Source: Chondrosia reniformis
Lineage: Eukaryota; Porifera; Demospongiae; Chondrillida; Chondrillidae
Direction of reading: 5' to 3'
Length of the DNA: 64,000 nucleotides
NCBI GenBank assembly: GCA_947172415.1
Contig: OX359194.1
Location: forward strand, 4,712,001-4,776,000
The notes under the pieces are model-generated. The model was not told where the DNA came from and did no database searches. It worked only from the letters and a program-made list of their open reading frames with translations. The first letter of the stretch is position 1. Each line of letters opens with the position of its first letter. Shown here in pieces: positions 1 through 64,000 of the stretch. The translations under genes were made by a program, and so were the position numbers.

Positions 1-2102
1 TACTACTCTTATGTACTAGCTGTATCAGCTGGTTGTATATACTAATTCTATGTAATAATTGTATGTACTAGTTGCATGTACTAGATATGAACCATTTGTA
101 TGTATAAGATGTATGCACTACTTCTCTGGACTAGCTATATACAAGTTTTATGAACTAGTTGTATATACTTGTTGTATGTACTAGTTGTATATACTTGTCG
201 CATGTACTAGTTATATGTACTAGTTACTAGTACATAGCTTATATTAACAACTACTATATACATACAACTATTATGTAAAACTAGTACATACCAAATAATA
301 CCCACAACTATTATATACATACAATTAGTACATACAACTAGTACATTCAACTAGTCCATACAACTACGACAAACAGCTAGGACATATAACTAGTACATAC
401 ACCTACTACATATAACCAGTAAATAAACATCCATTGTAATTATAAATAGTACATACAACTAGTAAATACAACTAGTAAATAAAATTAGTACACACAACTA
501 GTACATACAACTAGAAACTAGGATATACAACTAGCTCACAGAATGAGTACATAATACTAGAACGTACAACTCGTATAATCAACTAGTACATAACTACTAC
601 ACACAACTAGGAAAAAAACTGGGACTTATAAACAGTACATACAACTACTACATATAACTAGTATATAGACTTTTACCTAATAATTATAAATAGTACATAC
701 AACTAGTATCTACTACATAGAACTAGTACCTTCTTAGCCCCTAGTATAACTAGTACAAGAACCTACCACTTGTACATACAACTAGTACATACAACTAGAA
801 CATACAACCAGTACATAGCTAGTACATACAACTAGTATATACATACAACTAGTACATACAACTAGTATTTGCAATTAGTACATATAACTAGTACACAAAT
901 CTACAACAAATAACTAATACATAAAAATATAACTAGTACATATAACTAGTACATAAACATAGTACATACAAGTAGTTCATACAACTACTAGTACATAGAA
1001 CGAGTAAATAAAACTAGGACCTATAACTAGTAAATACCTACTACATATAATTAGTACATAAATATATAACTAGAACATATGAATAGTGCATCCATATAGT
1101 ATATATAACTAGTACATAAAACTAGTACATGCAACTAGAAACTAGTACATACAACTATTATATACAAACAACAAGTTCACACAACTAGTATTTACAACTA
1201 GTATTTACAATTAGGTCATACAACTAGTTCACACAACTATTAACTAGTACATATAACCAGTACATGTAAATTAGTGGGTACCACTAGTTTATAAAATTAG
1301 TAACTAGTAAATATAATTAGTACATGTGACTAGTACATACAACTAGTACATACAACTAGTGCATTCAACTAGTACATACAACTAGGACATATAACTAGTA
1401 CATAAACCTACTACATATAACTAGAACATACACGTATACCTAGTAAATGTAACTAGTACATACAACTAGTACATACAGCTAGCGCATGCAACTAGTACAT
1501 ATAACTAGTACACACAAATAAATAGTACATACAAATAGTAAATATAACTAGTACCTACAACTATTACGTACAACTAGTATCTAGTAGATACAACTAGAAC
1601 ATACAACTAGTACATAGCTGGTACATACAACTAGCATATACATACAACTAGTTCACAGAACTTGTGTATACAATTAGCACATGCAACTACTACATAGAAC
1701 TAATACATACAACTAGTACCTAAAACTAGTAAATATAGCTAGTTCTCGTTCATACAACTAGTACATACAACTAGAACTTTCAATAGTACATATAACTAGT
1801 ACACACACCTACTACATAAAACTAATACATAAAAATATAACTTGTTCAAAGAAATAGTGCATCCACAGAGTACATAAAACTAGTATATAAAAATAGTAAA
1901 TACAACTAGAAACTAGTACACACAACTAGTATATATATAAAATTAGTACATTTAACTAGTACATACATCTGGTATATACATACAACTAGTACATACAAGT
2001 AGTACATTAAACTAAGTTCATAAAACTAGTATATAGCTAGTACAAAGAACTAGTGCATACATCTTCTACATACAACTGGTTGATATCTATTACATACAAC
2101 TA
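1..2102. repeat. 13-bp satellite array, segment 1 (strand switch near 235)
   Basis: The sequence is made of degenerate copies of the 13-mer TACTAGTTGTATG. It reads in this orientation up to about 235 and in the reverse complement (CATACAACTAGTA) from there to the MITE at 2,103. The turn is centred on TAGTTACTAGTACATAGC. Units vary by substitution and by 1-5 bp indels. No gene is seen in it. Confidence 0.95.
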
Positions 2103-2610
2103 CAGTGCAGTCCACTTAATTCGAATCCGTTTTTGACGAAATTTCACCTATTTCGAATAGAACTCCGGTTCTCTGTACAGTCCCAGTATATCAATTTCTT
2201 TGGGAATTTTAGTTTGCTACATAGAGAATACTGAAGTATTTCAACACAAATAAGCAAGCTCATAGTTATTAAGGAGGTAATCACACTTTTAACGGTTAAG
2301 AAATTTAGCTAAATTGTCATTAATCATTCTCAGTACAGTGTTATTCTCTAGGTATGCAACGTTCACTGTACCAATCACTTATTCTGGAACGAAAACTAGA
2401 GATTATCCATCTTGTGGACAACGCTCCATCTGGAAGGAAAAAAAGGACATTGCTACTACTACTTGGCTGCATAATCTTCTCTTTTTCATTATATTTCAAA
2501 TCTATATTTGGTGTTTAGACATCACTTTGCTATTTTGTACATAAACCTGATAATTCAAAATTCCTGTTATTTCAAATTCCCTAGAGATTCGAATTAGGTG
2601 GACTGCCCTG
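2103..2610. mobile_element. 508-bp MITE, pogo/Tigger-like (copy 1)
   Basis: The element begins CAGTGCAGTCCACTTAATTC and ends with the near-perfect inverted form of it (TTAGGTGGACTGCCCTG). It is flanked on both sides by TA, the target duplication of Tc1/mariner/pogo elements. A second copy of exactly the same length lies at 11,350-11,857 in the opposite orientation. No transposase is encoded; a 76-codon open frame shared by both copies has no recognisable domain and is probably chance. The family assignment rests on the TIR sequence, the CAG start and the TA duplication. Confidence 0.85.
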
Positions 2611-2612
2611 TA

Positions 2613-5600
2613 GTACATACAACTAGTACATAGAATTAGTAAATACAACCAGCTAATACAGCTAGTACATACAAGTAGTAAATATACCTAGTACATACAC
2701 ACATATATAGTACATATAAATAGTACGTACAACTAGTATATATAACTAGTTCAAACAACTAGTACATACACCCAGTACATACAAACGTAACGAATACATA
2801 TAAGTAGTACATACAACTAGCACATATAAATAGTACACACAACTAGTACATACAACAATAACACAAAACTGGTACATACAATTAGTACATATAACTAGTA
2901 CATACGACTAGTACATACAACTAGTGTCTAGTATATACAATTAGTACCTCCCTAGTACCTAGCATAATTAGGACTAGACCCTACAACTAGTATATACTAC
3001 TAGTACATACAACTAGTACATGCAACTAGTACATATAACTAGTACATACAACTATTACATATGACTAGTACATATACATCTAACTACTACATAAATTTAG
3101 TATATACAACTAGTACAGAAAACTAGTTCACACAAAGAATCAAGTAGTTCATAGGACTAGTTCATTCCTAGTACCTAGTATAACTTGTATTAGAACCTAA
3201 TATTAGTTCAAACATCTAGTACATAGAGCTGATAAATACAATTAGGCAATAGTACATACAACTAGTACATATAACAAGTACATACAACAATCACACACTA
3301 CTTATACATTCAACTAGTACAAAAACTACTACATTCGACTAGTACATACAAATGGTATTGAGTACATACAACTAGTAAATAAAACTAGTGTATACAATTA
3401 GTACACACAAATAGTAAATACAGCTGGTAAATATAACTAGTACATACTACTAGTACATATAACTGGTATATATAACTAGTACTTATAAACAGTACATAAA
3501 ACTAGTTCATAAAACTAGTTCATACAACTAGTACATGCAACAAGTATCTAGTACATACAACTACAACCTACCTAGTACATAGTATAACTGGTACAAGAAT
3601 CAACAACTGGAAAATACACATTGTACATACAACAAGTACTTACAAGTAGGACATACAACTGGAAACTAGTAAATACTACTAGTTTTTAGAAGGAGTATAT
3701 AATACTTTATAGAGAATACAACTTGAATATACATCTAGTATTAAGCTAATTTTAACAATTGGTATATACATACAACTATTACGTTCAACTGGTACATAAC
3801 TTGTACATACAAATAGTATATACAACTAGTACATGCAACTAGTACATGCAACTAGTACATACAACTAGTACATACCAAATAGTACCCACAATTAGTAAAT
3901 ACAATTAGCACATTCAACTAGTCCATACAACTACGACAAACAGCTAGGACATATAACTAATACATACACCTACTACATATAACTAGTAAATACACATACC
4001 TTGTAATTATAAATAGTACATACAACTAGTACATACAACTAGAAAGTAGTATATACAACTAGCTCACAGAATGAGTACATAATACTAGAACACCCAACTT
4101 GAATATTCAACTAGTAAATAGCTACTACACACAACTAGGAAACACAACTAGGACATACAAATAATACATACACCTACCACATATAACTAGAACATACACT
4201 TTTACCTAATAATAATAAATAGGACATACAACTAGTACATACAACTAGTATATAAAACTAGTATCTACAACAAGTAAATTTAACTAGTACTAGTCCATAC
4301 AACTAGTACATACAACTAGTCCTTGCAACTAGTACATAGCTAGTCCATACAACTAGTACTTGCAACTAGTACATATAACTAGTACACACATCTACAACAT
4401 ATAACTAATACATAAAAATATAACTTGTACATATAAATAGTACATAAAGATAGTACATACAAGTAGTTAATACAACTACTAGTACATAGAACGAGTACAT
4501 AAAACTAGGACCTATAACTAATAACACCTACTACATATAATTAGTACATAAATATATAACTAGTACATATGATTAGTGCATCCATATAGTATAGTACATG
4601 CAACTAGAAACTAGGACACACAACTAATATATACACAAAACTAGCACATGTAATTAGTTCATACAACTATTATGTACAAACAACTAGTTCATACAACTAG
4701 TATTTACAATTAGGTCGTCTAACTAGTTCCCAGAACTATTAACTAGTACATATAACCACTACATTCAACTAGTACATACAACTAGGACAAACAACTAGGA
4801 TATATAACCAGTACATATTCCAACTACATATAACTAGTAAATAAACATATACATTGTAATTATAAATAGACATACAACTAGAGCATACAGCATACATGAA
4901 ATAGTTGTACCTATTAATTTTATGAACTAGGTGTATATTAGTTTTATGTATATACCAGATGTATGGACTAGTTAAATGTACTAATTTTTATATATATACT
5001 AGTTGTATGTACTGGTTTCTAGTTCCATTTACTAGTTTCAGGTAATAGTTGCATGTACTATTTGGATGCACTATTTATTTGAACTAGTTATATTTTTATG
5101 TATTTGTTATATGTAGTAGGTGTGGGTATTAGTTATATGTACTAGTTGAAAGTACTAGTTGTATGTACTAGTTGTATGTACTAGAACTAGCTATATTTAC
5201 TAGTTTTAGGTACTCGTTGTATGTTTCAGTTGTATACAATAATTGCATGTGCTAATTGTATTTACAAGTTCTGTGTACTAGTTTTATGTATATAGTAGTT
5301 GTATGTACTAACTATGTACTAGTTGTATGTTCTAGTTGTATGTACTAGATACTAGTTGTATGTACTAGTTGTATTTACTTTTTGCATGTACTATTTATAT
5401 GTGTGTGAACTAGTTATGTGTACTAGTTGTATGCGCTAGCTGTATGTACTAGTTGTATGTACTATTTACATTTACTAGGTATAGGTGTATGAACTAGTTA
5501 TATGTAGTAGGTGTATGTACTAGGTATAATGTCCTAGTTGCATGTACTAGTTGCATTCACTAGTCGCATTTACTAATCATATTTACTAGTTACTAATTTA

Positions 5601-8600
5601 TGAACTAGTTGTACCTACGAATTTAATGTACTACTTGTATGTACTAGTTGTATGTACTAATTGTATGTATATACCAGTTGTATGTACTAGTTAAATGTAC
5701 TAGTTTCTAGTTGTATGGGCTATGTTTATGTACTATTCATATATACTAGTTATATATTTATATATTAGTTATATGTAGTATGTGTGTGTACTTGTTATAT
5801 GTACTAGTTGAAAGTACTAGTTGTATGTGCTAATTGTATGTACTATTTGTAGGTTCTAGAACTAGTTATAGAAGGTACTAAGTAGGAATTAGTTGTTCGT
5901 ACCATTTTAACGTACTAGCTGTATGTACTAGTTCTATGTACTAGTACTAGTTATATTTACTAGATGTTGGTATCGGTTGTATGTAGTAGTTGTATGTACT
6001 AATTGTTTGTACTAGTTGTATGTACTAGGTGAATGTATATACTAATTGTAAGAACTAGCTATGTACTAGTTGTATGTATATACTAGTTTGCTGTTTATGT
6101 AGTAGTTGTATATGCTAGTTTAATGTACTCATACTATGTACAAGTTGTATGTATTAGTTATGTTCAAGTTGTATGTATTAATTATGAACCAGTTGTACGT
6201 ACTAGTTGTATGGATATACTAGTTGTATGTAGTTGCTATGACTAGTTGTATATACAAGTTGTATGTTCTAGTATTATGCACTCGTTTTATAAACTAGGTG
6301 TATGTACTAGTTTCTAGTTGTGTGTACTAGTTGTATGCACTAGTTTTATGTACGTTTTGTATGTACTTGTTGTATGTACTAGGTGTATGTACTATTTTTA
6401 TATACTAGTTATATGTGTATGTACTGGTTATATGTAGTAGTTGTATGTAACAGTTGTATGTACAAGTTGCCTATACTACGTTATGCGCCATCTGTATGTA
6501 CTAGTTGTAGGTTCTAGTGCTAGTTATATTAGGTACTAAGTAGGCATTAGTTGTATATACTAGTTGTTAGTACTACATTAACGTATTAATTGTATGTACT
6601 AGTTCTATGTACTAGTTCTAGTTATATTTACTAGTTGTAGGTACTGGTTGTATGTAGTAGTTTGATGTAGTAGTTGTATGTACTAATTGTATGTATTAGT
6701 TGTATACACTAGTTGTATGTGTGTACTAATTGTATGTTGTAGCTATGTACTAGTTGTATGTACTGGTTTCCTGTTCATGTAGTAGTTGTATATACTAGTT
6801 GAATGTACTAGCTGTATATACTAGTTGTATGTACTCGATACTATTTGTATGTTCCAATCAAATGTAGTATTTATATGTACTAATTATATGTATTAGTTGT
6901 ATGTACTAGTGACTAATTGTTTGCACTAGTTGTATGTACTAGCTTTTTGAAGTAAGTGTAGGTTCTAGTAAAAGTTATACTAGGAACTAGGAAGGAACTC
7001 GTTATATATACTACTTGTTTGTTTGTTTGAACTAGTTTTATGTACTAATTGTATGTACTAGTTGTATGTCACAGTCTCATGTACTAGTTATATGTACTAA
7101 TTACTAGGTGTGTGAACTAGTTGTACCTACTAATTTTATGTACTAGTTGCATGTACTCTTTGTATGTATATACTAGTTTTATGTACTAGTTAAATGTACT
7201 AGTGTTATATAGATACTAGTTGTATGGACTAGTTTCTAGTTGTATGGACTAGTTGTATGTAGTAGGTGTATGTACTAGTTATATGTCCTAGTTGTTTGTA
7301 CTAGTTGTATGTTCTAGTTGAATGTACTAGTTGTATGTACTATTTGTGTGTACTGTTAGGATGTACTAGTTGTATGTACTAGTAGCATGTACTAGTTGTA
7401 TGCAGTAGTTTTATGAACTTGTTCTATTTACATTTACTCGTTGTAGGTACTAGTTATGTGTAGCAGATGTATGTACTATTTGTATCTACAATTTGTATGT
7501 ACTATGTGTATGAACTATTTATAAGTACCAGTTATATGCATGTAGTAATTATATGTTTGTGAACTAGTTATATATACTAGTTGTATGCACTAGCTCTATG
7601 CTCTAGTTGTATGTACTATTTATAATTACAATGTATATGTTTATTTACTAGTTATATGTAGTTGGAATATGTACTGGTTATATATCCTAGTTGTTTGTCC
7701 TAGTTGTATGTACTAGTTGAATGTACTAGTTATATGTACTAGTTACTAGTTGTGTGAACTAGTTGGACGACCTAATTGTAAATACTAGTTGTATGAACTA
7801 GTTGTTTGTACATAATAGTTGTATGAACTAATTACATGTGCTAGTTTTGTGTATATATTAGTTGTGTGTACTAGTTTCTAGTTGCATGTACTATACTATA
7901 TGGATGCACTAATCATATGTACTAGTTATATATTTATGTACTAATTATATGTAGTAGGTGTGTATTAGTTATAGGTCCTAGTTTTATGTACTCGTTCTAT
8001 GTACTAGTAGTTGTATTAACTACTTGTATGTACTATCTTTATGTACTATTTATATGTACAAGTTATATTTTTATGTATTAGTTATATGTTGTAGATGTGT
8101 GTACTAGTTATATGTACTAGTTGCAAGTACTAGATGTATGGACTAGCTATGTACTAGTTGCAAGGACTAGTTGTATGTACTAGTTGTATGGACTAGTACT
8201 AGTTATATTTACTTGTTGTAGATACTAGTTTTTATGTACTAGTTGTATGTACTAGTTGTATGTCCTATTTATTAATATTATGTAAAAGTGGATGTTCTAG
8301 TTATATGTTGTAGGTGTATGTAATATTTGTATGTCCTAGTTGTGTTTCCTAGTTGTGTGTAGTAGTTATTTACTAGTTGAATATTCAAGTTGGATGTTCT
8401 AGTATTATGTACTCATTCTGTGAGCTAGTTGTATATACTACTTTCTAGTTGTATGTACTAGTTGTATGTACTTTTTATAATTACAAGGTATGTGTATTTA
8501 CTAGTTATATGTAGTAGGTGTATGTATTAGTTATATGTCCTAGCTGTTTGTCGTAGTTGTATGGACTATTTGAATGTACTACTTGTATTTACTAGTTGTG

Positions 8601-9060
8601 GGTACTATTTGGTATGTACTAGTTGTATGTACTAGTTATGTACTAGTTGTATATACTATTTGTATGTACAAGTTATGTACCAGTTGAGCGTAATAGTTGT
8701 ATGTATATACCAATTGTTAATATTAGCTTAATACTAGATGTATATTCAAGTTGTATTCTGTATAAGGTATTATATACTCCTTCTAAAAATTAGTAGTATT
8801 TACTAGTTTCCAGTTGTATGTCCTACTTGTACGTACTTGTTGTATGTACAATGTGTATTTACCAGTTGTTGATTCTTGTACCAGTTATACTATGTACTAG
8901 GTAGGTTGTAGTTGTATGTACTAGATACTTGTTGCATGTACTAGTTGTATGAACTAGTTTTATGAACTAGTTTTATGTACTGTTTATAAGTACTAGTTAT
9001 ATGTACCAGTTATATGTACTAGTAGTATGTACTAGTTATATTTACCAGCTGTATTTACTA
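2613..9060. repeat. 13-bp satellite array, segment 2 (strand switch near 4,895)
   Basis: Degenerate 13-mer array. It runs as CATACAACTAGTA to about 4,890, then as TACTAGTTGTATG to the LINE at 9,062. Sub-arrays carry an extra motif, GGTTCTAGTACTAGTTATAC followed by TAGGTACTAGG, for example near 6,500 and 6,965. I see no gene. Confidence 0.95.
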
Positions 9061-9061
9061 T

Positions 9062-10595
9062 TTCAGGATATCAGGAAATCTTATTTAAACTGGGGAGGCC
9101 CATAGCCTGAGGCTACTACAAAGGCACCCAGTACCAAACCATATTTACAATAAATAAATAAATAAAATAAAATTGTCAATTCGGTTGTGTTAATATTGTT
9201 ACATAATACAAATTGTCGCTCATGCATTAGAATATAAACGTTTACATAGTTCCCTAAAATAGTTGAGGTTGAGGTTAGGTGTTGCACGAATGGCTGTAGG
9301 TAGACTGCGCCAGAGGGAAGCACCGGCAAAACTGAATGCCCTCTGTCCGAATGAAGACCTGACTAAGGGAAGATTAAGTTGGGAAGTGGAAGAGGAGCGA
9401 GTGTTATGGTGGCAAGAAAGATAAGAGGAGAGCCGAGACAGATAAGGTGGAGCCTGGGAGGATAGGCTGCGAAACATACACTGAGCCATATGAAGTTTTC
9501 TTCTCAAGGTGAGAGTCGTTAATCCAAGTTCTTGAAGAGCAGCAGTGGAAGAAGAGTCACGCCGCCTATGAAGCACAATCTTGCAACCAAAGTTCAGCAG
9601 CGATTCCAAGCGGCGAGATTCATCTTGAGTACAGCCAGACCAGACGACATCACAATAGTCAAAGTGGGGAAGGATGTATGATTTAAGATAAGTGAGGAGG
9701 AGAGAGTGAGGAAGAAACCAAGAGAGCCTACGAAGAAGGTTGAGACGACAGCTTACTTTTCTACAAATCATGTCAACATGATCACTCCAAGTTAGGGTAT
9801 CGTTTATAAGCACACCAAGATACTTGAACACTCATACCTGATCAACAGTTACACCATCAACAAGAACGTCCAAGCCAGTCTCAATTTTTCTTCTACTAGA
9901 GTGAAAGAGCATACATTTTGTATTGCTTGCATTCAGTTGCAGTCCATTGCTGGCCATCCACAGGCTGGTTGCATCTAGACACTGTTGAAGTGAAGAGTTT
10001 AAAAAAGCAAGATTGCTACTCGTGATGTAGATGGCAGTGTCATCAGCAAAGAGAACAACAGAATCAGCAGGCAGGACTGAGGGCTGGTCATTGATAAAGG
10101 CAGAGAAGAGAGAAGGACCAAGCACAGAGCCTTGGGGAACACCAGTTGTGGGAAAACCAGGAGAGGAGAATGAATCACTGACACGAGTAACCTGGCAACG
10201 ATCGGAAAGATAAGACTTAAACCAAGCAACTGTAGACGAGGAGAAACCAAGTTGGGAAAGCTTAGACAAAAGAAGATCATGGTAACAGTGTCAAAAGCTT
10301 TGGAGATGTCAAGAAACACAACCCCGATGAACTGTCTTCTGTCCAGAGCCTTTTACCAGTCATCCAAGCAATGAAGAAGAAGCGTTTGGGTAGAATGCTT
10401 GGGCCGAAATCCAGATTTATAAGGGAAGAGAAGGTCGTTTTGTATGAGGTGAGAAGAAAACCGCTCCTGGACACACCTTTCTAGAAGTTTACTGCAGATT
10501 GGAAGCAGAGAGGTGGGTTGGTAATTCGTGGGGGAGACACGATCACCGCCTTTGTGGGGTGGCTTAACCCAAGCACACTTCAGGATTCAGGAAAG
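9062..10595 (-). mobile_element. 5'-truncated LINE (CR1/L2-type RT fragment)
   Basis: The fragment keeps the C-terminal half of a LINE reverse-transcriptase ORF and a short 3' UTR on the minus strand. The 3' end (about 9,062-9,219) holds an ATTT-rich stretch (9,150-9,172) and a GC-richer terminal segment. The 5' truncation lies near 10,590. The 5' flank reads TTCAGGATTCAGGAAA and the 3' flank TTCAGGATATCAGGAAA, a possible target duplication that is not part of the 13-mer array. CR1/L2 placement is inferred from the RT motifs only. Confidence 0.8.
9220..10590 (-). pseudogene. LINE reverse transcriptase, C-terminal part, broken
   Basis: This is the reverse transcriptase of a non-LTR retrotransposon, which copies element RNA at a nicked chromosomal target. 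In order on the minus strand are the SPTNYQPTSLLP block (about 10,520), GFRPKHST (about 10,410), the catalytic-Asp segment FLDISKAFDTV (about 10,318), GVPQGSVLGPSLF (about 10,150) and the FADDTAIY active site (about 10,050). After these comes the thumb/connection region FKYLGVLINDTLTW, and the frame ends at 9,220. The frame is broken in several places: a TAA after CLDDW near 10,353, a shift near 10,270-10,320, and an in-frame TGA at 9,832-9,834 between VDQV and VFKYLGV, where LINEs normally read through. The endonuclease and upstream parts are absent. The copy cannot be active. Confidence 0.85.
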
Positions 10596-10599
10596 AATT

Positions 10600-11349
10600 T
10601 GTGTGTACTAATTGTATGCTCTAGTTGTATTTACTAGTTGTATGTACTCAATACCATTTGTATGTACTAGTCGAATATAGTAGTTATTTGTACTAGTTGA
10701 ATGTACTATTGCCTAATTGTATGTACCAGCTCTATGTACTAGATATTCGAACTAGTATTAGGTTCTAATACAAGTTATACTAGGTACTAGGAATGAACCA
10801 GTTCTATGAACTACTTGATTCTTTTTGTGAACTAGTTTTCTGTACTAGTTGTATATACTAAATTTATGTAGTAGTTAGATGTATATGTACTAGTCATATG
10901 TAATAGTTGTATGTACTAGTTATATGTACTAGTTGCATGTACTAGTTGTATGTACTAGTAGTATATAGTAGTTGTAGGGTCTAGTCCTAATTATGCTAGG
11001 TACTAGGGAGGTAGTAGTTATATATACTAGACACTAGTTGTATGTACTAGTTGTATATGTACTAGTTATATGTACTAGTTGTATGTACCAGTTTTGTGTT
11101 ATTGTTGTATGTACTAGTTGTGTGTACTATTTATATGTATTAGTTGTATGTACTACTTATATGTATTCGTTACGTTTGTGTGTAATAGGTGTATGTACTA
11201 GTTGTTTGTACTAGTTATATATACTAGTTGTACGTACTATTTATATGTACTATATATGTGTGAATGTACTAGGTATATTTACTACTTGTATGTACTAGCT
11301 GTATTAGCTGGTTGTATTTACTAATTCTATGTACTAGTTGTATGTACTA
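10600..11349 (+). repeat. 13-bp satellite array, segment 3
   Basis: TACTAGTTGTATG-orientation array between the LINE and the second MITE, with the same GGTTCTAGT...TAGGTACTAGG variant near 10,760 and 10,980. No gene is seen. Confidence 0.93.
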
Positions 11350-11857
11350 CAGGGCAGTCCACCTAATTCGAATCTCTAGGGAATTTGAAAAAACAGGAAT
11401 TTTGAATTATCAGGTTTATGTACAAAATAGCAAAGTGATGTCTAAACACCAAATATAGATTTGAAATATAATGAAAAAGAGAAGATTATGCAGCCAAGTA
11501 GTAGTAGCAATGTCCCTTTTTTCCTTCCAGATGGAGCGTTGTCCACGAGATGGATAATCTCTAGTTTTCATTCCAGAATAAGTGATTGGTACAGTGAACG
11601 TTGCATACCTAGAGAATAACACTGTACTGAGAATGATTAATGACAATTTAGCTCAAATTCTTAACCGTTAAAAGTGTGATTACCTCCTTAATAACTATGA
11701 GCTTGCTTATTTGTGTTGAAATACTTCAGTATTCTCTACGTAGCAAACAAATATTCCCAAAGAAATTGATATACTGGGACTGTACAGAGAACCGGAGTTC
11801 TATTCGAAATAGGTGAAATTTCGTCAAAAACGGATTCGAATTAAGTGGACTGCACTG
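11350..11857. mobile_element. 508-bp MITE, pogo/Tigger-like (copy 2, inverted)
   Basis: Reverse-complement copy of the element at 2,103-2,610, with identical length, the same TIRs (CAGGGCAGTCCACCTAATTC at the left) and TA on both sides. The two copies differ by scattered substitutions and short homopolymer differences. No transposase is present. Confidence 0.85.
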
Positions 11858-12165
11858 TAGTTCTTTGTAATAGATACCAACCAGTTGTATGTAGAATATG
11901 TATGCACTAGTTCTTTGTACTAGCAATATACTAGTTTTATGAACTAGTATAATGTACTAGTTGTATGTACTAGTTGTATGTATATACCAGATGTGTGTAC
12001 TAGTTAAATGTACTAATTTTATATATATATACTAGTTGTGTGTACTAGTTTCTAGTTGTATTTACTAGTTGTATCTACTAGATACTAGTTGTATGTACTA
12101 GTTGTAAGTACTAGTTATATTTACTATTTGTATGTACTATTTATTTGTGTTTACTAGTTATATGT
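11858..12165 (+). repeat. 13-bp satellite array, segment 4
   Basis: TACTAGTTGTATG-orientation units between the MITE and the retrozyme. The last bases, TAGTTATATGTA (12,155-12,166), recur at the far side of the retrozyme. Confidence 0.9.
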
Positions 12166-12520
12166 ATGGAAAAAAATAGGGGAACTTTAAGATCTAAAGC
12201 TGATCTTAAAGCATCGATGTCATCATCATCATCATTTAACTCTGGGTATTACCCCTGCCCACTCATGTCCCCTGAGGAGCGCAATGAGCTAATGGGCGGA
12301 ACGGAAGTTCGTTTGATGGGAACCAGAGTCTCCCCCTAGCCACTCAAAAAGATGGTCGAGCCATAGACAGCTGTTTCGTCCTTATTAGGACTCATCAGTA
12401 TGGCATACGATGGAAGTTAGAGTGGCTAGTCTGCTAATAAGTACTCCCAGAAGCTAATAAGCTTGTGGTTTCCTTATCAGCAGATAAGGGATACAGCCAA
12501 AAGTGTGGCTGACCACTAGT
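12166..12520 (-). mobile_element. Retrozyme unit 1 (355 bp)
   Basis: First of two direct 355-bp repeats; the period is exact, since ATGGAAAAAA at 12,166 recurs at 12,521. Each unit contains one canonical type I hammerhead ribozyme on the minus strand, so the RNA-sense strand is minus. Short tandem units with one hammerhead each, no protein and no RT define animal retrozymes. Their transcripts self-cleave into unit-length RNAs that can be circularised and are thought to be moved in trans by PLE reverse transcriptase. A 64-codon open frame here is repeated in unit 2 but has no domain and runs antisense to the ribozyme RNA; I do not call it a gene. Confidence 0.85.
12356..12410 (-). ncRNA. Hammerhead ribozyme, type I (retrozyme unit 1)
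   Basis: Same 55-nt motif as at 12,947-13,001 but on the minus strand. It has the core CTGATGA, stem II GTCC/GGAC with loop TAATAA, then GAAA, a tiny stem III (AC/GU, loop AGCU) and the cleavage triplet GUC. Stem I is GCCATA/TATGGC and extends through TCG/CGA. Predicted cleavage falls between 12,366 and 12,365 on the minus strand. No core position is changed. Confidence 0.93.
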
Positions 12521-12886
12521 ATGGAAAAAAATAGGGGAACTTTAAGATCTAAAGCTGATCTTAAAGCATCGATGTCATCATCATCATCATTTAACTCTGG
12601 GTATTACCCCTGCCCACTCATGTCCCCTGAGGAGCGCAATGAGCGAATGGGCGGAACCGAAGTTTGTTTGATGGGAACCAGAGTCTCCCCCTAGCCACTC
12701 AAAAAGATGGTCGAGCCATAGACAGCTGTTTCGTCCTTATTAGGACTCATCAGTATGGCATACGATGGAAGTCAGAGTGGCTAGTCTGCTAATAAGTACT
12801 CCCAGAAGCTAAAAAGCTTGTGGTTTCCTTAACAGCAGATAAGGGATACAGCCAAAAGTGTGGCTGACCACTAGTATGGAAAAAAA
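12521..12886 (-). mobile_element. Retrozyme unit 2 (355 bp plus A-tract junction)
   Basis: Second direct repeat, differing from unit 1 at a handful of positions (for example GAGCGAATGG against GAGCTAATGG, and GCTAAAAAGC against GCTAATAAGC). It ends at an A-tract (ATGGAAAAAAAAA, 12,875-12,887) where the sequence turns into an inverted copy. The hammerhead is again on the minus strand. Confidence 0.85.
12711..12765 (-). ncRNA. Hammerhead ribozyme, type I (retrozyme unit 2)
   Basis: Identical in all core and stem positions to the motif in unit 1, displaced by exactly 355 bp. Tandem ribozymes at this spacing would release 355-nt monomers from a longer minus-strand transcript. Confidence 0.93.
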
Positions 12887-13140
12887 AACCACAAGCTTTT
12901 TAGCTTCTGGGAGTACTTATTAGCAGACTAGCCACTCTAACTTCCATCGTATGCCATACTGATGAGTCCTAATAAGGACGAAACAGCTGTCTATGGCTCG
13001 ACCATCTTTTTGAGTGGCTAGGGGGAGACTCTGGTTCCCATCAAGCGAACTTCGGTTCCGCCCATTAGCTCATTGCGCTCCTCAGGGGACATGAGTGGGC
13101 AGGGGTAATACCCAGAGTTAAATGATGATGATGATGACAT
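12887..13140 (+). mobile_element. Retrozyme, inverted partial unit
   Basis: About 253 bp that are the reverse complement of 12,572-12,827, joined head to head to unit 2 through a 60-bp spacer. It includes a full hammerhead on the plus strand. The insertion ends at 13,140 and is followed by AGTTATATGT, which also precedes unit 1 (12,156-12,165). This is a likely target duplication, though the array itself contains similar words. Confidence 0.85.
12947..13001 (+). ncRNA. Hammerhead ribozyme, type I (inverted retrozyme copy)
   Basis: Stem I is TCG (12,947-12,949) and GCCATA (12,953-12,958) pairing with TATGGC (12,992-12,997) and CGA (12,999-13,001), with an internal TAT/T loop. CTGATGA is at 12,959-12,965. 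Stem II is GTCC/GGAC (12,966-12,969 and 12,976-12,979) with loop TAATAA. GAAA is at 12,980-12,983. Stem III is A-C/G-U around AGCT, and cleavage follows C12,991. The stem-I internal loop and loop II sit where natural hammerheads make their tertiary contact. ACAGCTGT around stem III is palindromic, so a dimeric hammerhead could form a longer stem III. Confidence 0.95.
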
Positions 13141-14213
13141 AGTTATATGTACTAGTTGTATGCGCTAGCTGTATGTACTAATTGTATGTACTATTTACAT
13201 TTACTAGGTAAAGGTGTATGTACTAGTTATATGTCCTAGTTGTATGTACTAGTTGAATGCACTAGTTGTATGTACTAGTTGTATGTACTAGTCACATGTA
13301 CTAATTATATTTACTAGTTACTAATTTTATGATCTAGTTGTACCCACGAATTTACATGTACTGGTTATATGTACTAGTTAATAGTTGTGTGAATTAGTTG
13401 AATGACCTAATTGTAAATACTAGTTGTAAATACTATTTGTGTGAACTTGTTGTTTGTATATAATAGTTGTATGTACTAATTTCTAGTTGCATGTACTAGT
13501 TTTATGTACTAGTTATATATACTATATGGATGCACTATTCATATGTTCTAGTTATATATTTATGTCCTAATTATATGTAGTAGGTATTTACTAGTTATAG
13601 GTCCTAGTTTTATTTACTCGTTCTATGTACTAGGAGTTGTATGAACTACTTGTATGTACTATGTTTATGTACTATTTATATGTACTATTTATATTTTTAT
13701 GTATCAGTTATTTGTTGTAGATGTGTGTACTAGTTATATATACTAATTGCAAAGTACATAGCTAGTACATACAACTAGTATATACATACAACTAGTACAT
13801 ACAATTGTGTACTAGTTGTATGTACTAGTTGTATGTATATACTAGTTGTATGTACTAGCTATGTACTGGTTGTATGTTCTAGTTGTATGTACTAGTTGTA
13901 TGTACAAGTGGTAGGTTCTTGTACTAGTTATACTAGGGACTAAGAAGGTACTAGTTCTATGTAGTAGATACTAGTTGTATGTACTAGTTGTATATACTAG
14001 TCTCATGTACTAGTTATATGTACTAGTTACTAGTTGTATGAACTAGTTGTACCTATTAATTTTATATACTAGTTGTATGTACTAGTTGAATGTATATACC
14101 AGTTGTATGTATATACCAATTGTATGTGCTAGTGTCTAGTTGTATTTACTAGTTTTTTGTACTAGTTGTGTGGACTATGTGGATGCACGATTTGTTTGAA
14201 CTAGTTACATTTT
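13141..14213. repeat. 13-bp satellite array, segment 5
   Basis: Mostly in TACTAGTTGTATG orientation, with a short inverted patch at about 13,751-13,805. A further GGTTCTTGTACTAGTTATAC variant occurs near 13,915. No gene is seen. Confidence 0.92.
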
Positions 14214-14640
14214 TGGGGCGCCGGAGGCTCCCCTATATTATTGTCAAAAATTATGTTAACGTATGGTTTCCTGTTCGTAGTCTTGTATACATATATATAT
14301 TTATATATATATATACAGTACAATTTACAATATACTAAGGTAATCTAATATAAATAAATAAATAATATAATATAATATAATATAATATAAATAATTCATA
14401 TGACTCCATGAAAGGACCTAGCAACAGAATGGGCATAGTATCATAAAATTTAGGGTATAAAAGGATTAATTCAGGGATTTCTTATTTAAGTCTCGGTTTG
14501 GTAGAAAACGGAGGACAAAGTCTGTATATAAAATGCCATAGGACTATAGAAAACCTATGTGAAATTTATATTGAAACCAAGTGTTATATTAATAAAAATT
14601 ATCAATTGATCAGATGACTGTGAAACCGATATATATCATG
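14214..14640. other. Unidentified 427-bp non-satellite segment
   Basis: It opens with a GC-rich near-palindrome (GGGGCGCCGGAGGCTCCCC) and continues as AT-rich unique DNA with TA and ATAATA microsatellites. The satellite changes strand across it (TACTAGTT before, CATACAACTAG after). No ORF, TIR pair or RNA gene is recognised. It could be a small non-autonomous element or the scar of a rearrangement. Confidence 0.5.
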
Positions 14641-15607
14641 GTACATGTGTATACAACTAGTACATACAACTAGTACATTAAACAAGTACTCCAACTAGTG
14701 TATGGAACTAGTACATACAACTAGTCCAAACAACTAGTACATGCAACTACTACCTTCCTAAAACCTTGTATATATAGTCCTAGAACCTACTACTAGTACA
14801 GAGAGCTAGTACATACAGCTAGTTCATATAACGAGTACATATATAACTGGTAAATACAACCAGTACATTAAACTACTACTACAACTAGTCCAAGAAACTA
14901 GTACATAAAACTAGTACATACAACTAGTACCTACAACTAATAAATATTATTTGTACTAGTACATACAATTGGTTCATAAAACTAGTACATACAACTAGTA
15001 TCTACAACTAGTAAAAATATCCAGTACTATTACATACAATTAGTACATACAACTAATACATACAACTAGACCATACAACTAGTAAAGAGTACATACAACT
15101 AGTTCATACAACTAGGCCATACACCTGGTACATACAACTAGTTCATAGAACTAGTACATTCAACTAATTCATACAACTGGTACATACGACTAGTACATAC
15201 AATTAGTACTTTCAACGAGAACATACAACTAGTACATACACCTAGACGATACAACTAGTTAGTGGTAAGTACAACTGGTACATACAACTAGTACATACAA
15301 CTAGTACCCTCAAGTAGTAAATGTAACTAGCCTATTACAAATAACCAGTCCATACAACTAGTATCTACATCATCTAAATAAAACTAGTACACACACCTAG
15401 TACGTACAACTAGTACCGAGCACATAGAACTAGTACACACAACTAGTACATGCAATTAGTACATTCAACTAGTATAAACAGCTAGTAAATATAACCAGTC
15501 CTATTATAGTCTACTTGAACATACGACTAGTACATAAAACCACTACATACACCTAGCAACAAGTACATACAACTAGTTCATACAACCAGTGCATATAAAT
15601 AATACAT
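14641..15607 (-). repeat. 13-bp satellite array, segment 6 (inverted)
   Basis: CATACAACTAGTA-orientation array with no gene. Confidence 0.93.
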
Positions 15608-15845
15608 ACAAGGATTTACAGAAGATCAAGATAAAGAAAAAGACAAAGACTCCCAGGATCACTGATGAAGGGTGGAATTCCCAGAAACGGCTGTCTGACC
15701 CAGTGGAGAAGAAGATGAAAAAAGGGAAAAGAAGGAAGAAAAGACTACTGTATCTTCATCTAAAGCTCTCTTTAGGTTTAGTTCCCCTATAGGCTCTTTT
15801 TACAGAATAGGCATATAGCATGTAGGAAAATGGTATCTTAGATCA
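15608..15845 (+). mobile_element. Solo pLTR fragment of the Naiad-type PLE
   Basis: About 235 bp match the reverse complement of the pLTRs at 29,335-29,724 and 32,760-33,151, from CAAGGATTTACAGAAGATC to GGTATCTTAGAT. The 5' part of the pLTR is missing. Unlike the other two copies it has a single, not tandemly duplicated, AAGACAAAGACTCCCAGGAT segment. It carries the family's hammerhead motif on the plus strand. Confidence 0.85.
15656..15700 (+). ncRNA. Hammerhead ribozyme motif (Naiad solo pLTR)
   Basis: CTGATGA (15,662-15,668) is followed by an unpaired A, stem II GGG/CCC, an unpaired A and GAAA (15,684-15,687). Stem III is AC/GU with loop GGCT, and the cleavage triplet is GTC (15,693-15,695). 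Stem I is GG-a-TCA/TGACC with one bulged A. All invariant core bases are present; the A-A opposition at the base of stem II departs from the usual G-C pair and may weaken activity. Confidence 0.75.
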
Positions 15846-16637
15846 TACAACTAGTACATTAAACAAGTACTACAACTAGTACCTATATCTAGTGAATACA
15901 ATTCTCCTAGTACATACAAGTAGTACATACAACTAGTACCTATAATTAGTACAAACAACTAGTACATACAACTAGTACCTATAATTAGTACATACAATAC
16001 GTAGATACTACAAGTACATACAACTATACCATACAACTACTAACTAGTACATGCAACTAGTACATACAACTAGTACATTCAACCTAGTACTTACAACTAG
16101 TACATACAACTAGTACATACAACTAGTACAGACAACTAAAACATACAACCAGGACATACAACTAGACCATACAACTAGTAACTAGTAAATACAGCTAGGA
16201 CATACAACTAGTACCAACAAGTAGTACAAATAACCAGTAATATTACATACAACTAGTACTTACAACTAGTACATAGAACTAGTACCTACAACTAGTACAT
16301 ATATACAACTAGAACATACAACTAATACATTCAAGTAGACCATTCAACAAGTAACTAGTAAGTTCAACTAGTACATGCAATTTGAAAAATAACTAGTACT
16401 AGTACATGCAACTACTACAAACAACTAGTACATACAACTAGTACAAACAACTAGTACATTCATACAACTAGAACACACAACTAGTACATACTAGTAGACC
16501 ATACAACAAGTAACTAGTAAGTTCAACTAGTACATGCAATTTGAAAATATAACTAGTACTAGTGCATGTAACTACTACAAACAACTAATACATGCAACTA
16601 GTACCTTCAACTAGTACCTACAACTAGTATATATAAC
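15846..16637 (-). repeat. 13-bp satellite array, segment 7 (inverted)
   Basis: CATACAACTAGTA-orientation array. It includes an internal duplication of about 190 bp: the AGTAAGTTCAACTAGTACAT passage near 16,345 recurs near 16,510. No gene is seen. Confidence 0.92.
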
Positions 16638-17394
16638 TAATACACACTTTAAGGTGTCTTCATTTATAGGCATCTCTTCACACCATTTTCATCATTTCCG
16701 GAGGAAGGAGAAGTGAAGAGAGTATTCAGAAAAAGGGTTTCCAACCACTTCCTAGTACAATTCCTTGATCCAAGTTCATTCTTACCTGATATTGTTGGAT
16801 CTTTAAGGCTCCTTAATCCTTCTTCTATACAAGTTCTCTTCTCTATCCACCACCCTGGCTTGGCTCCACTCAATTGGATGGCCAGTTTTTAGGGAGTCAA
16901 CAGCTAAGTCATTGTTCACATCCCCCATCCTGATGGCACATTTGTGCTCCGCCATCCTGATTTTCAGCATTCTTCCAGTTTCTCCAGTGTACACTCCAGG
17001 GCAACTAGAACAGGGGATCTGGTAAATGATACCTTTAATATCAACGGTAGGCTGTGGTTGTTCAGGCCTAGAGAGGATACTCCTCAGTGATTTCTGCTTT
17101 GTGAAGATGGTTTCAATGTTCACCTTCTGGCATGTTCTGGAGATCATTTCACTGAGGCCTTTCACATATGGAATAAAAAGTTTACGTTTACCATCTACCC
17201 TTACTTTGTGGTTGTACTCTTCTTTCTCCAGGAGGACAGTGATATTTCCCTTGCCTGCAGGAAGAATGATGGTATGTGAAACGTTTGGCAGAAAGAAGTA
17301 TCAAAAAGACTATGTCTCTAGACGCTCCGAAAGTTGAAAGAGGAACCTTTACAAAGATAAATTTGACGCAGTTAGAAGAAATCCTATTCCATTA
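16638..17394 (-). pseudogene. PLE fragment B1: GIY-YIG end plus inverted pLTR piece
   Basis: The minus strand of 16,664-17,165 encodes the C-terminal GIY-YIG endonuclease of a Penelope-like element: a basic linker, IIYQIPCSSC, VYTGETGRMLKIRMAEH, then DSLKTGHPIEW and YRRRIKE. YIG has become YTG and the frame shifts near 16,803, so it is dead. At about 17,278 the sequence turns to plus-strand pLTR (GAAACGTTTGGCAG, then ACCTTTACAAAGAT). This is the same head-to-head layout as the larger copies at 19,406 and 43,161. The ATG that begins the ORF in those copies is mutated here. The reverse transcriptase is missing. Confidence 0.85.
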
Positions 17395-18195
17395 TTGTAT
17401 GTACTAGCTCTGTGTACTAGTATTAGTTATATTTACTAGTTGTAGGTACTAGTTGTATTTACTAGTTGTGTGTACTAGTTATATGTATAATTTTTATGAG
17501 CAGTTGTATGGACTAGTTTTATTTACTATTTTTATGTACTATATAGTTATATGAACTAGTTGTATTTACTAGTTGTATTTACTAGTTGTATGAACTAGTT
17601 GTATGAACTAGTTTTATTTACTAGTTGTATGTTCTAGTTGTATGAACTACTTGTATTATTTATTGAATGTATTAGTTATAATTGCAATGTATGTAATAGT
17701 TGTTTGTACTACTTGTATGTATAGTTATATGTTATAGTTGTATGTACTTTTTGTATCTACTAGTTGTATGTACTAGTTATATGTAATAGTTGTATGTACT
17801 TTTTGTATCTACTAGTTGTATGAACTAGTTGTATGCACTTTTTCTATGAACTATTTGTATGGACTAGTTGTCTGTCCTTGTTGGACGTTCCAGTTGTATG
17901 TGCTAAATGTATGTACTAGTTGTATGAACTAGTTGTATGTACTAGTTGTATGTACTAATTGTATGTACTAGTTGTAGGTGCTAGTCATATTTCCTAGTTA
18001 AGTAGTAGTTGTATATACTACTTGTATGTATTTTATATATGTACTAGTTGTAGTTGTATGTACTATTTGTATGTACTAGTTTTCTATACTAGTTGAATGT
18101 ACTAGTTGTATGTGCTAGATGTATGTACTAATGATATGAACTAGTTGTATGCACTAGATGTACGTACTATTTGTATGTAGTTGTATGTACTAGTT
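17395..18195 (+). repeat. 13-bp satellite array, segment 8
   Basis: TACTAGTTGTATG-orientation array with no gene. Confidence 0.93.
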
Positions 18196-18500
18196 GTAAA
18201 GATTTATGAAAATTTCAAATTCTCATTGAAAATGTTTCATACATGTCTGTGAATGCTGACACCAAGTTTGAGCTTCATATCTTTTCATGTGACAGAGTTA
18301 GAGCACCAAATGTACATAAAAATACTGGAATACAAAATTAATGTATGGTGAGAGATAGGGCAAATGTAAAGATAAATGAAAATTTCAAATTCTCATTGGA
18401 AATGTTTCATACATGTCTGTGAATGCTAACACCAAGTTTGAGCTTCATATCTTTCCATTTCACAGAGTTAGAGCACCAAATGTACATAAATATACTGGTA
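18196..18500. repeat. 170-bp tandem repeat, 1.8 copies
   Basis: A 134-bp block starting GTAAAGATTTATGAAAATTT recurs 170 bp later (18,366) with only a few substitutions. A 36-bp spacer separates the two. It is unrelated to the 13-mer around it. It may be a piece of a separate satellite carried here; no coding potential is seen. Confidence 0.85.
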
Positions 18501-19405
18501 CTAGTTGTATGTATTAGTTGTAGATGCTAGTTGAATTTCCTAGTTATGTACTAGTTGTATGTACAAATTGTATGTACTTCTTGTATGTACTAATTGTAAA
18601 GACTAGTTGTGTGTACCATTTGTATGTAGTAGATTTCTGTACTAGTTCAACGTACTAGTTGTATGTGCTAGATGTATGTACTAGTGATATGAACTAGTTC
18701 TTTGCACTAGTTGTATATACTAGTTGTATGTACTAGTTATATGTACCATTTGTATGTACTAGTTGAATGGACTAGTTGTATGAACTATTTTTATGTACTA
18801 GTTTTATGTACTAGTAATATGAACTGGTTGTATTTACTAGTTGTATGTACTAGTTGTATGAACTACTTGTATGAATTGGTTGTATGTACTATTTATAATT
18901 ACTGTGTACCTACTATGTGTTTGTACTACTTGTATGTAGTAGTTATATGTTCTAGTTGTATGTACTATTTAAATGTAGGAGTTTAACATTTATGGAGTAC
19001 CTGTATGTACTAGTTGTATTAACTAGTTGCATGTACTAGTTCAATGTATTAGTTGTATGAACTTTTTTATTTACTAGTTGAATGGACTAGTTGTGTGTAC
19101 TCTTTGTATTTACTAGTTGTATTCACTAATTGAACATACTAGTTGTATGTGTTACATGTATGAGCTAGATGTATGAACTAGTTGAATGTACCAGTTGTAT
19201 GTACTAGTTGTATGAACTAGTTGTAGGTAATAGTTTTAAGTGATAGTTGTATTTACTAGTTGTATGCAATAGTTGTATGTACTTGTAGTATGTACTATAT
19301 ATGTACTAGTTATATGTGTACGTTCTAGTTGTATGTACTAGTTGTATGTACTATTTATAAGTCCTAGTTGTATGTACTAGTTATATGTCCTAGTTTTATG
19401 TTGTA
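18501..19405 (+). repeat. 13-bp satellite array, segment 9
   Basis: TACTAGTTGTATG-orientation array. Open frames in it (such as 18,711-18,986) are translated repeats, not genes. Confidence 0.93.
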
Positions 19406-19508
19406 GTTCATCATCCCAGTCCTAGGACAAGTGGCAAAAGATCTTTGTAAAGGTTCATCTTTCGACTTTTAGAGCGTCTAGAGATGCAGTTTTTTTATTC
19501 TTCTGTCT

Positions 19509-19545
19509 GCCAAACGTTTCGACTCTGGGGGTCTTCTTCAGTGAC
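19509..19545 (-). ncRNA. Hammerhead-like motif, pLTR of PLE copy B2 (left)
   Basis: Minus strand: stem I GUCA/UGGC, core CUGAAGA (position 7 is free in hammerheads), one extra A, stem II GACCC/GAGUC around CCA with one mismatch, then GAAAC and GUU as possible cleavage triplet. Stem III would be only AC/GU with no loop, as in minimal PLE hammerheads that act as dimers. Activity is uncertain. Confidence 0.6.
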
Positions 19546-19664
19546 TCGTGTTGGTCTTCAAGGTGTCTTCATTTATAGACATCTTTTCCCGCCATTTTCG
19601 ATTACCTCATCAGTGATGTCATCGGTTACATCATTTCCGGAGGAAGGAGAGGTGAAGGGAGTAT

Positions 19665-21552
19665 TCAGAAAAAGGGTTTCCGACCACTTCTTAGTACAAT
19701 TCCTTGATCTAAGTTCATTCTTACCTGACATTGTTGGATCTTCAGGGCTTCCTTAATTCTTCTTCTGTACCAGTTCTCTTCTCTCTCCACCACTCTGGCT
19801 TGGCCCCACTCAATTGGATGGCCAGTTTTTAGGGAGTCAACAGCTAAGCCATTGTTCCCATCCCCCATCCTGATGGCATGTTTGTGCTCTGCCATCCTAA
19901 ATTTTAGCGTTCTTCCAGTTTCTCCAGTGTACGCTGCAGAGCAACTAGAACAAGGGATCTGGTAAACGACACCTTTAATATCCATGGTAGGCTGTGGTTG
20001 TTTAGGCCGAGAGAGGATACCCCTCAGTGATCTCTGCTTTGTGTATATGGTTTCAATGTTCATCTTCTGGCATGTTCTGGAGATCATCTCACTGAGGCCT
20101 TTCACATAAGGAATAAAAAGTTTACGTTTACCATCTTCCCTACTTCCCTGGTTCCATTGTCTCTTCTTCATATGTCTAGCAGCAACCTTACTGGGGTGTC
20201 CGTTGGCCTGGAGTACCCCTTTTAGGTGCTCTTTTTCCTCTTGGAGGACACTGGATCCAACACCACAGATCTTCTCCGCTCCATCCCTGAGGCAAAGGGC
20301 AATGCCAGCTTTCACCCTAGGATGGTAATGAGACGAGAAGTGAAGGTATCTATCCGTGTGGGTTGGTTTTTTGTACATGGATGTACTCAAACTTCCTTTG
20401 TTCTTCTTCACTAGCACGTCAAGAAACGGGATAGAGCCATCTGTCTCCTCCATGGCGAACTGGATGTTTCCGTGTCTTCCATTAAGGAAAGACAGAAAAT
20501 CCTCCAGCTGATCCCTACCTTGGCTCCAGATGATAAAGGTGTTGTCTACACAACGTAGCCAAAGCCTAGGTTTGGAGCCAGCCTCCTGGAGGGCTTCATT
20601 TTCAAACTCTTCCATGAAGATGTTTGCCACCGCTGGAGAGGGAGGAGAGCCCATGGCTGGCCCATCCTTCTGCTCAAAGAACACGTTACCATGTTGGAAG
20701 TACGTTGTCCTAAGACAGAGTTCTGTGAGCATTGTGATGGTGGGAAGGTCCAGAGTGGTCCGGTCTGATAGGGTGTTGTCTTCCCTCAGCCTCCTATCAA
20801 TGATCTGTAAGGAGAGATCTGTAAGTACTTCGTAAACAAGCTCTTCATATCAAAACTGATTAACTTATCTTCATTCTCTACTTGTAATCCCCTGATTTTC
20901 TTCACAAAATCCTCCGAGTTCCTCACAAAGTGAGGAGTGTACCCCCACAAGGGTGACAGGATATATGCCAGATATCTCGATAGGTGGTACGTAGGGGAGT
21001 TTATAGAGGAAACAATAGGTCTCAGGAGGCAACTGGCCTTATGGATCTTTGGGAGTCCATATAACTGGGGAGTGGAGCTCTGTTGGTTCTGAACCCTCTT
21101 CCTCAGATCATTGGGGAGTTTGCCATTTTTTTCCAGTGACCGGAGAACTTCAGTTACCTTCCGTTCTATTTTCAATGTTGGGCCCTTTTTGATTGGTTGA
21201 TAGCTTGTATCATCCCAATGTTCCTTACTTTGCGGTTGTACTCTTCTTTGTCCAGGAGGACTGTGGCATTGGAAGAATGATGGTATCAGAGTCTACCTTG
21301 AGCTCCTTGATGGCTGCTGTCTGATGTTTGGTCAGATTAGGGCTCGGGACCCCAGCTTTTGACAGGCATCGTTGGACTTCACTCCTGAGTTGTTCTCCCT
21401 GGTGACCAGGTAAGTAACGAGCTAAAGATTTTGTCCCCGCAATGATGTCAACCCGTGGAATGTGATGAGGAGTTGGTATAAAATTAAGGCCAAGGGTAAG
21501 AACCTGTCTCTGTTGTGGTGTCAACTCCCTCTTAGAAAGGTTGATGATCACT
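19665..21552 (-). pseudogene. PLE reverse transcriptase-GIY-YIG endonuclease, decayed
   Basis: This was a PLE polyprotein: an RT related to telomerase followed by a GIY-YIG endonuclease that nicks target DNA. The pieces on the minus strand are the N-terminal domain (21,552-21,240, with LGLNFIPTPH and an IILP segment), the RT start (21,175-20,786, PQLYGLPKIHKA, then FDMKSLFTK), and the RT core plus endonuclease (20,732-19,665, GSPPSPAVANIFMEEFE, LWLRCVDNTFIIW, VYQIPCSSC, AYTGETGRTLKFRMAEH). At least two frameshifts separate them. The active-site YVDD has become CVDN and the nuclease YIG has become YTG, so both enzymes are inactive. It is about 75-80% similar by eye to copy A at 45,291-47,772. 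Confidence 0.88.
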
Positions 21553-21681
21553 TTTTTATGAATACTCCCTTCACCTCTCCTTCCTCCAGAAATGATGTAA
21601 CCAATGACACCACTGATTATGGTAATCGAAAATGGCGGGAAAAGATGCCTATAAATGAAGACACCTTGAAGACCAACATGA

Positions 21682-21718
21682 TTCACTGAAGAAGACCCCC
21701 AGGGTCGAAACATTTGGC
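21682..21718 (+). ncRNA. Hammerhead-like motif, pLTR of PLE copy B2 (right), degenerate
   Basis: Core CTGAAGA, extra A, stem II GACCC/GGGTC around CCA, and GAAAC are intact. The cleavage triplet is ATT rather than GTT and stem I (TTCA/TGGC) is weak. It is probably decayed. Confidence 0.5.
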
Positions 21719-21763
21719 AGACAGAAGAATCGAAAAAACTACATGTCTAGACGCTCTAAACAT

Positions 21764-21967
21764 CGAAAGATGAACCTTTACAAAGATAAGTTCGACGCAG
21801 TTAGAAGAAATCCTTATTCCATCAAAGCAAAAGATGCCTGTCTGCGAAAGAAATTTGGTGCTTTCTCGGATAGTAAACCTGTTTGGTGTTGTGGTTCAAC
21901 CATGCTGATACGGTACAGCTTCAAGAGGCCAATGATTGAGTGGGGAAAGAGTGGCAGGTGGGCCTAA
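21764..21967 (+). pseudogene. PLE ORF start, truncated N-terminus
   Basis: The ATG inside the pLTR opens MNLYKDKFDAVRRNPYSI, matching the start of copy A (MYHPKDKFDAVIRNPYSI at 45,291) and the mutated start in the 17.3-kb fragment. After NPYSI it diverges from copy A and ends at 21,967. This identifies the conserved N-terminus of the PLE ORF as lying within the pLTR, just downstream of the hammerhead motif. Confidence 0.7.
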
Positions 21968-22186
21968 GGTCGGCCTGGCACCTGAACTGCCTGGTCTACT
22001 CTGTTGCTATGGCTGCGAGGGAAAAAACAACCAATGAATCGCAGCCATGCAACCAGGGAAGGAATCAGACAATCAGAAGGTTAGTAAGAGACGGGGAGGT
22101 CACATAAGTGACAGGAATGCCAAGGGCCTTAGGTTTAGAAGACTCCTTGCCTGGTTGGTTGTGGAAATAGCGCAACCAGATTACTT
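21861..22186. other. Unique segment beside PLE copy B2
   Basis: GC-richer unique DNA without recognisable genes. It contains an imperfect hairpin (GCTATGGCTGCGA near 22,006 against TCGCAGCCATGC near 22,037). It may be the 3' part of an older insertion. Confidence 0.5.
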
Positions 22187-23070
22187 GTTGTACTATTTGT
22201 ATGTACTTTTGTATGTCCTACTTCTGTCGACTAAGTGTATGTACTAGTTGTATGAACCAGTTGTATGTACTAGTTGTATGAACCAGTTGTATGTACTAGA
22301 TGTATGCACCAGTTTATGTACTAGTTATAGTACTAGTTTAATGTACTAGTTGTATGTATAATATGTATGTACTAGTTGTTTCTATTAGTTGTATGTACTT
22401 GTTGCTGGTGTATGTACTGGTTGTGTGTACTAGTTGTATGTTCTAGTAGAATATACTAGGACTAGTTCTATGTACTAATTATATCTACATCTTGTGTGTA
22501 CTACTTGTATGGACTAGTTGTATGTACAAGTTATATGTACTAGTTCTATTTACTAATTATGTACTAGTTGTATGTACCTTTTCAATGAAGTAGTTATACG
22601 TTTATGGACTAGTTGTATGTACTAGATGTATTTACTAGTTGTAGGTACTAGTTGAATGTACTAGTTGTATGTGCCAGTTGTATGTAGTAATTGTATGCAC
22701 TAGTTGTGAGAACTAATCATATGTACTAGTTCTATGTAGTAGTTGTATGTAATTTATGTATGTATGCACTACTTGTATCTACTAGTTGTATGCAGTATTT
22801 ATATCTACTAGTTTTATGAATATGTACTAGCTATTTGTACTAGTTTCTTATACTTGTTATATGCACTGGTTGTATATTCTAGCTGTATGTTCTAGTTGTA
22901 TGTACTAGTTATATGTACTAGTTATACGTACTACTTTTATGTTCTAGTTGTATATACTGGTTCTATGTACTAGTTGTGTGTACTATTTGATTGTACATTT
23001 TATTTAAACTAGTTACATGTATATGTACTAGTTATATGTACTAGCTGCATGTACTAGTTGGGGCGAGCCT
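22187..23070 (+). repeat. 13-bp satellite array, segment 10
   Basis: TACTAGTTGTATG-orientation array ending at GGGGCGAGCCTGAGCG, where the unique island begins. No gene is seen. Confidence 0.92.
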
Positions 23071-23650
23071 GAGCGAGCTCCACACTTACGATGAGTACGC
23101 TTCCGCTGTCTGTATGTGTATCAGGGAGTACGGTAGTACTCCCTATATAGGGATGACACGTTTTTTTCGTTTTCCTCATACATTGGTATAGGAGCGAAAT
23201 CCCGTAATAGGCCGAAAATCGACAAAACAAGGCTATGTATAGCTAAATATACAATATACATACTCTAAATAGACCTTAAAAGCAAGTGAATATATCCCGC
23301 TGGCGAAATAAAATAAAAAAAAACTTTCAAAATTCCCATTTTCGTCTTCTTCATATTCTTCTTCTTCTTCTTCTTCTTCTTCTTCGTCAGCCATAACTAA
23401 AAAACTATATAAGCTTTTGGACTAATTGTTACACGAAACTACTGCAAATTTTCCGAGCTGTATTCTTTTGTAGAAGTGAGAGCGATAACGCTATTATTGA
23501 GCATGACGGTTTTCATGACCCTAGAGTCAAGGCCTCAATAAAGTCGCCATTTTAATGACATCATAATCAGTCGAAGATTGCGAAACCAAAATGGTTTTAA
23601 TTATACGAATCTAATTCCTAGCCCATGCTACATAAAAAGTACAGAAACTA
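23071..23650. other. Left edge of the unique island, non-coding
   Basis: AT-rich unique DNA with a TTC microsatellite (about 23,355-23,383) and a small inverted repeat (GGGAGTACGGTAGTACTCCC at 23,124). No gene or element is recognised. Confidence 0.6.
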
Positions 23651-23888
23651 GAAATATTAAAAATTTTCTACAAAAATAGTGAAGATGTAGGGATGGCATA
23701 AAAAGTAGAGAAACAAGAAAGGGATGTTACACAGTGAAGCATTAGCTATACATGAATCCTACAAGCAAGGGTGTTGTATGATTCATGCACAGCTAATGCT
23801 TCACTGTGTAACATCTCTTTCTTGTTTCTCTACTTTTTATGCCATCCCTACATCTTCACTCTTTTTGTAGAAAATTTTTAATATTTCT
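23651..23888. repeat. 238-bp near-perfect palindrome (foldback element)
   Basis: The left arm 23,651-23,762 and right arm 23,776-23,888 are inverted copies with only scattered differences, around a 13-bp loop (AAGCAAGGGTGTT). The outer ends are GAAATATT and AATATTTC. It resembles a foldback-type MITE; no clear target duplication is seen. A transcript would form a long hairpin of miRNA- or siRNA-precursor type. Confidence 0.8.
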
Positions 23889-24637
23889 TATATATATATA
23901 TACACAGGCTGTTCCGCGTTAAATTGCGTTAAACCGTTAACACTTTTACAAGTTAATTTCTCAGCATGGGAATAAGTAATGCCTTTCAAAATTTATATTT
24001 AAAGTCTTTATGGTTAGAATAATAGTCTTACAAATTTTGAAGGGCATCAAATAAACATTTTCTTCGAAATTCTCCTCCGAATTAGCACCCATTTACAACA
24101 CTCATAAGGCTTGTGCTTAGTTTTTGGAAGAGCTACAGCCAATTTCTGTACATCATTGGAATCCTTATAGGTTAAACTAAAAATCTGTCGACCTCGGTTT
24201 TAATACAGCTTTCCTTTCTTGAGATAATAAAGAAAATGTCACAATTAAATTTAATTAACAAGCACAAATTTGGCCATAACTTGACTAATGAAGAAGGAAT
24301 CGATACCGAGGCCGACAGTTTTGTATAGTAACACTTACTGATCACTATGAAACCGTTGGTGTTGTCCAACTGTTATTCTAGACTAAGCACGAAACCATTT
24401 TCTTCACAACAACACTTCGCCGACATTTTTGGCAGTTGTAACGATATTCATAAATACAGTTAAATATATTCATTGTCATTTAACACCTATCGTGTTTTGT
24501 CTAATGCAAATACAGTTAACGGTACTTTCGGAAGTGCAATAGTCGGCGATCATTGGCTGGGCGTACGTATGCATATATTTACAGTTTTGGCTAAGTGTTA
24601 CTTTATTTCTCAAGTGAAAATCGCCTAAAATCGTTCA
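23889..24637. other. Unique non-coding sequence upstream of a broken gene
   Basis: AT-rich sequence with a TA microsatellite at 23,889-23,904. Short open frames here have no domain. It probably includes the promoter of the gene starting at 24,638, but no clear TATA box can be assigned. Confidence 0.5.
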
Positions 24638-27600
24638 ATGAAATGCCAAGAAAAGCTAAAGCAATTCGTGGAAGTTGCACACCAATTAGTTGGACCTTCA
24701 ATTGTTGATTTGCTCGTGTTGCTGCTTATTATTTATTCGTCAACAAAAGGTAAGTGTTTCGAATTGGGTGAATTGGGTCTTACTAAGGAGTCTTTAAAAT
24801 GCAGAATCTGTATGGAATAGCGAATAACTACAATGGTAGATACGGAATGAACAATTTCACTTGACGAAATAACTTTAAAAAAGACACGAAAGTAGATCAG
24901 CAAGAGATCATATATATAAAATAAATAGATATATTATTAAATAAATAAAATTATAAATAGAAAAATAGAAAATTACATTACAAATTATACACAGATAAAT
25001 ACAAGAAAAATAGAATATTACATTAAAAATATTACAATATTTAACATTCTTCTTTCTCCTCTTCCTTTAACTGGTACCTGAAAGGAAGACCACATGTCAA
25101 CTTTAATCACTGATATATGTTCATCATACATCACATTTAGAGAGAAGTCCGGGAAACCAAAAGATGTAGCTACTCTAAATTCAGATGACATGGACACTAC
25201 TACACCTAAGGATACCACCAATCCCGACACAACAATGAACACTAACAACCTATCATCAGGTACAGTAATTAGTGACCAGTCAACCACACTAGAAGTCCAA
25301 ACCCAAAAAATCTAATTGAACTTAATCGTTCACAAACGATTCAGTGGTTTACGGATATTTTTAACCACCCTACCTATTTCTCGAACTGTAACGAACTATT
25401 CAATGAGTATGAATCCCGCAAATGTACTAAATTTGAAGACCAACTGAACAGAATTCTTCCCAGCTTAATGAGTGGCTGGAGGTCATCTGCTATCAAGCAT
25501 GGCTATATGGAACCATTTTCAATTAATGTATGGCAGTCTTTGTCTGACAAGGAGAAAAGTAACCACAGTCTAAGTAACTGTGAGGCCTGCTATTTAAAGT
25601 ACTTTTCAGCACAAAAGGCTTTTCATCTTACACCCATTTTTGAAAGTAAAAATGGAGGAGATGTGACCATTGCTGCTATAGTAAAAAGAATTACTGAGAA
25701 CCCCTCAGCTGGAACGAGGGAGGCGCTAAGTGTGCTCAATGAAAATGTGGCTTCTGCTACTGGCCAGGATTTTAATACTCTAGTTAACCTTCACTCTAAG
25801 CAGTTAGGGTTCAGGCAGTCAGCCAAGGAGAAGTTTAAGGAAAACCTCGGTATGCTAAATAAAGTGAAAAGTGCAGGAAATGAAATGTACAAGCAAAATG
25901 CCGCCTTGACTATGCTTGCAGAAAATGAGTCTAAGGGTTCATACCAGAGAAAACGCACAAATATGTATTTGATAGATAATACTGAGACCCTTAGGAAACG
26001 AAAATCCTATTTACAAGGATCACAAGCAGAAACAATGTTTCAAAAATTGAAAGGGGTGATTGCAGAAGAAAGGACCATTCAATGAAAGCAATTTGCCAAA
26101 GAATGTGTTTTGATCAGTTCGGATGCAGGAGCCAGAGTAAAGCTTTTTGCTCTTGAGAAAAGACTAGATATTTCTAAACTAGAAGAAACTGTAAGTTTTA
26201 CAAGAAAACCCAGAAGAATATTGCCTAAAATGCCTGGAAGCCAAGGAAGAATCTCATACCCATGCCCTCCAGCTTTAGAAGTAAATGATCACATTAAGCA
26301 AATGCTAGCAGAGGGCAAACTCAACATAGGGCAGCCATGTGTACCACTAACACTTGAAAGGTACATGCCTGATGGGAACATAGAAGTAATGCAAGCCCAT
26401 GGTAACAAAATTCCAATGATTAAAATTCGTCAAAAACTGTTAAACAAGCAACTGAAATATATGAGACTGAATAAAGATGAGAATATTAACAATATACCTA
26501 CCTCTGAGATCACATCAGTATTAAACAAATATATACACAAATATTGATACCAAATCCCTTACAAGGTCTGAACTTGAAAGTTCATTCAAAACATTGGAAA
26601 GGACTAGAAATCTGGTAATGTGGCATTACCACTCCACTTCACTGTCCTATGGACTTCTACTTATTACGATTAAAACAGCCTATGACCCTGCTGTGTTTTA
26701 CACAAATGAGGAACTAAAGAGTACTGATCATGAGAAGTTGTCCATTCAGGAAATCATAGAAAAGCCTGAAATACACATTGTAGGCTTTTCAACATCTAGT
26801 CATAGCTCTCAGGCTAATTTCATTCCTGATAGGCTTGACTGTTTGACAGATTTAAATGAAATAATTAAAACACCTACTGGAATAGAAATAACTGACACTA
26901 TGAGATTTTTTATTGGTGACAAGCCTGCTGTGCAATTTGAACGGGGAACACAGCAAGGGGGCAATTTTCCATGTAGTTGTGGTATACATTTGAACAAATT
27001 TAAAGACCAAGCAGTTACTTTAAGACATTCACCTAAATCTTTGAAAGAATGCCAAAAATGGCTACACTAGGTAAATTTGGAAAACAGCCCAATGTTTTAA
27101 AGCCTTTTTCTAGGCTAACTAAACGCAATATATTGATGGAACTTGATAAAAGAGGCCACAGAGATGTGTATGATCTAACTAAGCCCCAACTTGAAAATCT
27201 TCTTAGGAATACATTAACAGGCGTACAAAGAGTACCTGCCTTGCTTTTACCTAACCCCACAGTTAATCTGGAAAGCCTAAACTTACAGAGCTACAGTGAA
27301 ATGGACTGTGAGCCCCTTCATGACTTCAAGGGTTATACCATGCACCTGATAGACGAGGTTTTGAAGACAAGTCATCTGTCTTCTTCCATAAAACATGAAA
27401 TTAAAGAATATATTACCAAGTCTCTCCAGGGTGAACATGTCTCAGGGTCTGACATTAGGTGTGCTGTGTTGCACATATACCAAATACTAGTTAAATCAAA
27501 TGCTAGCAGGAAAATGCAAACCTTGTTTTTAAGCTTAACACAGATAAGTCAAGTACTTTACTCTAGTGATACTGAAAGATGTGCTAAAAAAATACTTAAA

Positions 27601-28884
27601 TTTTACAATTGCTGCTGGTTGCATCACGAGTTTAGTGTAGAATTATTTCGACACCCTAGTGAAACTGCTCTCCATGGAATATACTTTCATGCATTGTTGA
27701 CACATGCTCCTGTTCAACAGGAGATAATTTGTAATAGATCTCTCAACACAGAAAGTGAAGAACAGATCTTTCAAAAGGCAAAGAGGTGTGTCGGGGACAC
27801 CAGTGATAGAAAAGCTAACACCCTTATTCCTAATCTTTTAATGAGATTAGACGCTAAAGAGATTTTATATAACTTGACAGCTACCACCGTGTATGAAAGT
27901 GATACACGAATTATGAAGGTGGCTAAACTATTGCCTGCATACAATGGGACTGAAATTTCAATTACTTTCATTAAAGACAGGCCATACCAGTGGCAGGCTC
28001 ATCTAGAGAGAATATCGCCTTTCCTGCTACTTGGAAAAGGTCACTGGTGGGAATTAAATGAGGATCAAACCCACATTGTATTTAGAGATGGTGACTCAGA
28101 AAGAGAAACCCTGTCAAATGGCCCAAATATATTGCATTTCAGAAGTGACACAAGAGAAGATGTCAATGAACGTTCAAAACGTTCATTTTTCCTGCTCATT
28201 TCTGAGAAAATGGACATTCCTTGTTTCAGCATCAGAATGTATTCAGAACTAGGTGCTATGTTAGACATACTACCAGGATACTTAAATACTTCTGAAAGGT
28301 TGTATGAGCAAAGTGACCCAGAACACTCTCTTCCATCCCCTTCTACTACTACAACTGATTCAATTATTACCCAACAGAATGGGCTCATTCTACCCCATAG
28401 CTCCACACTTCACAGTCACTATTGCTTTTCAGAAAAAATGCCTAGTTTAAATGCTAGCCCAATTATTCCACCAAGTCAAATTGAAACTGTAAATGTAAAT
28501 GAAACATGCACAGAAGTATTAACAAATAGAGATGAACCCACACAATTAGCAAATGAAAATTACAAATCTAGCCTAGCTAGAGCACTCGCTGGTATAGTTG
28601 GTCATTCTCAAGAACTCACACAGTTAGATCTCTGCAGGGATCAGTTGAAAAGGCTCAAGAAAAAGCCTTTATACATATGGAAGGGGCATAGGTACCTTCT
28701 GGACAAATTCAAAGAGAAACTAGCTAAAGTCAAGTCCCAAACAAAGAAGGAGCTGGAGAGAATGATGATATCAAAATTATCTAATGAGTTCTTACCAGAA
28801 GAGGAAAGAAAGCATGTAGAAGCAGAAAAGAAATTCAAGGAAATTGTAAGATCATTGAGGAAGCTCAATCATGAGGATGTTTAA
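24638..28884 (+). pseudogene. Large multi-exon gene of unknown function, broken by frameshifts and a UGA
   Basis: Exon 1 (24,638-24,749) encodes 37 residues starting MKCQEKLKQFVEVAHQL and ends at a strong donor, AAAAG|GTAAGTG. An acceptor at 25,087-25,088 restores the frame as DHMSTLITD. Exon 2 continues to 28,884 through four lesions: one base lost in the A run at 25,305-25,310, an in-frame TGA at 26,083-26,085, a shift near 26,530-26,545, and one base lost in the A run at 27,054-27,058. Joined conceptually it is about 1,280 residues with QQGGNFPCSCGIHL, GVQRVPALLLPNP and CEPLHDFKGY motifs and a basic coiled C-terminus. I recall similar multi-copy predicted proteins in cnidarians and sponges but no function. 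It may be transposon-derived; no TIRs are seen. Confidence 0.65.
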
Positions 28885-29334
28885 GGAGATGGGAATGGTC
28901 CAGGATTGTCATATCTAGAGTGGCTACCAGGAAAGAGAAGCAAAACAGAATAACCAGGTTAGTTCTTTGATATGACATGGTTCAACATAGCTAATAGCTA
29001 CATTGAGTATCTCTATTTTTCTCCTTTTAGACATTGTCTTATTATTGTCAAATGCAGCAAAAAGATTGAACAACTACTTGCATGATGAATCTTGAACTTT
29101 AATCACTATTGGTATTGGTACTGTTATGACAGTCATTATTTATAATTTAATAGTCATGCTATACAAAAACATTCCAATTTGTCAATAAAGCATGGTATGT
29201 TAAGGAACTGCATATATGACATGCCATAAACATGTATGCTGAAAGATGGGTCTGCGGATGAACAATGACAATGTGCATGTTCTTTAAACATGCCATTCCA
29301 TTGATATGAACATTGTCATTAATGAACTATATGG
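28885..29334 (+). other. 3' UTR with putative intron and polyA signal
   Basis: After the stop, CCAG|GTTAGT at about 28,958 and a pyrimidine-rich TTTCTCCTTTTAG acceptor at about 29,029 outline a 3'-UTR intron. AATAAA at 29,184-29,189 is a good polyA signal. Downstream are inverted copies of AATGACAATGT (29,263 and 29,311). The Naiad-type PLE starts at 29,335. Confidence 0.55.
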
Positions 29335-29724
29335 CATGAAAAATCTAAGATACCATTTTCCTACATGCTATATGCCTATTCTCTAAAAAGAGCCTATAGG
29401 GGAACTAAACCTAAAGAGAGCTTTAGATGAAGATACAGGAGTCTTTTCTTCCTTCTTTTCCCTTCTTTCATCTTCTTCTCCACTGGGTCAGACAGCCGTT
29501 TCTGGGAATTCCACCTTCATCAGTGATCCTGGGAGTCTTTGTCTTTTTCTTTATCAGTGATCCTGGGAGTCTTTGTCTTTTTCTTTATCTGATCTTCTGT
29601 GAATCCTTGGCTCTCTATGCTAAATCTAGGGGCCTTACATACACTATTTTGGCGCCAAAAGTTAAATAAGGTGTTAACTAAGACACATGATGAAATTTAA
29701 TTTTATGAAAGGAATGTAGGTCCA
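29335..29724 (-). mobile_element. 3' pLTR of the Naiad-type PLE
   Basis: A 390-bp copy of the repeat at 32,760-33,151, in direct orientation relative to it. The two differ at few positions. Each contains a tandem duplication of about 35 bp (AAGACAAAGACTCCCAGGAT and neighbours) just before the hammerhead, creating a second, incomplete CTGAT start. A GGCGCC word lies near 29,652. Confidence 0.85.
29486..29529 (-). ncRNA. Hammerhead ribozyme motif (Naiad 3' pLTR)
   Basis: Same motif as at 15,656-15,700: CTGATGA, GAAAC, stem III AC/GU with loop GGCT, triplet GTC, stem I GG-a-TCA/TGACC. Here stem II has lost one G (GG against CCC), so it should be the weakest of the three copies. Confidence 0.65.
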
Positions 29725-29817
29725 ATTAACTTTTATGAATTAATTATAAATCTATTAGTAAACTTGCTTGTACAGGTTAAACAGACTCAGCATAACTATA
29801 GACAAAAGTAGGACATA
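29725..29817 (-). other. Naiad-type PLE 3' untranslated region
   Basis: 93 bp of AT-rich sequence between the end of the polyprotein frame and the 3' pLTR, with no other feature. Confidence 0.6.
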
Positions 29818-32631
29818 TTACGTAAGTCTACCCTTAGGTCTTCTAGTAGTAACATTTCTTTGGAGGTGGGGTAACACAATATGGGGTAACACAAGACAGT
29901 CCTTAAGCATACTAGCTACTTTTTGCTTATACTTGATTCTAACTAGAGGCTGCCGGGATAGGAAGGTTTTAAAGGTTGATTTTAGCTTAAAGTATTTGTA
30001 ACCCTGCTTAATAAGCCTATTGCATAACTGCAAACTTTTAGCCTGAAAACTGGAGAAGTCACTACATATCCTGGAATACCTAATTAGTTGTGAAATAAAG
30101 ACACCATAGGCTGGGGTATTAGGAATATTACTATCTAAATGGGGGAAATTTACTATATCAAAGTTAAAGTCCTCTCGCTTATCATATACTTTAGTGATAA
30201 ATTGATTGTTAGTAATGGTTATATCTAAGTCTAAAAAGGGGGATTTTTTAGGGCTAGTATTTGTCTTTTTAAGAATAAGTTCTTTGGGGTAAATATCACT
30301 AATTGACAGTTCAAAATCCTTGTTGTTAATACATAAAAGGTCATCAATATACCTATAAGTATTGGAAAATTTAATAGCTAGGGTGATGTTATCCTTAAGT
30401 AGTCCTTTCATAAACTCATACTCAGAGGCAAACAGAAAAAGATTAGCAACTACAGGGGCACAGTCAGTACCCATAGGGATACCTACACATTGCTTAAATA
30501 CAGAACCGTCTACACATACATAAATGTTGTCAATAAGGTAATTAAAGAGCTCTACTAAATGAACAGCTGTGACTGCATTATTGGAGACATTGTTAGACCA
30601 AAAGGCTTTATCATGACAGACTTCTATATATTGGGACTTCCTACAGGTATAGGCACTATGAATAAGGTTAGTAATCTTATCTTTAAGTAGGTTATGGGGG
30701 ATCGCTGTATATAATGTAGAAAACTTAAAACTAGCTAGCTGGGTTTTTCTAGCGGGTATAGACCTAAGACTATCTAAGACTTCTAGTGAGTTTTCTACTA
30801 TCCAAAAGGCATTAACACCAGTATTCCTATATATACCTAGGCAGTATTCTCTAAAATGTTTGAGAATTAGTCTGAGTGCCGAATTTAGAAATCTAGAAAG
30901 GGGTTTGGTAGTACATTTGTGAGAAGCAGCTATGAATCTGTAGTTGTAAGGGTTCTTATGTAGCTTAGGCATCCAGTAAAAAGAGGGAAGGTTACATAAG
31001 TGGAGTTCTTCATTAATAATTTGTCTATAGTAGGACTTACATATAAATATTATATTATTAGAGGCCTTATCGGCAGGGGCTATAATATAATTATCATGTA
31101 GGTCTGCTAAGAATTTCTTAATTTTAGGGCAAGTAAGGGTCTTCTTGGCTACTGAGGATTTGGTATACAATTTAGACAGCTTAGAGATCCTATCATTAAT
31201 TTTCTTAAGTACAGTATTTTCCCACTCACTAAATACAGAAATAGATACATTTTCTCTACGGGCCCAGGTAATCTTATATTTTCTAAGACCTTCCTTACAC
31301 ATTTTTAAAGCAGTTACCCAATTAAAGTTATTAGGTTCTCTAAATTTTGGTCCTTTCTTAAGAAGTTTTCTAAGTTTTGGGTTCCTAACAATACGTAGGT
31401 CACCTGTTAAAACATGGCCTAGGGGCTTGTAAATGAAGGGAGACTTGTGACACTCACATGGTTCTGGTTTTCTAAAGACATCTGACTTAGAGGCTTGTGA
31501 AAAGTTAAAGATTTGAGGTCCTATTGGTTGGGTATACTTATATACTACACATGGGGGCTCTTTGTTTTGTATAAAGGGTGGGACAGTTTCTAACACTAAC
31601 TTTTGGTTTAAGATACCTGAGAGGCCTATTTTTTCTACACCTTTATTGTGAAACACGATTTTAAGAAACCCTACTGGACTTGTCGTTTTCGTTGGGTGTT
31701 TGGGAAGGCTGGCTGAAGCGCGTTCTTTAAGAACGTCTTTAATCATTAGCATAAGTCTAAGTGGAAAAGGTGTTTCTGGGGTATTGATGAGACATTGTAC
31801 CGAGTTTAACAAACGATGAAGGTGTCAACCTTGTAATGCAAAAGTATCGCGTTTAAGTTTGGCCAGAAAGCCCACTTTCTTGTAAAATGGTAGTCGTTCT
31901 TTGAGCCATTCAGGGTCGAAGGTAGCGTTATTACTACTGCCTGTCGATTTTAGATTGGAGCGCCGATGCCGTCTTTTATGAGATAAGCGATTAAAAAAGG
32001 TTCCATACGATGATTTCTTCGAAATATTGCCAACGCCTTTAATGTTATCGTTAAGTCCATATGGGTAAATAGAGCAGAGTTTCTTGTACCAGAACGCTTC
32101 TCTCAGTAGTCTGAGGCTAGTAGAATTAGGTGTCTCAGGTATCTGTTCTATGGGCATAATCAAGGCATCATCAAAACTATGGTTATCAGAATTAAAGTGA
32201 TTGTAAAGATACAGTGGCTTAAAACCTTTGGTACTAGTCCTATGGTTGTTCATTCTACTCCTAAGCATCTGAGAGGTTTCTCCTACATACTGAACATCAC
32301 ATTGTTTACAAGTAATAAGATACACAACATTCCTACTCTGGCATCCTAGGGGACCACAAGGGCTACGGACTTGATAGGTCCTGCCAGTAACTGAACTCTT
32401 AAAAGTAGGGCCAGTAACTAAAGAGGGACATGTTTTACACCGCTTATTGCTACACTTCTTAACTACTGAGGGGCTAGCTTGCCCACCAGTAGGCACCCCT
32501 CTACCTACAGATGGGGGAGAGTTAGCTAACGTTTCATCACCAGGCACCCTACCTTTACCTAATGACGGGGAGCTTGTTAACCCGGGCGACCTCCCAGCCG
32601 GTCTCCTATCTCTATACTTTGTACTTGTCAT
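29818..32631 (-). CDS. Naiad-type PLE polyprotein: N-terminal GIY-YIG nuclease + reverse transcriptase, one in-frame UGA
   Basis: A 938-codon frame on the minus strand, interrupted only by a UGA at 31,827-31,825 (codon 269). Residues 1-59 are low-complexity and basic. A Cys cluster (C60, C65, C68; C92, C97) precedes the GIY-YIG nuclease: VVYLI 102-106, YVGETS 115-120, R126 and E178. After the UGA the RT carries YWMPKLHK (about 552), FSTLYTAIPH (about 636), VGIPMGTDCAPVVANL (about 716) and the catalytic YIDD (about 761-764). The endonuclease preceding the RT is the permuted order of the Naiad/Chlamys PLE clade, opposite to the PLEs at 19.4 and 43.2 kb. The RT half has no ATG near the UGA (its first open codon is TTG), so the two halves were one protein. 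The spacing between NEEL and LPSFYW looks some 40 residues shorter than usual, an inferred deletion. Likely a recent but inactive copy. Confidence 0.88.
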
Positions 32632-32759
32632 GATTGGAAATGGGTCAAGGACTAGACAAGCTAGTCCACAAAGACTTAACCTATTACATGTAGCCGGGGC
32701 TATTTAAAGGCAACAATAGCTCAACAGCCACCAGGGACTAACATGAGGCTAAGTAAACA
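32632..32759 (-). other. Naiad-type PLE leader between 5' pLTR and ORF
   Basis: 128 bp between the pLTR and the ATG at 32,631. No feature other than TATTTAAAG (32,701), which is within the leader and need not be a promoter. Confidence 0.5.
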
Positions 32760-33151
32760 CATGAAAAATCTAAGATACCATTTTCCTACATGCTATATGC
32801 CTATTCTGTAAAAAGAGCCTATAGGGGAACTAAACCTAAAGAGAACTTTAGATGAAGATACAGGAGTCTTTTCTTCCTTCTTTTCCCTTCTTTCATCTTC
32901 TTCTCCACTGGGTCAGACAGCCGTTTCTGGGAATTCCACCCTTCATCAGTGATCCTGGGAGTCTTTGTCTTTTTCTTTATCAGTGATCCTGGGAGTCTTT
33001 GTCTTTTTCTTTATCTTGATCTTCTGTGAATCCTTGGCTCTCTATGCTAAATCTAGGGGCCTTATATAGACTATTTTGGCGCCAAAAGTTAAATAAGGTG
33101 TTAATTAAGACACATGATGAAATTTAATTTTATGAAAGGAATGTAGGTCCA
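32760..33151 (-). mobile_element. 5' pLTR of the Naiad-type PLE
   Basis: A 392-bp direct repeat of 29,335-29,724 sharing the ends CATGAAAAATCTAAG and AATGTAGGTCCA. It contains the hammerhead motif and the 35-bp internal duplication. No target duplication is evident outside the two pLTRs. Confidence 0.85.
32911..32955 (-). ncRNA. Hammerhead ribozyme motif (Naiad 5' pLTR)
   Basis: Minus strand; identical in design to the solo pLTR copy, with full GGG/CCC stem II, GAAAC, stem III AC-GGCT-GU and GTC cleavage triplet. Cleavage would fall in the 5' pLTR of the element RNA. Confidence 0.75.
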
Positions 33152-33216
33152 TGTTATTGTCCTTTGCATACATGACTATATGTCAACACACCTTCAAAGA
33201 TAGGTGTTACATGTAG

Positions 33217-33365
33217 GTGTAAATGGGGAGGTCAAAATCCAGTTAATTGGAGTAATTCTGATTGGTTGATTGGTGAATTAACTATAAATCCAATTGGTCC
33301 ATTAACTTGTAATTTCATTGGCTGAGATTGAAATAATGATATCCAAAAGAAAACTATTTAAAGAG
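33217..33365 (+). promoter_or_regulatory. Putative promoter with clustered CCAAT boxes and TATA-like box
   Basis: ATTGG/CCAAT pentamers occur at 33,246, 33,261, 33,269, 33,290 and 33,317, followed by TATTTAAAG at 33,354. This spacing is typical of an RNA polymerase II promoter and points to the small gene starting at 33,515. Confidence 0.5.
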
Positions 33366-33514
33366 TAAGCAACAGCAAGATAGCATCAAATTTTAATAAA
33401 GAAGAATATCCATCTGATTGAAATAAGGAAGGAAAGCGAAGTACTGGGTGCCATCCCTACAGGAAAGGATTCAATGAGGCCCCTGGCCAATATTATTACA
33501 AGAGAAGAGAGGAC

Positions 33515-33849
33515 ATGAGACCCATGGCTGAGGCATTCTCACACTATGAGAAAACCAAAGCAAAAAAGAGGCAGATAGCAAAAGGAGGGAGGAAGCATTT
33601 GAAAAAAGGGTACAGGAAGAAGTTGAGAGGAGGTTGGAGGCAGAAGTTAATGAGAGGGTCAAAAATGAAGTGTCCCAAAGGTTAAATGAAGAAGTCGAAA
33701 AAAGAATCATAGCAATTGAGAGAGAAAAACTATTGAAAGAAGAAGTACGCCGGAAAAAAGTTGAGAAGGAAGAGAATGAGAAGAAGAAACAGCTAGATGA
33801 GGTAGAAACCATTGTAGAAATGGTTTTAACTAGAATAAACAATCACTAG
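33515..33849 (+). CDS. Small charged coiled-coil protein (one-base frameshift in an A run)
   Basis: From ATG 33,515 the frame reads MRPMAEAFSHYEKTKAKK. If one A is added to the six-A run at 33,562-33,567 it continues without a stop to 33,849 as a 111-residue protein rich in Glu, Lys and Arg (EAFEKRVQEEVERRL, then IEREKLLKEEVRRKK). The heptad-like spacing predicts one long coiled coil. The charge pattern resembles the coiled region of arginine/glutamate-rich proteins of the ARGLU1 type, but I would not assign it. The upstream CCAAT/TATA cluster supports a transcribed gene; the missing A may be a sequencing deletion. Confidence 0.5.
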
Positions 33850-34221
33850 CTATGTAGTATTAGGCACAACTTCTATTTATTTATCCCATCATTTATTTAG
33901 TCTACACACTATTATCTTCTATTATTTTTGTATTACAAATTAATAATCTTAAATGCAGAATAACGTGAGGTAATTTAACAAGACAACACTAAAGGATAAT
34001 ACTCGAGACCAGTACGCATAGCTGGTATAGTAGAATTTAGCAATAATTAAAACACCATTAAACTATGTCAGCCTTGCTCGTCACTTGTTTTTTGCTCATG
34101 CACAAGCAGGGTCAAGATTGGTTCAAAAAATTGATAAATATCAGTGTAGTCCTTTGTCAGTAGTTGCTTTCATAAAAGCCTTTTAATGAAAGCAAGATAT
34201 CCAAATAACACATGCTATTAT
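33850..34221. other. Unique non-coding sequence
   Basis: AT-rich DNA downstream of the coiled-coil gene, with no gene or repeat recognised. Confidence 0.5.
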
Positions 34222-34224
34222 TAA

Positions 34225-34340
34225 GGCCACTTCAACTTAATCTTATGTTTCTCGGACGACTTGTGTTTAAGAATAGGGTCAGTAGGTTTTAAAATAGGGT
34301 TGGTCGGGCCCGAGAAAGAAAAGATCAAGTTGAAGTGGCC
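34225..34340. mobile_element. 116-bp MITE, PIF/Harbinger-like
   Basis: The terminal inverted repeats begin GGCCACTTCAACTTAATCTT and extend for about 35 bp with few mismatches. They are flanked by TAA at 34,222-34,224 and 34,341-34,343, the 3-bp TWA duplication of Harbinger elements. The centre is non-coding. Confidence 0.8.
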
Positions 34341-34343
34341 TAA

Positions 34344-34484
34344 CACGGAAGGCACTTTTAAAACAACAGCATAAAAATTGGCAAGAATGCCTTTAATAGA
34401 AGGAATGTACAAGAAGAAATAAAAAACGGCATGAATTAAAACTCTTAAACAAATCCCAGCATGTCAAAGTAAGAGGGAACTTAC
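34344..34484. other. Sequence after the MITE, probable intron of the minus-strand gene
   Basis: Unique DNA, probably the start of an intron, given the donor at 34,484-34,483 on the minus strand. Confidence 0.4.
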
Positions 34485-34808
34485 CAATTGAAGGGCTAAA
34501 TTCTTCACTTGTGAGACTTCGCTGTCTGGTGAGGCTACTTCTTCCTGGCTGGTGAGGCTTCTTCTTCTTCGCTGGCGAGGCTTCTTCTTCTTCGCTGGCG
34601 AGGCTTCTTCTTCTTCGCTGGCTTGCTGGCGAGGCTTCTTCTTCTTCGCTGGCGAGGCTTTTTCTTCTTCACTGGCTGGCGAGGCTTCTTCTTGGTGAGG
34701 CTTCGATTGATCACACACCACGTGTTTGAGATTGAATACCTGGTAACGCTTGGTTAACGTATTGATTTCTTCCGATTTGTAACCGATAACGCTAAATAAC
34801 TCATTCAC
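34485..34808 (-). CDS. First exon of an unidentified gene, with a 23-bp minisatellite
   Basis: Starting at ATG 34,808 the minus strand encodes about 108 residues (MNELFSVIGYKSEEINTLTK, then a Lys/Glu/Ser/Pro-rich tail), and the exon ends at a consensus donor, CAATTG|GTAAGTT (34,485/34,484). The tail is encoded by about five copies of a 23-bp unit, GAGGCTTCTTCTTCTTCGCT plus GGC. Because 23 is not a multiple of three, successive units are read in different frames, giving alternating acidic (SEEEEASPA), basic (KKKKPRQ) and Arg/Ser (RRRRSLTS) stretches. Later exons are not identifiable. No known domain is recognised. Confidence 0.5.
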
Positions 34809-35097
34809 TTTAACGATTAAAAACCAACATTCTTTACTAATTAGCGATTGTTAGGTGACGATCGCTATAATGCAGCCTATCCCTCAGGAACAGCCCTAAG
34901 GTACCAGTGTATGTGCGGTACGTCATATGTGCCGTACATCATGCCGTAAAATTCTAACATAAAGCACAATGGGCACGCACACTGTGTTGAATAACCACGC
35001 AGCTCCTTCAGCTTCACACGTTTCAGTTGCTGTAGCTACCGTCACAAGCCTACATTGTGCGAAGAGCCATGAAATTGCCTGACTAGCGAGCTATAGC
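34809..35097. other. Unique region between divergent genes
   Basis: Lies between the starts of a minus-strand gene (34,808) and a plus-strand gene (35,098), so it could hold a bidirectional promoter. GCGATTGTTAGGTGACGATC at 34,844 contains the inverted words GCGAT/ATCGC. Nothing else is recognised. Confidence 0.4.
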
Positions 35098-35511
35098 ATG
35101 AATCCTGCGGAGCATCATACTGCATTCGGTCATTCCGACTCGCTAGATGATAAAGAGGAACGACTACGGCGGAGAAGAAAGTGAGACAGGCACCGGTACA
35201 CAGCGGAGACTGATGAACAGAGAGGATAACGGTTGCGGCGGCAACAGCGAGACAGGGCTCGCCGCGCTGCCCTATCCAGCGTAGAGAGAGATACTGCACT
35301 ACGGCACAAGAGTGCACTCTGGCAGGAGAGACTGACAAACAAAACAGCTGCGCAGACACAGGCCAGACTGCAGCAGATGAGCGATTATCAGAAAGAGACA
35401 CTAGCACACAAAACTGATGAGGAGAGACAGGCCAAGCTGCAGCAGATGAGCGACTATCAGAAAGAGAGACTAGCACACGAAACTACCATGCCATGGACTG
35501 TTGCGCCCTGA
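35098..35511 (+). pseudogene. Decayed STPR-like repeat protein (23-residue repeats)
   Basis: From ATG 35,098 a single frame runs to 35,511 with two internal stops (TGA after RLRRRRK near 35,182 and TAA near 35,236). It reads as degenerate repeats of about 23 residues; the two best are QARLQQMSDYQKETLAHKT and ERQAKLQQMSDYQKERLAHE. The spacing and the ERxxRLxxxxxYxxxR pattern match STPR repeats, which bind DNA or RNA in silkworm FMBP-1 and recur in proteins encoded near Helitron-type helicases. It may be the remnant of such an element; no helicase or Rep is seen here. The TGA is explained by a CGA-to-TGA change. Confidence 0.6.
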
Positions 35512-35761
35512 CTCTCACACACTTCCGAAATGCCGCTACACTTGCCCGCCATTGCCAAAATCCACTTTCGCCGTCTGTCTCAATGGCACCTTGAGCCGAG
35601 TTGCCTACTGTGTTGTCATGCCGCACACTTAACACATCCACATAGCTACACTGCGTGGCAAGTACACAATTCCGACCATAGATAGTTCCGACGAGCATTT
35701 CCCTCCATTTTGCAGTTTGTGCCATCACGCTCAGGTTCGCCCCCACGATGATCATCATCTG
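35512..35761. other. Unique non-coding sequence at the right edge of the island
   Basis: Moderately GC-rich, no recognisable gene. It ends where the 13-bp satellite resumes (GCCTAGTTATATATATTAG). Confidence 0.5.
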
Positions 35762-36806
35762 CCTAGTTATATATATTAGTTGTATGTACGTTTTGTAGGA
35801 ACTACTTGTATGTACTAGTTGTATGTACTATTTTTATGTACTACTAGTGTGTATTATTTGTATGTACTGGTTGTATGTACTAGTTGTATGTTCTAGTAGA
35901 ATATACTAGGTCTGGTTATATTTACTAGTTGTATATACTAGTGGCATGTACAAGTTGTATGTACTATTTGTATGTACTAATTTTCTGTACTAGTTGAATG
36001 TACTAGTAGTGTGTACTAGTTGTATGCACTAGTTGTATACATTAATTGTATATACTAGTAGTATGTACTAGTCATATGTCCTAGTTGTATGTACTAGTGA
36101 TATGTACTGTTTTTATGTACTAGTTAAATGTGTTTGTACTATTTATATGTACTAGTTGGGTGTACTAGTTAAATATACTGGTTGTGTGTACCAGTTGTAT
36201 GTACTTTTTAAACGTACCAGTTATATGTGTATGCATTAGTTTTATGTAGGAGTAGTGTGTACTAATTATATGTACTATTTATATGTAATAGTTATATGTG
36301 TATAGACTAGTTATATGTAGTAGTTGTGTATACTAGTTATATGTACTAATTGTATGGACTAGTTGTATATTTTTTTGTAGGTACTTGTTGTATGTACAAG
36401 TTTTAAGTTGTATTTTATAGTTATACTAGGTAATAGGTAGTTACTAGTTGTATGTACTAGTTATATGTACTGGTTATATGTGCATGTACTAGTTATATGT
36501 AGTAGTTGTGTGTACTAGTTATATGTACTAGTTGTATGGACTAGTTGTATATCCTTTTTGTATGTACTAGTTGTGTGTACAAGTTGTAGATTGTAGTATT
36601 AGTTATAATAGGTACTAGGTAGGTACTAGTTGTATGTACTAGTTATATGTGTATGTACTAGTTATATGTAGTAATTGTGTGGACTAGTTATATGTACTAG
36701 TTGTATGGACTAGTTGTATGTACTAATTGTATGTACTAGTTGTATGTAATGTTTATATGTACTAGTTATATGTTTATGTACTAGGTTTATGTACTAGTTG
36801 TATGTA
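35762..36806 (+). repeat. 13-bp satellite array, segment 11
   Basis: TACTAGTTGTATG-orientation array with no gene. Confidence 0.93.
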
Positions 36807-37600
36807 TCGCATGCCGATAAAGGCCCATGTGACTTTTGATTATACTTCGTCAATTGCTCATACATTTTTGCCATAGATAATTACATAAATATTAGTAGAC
36901 ATGCAATATGCTTACTGTTTCCACTTGCCTCTTACGACAACAAAAAACTTTGTGTAACATGTCACCAAATATTTGGGTGCATATGCAACATCATGAGATG
37001 TTATTGCATGATGGCTTAGCTATACTACTAATTTTGGCTGATAATCATGTGACCATACCTTGAAAGAGAAGAGACAAATGGAAAATGAACCGATTATTTG
37101 ACAGTGGAGGATTGTATATCTAACCATTTTTTGACATTAATCTCTTCAGTAAGTAATAGCCTAAAATTGTATATATACTCCTAGAATATTCCCTTGTTTA
37201 ATTGAGATATAAAGGACTGAAGGCGTCCGATAAAGGCACAAAAATAAGTTTTCGATTATAATTGAATACCTAAAGGGAATTTAAAAGGAGTATATATTCA
37301 ATCGTTAGATATCATTATCCTTCATAGATTGGCGTCACCATTTATTCTATATTTGTATTTTACACTGTGTAATAAAACATTTTTGGCGATTTGGCAACTA
37401 TCACTTTCGCTTACCTTCTCCTTTAAATCTGCAATCGTGATGCTGTTGTAAAATATTAAGAAAGAATAGCACTTCAATTCTATACAATTTGTTTAGCCAT
37501 ACGATGTTTCTAAAATAAAATAAAATTAATTTAAAAAGAGTGTTAGCTAGCGACTTTTATTGAACATTTCCTGAGGTGTGGACATGTTCCAGTAGCGATT
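36807..37600. mobile_element. Unidentified ~790-bp insertion
   Basis: Unique AT-rich sequence sharply bounded by the satellite. Its ends read ATCGCATGCCGATAAAGG and CATGTTCCAGTAGCGAT, sharing only the terminal inverted word ATCGC. Two internal imperfect direct repeats start CCGATAAAGGC (36,813 and 37,229). No ORF of note. Possibly a non-autonomous transposon. Confidence 0.45.
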
Positions 37601-40600
37601 AGTTATATGTACTAGTTGTATGTTGTAATTGTATGTAAAAATTATATGTACTAGTTGTATGTACTAGTGGTATATACTAGCTATGTACTAGTGGTATATA
37701 ATAATTGTATGTACTAGTTTTATGTACTCTTTCTATGTACCAGTTATATGTACTAGTTGTATGTACTAGTTGTATGTACTAGTTGTATGTACTAGTTGTA
37801 TGTACTAATTGTGAGCAATTGTTGTATGTAATAGTTATATTTACTTATTGTAGGTACTAGTTGTATGTACTAGTTGCATGTACTTGTTGCATGTGCTAGT
37901 AACTAGTTGTATGTACTAGTAACTAATTGTATGTACTATTGGTTTGAACTATTTGTTGCATGTACCAGTTGTAGGTTCTAGTAATAGTTATACTAGGTAG
38001 TAGGTTGGTACGAGTTGTATCTACTATATAGCTGTTGTACTAGTTGGATGTAATAGTTGTGGGTAATTGTTGTATGTAATAGTTATATTTCCTTTTTGTA
38101 GGTACTGCTTGTATGTACTAATTGTATGTACTTGTTGTATGTACTAGTAACTAGTTGAATTAACAATTGGTTCTTACCATTTTTAAGTATTAGGGGTTTG
38201 TACTAGTTGTAGGTTCTAGTACTAGTTATACTAAGTACTAAGTAGGTACTAGTTGTATATACTAGTTGAATGTATTCGATACAAATTGTATATTCTAGTT
38301 GTATGTACTAGTGACTAGTTGTATGTACTAGTTATATGTAATAGTTGAATATACTAGTAACCAGTTGTATGTACCAGTTGTATGTACTAGTTGTATGTAC
38401 TAGTTGCATGTATTAGTAGTAGGTTCTAGTATTAGTATACTAAGTACTAGGTTGGTACTAGTTAAATGTACTAGTTCTTTGTACTAGTTGTATGTACTAG
38501 CTGTGTGTACTAGTTGTGTGAACTAGTTGTATGTACTAGTAACTAATTTTATGTACTAGTTGTTTGCACTAGTTGTATATACTAATTGTATGGACAAGTT
38601 GTAGGTTCTAGTACTGGCTACACTAGGTACTAGGTGTGTACTAGTTGAATGTCCTAGTTCTTATACTAGCTGCATGTACTAGCTGTGTGAACTAGTTGTG
38701 GTTACTAGTTGTATGTACTATTAACTAATTGTATGTATTAGCAGTATGTACTAGTTGTGGGTAATTGTTACATGTACTAGTTATATTTACTAGTTGCACG
38801 TACTAGTTGTATGTACTATTGGTTTATACTATTTGTATGTACTAGTTGTATGGACTAGTTGTAGGTTCTAGTTCAACGTATACTAGGCACTAGGTAGGTA
38901 CTAGTTGTATGTACTAGTTGGTTGTACTAATTATATGTACTAGTTGTATATACTAGTAACAAGTTTTATGTACTAGTTGTATATAGTAGTTTTATGTACT
39001 AGTTGTATGTATTATTAACTAGTTGTGTGTACGAGTTGTAGGCACTAGGTGTATATACTAATTGTTTAGACAAGTTGTAGGTTCTAGTACTCGTTATACC
39101 AGGTGCTAGGTAGATGCTTGTTTTATGTACTACTTGTTTGTCCTAATTGTATGTTCTAATAACTAGTAGTATGTACCAGTTGTATGTAATAGTTTTGTTC
39201 TAGTTGTATGTAGTAGATGTATGTCCTAGTTGTGCCTACTAGTTGCATGTACTACTTGTATGTACAAGTTGTATGTACTACTTGTAGGTGCTAGTTGTAT
39301 GTTCTAGTTGTATGTATTAGTTGTCTGTACTAGTTATATATACTAGTTGTAAGTACTAGTTCTATGTACGTGGTGTATGTACTAGTTGTAGGTTCTTGTA
39401 CTGGTTATACTAGGTACTATGTAGGAACTAGCTGTATGTACTAGTTGGTTGTACTAGTTATATGTACTAGTTGTATATACTAGTTGTATGTACTAGTTGT
39501 ATGTCCTATTAATCTGTACTAGTTAAAGGAAATGTACTAGTTTTATGTGGTAGTTGTCTGTACTAGTTATATGTACTAATTGTATGTACTAATTGCATGT
39601 ACTAGTTGTTTGTACTAGTTACATGTACTAGTTTGAAAGTTCTAGTATTATTTATACTAGGTACCACGTATGTACTAGTTGTGTGTACATATACTAATTG
39701 TATGGACAAGTTGTAGGTTCTGGTTCTATTTATCCTAGGTACTAGGTTTGTACTAGTTGTATGTACTAGTTCTTTGTACTAGTTGTAGGTACTTGCTGTG
39801 TGTACTAGTTGTGTCTACTAGTTATATGTACTATAAACTAATTGTATGTACTAGTTGTATATACTAGTTCTGGGTAATTGTTGTATGTACTAGTTATATT
39901 TACTTGTTGTAGGTACTAGGTGTATGTACTAGTTGTATGTACTAGTTGTAAGTACTACTTGCATGTACTAGTTGTATGTACTCTTGGTTTGTAGTATTTG
40001 TATGTACTAGTTGTATGTACTGATTGTAGGTTCTAGTACTAGTTGTAAGACTTAGTTGTTTGCAGTAGTTGTGTGAACCAGTTGTGTGTACTGGTTGTGT
40101 GTAATTCTTATATGTACTACTTGTGAGTAATAGTTGTATCTACTAGTTATATGTACTAGTTATATGTACTAGTTGTATGTACTAGTTGTGGGTAATTATT
40201 GAAGTACTAGTTTCATTTACTTGTTGTAGGTGCTAGTTGTATGTACTAGTTGTATGTATAGACTAGTTGTATTTACTCGATACTAATTATATGTAATAGT
40301 TGAAGGTAGTTGTTATATGTACCAGTTGTATCTACTAGTAACTAGTTGTATACTAGTTGTATGTATTAGTTGAATGTACTAGTAAGTAGTTGTATATACT
40401 AGTTGTATGTACTAATTGTAAGTTCTATTTATATGTACTAGTTTTATGTACTATTTATAAGTACTAATTGTATGTACTAATTATGTGTAATTGTTGTATG
40501 TCCTAGATGTATTTACTTCTTCCAGTTACTAGTTGTATGTACTAGTTGAATGTACTAGTAACTAGGTGTATGTATAAATACTACTTGTATCTACTAGCTT

Positions 40601-43149
40601 TATTCACCTGTTATATGTACTAGTTGTATGTACTGTTTATATTTACTAGTAATATGTCCTAGTTTTATGTTCTATTCATATCTACTAGTTATATGTGTAT
40701 GTACTGGTTTTATGTACTAGTTGTATGTACTATTTGTAGCTACTAGTTGCATGTGCTAGTTGTATATACTATTTGTATGTGCCACTTATATGTACTGGTT
40801 ATATGTATTAGTTCTATGTACTAGTTATTGTACTATTTGTATGTACTAGTGATATGCACTAGTTGTATGTACTGGTTGTATGTACTAGTTGTATGTACTA
40901 TTAACAATCTGTAATTACTAGTTGTATGTACTAGTTGTACGTACTAGTTGTATGTACTACTTGTAAGTACTAGTTGAAGTTACTAGTTTTATGTACTAGT
41001 TATATGTACTTATTGTTGTTCTAGTTGTAAGTACTAGTTGCATGTACTAGTTGTATGTACTAGTTGTATGTAGTTATATGTATTACTTGTATTTACTTGT
41101 TGTGTGTAATTGTTGTATGTACTAGTTGTATTTACTAGTTGTAGTTACTAGTTGTATGTACTAGTTGTACGTATTAGTTGTATGTACTAGTAACTAGATG
41201 TATGTACTAGATGTATATACTAGTTTCAAGTACTAGATGTATTTGCTAGTTGTTTGTCCTAGTTGTATGTACTAGTTTTATGTACTAGAAACTAGTTGCA
41301 TATACTAGTTGTAAGTACTAGTAATATGTCCTATAAGTATGTAGTAGTTGTGTGAAATTGTTGTATGTACTAGTAATATTTACCAGTTTTATATATTTAC
41401 ATATTTACTAGTTTTATGTACTAGGATCTACCTGTGTGTACTAGTTTTATGTCTTAGTTGTATGTGAAAGTAATATGTATGGGTTGTGTGTACTATTTCT
41501 ATGTACTAGTTATAGTATTAGTTGTATGGACTAGTTGCATGTCTAGTTGGATGTACTAGTTGTATGCTCTATTTGTATGTACTAATTGAATGTACTAGTA
41601 ACAAACTGTTTTTACTAATTGTATGTACTAATCGTATTTACTAATTGTATGTAGTTATATGTACTAGTTTTATATACTAGTTGTATTTTATAGTTGTAGT
41701 TACTGGTTGTATGTACTAGTTGTATGTACTAATAACTAGTTCTTTGTACTAGTTGTTTATAATAGTTGTATGTACTAGTTGTAGGTTCTAGTTATATGTA
41801 CTAGTTGTATACACTAGTAACTAGTTGTAGGTACAGTTTGTATGCACTAGTTGTATATACTTGATACTAATTGTATGTACTAGTTATATGTATATACAAG
41901 TTCTATGTACTAGTAACTCGTTGTATGTACTAGTTGTATATAGTGGATGATTGTACTAGTAACTAATTGCAAGTAATAGTTGTTTGTACTAATTCTTTGT
42001 ACCAGTTTTATGTACTAGCTGTGTGTACTAGTTGTATGTACTAGTTGTATGTACTACTTGTATGTGCTAGTTATATCTACTGGTTATATGTACTAGTTCT
42101 ATATACTAGTTTTAATACTAGTTGTGTGTACTAGTTGTATATACCAGTTGTATGTTCTAGTTGTATGTATCTAGTTACTAGTTGTATGCACTGGTTATAT
42201 NNNNNNNNNNNNNNNNNNNNNNNNNNNNNNNNNNNNNNNNNNNNNNNNNNNNNNNNNNNNNNNNNNNNNNNNNNNNNNNNNNNNNNNNNNNNNNNNNNNN
42301 NNNNNNNNNNNNNNNNNNNNNNNNNNNNNNNNNNNNNNNNNNNNNNNNNNNNNNNNNNNNNNNNNNNNNNNNNNNNNNNNNNNNNNNNNNNNNNNNNNNN
42401 GTACTGGTTGTGTGTACTAGTTGTATGTACTAGTAACAATCTGTATTTACTAGTTGTATGTAATAGTTGTATGTACTAGTTGTATGTAGTTGTATGGGCT
42501 ATTTGTATATACTAGTTATATTTACTAGTTCTAGTTACTAGTTGTATGTATCTAGTAACTAGTTGTATGTACTAGTTACTTTTACTTGTAACAATCTGTA
42601 TTTACTAGTTGTATGTACTAGTTGCTTGTACTTGTAACAATCTGTATTTACTAGTTGTATGTACTAGTTGTATGTACAAGTTGTATGTAGTTATATGTAC
42701 TAGTTATATGTACTAGTTGTATATACTAGTTATATTTTCTAGTTGTAGTTTCTAGTTGTATGTTCTAGTTGTAAGTACTAGTTGAATGTACTACTTGTAT
42801 GTACTAGAAACTATTTTTATGTACTAATTGAATGTACTAGTTGTATGTACTAGTTTTATGTAGATATATGTACTACTCTATTTACTAGTTGTGTGTAATT
42901 GTTGTATGTACTAGTTATCTTTACCCGTTGTAGTTACTAGTTGTATGTGCTAGTTGTGCGTATTAGTTGCATGTACTAGTAACTAGATGTATGTACTAGT
43001 TGTATGTACTAGATGTATTTACAAGTTGTATGTACTAGTTGTATGTACTAGGTTTATGTACTAGAAACTAGTTGTATATACTAGTTGCATGTATTAGTTA
43101 TAAGTACTAGTTAAATGTACTAACTGTGTGTAATTGTTGTATGTACTAG
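37601..43149 (+). repeat. 13-bp satellite array, segment 12, with higher-order structure
   Basis: TACTAGTTGTATG-orientation array. Two longer motifs recur at intervals of a few hundred bases: GGTTCTAGTACTAGTTATAC with TAGGTACTAGG (for example 37,974, 38,213, 38,603, 39,396, 39,718) and TAACAATCTGTATTTACTAG (for example 42,430, 42,590, 42,644). This shows higher-order amplification. No gene is seen. Confidence 0.93.
42201..42400. other. Assembly gap, 200 Ns
   Basis: Exactly 200 N characters within the satellite; the true length is unknown. Confidence 0.99.
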
Positions 43150-43265
43150 TTCCATTTACTATAATAGAATAAGGATTCCTTATAACTGCGTCGAACTTAT
43201 GTTTGGGATGGTACATCCTTCGACTTTTGAGCATTTAAAAACGCAGTTGGTTTTTTCAATTCTTG

Positions 43266-43302
43266 GTCAAACGTTTCGACCCTGGGGGTCTTCCTCAGTG
43301 TC
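43266..43302 (-). ncRNA. Hammerhead-like motif, pLTR of PLE copy A (inverted arm)
   Basis: Same as at 45,205-45,241 except that stem I reads GACA against TGAC, breaking one pair. The core CTGAGGA, stem II and GAAAC are intact. Confidence 0.6.
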
Positions 43303-43331
43303 TGATGGTTGAGTGGAAGAATTGCCTCTAT

Positions 43332-45170
43332 TTATAGAGGATTTTTCCCACCATTCCCACTTCCTGTCATGTGACCCTCAGCAGAATGAGAAAAACAGGA
43401 AGTATGAATATTAAATCGTCTCCAGGCTTGATGTAACACAATGCCTTGATCTAAATTCATTCTCACCTGACTCCTCTGGATCCTGATGGCTTCTTTGACC
43501 CTTCTCCTTTGCCAGTGGGTTTCCCTGTCTGTAATCTTGGCCTTGTCCCAAGCAATTGAGTGGCCAGTCTTGAGGGAGTGAACAGCTATACCGTTGTTCA
43601 CATCCCCCATCCTGACTGCTCGCTTGTGTTCTGCCAATCTCACTTTCAGGGTCCTTCCAGTTTCGCCAATGTAGACTGCAGAACACTCAGAGCAAGGAAT
43701 TAGGTAAACTACACCCTTGATATCCATAGGTGGTTGTGGCTGTTTTGGTTTGGATAAAATGGTTCTCAGTGATCTCTGCTTGGAGAAAATGGTCTGGATA
43801 CCCATTTTTCTACAGCTTTTATCGATCATCTCACTGAGTCCCTTTATATATGGAATAAAGAGTTTGTGTTTACACTCATCCTCACTCCCCTTAGTCTGCC
43901 TTCTCCTGTTGAGCAGTCTGTGAGCCTCCCATTTAGGGTATCCATTAGCTTGAAGTACTCCTTCCAGGTGCTCCTTTTCTTTTTCCAAGCTACTGGAGTT
44001 TGGTCCACAGATCTTTTCGGCTCTGTCTTTGAGACACAGTGCGATACCAGTTTTTACCCTAGGGTGGTGATGAGAGGTAAAGTGAAGGTACCTGTCTGTG
44101 TGTGTTGGTTTCCTATACACAAATGTGTCCAAACTTCCCATGCACTTCTTTACTTGCACATCCAGGAAGGGTAAGGAACCATTGGTCTCCTTCTCCATGG
44201 TAAATTCGATGTTGCGATGTCTTCCATTGAGGAAACTCAAGAAGTCCTCCAGCTGCTCGTCACCATGATTCCAGATGACAAATGTGTCATCCACATACCT
44301 CAACCACAACTTAGGCCTTATCACAGCAGCACGAAGAGCTTGTATTTCGAATTCCTCCATGAAGATGTTCGCTACCACCGGGGAGAGAGGAGATCCCATG
44401 GCTGCCCCTTCCTTCTGCTCAAAGAACTCATCACTGTACAGGAAGTACGTTGTCCTGAGACAGAGTTCCGTAAGATCCGCAATGCATGGTGGATACATCC
44501 AAGGGTGTCCGTTGCTCCAAGTTAGGGTCCTGCGCAAGTCGTCTCCTGATGATCTGTAGAGATAGATCAATGGGTACTTTGGTAAATAGGCTCTTTACAT
44601 CGAAACTGATCAACTTATCTTTGGTGTTCACATCCATTCCCCTGATCTTCTTGACAAAGTCATGAGAATTCCGCACAAAGTGAGAAGTTTTCCCCCATAG
44701 TGGTGACAATACCCCTGCCAGGTACCTGGAAAGGTTGTAGGTAGGGGAATTAATGGAGGAAACAATTGGTCTCAAGGGTACACTTGCCTTGTGGATTTTT
44801 GGTAATCCGTAGAGCTGAGGTGTGGAGCTGTTTTGGTTCTGAACCTTCTTCCTTAGATCAGAGGGGAGTTTGCCTTTTTTCTCAAGTGACCTTAGAACTT
44901 CAGTTACCTTCCGTTCTATCTTCATTGTGGGGTTTCTCTTAATGGCTTGATAACTCGTATCATCCAAGAGTGCCCTTATCTTCTGGTCATAGTCCTTCCT
45001 ATCCATAAGGACAGTGGCATTCCCTTTATCCGCTGGAAGGATGATGGTTTCAGGATCAGACCTAAGCTCCTTGATTGCTACTTGCTGACTTTTGGTCAGG
45101 TTGGAGCATGGGGCCTCAGCTTTGGCTAGGCAGTGTTGTACCTCACTTCTGAGTTTCTCACCGAGTGTTC
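43332..45170 (-). pseudogene. PLE RT-endonuclease, inverted 5'-truncated copy
   Basis: Minus-strand duplicate of 45,934-47,772, encoding the RT from LGEKLRSEVQHCLAKAEA through to the GIY-YIG domain. It starts abruptly at the junction 45,170/45,171. It has the same 4-base disruption as the other arm, near 44,485 (ACC-atgc-ATTGCG on the sense strand). Motifs: LPKIHKA, FDVKSLFTK, GSPLSPVVANIFMEEFE, YVDDTF, VYLIPCSECSAVYIGETGR. It lacks the N-terminus and initiation region. Confidence 0.9.
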
Positions 45171-45206
45171 TATAAATAGAGGCAATTCTTCCACTCAACC
45201 ATCAGT
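45171..45206 (+). promoter_or_regulatory. TATA box and initiator in the PLE pLTR
   Basis: TATAAATA at 45,171-45,178 is followed about 31 bp later by TCAGT (45,202-45,206), the arthropod-style initiator. This would start transcription at the edge of the hammerhead. The pair is repeated in the 3' pLTR (47,768), and family B has TATAAATG at the same distance from its motif. Confidence 0.6.
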
Positions 45207-45241
45207 CACTGAGGAAGACCCCCAGGGTCGAAACGTTTGAC
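45205..45241 (+). ncRNA. Hammerhead-like motif, 5' pLTR of PLE copy A
   Basis: Stem I is GTCA/TGAC (45,205-45,208 and 45,238-45,241), the core CTGAGGA (45,209-45,215). One extra A is followed by stem II GACCC/GGGTC around CCA, GAAA (45,230-45,233), then C-GTT. Position 7 of the core is free in hammerheads, so all required bases are present. The extra A before stem II and a stem III of only AC/GT without a loop suggest weak or dimer-dependent cleavage after GTT. Family B shows a G-U substitution in stem I (GUCA/UGGC) that keeps pairing. Confidence 0.65.
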
Positions 45242-45290
45242 CAAGAATTGAAAAAACCAACTGCGTTTTTAAACGCTCAAAAGTCGAAGG

Positions 45291-47772
45291 ATGTACCATC
45301 CCAAAGATAAGTTCGACGCAGTTATAAGGAATCCTTATTCTATTATCGATTGCTCAGAGCGAGCTACTATTTCATTATGCTACGAGCTTAGAAACATCAA
45401 GGAACGTATTGCCCGTCATCGCAACCATCTTGTTTTCTTTCTCAGATGTAGGGACAAGAAGATTGTACCTAAGGGACTATGAGTTCAGTTTCAGATCACT
45501 ACGGAAAAGGCCAAACGGCTCGCGTTTCGCACGTCAATGGCCTTAGTACGTGAACGTATCGGCGCCACCCACTGGACTCTCCATCGCTCTAGAACTCATT
45601 TAGCATCCTGTGAGGAGTCCTTAAAGATGTTAGTCAATGATGAAACCTTCTATAAATTAGAAGAATGGAGTGACAGTATAGCTGAAAGGACCTTCCAGGA
45701 GACTAAAAAGAGACAGAGGGAGAAGTTCCAGGCCCTGTTGGAAAAAACATCCAGGAAAGATAAGTTCACACCTATTGACATTAAGAAGGTGGTTACCAAT
45801 CTTAGCAAAAAAGAATTGACAACTCATCAGACAAATGTCTTATCTCTAGGACTAAACTTTATACCTACTCCATCTTCACTTCCACAGGAGGACATCATCA
45901 CTGGAACTGAGACTCTGGCCCGAACCCTTCCAGGAACACTCGGTGAGAAACTCAGAGGTGAGGTACAACACTGCCTAGCTAAAGCTGAGGCCCCATGCTC
46001 CAACCTGACCAAAAGTCAGCAAGTAGCAATCAAGGAGCTTAGGTCTGATCCTGAAACCATCATCCTTCCAGCGGATAAAGGGAATGCCACTGTCCTTATG
46101 GATAGGAAGGACTATGACCAGAAGATAAGGGCACTCTTGGATGATACGAGTTATCAAGCCATTAAGAGAAACCCCACAATGAAGATAGAACGGAAGGTAA
46201 CTGAAGTTCTAAGGTCACTTGAGAAAAAAGGCAAACTCCCCTCTGATCTAAGGAAGAAGGTTCAGAACCAAAACAGCTCCACACCTCAGCTCTACGGATT
46301 ACCAAAAATCCACAAGGCAAGTGTACCCTTGAGACCAATTGTTTCCTCCATTAATTCCCCTACCTACAACCTTTCCAGGTACCTGGCAGGGGTATTGTCA
46401 CCACTATGGGGGAAAACTTCTCACTTTGTGCGGAATTCTCATGACTTTGTCAAGAAGATCAGGGGAATGGATGTGAACACCAAAGATAAGTTGATCAGTT
46501 TCGATGTAAAGAGCCTATTTACCAAAGTACCCATTGATCTATCTCTACAGATCATCAGGAGACGACTTGCGCAGGACCCTAACTTGGAGCAACGGACACC
46601 CTTGGATGTATCCACCATGCATTGCGGATCTTACGGAACTCTGTCTCAGGACAACGTACTTCCTGTACAGTGATGAGTTCTTTGAGCAGAAGGAAGGGGC
46701 AGCCATGGGATCTCCTCTCTCCCCGGTGGTAGCGAACATCTTCATGGAGGAATTCGAAATACAAGCTCTTCGTGCTGCTGTGATAAGGCCTAAGTTGTGG
46801 TTGAGGTATGTGGATGACACATTTGTCATCTGGAATCATGGTGACGAGCAGCTGGAGGACTTCTTGAGTTTCCTCAATGGAAGACATCGCAACATCGAAT
46901 TTACCATGGAGAAGGAGACCAATGGTTCCTTACCCTTCCTGGATGTGCAAGTAAAGAAGTGCATGGGAAGTTTGGACACATTTGTGTATAGGAAACCAAC
47001 ACACACAGACAGGTACCTTCACTTTACCTCTCATCACCACCCTAGGGTAAAAACTGGTATCGCACTGTGTCTCAAAGACAGAGCCGAAAAGATCTGTGGA
47101 CCAAACTCCAGTAGCTTGGAAAAAGAAAAGGAGCACCTGGAAGGAGTACTTCAAGCTAATGGATACCCTAAATGGGAGGCTCACAGACTGCTCAACAGGA
47201 GAAGGCAGACTAAGGGGAGTGAGGATGAGTGTAAACACAAACTCTTTATTCCATATATAAAGGGACTCAGTGAGATGATCGATAAAAGCTGTAGAAAAAT
47301 GGGTATCCAGACCATTTTCTCCAAGCAGAGATCACTGAGAACCATTTTATCCAAACCAAAACAGCCACAACCACCTATGGATATCAAGGGTGTAGTTTAC
47401 CTAATTCCTTGCTCTGAGTGTTCTGCAGTCTACATTGGCGAAACTGGAAGGACCCTGAAAGTGAGATTGGCAGAACACAAGCGAGCAGTCAGGATGGGGG
47501 ATGTGAACAACGGTATAGCTGTTCACTCCCTCAAGACTGGCCACTCAATTGCTTGGGACAAGGCCAAGATTACAGACAGGGAAACCCACTGGCAAAGGAG
47601 AAGGGTCAAAGAAGCCATCAGGATCCAGAGGAGTCAGGTGAGAATGAATTTAGATCAAGGCATTGTGTTACATCAAGCCTGGAGACGATTTAATATTCAT
47701 ACTTCCTGTTTTTCTCATTCTGCTGAGGGTCACATGACAGGAAGTGGGAATGGCGGGAAAAATCCTCTATAA
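45291..47772 (+). pseudogene. PLE reverse transcriptase + C-terminal GIY-YIG endonuclease, near-intact
   Basis: From the ATG in the pLTR (MYHPKDKFDAVIRNPYSI) the frame encodes about 826 residues: a basic N-terminal domain, the RT with PQLYGLPKIHKA (about 335), FDVKSLFTKVP (about 405), GSPLSPVVANIFMEEFE (about 470) and catalytic YVDD (about 505), a linker, and the GIY-YIG endonuclease VYLIPCSECSAVYIGETGR (about 702) ending at 47,772. Two lesions: an in-frame TGA at 45,480-45,482, where PLEs usually carry Arg (PKGL-stop-VQ), and a 4-base insertion (ATGC) near 46,613 that shifts the frame between DVST and IADLTEL. Catalytic residues of both enzymes are intact, so this is a very young but probably inactive copy. 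The domain order (RT then nuclease) is that of the canonical Penelope/Neptune/Poseidon lineage. Confidence 0.9.
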
Positions 47773-47905
47773 ATAGAGGCAATTCTTCCACTCAACCATC
47801 AGTCACTGAGGAAGACCCCCAGGGTCGAAACGTTTGACCAAGAAGTGAAAAAAACCAACTGCGTTTTTAAATGCTCAAAAGTCGAAGGATGTACCATCCC
47901 AAAGA
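47768..47905 (+). mobile_element. 3' pLTR of PLE copy A
   Basis: Repeats the 5' pLTR from TATAAATAGAGGCAATTC to GTACCATCCCAAAG. It ends at the 11-bp target duplication. Confidence 0.85.
47802..47838 (+). ncRNA. Hammerhead-like motif, 3' pLTR of PLE copy A
   Basis: Identical in core and stems to the motif at 45,205-45,241. The two sense motifs lie 2,597 bp apart, so cleavage at both would release one unit-length element RNA. Confidence 0.65.
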
Positions 47906-47916
47906 TTCCATTTACT

Positions 47917-49611
47917 AGTTGTAGTTACTAGTTGTATGTATTAGTTGTATGTATTACTAACTAGTTGTATGTATAAATAGTAGTTGTATCTACTAGTGTT
48001 ATTCACCTGTTATATGTACTAGTTGTATGTACAAGTTGTATGTACTAGTTATATGTACTAGTTGTATGTACTAGTAACTAGTTGTATGTACTAGTTATAT
48101 GTACTAGTTGTATGTTACAGTGGTACAAACTAGTTGTAAGTACTCATTACTAGTGGTATGTTCTACATGTAGATCCTAGGACTAGTTATATTTATTAGTT
48201 TGAGGTTCTACTTGTATGTACTCAATTGTAAGTAGTAGTTGCATTTTATAATTGTATGTTGTAATTGTATGCACTAGTTATGTGCCAGGTGTATGCTGAG
48301 TGTGTATGTACTAATTGTATGTAATAGTTATGTACTAGTTGTAGGTACTAGTTCTATGTACTATTTATAAGTACTACTTGAATGGACTAATGGTGTATAA
48401 TTGTGGTATGTACTAGTTACATTTACTAGTAACTAGTTGGATGCATAAATAGTAGTTGTATCTACTAGTTTTATTCACCTGTTATATGCAATAGTTGTAT
48501 GTATTGCTTGTATTTACTGGTAGTATGTTCTAGTTTTATGTACTATTTATATGTACTAATTAAATGCATATGTACTGGTTTAATGTACTAGTTGTATGTA
48601 CTAGTTGTATGTACTAGTGGTATGTACTAGTTATATATACTAGTTGTATGTACTAGCTGTATATACTTGTAATTATCTGAATGTACTGATTGTATATATT
48701 AGTTGTAATTACTGGTTGTTTGTAGTTATATGTACTAGTTGTATGTACTAGTTGTTTGTAATTGTTGTATGTACTAATTATATGTGCTAGTTGTATGTAC
48801 TAGTTGTCGGTACTAGTATATAACAATCTGTATTTACTAGTTGTATGTACTAGTTGTAAGTGCTAAATATATATAGTTATATGTACTAATTGTATATACT
48901 AGTTATATATACTAGTTGTAGTTACAAGTTGTATGTACTAGTTGTATGTATACGTTCTCTGTATTAGTTGTATGTACTAGTCAGATGTACCAGTTGTATG
49001 TACTAGTTGTATGTACTAGTTGTATGCACTAGTAACTATCTGTATGTACTAATTGTATACTAGTTGTATGTACTAGTTCTATGTCCTAGTACCTAGTTGG
49101 ATGTATAAATAGTAGTTGTATCTACTAGTTTTATTTACCTGTTATATGTACTAGTTGTATGTATATATTGCTTGTATTTACTAGTAGTATGTTCTAGTTT
49201 TATGTACTAGTAAGGAGTTGTATGTATGAGTTTTAGGTACTAATTGTATGTACTAGTTGAATGTACTAGTTGTATGTATTAGTTGTAAGTACTCTTTACT
49301 AGTTGTATATTCCAATTGTATGTACTGGGACTTTTTATATTTACTAATTGAAGAATCTAGTTGTATGTACACCATTCTAAGAAATAGTTGCATGTTCCAG
49401 TTGTATGTACTAACTGTAAGTACTAGTTATGTGCTAGTTGTAAGTTCCAGTTGTATGTACTAATTGTAAGTACTAGTTATGTACTAGTTGTAGATACTAG
49501 TTGTAGGTACTAATTTATGTACCAGTTGTATGTAATTGTTTATGTACTAGTAATATTTACTAGTTGTAGTTACTAGTTGTATGTAATAGTTGTATGTCCT
49601 AGTAACTATAT
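47917..49611 (+). repeat. 13-bp satellite array, segment 13
   Basis: TACTAGTTGTATG-orientation array, more degenerate, with a recurring passage ATAAATAGTAGTTGTATCTA (47,973, 48,442, 49,105). It ends abruptly at about 49,611 where the 23-bp satellite begins. Confidence 0.93.
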
Positions 49612-50689
49612 ATATCCCATAATTGTTTGCCAAATATATCCCTTAGTTTTTGCCCAATATATCCCATAAAATAATCTATAGTCTTAGCCCAATATATCCC
49701 ATATGTTTTCCAAAGATATCTCACAATTTTTGCCATATATATCCCATAATATAACCTATAGTCTTAGCCAATATATCCCATAGCTTTTGCCTAATATATC
49801 CCATAATTTTTCCGAGGATATCTCATAGTTTTTGCAAATATATCCCATAATTTTTGCCAAATATATCCCATAATTTTGACTAATATATCCCTCAGTTTTG
49901 GATTAATATATCCAATTATTTAAAAAGTTGTCAATAATATCCCATAATAGATCCCATAGTTTTAACCAATATACCACTTACTTTTTGTCAAATATATCCC
50001 ATAACTTTTGACAAATATATCCCATAGTATATCCCATAATTTTTGTCCTATATATCCCATAATTTTGGCTAATATATCCTTGGTTTTTGCCTAATATATC
50101 CAATGGACCAATATATCCCATAGTTTTGCCAATTATATCCAACAATTGTTAACCAATATATCACAATATATATCCCATAATGTTTGCCGAATATATCCCC
50201 TAAAATAACCCATAGTCTTAGCCCAATATATCCCATTGTTTTTGCCTAATATATCCCATAGTTTTTGTAAAATATATCCCATATTTTTTTGAAATATATC
50301 CCATAGGTTTTGCGGAATATATCCCATAAAAATACCTATAATCTTAGCTCAATATATCCCATAGTTTTTGCAAAATATATCCCATATCTTTTCCAAATAT
50401 ATCCCATTTTTAACCAATATATCCCATAAAACAACCTTTAGTCTTTTCCCAATATATCCCATAGTTTTTTTCCGAATATATCCCATAGTTATTGCAAGTA
50501 TATCCCATAATGTTTACCAAATATATCCGTAATTTTGCCTAATATATCCCTCAATTTTTGATTATGATATCCAATTATTTAAAAATATTGCCAATTATAT
50601 CCCATAATATATCCCATAGTTTTAACCAATATACCCCTTAGTTTTTGTCAAATATATCCCTCAGCTTTGGACAAATATAGTGCATTTCA
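49612..50689. repeat. 23-bp satellite array, segment 1
   Basis: Units built on ATATATCCCATAGTTTTT plus a few bases (typically 23 bp, with GCCCA or GCCAA linking). Variants such as AATATAACCTATAGTCTTAG and CAATTATTTAAAAA recur in order, giving higher-order repeats of several hundred bases. No gene is seen. Confidence 0.95.
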
Positions 50690-53600
50690 CCATAAATGGA
50701 AAATTTTACAAATTATGAAAAGTAGTGTAAATAGCTGACAAAAACGATTATTTTTAAAAAGTGGACTTATTGCACCATGGCAACTAATTTATGACAGGTG
50801 GGTTACCATGAAAATGCCTTACAATATAGCGACATTGGTCTCTATCGTTTTTAGAGTGTTGCACAATAGCGTTGTAGAATAAGAATAGAATTGAAAGCTT
50901 CAGTCTTTGTATCTCACTAACGGTAAGAGGTAAGCCAATACTTTTCTAGAAATAGTTATAATAATGTATTTCCTAAAGTTGGATATTGATTGAAACATCA
51001 TATGACAAACTTAAGGTATGATTTTTAGCAAGTCGGCCAATCAACTTGTAGGTACATTCTGTAATTTCAGCCAGTAACGTCTACTGGGCTGGCGCTGACA
51101 CTTTGGCATATTAGGAAGACATAAGTGTGCTAGATTGTGACGGATAGTTTTTGCCTAGTTTCCTTTCAATAAGGAGATAATCGTCTATATTTTGATATTG
51201 TGTTTGTTTAGGCTGCTTGAAGTTATGCATGCGTATTGGAATTTGGTAGACCTTTAGGCCATTCAGCAACCCAGTGACTTTGTATCCTTACTTAATAAGG
51301 TCTTGTCAAAAACGTATCGGAGAGCTTTTACAGAATTTCCATTCTACCTCGTAACTTGGTACCTTTCTTTATGTAACTACGATGATTTGTCACCCTAATG
51401 TCTATTAACATAATCTACGCTTTGTATGGTCTACAAATTAAGCATATCCGTTGAACATTTGATTGTATTTTTCCTTCTTGTTATAGAATGTATCTCAAAG
51501 TTTTAGTATTGTTTGTAATTTCGAAAAAATACCTAATTTTAATTACCATGAATTTATAGGTGTTATGGAAACAATATATATATATATAAGGATAAAACTC
51601 TATAATGTCTCGGTGGGCACTCTCCTATGAGATTTGTATTCTTTCACCTTCACGGCTGCAGCTCTCCCAGTGGTGGCACTCCCATCTGGATCATGATAGG
51701 CATGGTTGTAGTCCCGGCATTTTCTGAAAAATTTACAAATGAGGTCTACATCAGCTGACTCTAATGCAAGTGGAACTGTCCTTCTTAAACCAGCCATAGA
51801 GTAGTCACATCTTTCTCTAGTATACTGCTTAGCCTTGGCCCAGCATCGCTCAAAAGGGTTGAGCTCAGGGTGGAACTATTATGTGAATACATACAAGCAC
51901 ATTCACATTAGCACATTGTGAGATGATTTGAGGCATGTACGGTACAAATCAGCAAAATCTGAACATTCTTTGAGTGCATGGACTGTAAAGCGGAAGGTTT
52001 TTAGAAAGTGTTTGAAAACGGTAAAGTACCTTTTTTCAGTTCTACAAAATGGACGCTTTGTGCTTATATTTCAAGGTGATAAACTGAAATATTTGACACT
52101 TTTTGGTCATTCGATTAATATGGCAAGGACTATGTTCACTGGTACACCCATTAAACGTTCAGTTTTTGCTGATTTGTACGTACCTTTGGATTGAATAGAC
52201 ATTTATGGCCCCTTTCTTCTAAAAACGTTTGCACCATAGGATATTCATACTTAAAGTCTGGAAACTCCTCTAATATTTTCACCATTTCACATCGATTAAG
52301 GTGTGTAGTTTTAACTCCTCGCTCCTGAAGAACAACTTCAAGGCCTTTTGGTGTTCCATCACGAAAAACCATTAACTGCTGCCTCCCATCTGGTAGTCTT
52401 CCTGGTCTCATACGAGGCTGTCCCCCTCCAGGTTTGACATTCATCAGCCTAGCTCTCTGTGCATTCTTTGCATAGATCATGTGGCCACTGCTATGATCAA
52501 ATACCCACACAAGGTCAAAATATTCCTTGGGGTACTTGAACCCTGCTATTTGTACAGCAGTTTCCACATTCTTCATGAACTTATAACCATTCCAGTATCC
52601 ATCTCTCTGGAACTCCAGCAGCACTCTTGCCTGCCTGGGGAATACCCCATGATTCTGCCTTCGTGCATCAGCCAGCTGCTCTACTGAGAGACACAGGTAG
52701 CCTCCATGTTCTTCAATAAAGTCACTTACCATGATGCCATTTCCTTTTCCCTTTGGTCTAACTGCCCCTTGTCTTTCCTGGTCCACCCAGATAGAGCTTT
52801 TGGCATCATTTGCATTAAAGACAGTTTCATCATGGTAAATTAGGACAAGATGCTTTGATTGTGAAGGATCGCCTAGACATGTTTTTTATAATTAAATTTA
52901 CTTGTTGATTTGCTCTTATTGTAGACATACCAGAGTTCCAAGAGGGTATACCATCACTGCAAATGGGTGAAAGTAGGTGATTTCCTCTAGAAATTTGATT
53001 TTTCTGAGAAAATTCATACAAAATTCAACCGTTTCTGGTTTGTCGTGCCCATCACTGTATCCCTGTTTGTTTGGCTTTTGAGTAAAGCCTAGTTTCTTCA
53101 TGTACCTATAATTATTTGTTCGTTAATAATCCTATGAATAGTTCCTTTAAGTTTTAGTTGCGATTAACATACCTATAGGCTGTAACCTCTGATATTGTCT
53201 AGGAAAGCCATCTGATAATTCTAGAGTTTTTTAGAAGTCATTAAACCACTGCTGGAAATTTGCACTGGTTAGGAAGTACTTGGGATCATGAACCATTTCC
53301 CTTAGCCACTCAGTGGCTTTCCTCTTTATGTCCTCATGATTTATTAACATCAACCTGAAATATATAGGTTTCATATGTGATGCACACTATACATTGCAAT
53401 AATATGCTTGCATTTACCATTATGTTTTCCCCTCTTGTCACTCAAAGAATTGCCATTGGTCTTATAAAATTCCTTTCGCCAGCGAGAAATGGAACTCTTC
53501 TCCATTCCTAGGGCATCAGCTGAGTATTTTGCTGAATCAGTTTTACTGAGCAACAGATGTTTTCGATGGTGGTCATAAAGGAGGACACCTAGCCGCTTCC

Positions 53601-54700
53601 TGTCAGAAGTTGACAATGATTTGACCCATTCCTGATGGAGGGTCTGTGCCTTATCAAAGGTCAGTTCATTGTCGCTGTCATCTGCCTCCTATGTAAATAT
53701 GCATGCATATTTGTATTTTGCTTTGAAGTTTTAGAAGTAAATTGTTAATTGTTGTAAATGCATGCTTATGTTAAATTAACTAACGGTGTCTTCAGAGGAA
53801 GAAGATGATTCTTCTGGAGGTAGGTGAAGTTCATTCTCACTCTCCAATATGGCTGGAACAACTTCAGATTGTTCCACATGCACTCCATCATCGTCAACTT
53901 GGGTTTGACCTTAATAAGTTATAGACTCAGTCTGGTTTCATATATATTCAAACTGTGGTCATGATCATTAATCATGATAGTCGTGCATGTATATATATAT
54001 GCATAAATCCAAGCTGCCTTCATTTACATATCCTATCATATACCTTCATCCATGGTTTCAGCCAATACTCCTTGTGCTGGTTGGAAATTCCACCTTTTCT
54101 GTGATAATTCCCTAGCTGCCTTCTTAGTCAGTTTTTTCTTAGATACAAGCTTTCCATAGCCTGTATAACTTATAGACCTTTTAGTTCTATATGATTTTCG
54201 AATTTTATGTGATTCTGAAGGGATTTCTTAGCCTTCTTCACGATTGCCACTTTTGGAGAATTTTGCTCCATATTGGATACTTCAAGTGTCTTAATCAACT
54301 TATGCGTGTATCTAAGTACTCGTATTTTATAGGTAAGTCGTTTCCAAGGTGTTTGGAATGCTTATTCTTAAGAAAATGTCTAAAATATTAATGCATATGT
54401 TATATTACTTAGTAACCACCATTTTGTGATTAAGGAAACACGCATAATGCATGGGTAGCTACGGAACCATAACTCATTAAATATACAAACGTGACCAAAT
54501 GCTCGGCGCTGATTGGCCGGAACATATAGGTAGATTTATTGATCAATATCTCGCTAACGGAGCGAACGTTTTTCAATCCGAAAAGAGATACGCATGCAGT
54601 AGAAATTTATCTTCAACCTGATATTTAATATGTATAATTTATGTTATCTTTTCTCCAACAGCGCTTTAGAATATAATTTTGCATTTATGGTGAAATGCAC
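50690..54700 (-). mobile_element. 4-kb autonomous-type DNA transposon with introns
   Basis: The terminal inverted repeats begin GTGCATTTCACCATAAATG and extend for about 28 bp with one mismatch, flanked by TATA on both sides. Joining the flanks with one TATA removed (GACAAATATATCAC) restores the normal array unit. The TA-rich duplication fits a Tc1/mariner-like (IS630-related) element. It encodes one intron-containing transposase on the minus strand. About 900 bp at the left (50,700-51,600) and 430 bp at the right (54,272-54,700) are non-coding. Confidence 0.88.
51600..54271 (-). pseudogene. DDE transposase, multi-exon, slightly damaged
   Basis: Exons on the minus strand, with GT-AG borders where visible: 54,271-54,044 (basic N-terminus), 53,909-53,785 (acidic, ESSSSEDT), 53,688-53,418 (HTH region, DALGMEKSSISRWRKEF), about 53,340-53,190, about 53,105-52,945 (KKLGFTQKPNKQGY), 52,877-52,187 and 51,885-51,600. 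The catalytic domain has YHDETVFNAND (first Asp, about 52,820), WVDQERQG, VWVFDHSSGH (second Asp, about 52,495) and, across the last intron, NPK|FHPELNPFE (Glu), then KEYKSHRRV. The Asp-to-Glu distance is about 112 residues, far more than the 34 of Tc1. The family is a DDE/IS630-like group common in invertebrates and fungi. Damage: a TAA in NDF-stop-KTL (about 53,232) and a shift in exon 1. Confidence 0.82.
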
Positions 54701-54704
54701 TATA

Positions 54705-57145
54705 TATCACATATTATATCCCATAATTTTTGCACTATATATCCCGTAATTTTGAAAATATATCCTAAAGTTTTTGGTGAATATATCCAATGGACCAGTA
54801 TATCCCATAGTTTTGCCAAATATATCCAACAATTTTTAACCAATATATCTCATAATATATCCCATAATCTTGGCCGAATATATCCCATAAAATAACCTAT
54901 AATCTTAGCCCAAAATATCTCATAGTTTTTGCCAAATATATCCCATATTTTTTCCAAATATATTCTATAATGTTTGCCAAATATATCCCATAATATAACT
55001 TATAGTCTTAGCCCAATATATCTCATAGTCTTTGTCCAGCATATACCATAGTTTTTGCCAAATGTATCCCATAATATAACCTATAGACTGAGCCCATTAT
55101 ATTCCATTGTTTTAACAAAATATATCATATAGTTTTCCGAATATATCCCATAGTTTTTGTAATTATATCCCATAATATTTACCCTATATATCCAATAAAT
55201 TTGCCTAATATATCCCTTAATTGTTGCTTAATATATCCTAAGGACCAGTATATCCAATAGTTTTGCCAAATATATCCAACAATTTTTATTAAATATATCT
55301 CATAATATATCCCATAATTTTCGCCCAATATTTCCAATAGTTTTAGCCCAATATATCCCATAGTTTTTGCCAAATATATCCCATATTTTTTCAAAATATA
55401 TCCCATAATATAACCTATAGTGTGAGCCCAATGCATCCCATAGTTTTGCCAAATATATCCCATAATTTTTCTGAATATATCCCATAGTTTTTGAAATATA
55501 TTCCATAATTTTTGCAAAATATATCCCATAATTTGCCTAATATATCCCTCAGTTTTTGCTTAATTTATCCAATTATCTAAAAATATTTCCAATTATATCC
55601 CATATTATATCCCAAAGTTTTACCCAATATACCCCTTAGTTTTTGTCAAATATTACCCATAGCTTTTTACAAATATATCCCATATTATATCCATAATTTT
55701 GTCCAATGTATCCTATGGTTTTTCCGAATATATCCCATAATTTTGAAAATATATCCCTTATTTTTGTCAAATATTTCTAATAATTTTGACTAATATATTC
55801 TTCAGTTTTTGCTTAATATATTCAATTATTTAAAAACATTGCCATTTATATCCCATAATATATCCCATAGTTTTACCCAATATACCCCTTAGTTTTTTTG
55901 TCAAATATATCCCATAGCTTTAGACAAATGTATCCCATAAATTATCCCATAATGTTTGCCCTATATATCCCATAATTTTGCTTAATACATTCTTGGTTTT
56001 TGCTTAATATATTCAATGGACCAGTATATCCCATTGTTTTGCCAAACAAATCACAAACTTTTTGCTCAATAATTCCCTTAGCTTTTGCCGAATATATCCC
56101 AAAAAATAACCTGTAGTCTTAGCCCAATATATCCCATAGTTTTGCCAAATATATCCCATAATTTTTGCCAAATATATCCCATAATATAACCTATAGTCTT
56201 AGCCCAATAAATCCCATAATATACACTGTGGTCTCAGCCCAATATATCCCTTAGTTTTTGCCCAATATATCCCAATTTTTTTCCAAATATATCCCGTAGG
56301 TTTTTCAAATATATACCATAATACAACCTTTAATTTTAGCCCAATATAACCCATAGTGTTTGCCCAATATATCCCATAATTTTGCCTAATATTTCCCTCA
56401 GTTTTTTCTTTACATATCCGATCATTTAAAAATATTGCCATTTATATTCCATAATATATCCCAAAATGTTACCCAATATAACCCTTACTTTTTGTCATAT
56501 ATATGCCATAGCTTTTGACAAATATATCCTAGGGTATATCCCCTTATGTTTGCCTTTTTATCCAATAATTTTGCCAAAAATATCCCTTAGTTTTTGCTTA
56601 ATATATCCAGTAGACTAGTATATCCCATAGTTTTCCAAATATATCCAACAATTTTTAACCCATGTATCCCATAGTTTTTGCCCAATATATCCCATAAAAT
56701 AACCTTTAGTCTTTGACCAATATATCCCATAATTTTTTCCTAAAATATCCCATATTTTTTCCAAATATATCCCATAATTTTGCCTATTATATCCCCAGTT
56801 TTTGCTTAATATATTCAATTATTTAAAATTATTGCCAATTAAATCCCATAATATATCCCATAGTTTTACCCAATATACCCCTTAGTATTAGTGAAATATA
56901 TCCCATAGCTTTTGACAAATATATCCAATAGTATAAGCCATAATGTTTGCCTTATATATCCCATAATATAACCTATAGTCTTAGCCCAATATATCCCATA
57001 GTTTTTGCACAATATATCCTATAGTTTTTCCCAACGTATACCATAGGTTTGCCAAATATATCCAACAATTTTTAACCAATATATCCCATTATTTTTTCCC
57101 AAAACATCCCATAGTTTTGCCGAATATAGCCCATAAAATAACCTA
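54705..57145. repeat. 23-bp satellite array, segment 2
   Basis: Same satellite as 49,612-50,689. Marker variants such as CCAACAATTTTTAACC (54,827; 57,062) recur at irregular intervals, suggesting several generations of higher-order duplication. Minus-strand open frames (GYILQKLWDIFQK and similar) are translations of the repeat. Confidence 0.94.
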
Positions 57146-58495
57146 TCTAGTTTCTCATCTGGTGATTCCAGGGAACCCATGTCTGACCATGAGATCCTTG
57201 AGAGATCATCATAGAACTTATCTAAATTGAACTTCCTGAAGCTTCTCTGTCTGATGGGGAGCAATTTTGATTTGGTCTTCCTCCAACAGAGTTTAAGAAA
57301 GATAGGAGAATGATCACTAAGACATATATTCAAAAGACCAGAGGAAGAGATTGGGACACTAGGTGTAGTAAGAAAAATATCCAGCAGGGTGGATGAAGAT
57401 GGTGTTACTCTGGTAGGTAAGGTAATAGGCTGAGTGAGGGAATGAGTGGTTATAAAATCACGCATTGATGACAGTGGTTTTATTGTTGCTTTTTAGGAGG
57501 TTAATATTAAAATCACCTGCAATTATGACATTTTTGTAATTGGAAAGTAGGACCTCAAGTAAGTTGAAGGTAACAGTAAGAGAGCTTGTAGGGACACTTG
57601 GTGGACGGTAGCAGCAACCAAAGACAAGATTATAAGGGATAGAAGGGGATTTAACGTTTAGCCATAGTGATTCAAAATGGGGACTTAAGGAGGCAGGAAC
57701 AGAAATATTCGAAAGACTAGTAACCTGGAGAGAATTTCTAACAAATGTAGCAATACCACCACCATGACGATTTCTATCAGATCTAAAGATGTTATAATCA
57801 GAAAGTGTATTTCACCATCAACCGAATCATCTAGCCAAGTTTCTGAGATACCTAGGATATCAGGTTTGAGTGATGACAAAAGGTGATATATTTCATCAAG
57901 ATGAGCCAGTAGATTTCTGATGTTAATGTGAATAACAAATAGTCCTTTAGGTTTAGGTTTTAACTTATGGACAGACAGCACTTTAGTTGGTGGTTGAGGG
58001 AAGAGTGGAAGCTCTTCCATTAAGCAACTGGAGCAGTACCACTTACGATTATCAGCAGTGCAAAAATCTTCTAGTGAAAGATGGCTGTAACTCCAATGAG
58101 TCCACTTCTCACATCTTGAACATTCGATACAATCACAATCGTCAGGAACCAATCTTGAACAATATCCACAGTGATATAGGCAGTTTCATGGTCCAGGGTT
58201 GTACTCAATATCACCACACATTAGTAGTAGAAGCGACAAAAACACAAGCTGGGAGCGCTTCGGGCAGTTTTGCACCTTGAACTGAAGTCTTTTAGAGGCA
58301 GATGTGACGATCCAAAATTCAGCACAGGTCGGCTCAAAATCTGGAGCGAATCGTATGCAGTTCAACTCATTCTTCGTTTCTTCGTAAGAAGGATACGATC
58401 TGGTAGCCCTAAGTTTAAGTATTAGAGCACTAAGGAAGATTAAAAATTGGATCGCTTTTAGAGTCACGGCCGCCATTTTTCACACCTGAAAAATG
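57146..58495 (-). mobile_element. 5' part of a 2A-encoding LINE (3'-truncated)
   Basis: A minus-strand LINE insertion in the 23-bp satellite: 5' end near 58,495, first ATG at 58,476 after only about 20 bp of leader, then ORF up to the end of the endonuclease at about 57,148 where satellite resumes. The start context AAAAATGGCGGCC (58,480-58,468) matches a YY1 site. RT and 3' UTR are missing, the opposite of normal 5' truncation. No target duplication is clear. Confidence 0.85.
57148..58476 (-). pseudogene. LINE ORF: signal-like N-terminus, 2A peptide, PHD-like finger, APE endonuclease (broken)
   Basis: Residues 1-25 (MAAVTLKAIQFLIFLSALIL) form a hydrophobic, signal-like segment. At residues 87-96 stands CGDIEYNPGP (58,218-58,189), the 2A motif that makes ribosomes skip the Gly-Pro bond. 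A TGA (58,188-58,186) follows immediately, and the same frame continues NCLYHCGYC and DCIECSRCEKW to WYCSSC, a PHD-type zinc finger. The apurinic-type endonuclease follows: INIRNLLAHLDEI, DILGISETWLD, RHGGGIATFV (about 57,770), YRPPS, GDFNIN (about 57,510) and SDHSPI (about 57,312). Frameshifts lie near 57,800 and 57,466. It ends after SLESPDEKLD at the satellite junction. The 2A-containing CR1/L2-like LINEs of sea urchins and other marine animals share this plan. Confidence 0.87.
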
Positions 58496-61400
58496 ATAGT
58501 GTTTGCCTAATATATCCCATAGTTTTTGCTGAATGTATCCCATTCTTTTTGCCCAATATATCCATAGTTTATGCCCTATATATATATCCCATATTTTTCC
58601 TCGATATATTCAATAGTTTTGCCTGATATATCCTATAAATTCTGCTCAATATATCATATTTTTTGCCCAATATATCCAATAGTTTTTGCCCAATATATCC
58701 CATAGTTTTCCCCAAAATATACAATAATATATCCCATAGATTTAGCCCAATATATCCCATATTTTGTCTTATATATCCCATAGTTTTCGCTCAATATATG
58801 CCAGAGGTTTTGCCCAATATATCCCATAATATATCCCATAGTTTTAGACCAATATATACAATAGTTTTTGCCCAATATAACACACAGGTTTTGCCTAATA
58901 TATGGCATTATATATATATCCCATAGTTTTTGCCCAATATATCCCATAATATATCCTATAATTTTTGCCCAATATATCAAACAGGTTTTATTTAATATAT
59001 TCCATAATATATCCCATAGTTTTCACCAAATATATGCCATAGTATTTGCCAATATAACCCATAGTGTTTGTCTGATATGTTTCATTGTTTTTACCCAATA
59101 CACCATATAGTTTTTACACAATATATCTCATAGTGTTTGCCCCATATATACCATAATATTTCCCATAGTTGTTGCTCAATATATCCCATAGTTTTTGCCG
59201 AATATATCCCATAGCTTTTGCCTAATATATAGCATAGTTTTGGACCAATATATCCTTTAGTTTTTGCACAATGTATCCCATAGATTTTGTCTAATATATC
59301 CCATTATTTTTGTCCAATATATCCAATAGTTTTGCCAAATATATCCCATTATTTTTACTTGATATATCACATAGTTTTGGACCTGCATATCTCAGAGTTT
59401 TAGCCGAATATATATCATAATTTTTGTCACTATATCCCATAGTTTTTGCCTTATGTATCCGAAAATTTTTGCCAATTATATCCCATAATATATCCCATGG
59501 TTATTGACAAATATAAACCGTAGTTTTTCTCATAATATCCATAAGTTTTTCACCAATATATCCCATTCTTCTACCGTACATATCCCGCGTAATGTTTGCC
59601 AAATATATCGCATAATTTCTGCCCAATTTATACTATAGTTTTTGCCCCATATATCCCATAATGTATCCCATAGTTGTTACCCAATATATTCCATAGTTTT
59701 TGTCTGATATATCCCATATATTTGGCCCAATATATGCCGTAGTATTTCCCATCACAACCCATAGTTTTTGTTGGATAAATTTCATTGTTTTTTCCCAATA
59801 TACCACATAGTTTTTACACAATAAATCTCATAGTGTTTGCCCAATATATACCATAATATTTCCCATAGCTTTTGCTCAATATATCTCATAGTGTTCGAAC
59901 TATCTATCCTATAGTTTTTGCCCGGTATATCCCATAGTTTTTTCAAATATATCCCATAGTTTTTCCCAATATATCCAATAATATATTCCATAGTTTTTGC
60001 CCAATATATCCAATAATATACCCTATAGTTTTGTCAATAAATCCCAAAGTTTTTGCCCAATATATTCCATAATTTTTGCCAAATATATCCCATAGTATTT
60101 GACCAATATCTCACATAGCTTTTGCCCAATTTATCCCATTGTTTTTGAAAAATATATCCAATAGTTTTGCTCTTCATATGCCATAGGTTTATGCCAATGT
60201 ATCCCATAATATATCCCATAGTTTTTGTTCAATATACCCCATAGTTTGTGCCAAATATATCCCATAGGTTTGCCCAATATATACCATAGTTTCTGCCCAA
60301 TATAAGCCCTAGTTTTTGCCCAATATATTCAATAGTTTTACCCAATATATCCCATAATATATCCCATAGTTTTGCCTAATATATTCCTTAGTTTTTGCCC
60401 AATATATGCCATAGTTTTTCCCAATATAACCCAAAGTTTTTCCCTGATATATTTGAAAGTTTTTGCGCAATATACCCCATTCTTTTTACACAATATATTC
60501 CATAGTTTTTGCCTAATATAACCTAAAATATATCATATAGTTTTTGTCCAATACATCTCATAGTTTTTCCCGATATGTTTTATAGTTTTCGCCCTTTAAA
60601 TCCCATAGTTTTCCTCGATATATCCCATAGTTTTCCTCGAAATATCCCATAGTTTAGCCTGATATATCCTATAAATTTCGCAAAATATATCATAGTTTTT
60701 GCCTAATATATCCAATAGTTATTGCCCAATATATCCCATAGTTTTCCCCAATATATACCTAAATAAACCCATAGTTTTAGTCTAACATATTCCATAGTCT
60801 TTGCCCAATATATCCCATAATATATTCCATAGTTTTTACCCAATATATCTGACAGTTTTTGCCCAATATACCCCATAGTTTTTCCCAATTTATCCCAAGG
60901 TTTTGTCTAATATAGACCATAATATATCCTATAGTTTTTGCCCTATATATCCCATAGATATAGCCTAAAATATGCCATGCTTTTGTAAAAAATATCCCTT
61001 TGCTTTTGACCAATATATAACATATTTTTGCCTAAAATATCTCATAATGTTTGTTCAATATATCCCATACTGTTTTCCCTAGATATCCCATAGTTTTAGC
61101 TGAATATATCTCATCATTTTTGTCACTATATTCAACAGTTTTTCCTCAATATATCCTAACATTTGTATCAAATATATCCCATAAGATATTCCATCATTTT
61201 ACCCAATATATCGCATAGTTTTTACACAATATTTGCCATAGCTTTTGACAAATACATCCCATTATATATTCCATAGTTTTTACCCAATATATCCCTTCCG
61301 AATATATACCATAGTTTTGCCTAATAATATCCCTTGGTTTTTGCCGATTAAATCCCATAATATAACTTATAGTCTTAGCCCAATATATCCCTTAGTTTTT

Positions 61401-64000
61401 GCCGAATATATACCATAGTTTTTGTCAAATGTATGCCTAAGTTTTTGCCTTATATATCCCATAATATACCCATAGTGTTTGGCATATATCTCCCATTGTT
61501 TTTGCAAAATGTATCCCATAATGTATCCTATAGCTTTTGCCCAATGTATCCATTGTTTTGGCCAAATATATCCAACAGCTTTTGCTCAATATACCCCATA
61601 GTTTTTACCCAATATATCTCATAGATTTGTCCAATATATCCCTTGATTTTTGCTGAATATATTGCATAAGATAACCCATAGTCTAAGCCAATATATCCCA
61701 TTGTTTTTCTCAATATATCCCATATTTCTTGCCTATTATATGTTTGTCAATATATCCCATAGTTTTTGCCCTATATATCCCATAATATATCCTATAGTTT
61801 AGCCAAATATATCCCATAGGTTTTGCCAAATATATCCAACAGGTTTTACCCAATATCTCCCATTATATATCCCATTATGTTTACCCAATATATCACATAG
61901 TTTTTCAGAATATATCCCTAATAAAACCTATAGTCTTAACCAATATATCCCATAGTTTTACCCAATATATTCCATAGTTTTTGCCAAATATATCCCATAG
62001 TTTTGGCCAAATTATTTTTGCCCAATATATCCCATAATTTGACCTAATATATCCCAAAGTTTTACTTAATATATCCCATGGTTTGGCTCAGTATATCCCA
62101 TAGGTTTCTCTGATATATCCCATAGTTTTTGCCGAATATTTTCCATAGTTTTGCCCAATATATACCATAGTTTTTGCCCAATATATAGTATATTATATCA
62201 TATAGTTTTTGCCCAATATATCCGTAGTTTTTGCCAAATATATCCAACAGTTTTTACCCAATATATCCCATAGTTTTTGCCGAATATATCTCATAATTTT
62301 TGTCACTATATTTCATAGTTTTTGCTCAATCTATCCGAAAAATTTCCCAAATATATCCCATAATATATCCCATAGTTTTACCCAATATATTCAATAGTTT
62401 TTGCCCAATATTTCCCATTGCTTTTGACAAATACATCCCGTAATATATCCCATAGTTTTTGCCCAATATATCCCCCAGTTTTTACCCATTATATCCCATA
62501 GGTTTTGCCCTTTTTATCCCATAATATACCCGTAATACCCCATACCCCATAATATAGTTTTTGGTATATATATTCCATACTTTTTGCCTTATATATCCAA
62601 TAGTTTTTGCCCAATAAACCCGCAGTTTTTGCCCAATATATCCAAAATATATCCTAAGTTTTTACCTAATCTATTCAGAGTTTTGGCCTAATATATCCAA
62701 CAGTTTTCACCCAATATACCCCATAGTTTGTGCCCAATATATCCAAAATATATCCTATAGATTTTACCCAATCTATTTAGAGTTTTGGCCTAATATATCC
62801 AACAGTTTTCGACCCATATATTCCATAGTTTTTACCCAATATATCCCATAGATTTGCCCAATATATCTTATAATGTTTACCAAATATATCCCATAATATA
62901 ACCTATAGTCTTAGCCCAATATAACCCATAGTTTTTGTCCAAAATATCCCATATTTTTGCAAAATATATTGCATAGTTTTTGCCAGATATATCCCATAAC
63001 TTTTACCAAATATATCCCATAATTTTGCCTCATATATCCCATAGTTTTGCCCAATATATCCCATAATGTATCCCATAGTTTTTGCCCCATATATTCCATA
63101 GTTTTTGCCCAATATATCCCATTGTTTTTCCCCATATATCCAATAGTTTTGCACAATATATACCATAATAAAACCCATAGTTGTAGCCCAAAATAATCCA
63201 TAGTTTTTTCTCAATATATCCTACAGTTTTTGCCTAATATATACCAGATTTTTGCCCAATATATATATCCCATAATATATCCCATAGTTTTTGCCTAATA
63301 TATACCAGATTTTTGCCAAATATATATATCCCATAGTTTTTGCCTAATATATTCCATAGTTTTTGCCCGATATATCCCATAGGTTTTGCCTAATATATGC
63401 CATAATACATCCCATAGTTTTCACAATATATCCCATAGCTTTTGCCCAATATATCCCATTGTTTTTACCCAATACATCCCATAAGTTTTGCCCAATATAT
63501 CCCGTAATATACCCATAGGTTTTGACCTATATATCCCACAGTTTTTGCCCAATATATCCTATAGTTTTAGCCCAGTATATCCCATAATATATGCCATAGT
63601 GTTTGCCCTATATATCCCATAATATACCCATTGGTTTTGGTATATATATCCCATAATGTTTGCCCTATATAACCTATAGGTTTTTACCAGTATATGCCAT
63701 AGTCTTTGTCCAATATATCCTAAAATATATCCTATAGTTTTTGCTCAATATATCCAGAGTTTTGGGCCAAATATATCCAACAGTTTTTGCCCAATATACC
63801 CCATAGTTTTACCCAATACATCTCATAGATTTTCCCAATATATCCCATAATATTTGTGGAATATATCCCATAATATAACCCATAGTCGTAGCCCAATATA
63901 TCCCATAGTTTTTGCCAAATATATCCCATAGTTTGTGCTGAATATATCCCATAGTTTGCCCAATATATACCATAGTTTTATCAAATCTATCCCAAAATGT
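58496..64000. repeat. 23-bp satellite array, segment 3 (continues past the window)
   Basis: ATATATCCCATAGTTTTT-type units to the end of the window, more homogeneous than segment 2. Some patches repeat as longer blocks, for example TTTTGGCCTAATATATCCAA at 62,693 and 62,783, which marks a unit of about 90 bp. No gene is seen; all open frames are repeat translations. Confidence 0.95.

What the first reader, a model, noticed from the sequence alone, without database searches (positions are those of the whole stretch)
12166..13140. A hammerhead retrozyme with three canonical, identical type I ribozymes
Two direct 355-bp units and an inverted partial unit each carry a textbook hammerhead (12,356-12,410, 12,711-12,765, 12,947-13,001). 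Seen directly: all core bases, a 6-bp stem I with a 3-bp extension, GTCC/GGAC stem II, a minimal stem III and a GUC cleavage site. Known: animal retrozymes are short tandem units of this kind whose RNAs self-cleave and can circularise. Inference: this locus makes 355-nt, possibly circular, RNA.
Basis: partly seen in the sequence, partly recalled or inferred. Interest (0 to 1): 0.85.

Follow-up and report, generated by a model that had tools for sequence, protein, structure and literature searches.

The report
Sponge jumping gene with self-cutting RNA
This is a small non-coding jumping element of a sea sponge whose RNA carries a self-cutting ribozyme, and the way its copies sit in the genome suggests that a Penelope-type retrotransposon pastes it in from both ends at once.

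Summary
Two 355-bp direct units and one inverted 255-262-nt partial unit each carry an identical type I hammerhead above Rfam's threshold; the ribozyme strand is minus for the direct units, plus for the inverted one. The window is from the sponge Chondrosia reniformis. It is a retrozyme with many dispersed copies and a second, 64% similar family. The ribozyme is among the least diverged stretches of the unit and shows compensatory changes.
39 of 57 insertions judged independent join an antisense and a sense copy; 70 of their 78 outer ends lie at two sites; one end carries the 44-55-nt 'tail' and the other lacks it in 27 of 31. Flanking duplications far exceed chance. A canonical Penelope-like element here, also in the window, inserts the same way (10 of 11). 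Best reading: a retrozyme inserted by Penelope-type, double-ended target-primed reverse transcription. A circular RNA template is inferred; no RNA data were available. New members of a known kind, with an insertion signature that I did not find reported for retrozymes.

The parts
12166..13140 (.). whole retrozyme insertion (borders uncertain by 1-2 nt where the flanking repeat overlaps the element)
12166..12520 (-). sense unit 1, 355 nt (ribozyme sense = minus strand); its outer end at 12166 carries the tail
12521..12875 (-). sense unit 2, 98.3% identical to unit 1
12886..13140 (+). inverted partial copy (unit positions 50-304 in ribozyme sense); its outer end at 13140 lacks the tail
12360..12404 (-). 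type I hammerhead ribozyme 1; predicted cleavage 12366|12365
   Evidence: 37.1 bits
12715..12759 (-). type I hammerhead ribozyme 2; predicted cleavage 12721|12720
   Evidence: 37.1 bits
12953..12997 (+). type I hammerhead ribozyme 3 in the inverted copy; predicted cleavage 12991|12992
   Evidence: 37.1 bits
12171..12225 (-). tail of unit 1 (unit positions 296-350) between the two sites at which insertions end; holds a strong hairpin
   Evidence: z -4.0
12155..12166 (.). left copy of the flanking direct repeat TAGTTATATGTA (candidate target-site duplication)
   Evidence: weak alone because the flanks are repetitive
13140..13151 (.). right copy of the flanking direct repeat TAGTTATATGTA
43161..47910 (.). 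canonical Penelope-like element (PLE1: RT, C-terminal GIY-YIG) with the same double-ended build: antisense 43161-45170, sense 45169-47909, one tailed and one untailed end, TCCATTTACT at both flanks (by eye); candidate source of the machinery

Best explanation
A non-autonomous, non-LTR retrozyme family of the sponge Chondrosia reniformis. Proposed steps: the unit is transcribed (inferred); the hammerhead cuts the transcript into 355-nt units (motif shown, activity inferred); the ends are ligated into a circle, by analogy with other animals (inferred). A Penelope-type reverse transcriptase with a GIY-YIG endonuclease then cuts both target strands about 8-15 nt apart. The 3' end of each strand primes cDNA synthesis on retrozyme RNA, starting at one of two internal sites 44-55 nt apart. 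The cDNAs run from about 0.1 to 2.3 lengths round the template and join head to head. The result is antisense copy + sense copy between target-site duplications, usually with the tail at one end only. The two-site, double-ended, one-tail geometry and the duplications are shown in the DNA; the enzyme's identity is inferred from the same geometry in PLE1 of this genome.
For: Three hammerheads above threshold. 40 scored of 1137 first-look candidates gave 100 matches in the genome. Mismatch rate 1.6% in the 45-nt ribozyme, 0.8% in its core, 5.5% elsewhere (71 segments, 27 loci, without the loci fetched for their ribozyme; with them 1.9, 0.8 and 6.4%); 3 of 310 windows (1 of 310) are lower, and they overlap it. 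48 distinct motifs: 92.4% of cells paired, 30 cells changed on both sides against 7.9 in shuffles. Junction repeats of 8 nt or more: 17 of 35 (family 1) and 9 of 22 (family 2), against 1.1% and 1.7% of mismatched flank pairs. Double-ended: 24 of 35 and 15 of 22. Outer ends: 70 of 78 in windows that cover 9-10% of the unit; tailed/untailed ends alternate in 27 of 31, P 1.5e-5. PLE1 alternates in 10 of 11 (9 of 10, plus the window copy); neighbouring PLE1 frames are head-to-head 17 times, tail-to-tail 2 times. No PLE frame between units at any of 21 loci. Template continuity: all 57 insertions hold a segment that crosses the cleavage site, 34 of 96 runs read through a unit join, 33 exceed one unit, 2 of 96 inner ends lie within 10 nt of the cut.
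Against: No RNA was examined: transcription, cleavage and circularity are untested. Linear multimers could also give read-through across unit joins. 18 of 57 insertions show one strand only, and 3 of these 18 have a junction repeat of 8 nt or more; 16 of the 39 double-ended ones lack one. 4 of 31 insertions have two ends of the same kind, 8 of 78 ends are off the sites, and the 8 insertions with such an end are not in the 31. The number of stem pairs with changes on both sides (3) is not above shuffles (3.3), as most such changes separate the two families. Tails of retrozymes and PLE1 are not alike, and a tail hairpin beats shuffles only in family 1 (z -4.0; family 2 -0.58; PLE1 -0.33). Sampling was not random: family-1 loci were the best matches; most family-2 loci were picked because one search showed two or more pieces; eight of the ten PLE1 insertions were picked with a tailed end already known. 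Duplicates were removed by eye.
Confidence: 0.72

Rival explanations
1. The 355-bp units are terminal repeats (pLTRs) of an autonomous Penelope-like element, left as solo or partial copies.
For: PLE pLTRs occur in tandem and inverted (PMC3846280, passages) and can carry hammerheads (PMC11167929). PLE1 solo pLTR insertions with the same build exist (L095, L096). The retrozyme tail shares AGTTCCCCTAT with the tail of the second PLE of the window. PLE fragments lie in the flanks of several loci.
Against: None of 21 loci, with at least 3.8 kb on each side of the main element, has a PLE frame between units. The unit has no match better than E 0.5 to the pLTR stretches of PLE1 and PLE2 tested. Its hammerhead has the 2-bp stem III with tetraloop, unlike the minimal PLE1 motif. 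Only these PLE families were compared.
Confidence: 0.1
2. A retrozyme mobilised by a LINE through ordinary target-primed reverse transcription with twin priming, which also makes 5' inversions and long target-site duplications.
For: Long duplications and inverted 5' segments occur with LINEs (recalled); the window holds LINE-like RT frames (by eye; no Pfam match for 9220-9831).
Against: In LINE twin priming the outer end of the inverted segment lies at varying internal positions (recalled). Here both outer ends fall on the same two sites (70 of 78) and alternate (27 of 31), as in PLE1.
Confidence: 0.12
3. Head-to-head copies arise by self-priming (snap-back) of one cDNA, as proposed earlier for Penelope elements, not by two separately primed cDNAs.
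For: Proposed for bdelloid Penelope inverted structures (PMC3846280, passage).
Against: A snap-back joins arms at the same unit position. Inner ends of the two arms lie within 15 nt of each other in only 2 of 39 double-ended insertions. The single tail per insertion is also not predicted.
Confidence: 0.06
4. A MITE-like DNA transposon with terminal inverted repeats that happens to contain a hammerhead.
For: Inverted arms and about 10-nt duplications.
Against: Arm lengths, inner junctions and total length vary widely (214-1331 nt aligned); 34 of 96 arms read through unit joins in tandem; the two ends differ by the tail; the ribozyme is conserved with compensatory changes.
Confidence: 0.02

Closest known systems
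Metazoan non-LTR retrozymes (Cervera and de la Pena 2020, PMC7229834; coral, mussel, axolotl)
   Same: Type I hammerhead, unit of about 170-400 nt (355 and 352 here), G+C below 50%, dimers, no long coding frame, target-site duplications longer than 4 nt, PLEs in the same genome.
   Different: Described there as tandem repeats from dimers up to large multimers. Here most insertions examined are head-to-head with two-site ends and a single tail, and the longest run seen is about 2.3 units.
Penelope-like elements with C-terminal GIY-YIG endonuclease (PLE1 here; Adineta vaga Penelope, PMC3846280; Anolis Poseidon, PMC11167929)
   Same: Inverted plus direct partial copies, duplications of about 8-12 nt, optional tail at one end, internal start of reverse transcription at two sites and both target strands cut and extended in vitro (Anolis).
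   Different: The retrozyme has no long coding frame, has a hammerhead with a 2-bp stem III and tetraloop instead of the minimal one, and shares no significant sequence with the PLE1 pLTR.
PLE pLTR-flanked host gene (NRPS) moved in trans in A. vaga (PMC3846280, passages)
   Same: A non-PLE sequence inserted in trans with PLE-type ends.
   Different: There the pLTRs themselves are present; in the retrozymes no pLTR of PLE1 or PLE2 was found.

Membership tests
Metazoan non-LTR retrozyme | type I hammerhead motif | tested here: met
   RF00163 at 37.1 bits, threshold 34, three times; 30 cells changed on both sides against 7.9 in shuffles; loop-loop contacts were not examined
Metazoan non-LTR retrozyme | unit of about 170-400 nt, G+C below 50% | tested here: met
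   355 nt, 45%; family 2 352 nt, 43%
Metazoan non-LTR retrozyme | non-coding | tested here: met
   no frame of 120 aa or more in 12166-13140; shorter frames were not examined
Metazoan non-LTR retrozyme | tandem copies, dimers to large multimers | tested here: inconclusive
   dimers and partial tandems present, but the longest single run is about 2.3 units; no large multimer among the loci fetched
Metazoan non-LTR retrozyme | dispersed copies with target-site duplications longer than 4 nt | tested here: met
   junction repeats of 8-15 nt in 26 of 57, against 1.1% and 1.7% of mismatched pairs
Metazoan non-LTR retrozyme | no LTR, primer-binding site or polypurine tract | not tested
   no search was made for a primer-binding site or polypurine tract
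Metazoan non-LTR retrozyme | self-cleavage and accumulation as linear and circular RNA | not testable with these tools
   no RNA-seq or bench data in reach
Penelope-like element | RT (with GIY-YIG) frame between pLTRs | tested here: not met
   none of 21 loci has one between units
Penelope-type insertion signature (mechanism, not membership) | inverted copy with outward 3' ends, target-site duplication, tail at one end | tested here: met
   39 of 57 double-ended, 23 of these 39 with a junction repeat of 8 nt or more; 27 of 31 with one tail; PLE1 10 of 11 in the same genome
MITE / DNA transposon | fixed terminal inverted repeats and constant length | tested here: not met
   inner junctions and lengths vary widely

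The most novel reading that the evidence does not exclude
Animal retrozymes are satellites of Penelope-like elements: an RT/endonuclease dimer cuts both target strands and uses one and the same circular RNA for both. The first cDNA starts 3' of the tail and covers it, which forces the second to start 5' of the tail. Hence one tail per insertion, and single-ended insertions about one circumference long. The retrozyme circle would thus record, in genomic DNA, how Penelope reverse transcription starts.
Probability: 0.3. Interest if true: 0.8.

Novelty: new variant of a known kind. Interest (0 to 1): 0.6.

Why it matters
Which enzyme moves animal retrozymes is open: the literature names PLEs as likely candidates from co-occurrence, tandem copies and shared ribozymes (PMC7229834; passage of PMC7761336). 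Insertions that share two end sites, the one-tail pattern and duplication length with a PLE of the same genome would be the first structural link that I found, and they make the question testable with a purified PLE protein and retrozyme RNA. They also give a short, non-coding model substrate for the unsolved Penelope insertion pathway, and extend retrozymes to a sponge (no sponge report among the 6 papers listed or the 10 listed of 516).

Tried and rejected
Rejected: pLTR of a known PLE (no PLE frame between units, no sequence match). Rejected: PLE2, the GIY-YIG-first element at 29335-33151, as the obvious partner. It shares AGTTCCCCTAT in its tail, and the GCTGTC end of its ribozyme, with the retrozyme, but the fetched PLE2 copies look like simple 5'-truncated insertions that end ATTTTT|CAT, with a CATG-like repeat at the other side in several (by eye), unlike the double-ended retrozymes. 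Rejected: a tail hairpin as the common recognition feature; it beats shuffles in family 1 only. Rejected: snap-back self-priming. An exact search for the ribozyme in viral contigs found nothing. ARAGORN found no tRNA in the window.

Unresolved: inner ends cluster at unit positions 168-192 and 88-100 in family 1 and 98-122 in family 2, close to the two edges of the ribozyme, not at the cleavage site; a pause at structure is possible but untested. Inner ends called at position 1-4 in family 1 are uncertain by about 10 nt, because aligned segments break at the unit join. L028 and L052, counted as sense only, have weak antisense matches in the left flank (scores 27 and 29; 34 of 35 control flanks score 20 or less, one 54), so some sense-only insertions may have short or decayed antisense arms.

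Rows dropped before counts: twelve family-1 loci whose flanks repeat those of another locus (L017, L018, L019, L021, L022, L024, L026, L030, L031, L038 against L025; L039 against L037; L043 against L040), judged by eye. Of the 40 clusters that I read, one (C12:2925158-2925814) was not fetched. L001-L008 were not used, since larger loci cover the same places. In L014 a 13-nt duplication visible by eye was missed by the script and counted as none.

Full report
1. What is there. Rfam's Hammerhead_1 model matches three times above threshold (37.1 bits, threshold 34) at 12404-12360 (-), 12759-12715 (-) and 12953-12997 (+), with identical 45-mers. They sit in two 355-bp direct units, 12166-12520 and 12521-12875 (98% alike), and an inverted partial copy that reaches 13140 (98% complementary). 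In ribozyme sense (minus strand) the locus reads: antisense partial copy, sense unit, sense unit. The core is complete, the cleavage triplet is GUC (after unit position 155), stem I has 6 bp plus a 3-bp extension, and stem III has 2 bp and a self-complementary AGCU loop. The whole unit folded as a circle keeps stems I and II; imposing the full ribozyme costs 5.2 kcal/mol in family 1 and 4.2 in family 2. The 56-nt motif folds better than 198 of 200 shuffles.

2. Where it is. The window is G000:C6:4712001-4776000 of a 117.38-Mb assembly in 15 contigs. The lengths of its contigs C1-C14, as printed, match the published chromosome table of the kidney sponge Chondrosia reniformis to rounding for 13 of 14 chromosomes; chromosome 4 differs by 0.01 Mb (passages of PMC12181767; abstract).

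3. A family, not a single locus. The 355-bp unit gave 100 matches from 40 scored of 1137 first-look candidates. The Rfam model gave 65 matches, 51 above threshold, from 73 scored of 11921 candidates. These are lower bounds. A second family (unit 351-352 bp, reference copy from L069) is 64% similar to the first over positions 30-239; a query from L051 gave 64 matches from 40 scored of 500 candidates. Without the loci fetched for their ribozyme, 71 aligned segments of 27 loci have 1.6% mismatches in the 45-nt ribozyme, 0.8% in its core and 5.5% elsewhere; 3 of 310 windows are lower and overlap it. With those loci the rates are 1.9, 0.8 and 6.4%, and 1 of 310 is lower. Among 48 distinct motifs, 92.4% of cells pair, and 30 cells are changed on both sides against 7.9 in shuffles; the number of pairs with such changes (3) is not above shuffles (3.3), because most of them separate the two families. 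The motifs were selected for near-complete cores, so their core conservation is not evidence.

4. The inverted piece is systematic. I examined 46 family-1 loci (the window, L009-L047, L049, L050, L052-L055) and 22 family-2 loci (L048, L051, L067-L086). After removal of 12 loci with repeated flanks there remain 35 and 22 insertions. Of these, 24 and 15 contain both an antisense and a sense run; 11 and 7 show one strand only. Family-2 loci were mostly picked because one search showed two or more pieces, so that share is not representative. In the double-ended ones the outer ends lie near unit positions 295 or 350-355 (family 1) and 307 or 351 (family 2): 70 of 78 ends, in windows that cover 9.9% and 9.1% of the unit. 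Where both ends are on these sites, one end has the 44-55-nt tail and the other lacks it in 27 of 31 (16 of 20 and 11 of 11); independence predicts half, P 1.5e-5. Inner junctions vary widely.

5. Target-site duplications. Matches of 8-15 nt at the two junctions occur in 17 of 35 and 9 of 22 insertions, against 1.1% and 1.7% when left and right flanks of different insertions are paired; a few nt of each match may belong to the element. By eye: AATAACTTATAA in L027, AAGAATTAAATGTG in L046, GACATATGTATC in L084, TTAAGATTAG in L071. The window copy's own 10-12-nt repeat is weak evidence, since it lies in 13-bp repeats. Such a match is present in 23 of 39 double-ended and 3 of 18 one-strand insertions.

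6. A Penelope-like element of the same genome does the same. PLE1 (RVT_1 and C-terminal GIY-YIG) lies in the window at 43161-47910 as an antisense plus a sense copy, 99.7% identical over 1970 nt, with one tailed and one untailed end. In ten further insertions whose two ends I read, nine have one end at pLTR position 177-178 and the other at 138-144, and one (C9) has both at 141. Eight of the ten were picked with a tailed end already seen (for two of these the untailed end too), so this sample speaks against two-tailed insertions but says little about untailed pairs. By eye, duplications of about 9-12 nt flank several. Neighbouring PLE1 frames within 6 kb are head-to-head 17 times and tail-to-tail 2 times (from the 104 matches; 100 of 1665 candidates scored). 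This build is known for Penelope elements: inverted pLTR, 9-bp duplication and a 31-bp tail at one of the inverted pLTRs (PMC3846280, passages). For Anolis Poseidon, two internal start sites and cutting and extension of both target strands were shown in vitro (PMC11167929, parts 1 and 2 of 4 read).

7. Template. All 57 insertions contain a segment that runs across the cleavage site. Of 96 runs, 34 read through a unit join and 33 are longer than one unit; 2 of 96 inner ends lie within 10 nt of the cut. So the templates were not simply the cleaved linear monomers, which would stop the enzyme there. Thirteen of 18 one-strand insertions are 0.96-1.19 units long (one of them, L085, is in two separate pieces), which suits one turn of a circle. 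Uncleaved linear multimers remain possible.

8. Mechanism and its limits. I propose double-ended target-primed reverse transcription by a PLE1-type enzyme on retrozyme RNA, probably circular. Shown: motif, families, ends, one-tail pattern, duplications, the same geometry in PLE1. Inferred: transcription, cleavage, ligation, the enzyme. What the enzyme recognises is unknown: the tails share no significant sequence with PLE1, and only the family-1 tail folds better than shuffles.

9. Against the known. It meets most of the tested features of metazoan non-LTR retrozymes (PMC7229834, parts 1-4 of 6 read); large tandem arrays were not seen. It is not a PLE, having no RT frame between units. PLEs were already named as likely partners of retrozymes, on co-occurrence and shared features (PMC7229834; passage of PMC7761336), and 15-bp duplications were reported for Nematostella repeats (passage of PMC4918200). 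My searches (listed of found: 16 of 16, 15 of 28, 12 of 19, 6 of 6, 12 of 31, 10 of 516) listed no paper that, by title and start of abstract, deals with retrozymes in sponges or with head-to-head, one-tailed retrozyme insertions. The library lacks most subscription journals, and supplementary files were not read.

Noticed in passing
window 29335-33151 (-): A Penelope-like element with the GIY-YIG frame upstream of the RT-like frame (permuted order; recalled as Naiad/Chlamys-like; no Pfam match for the RT frame), direct pLTRs 98% alike, a hammerhead-like motif, ends ATTTTT|CAT and a CATG-like flanking repeat in several copies.
   Followed up: partly
window, e.g. 259-2102, 2611-4843, 5097-9060, 13140-14094, 37600-42176: Large stretches of degenerate 13-bp repeats (TAGTTGTATGTAC or its complement), in both orientations in blocks; eleven retrozyme loci share similar flanks of this kind and look like one insertion amplified with the repeat (by eye).
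   Followed up: no
L013, outer end of the sense copies: The retrozyme's sense end abuts an antisense copy of the PLE2 tail (by eye), either an insertion next to PLE2 or a chimaeric insertion.
   Followed up: no
family-1 and family-2 loci, inner junctions: Inner ends of the cDNAs cluster just outside both edges of the hammerhead (168-192 and 88-100 in family 1; 98-122 in family 2) and avoid the cleavage site.
   Followed up: partly
L015, L028, L040, L054, L075, L079 and others: One-strand insertions are mostly about one unit long and several start near the untailed site, as if the enzyme stopped after one turn of a circle.
   Followed up: partly
L095, L096: Short PLE1 insertions that match only pLTR sequence, with the same antisense-sense, one-tail build as the retrozymes.
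   Followed up: partly
window 42201-42400: A run of 200 N inside the repeat block, probably an assembly gap.
   Followed up: no
window 13767-13855: A stretch in the 13-bp repeats scores as several animal microRNA precursors on both strands, all far below their thresholds; likely chance from the palindromic repeat.
   Followed up: no
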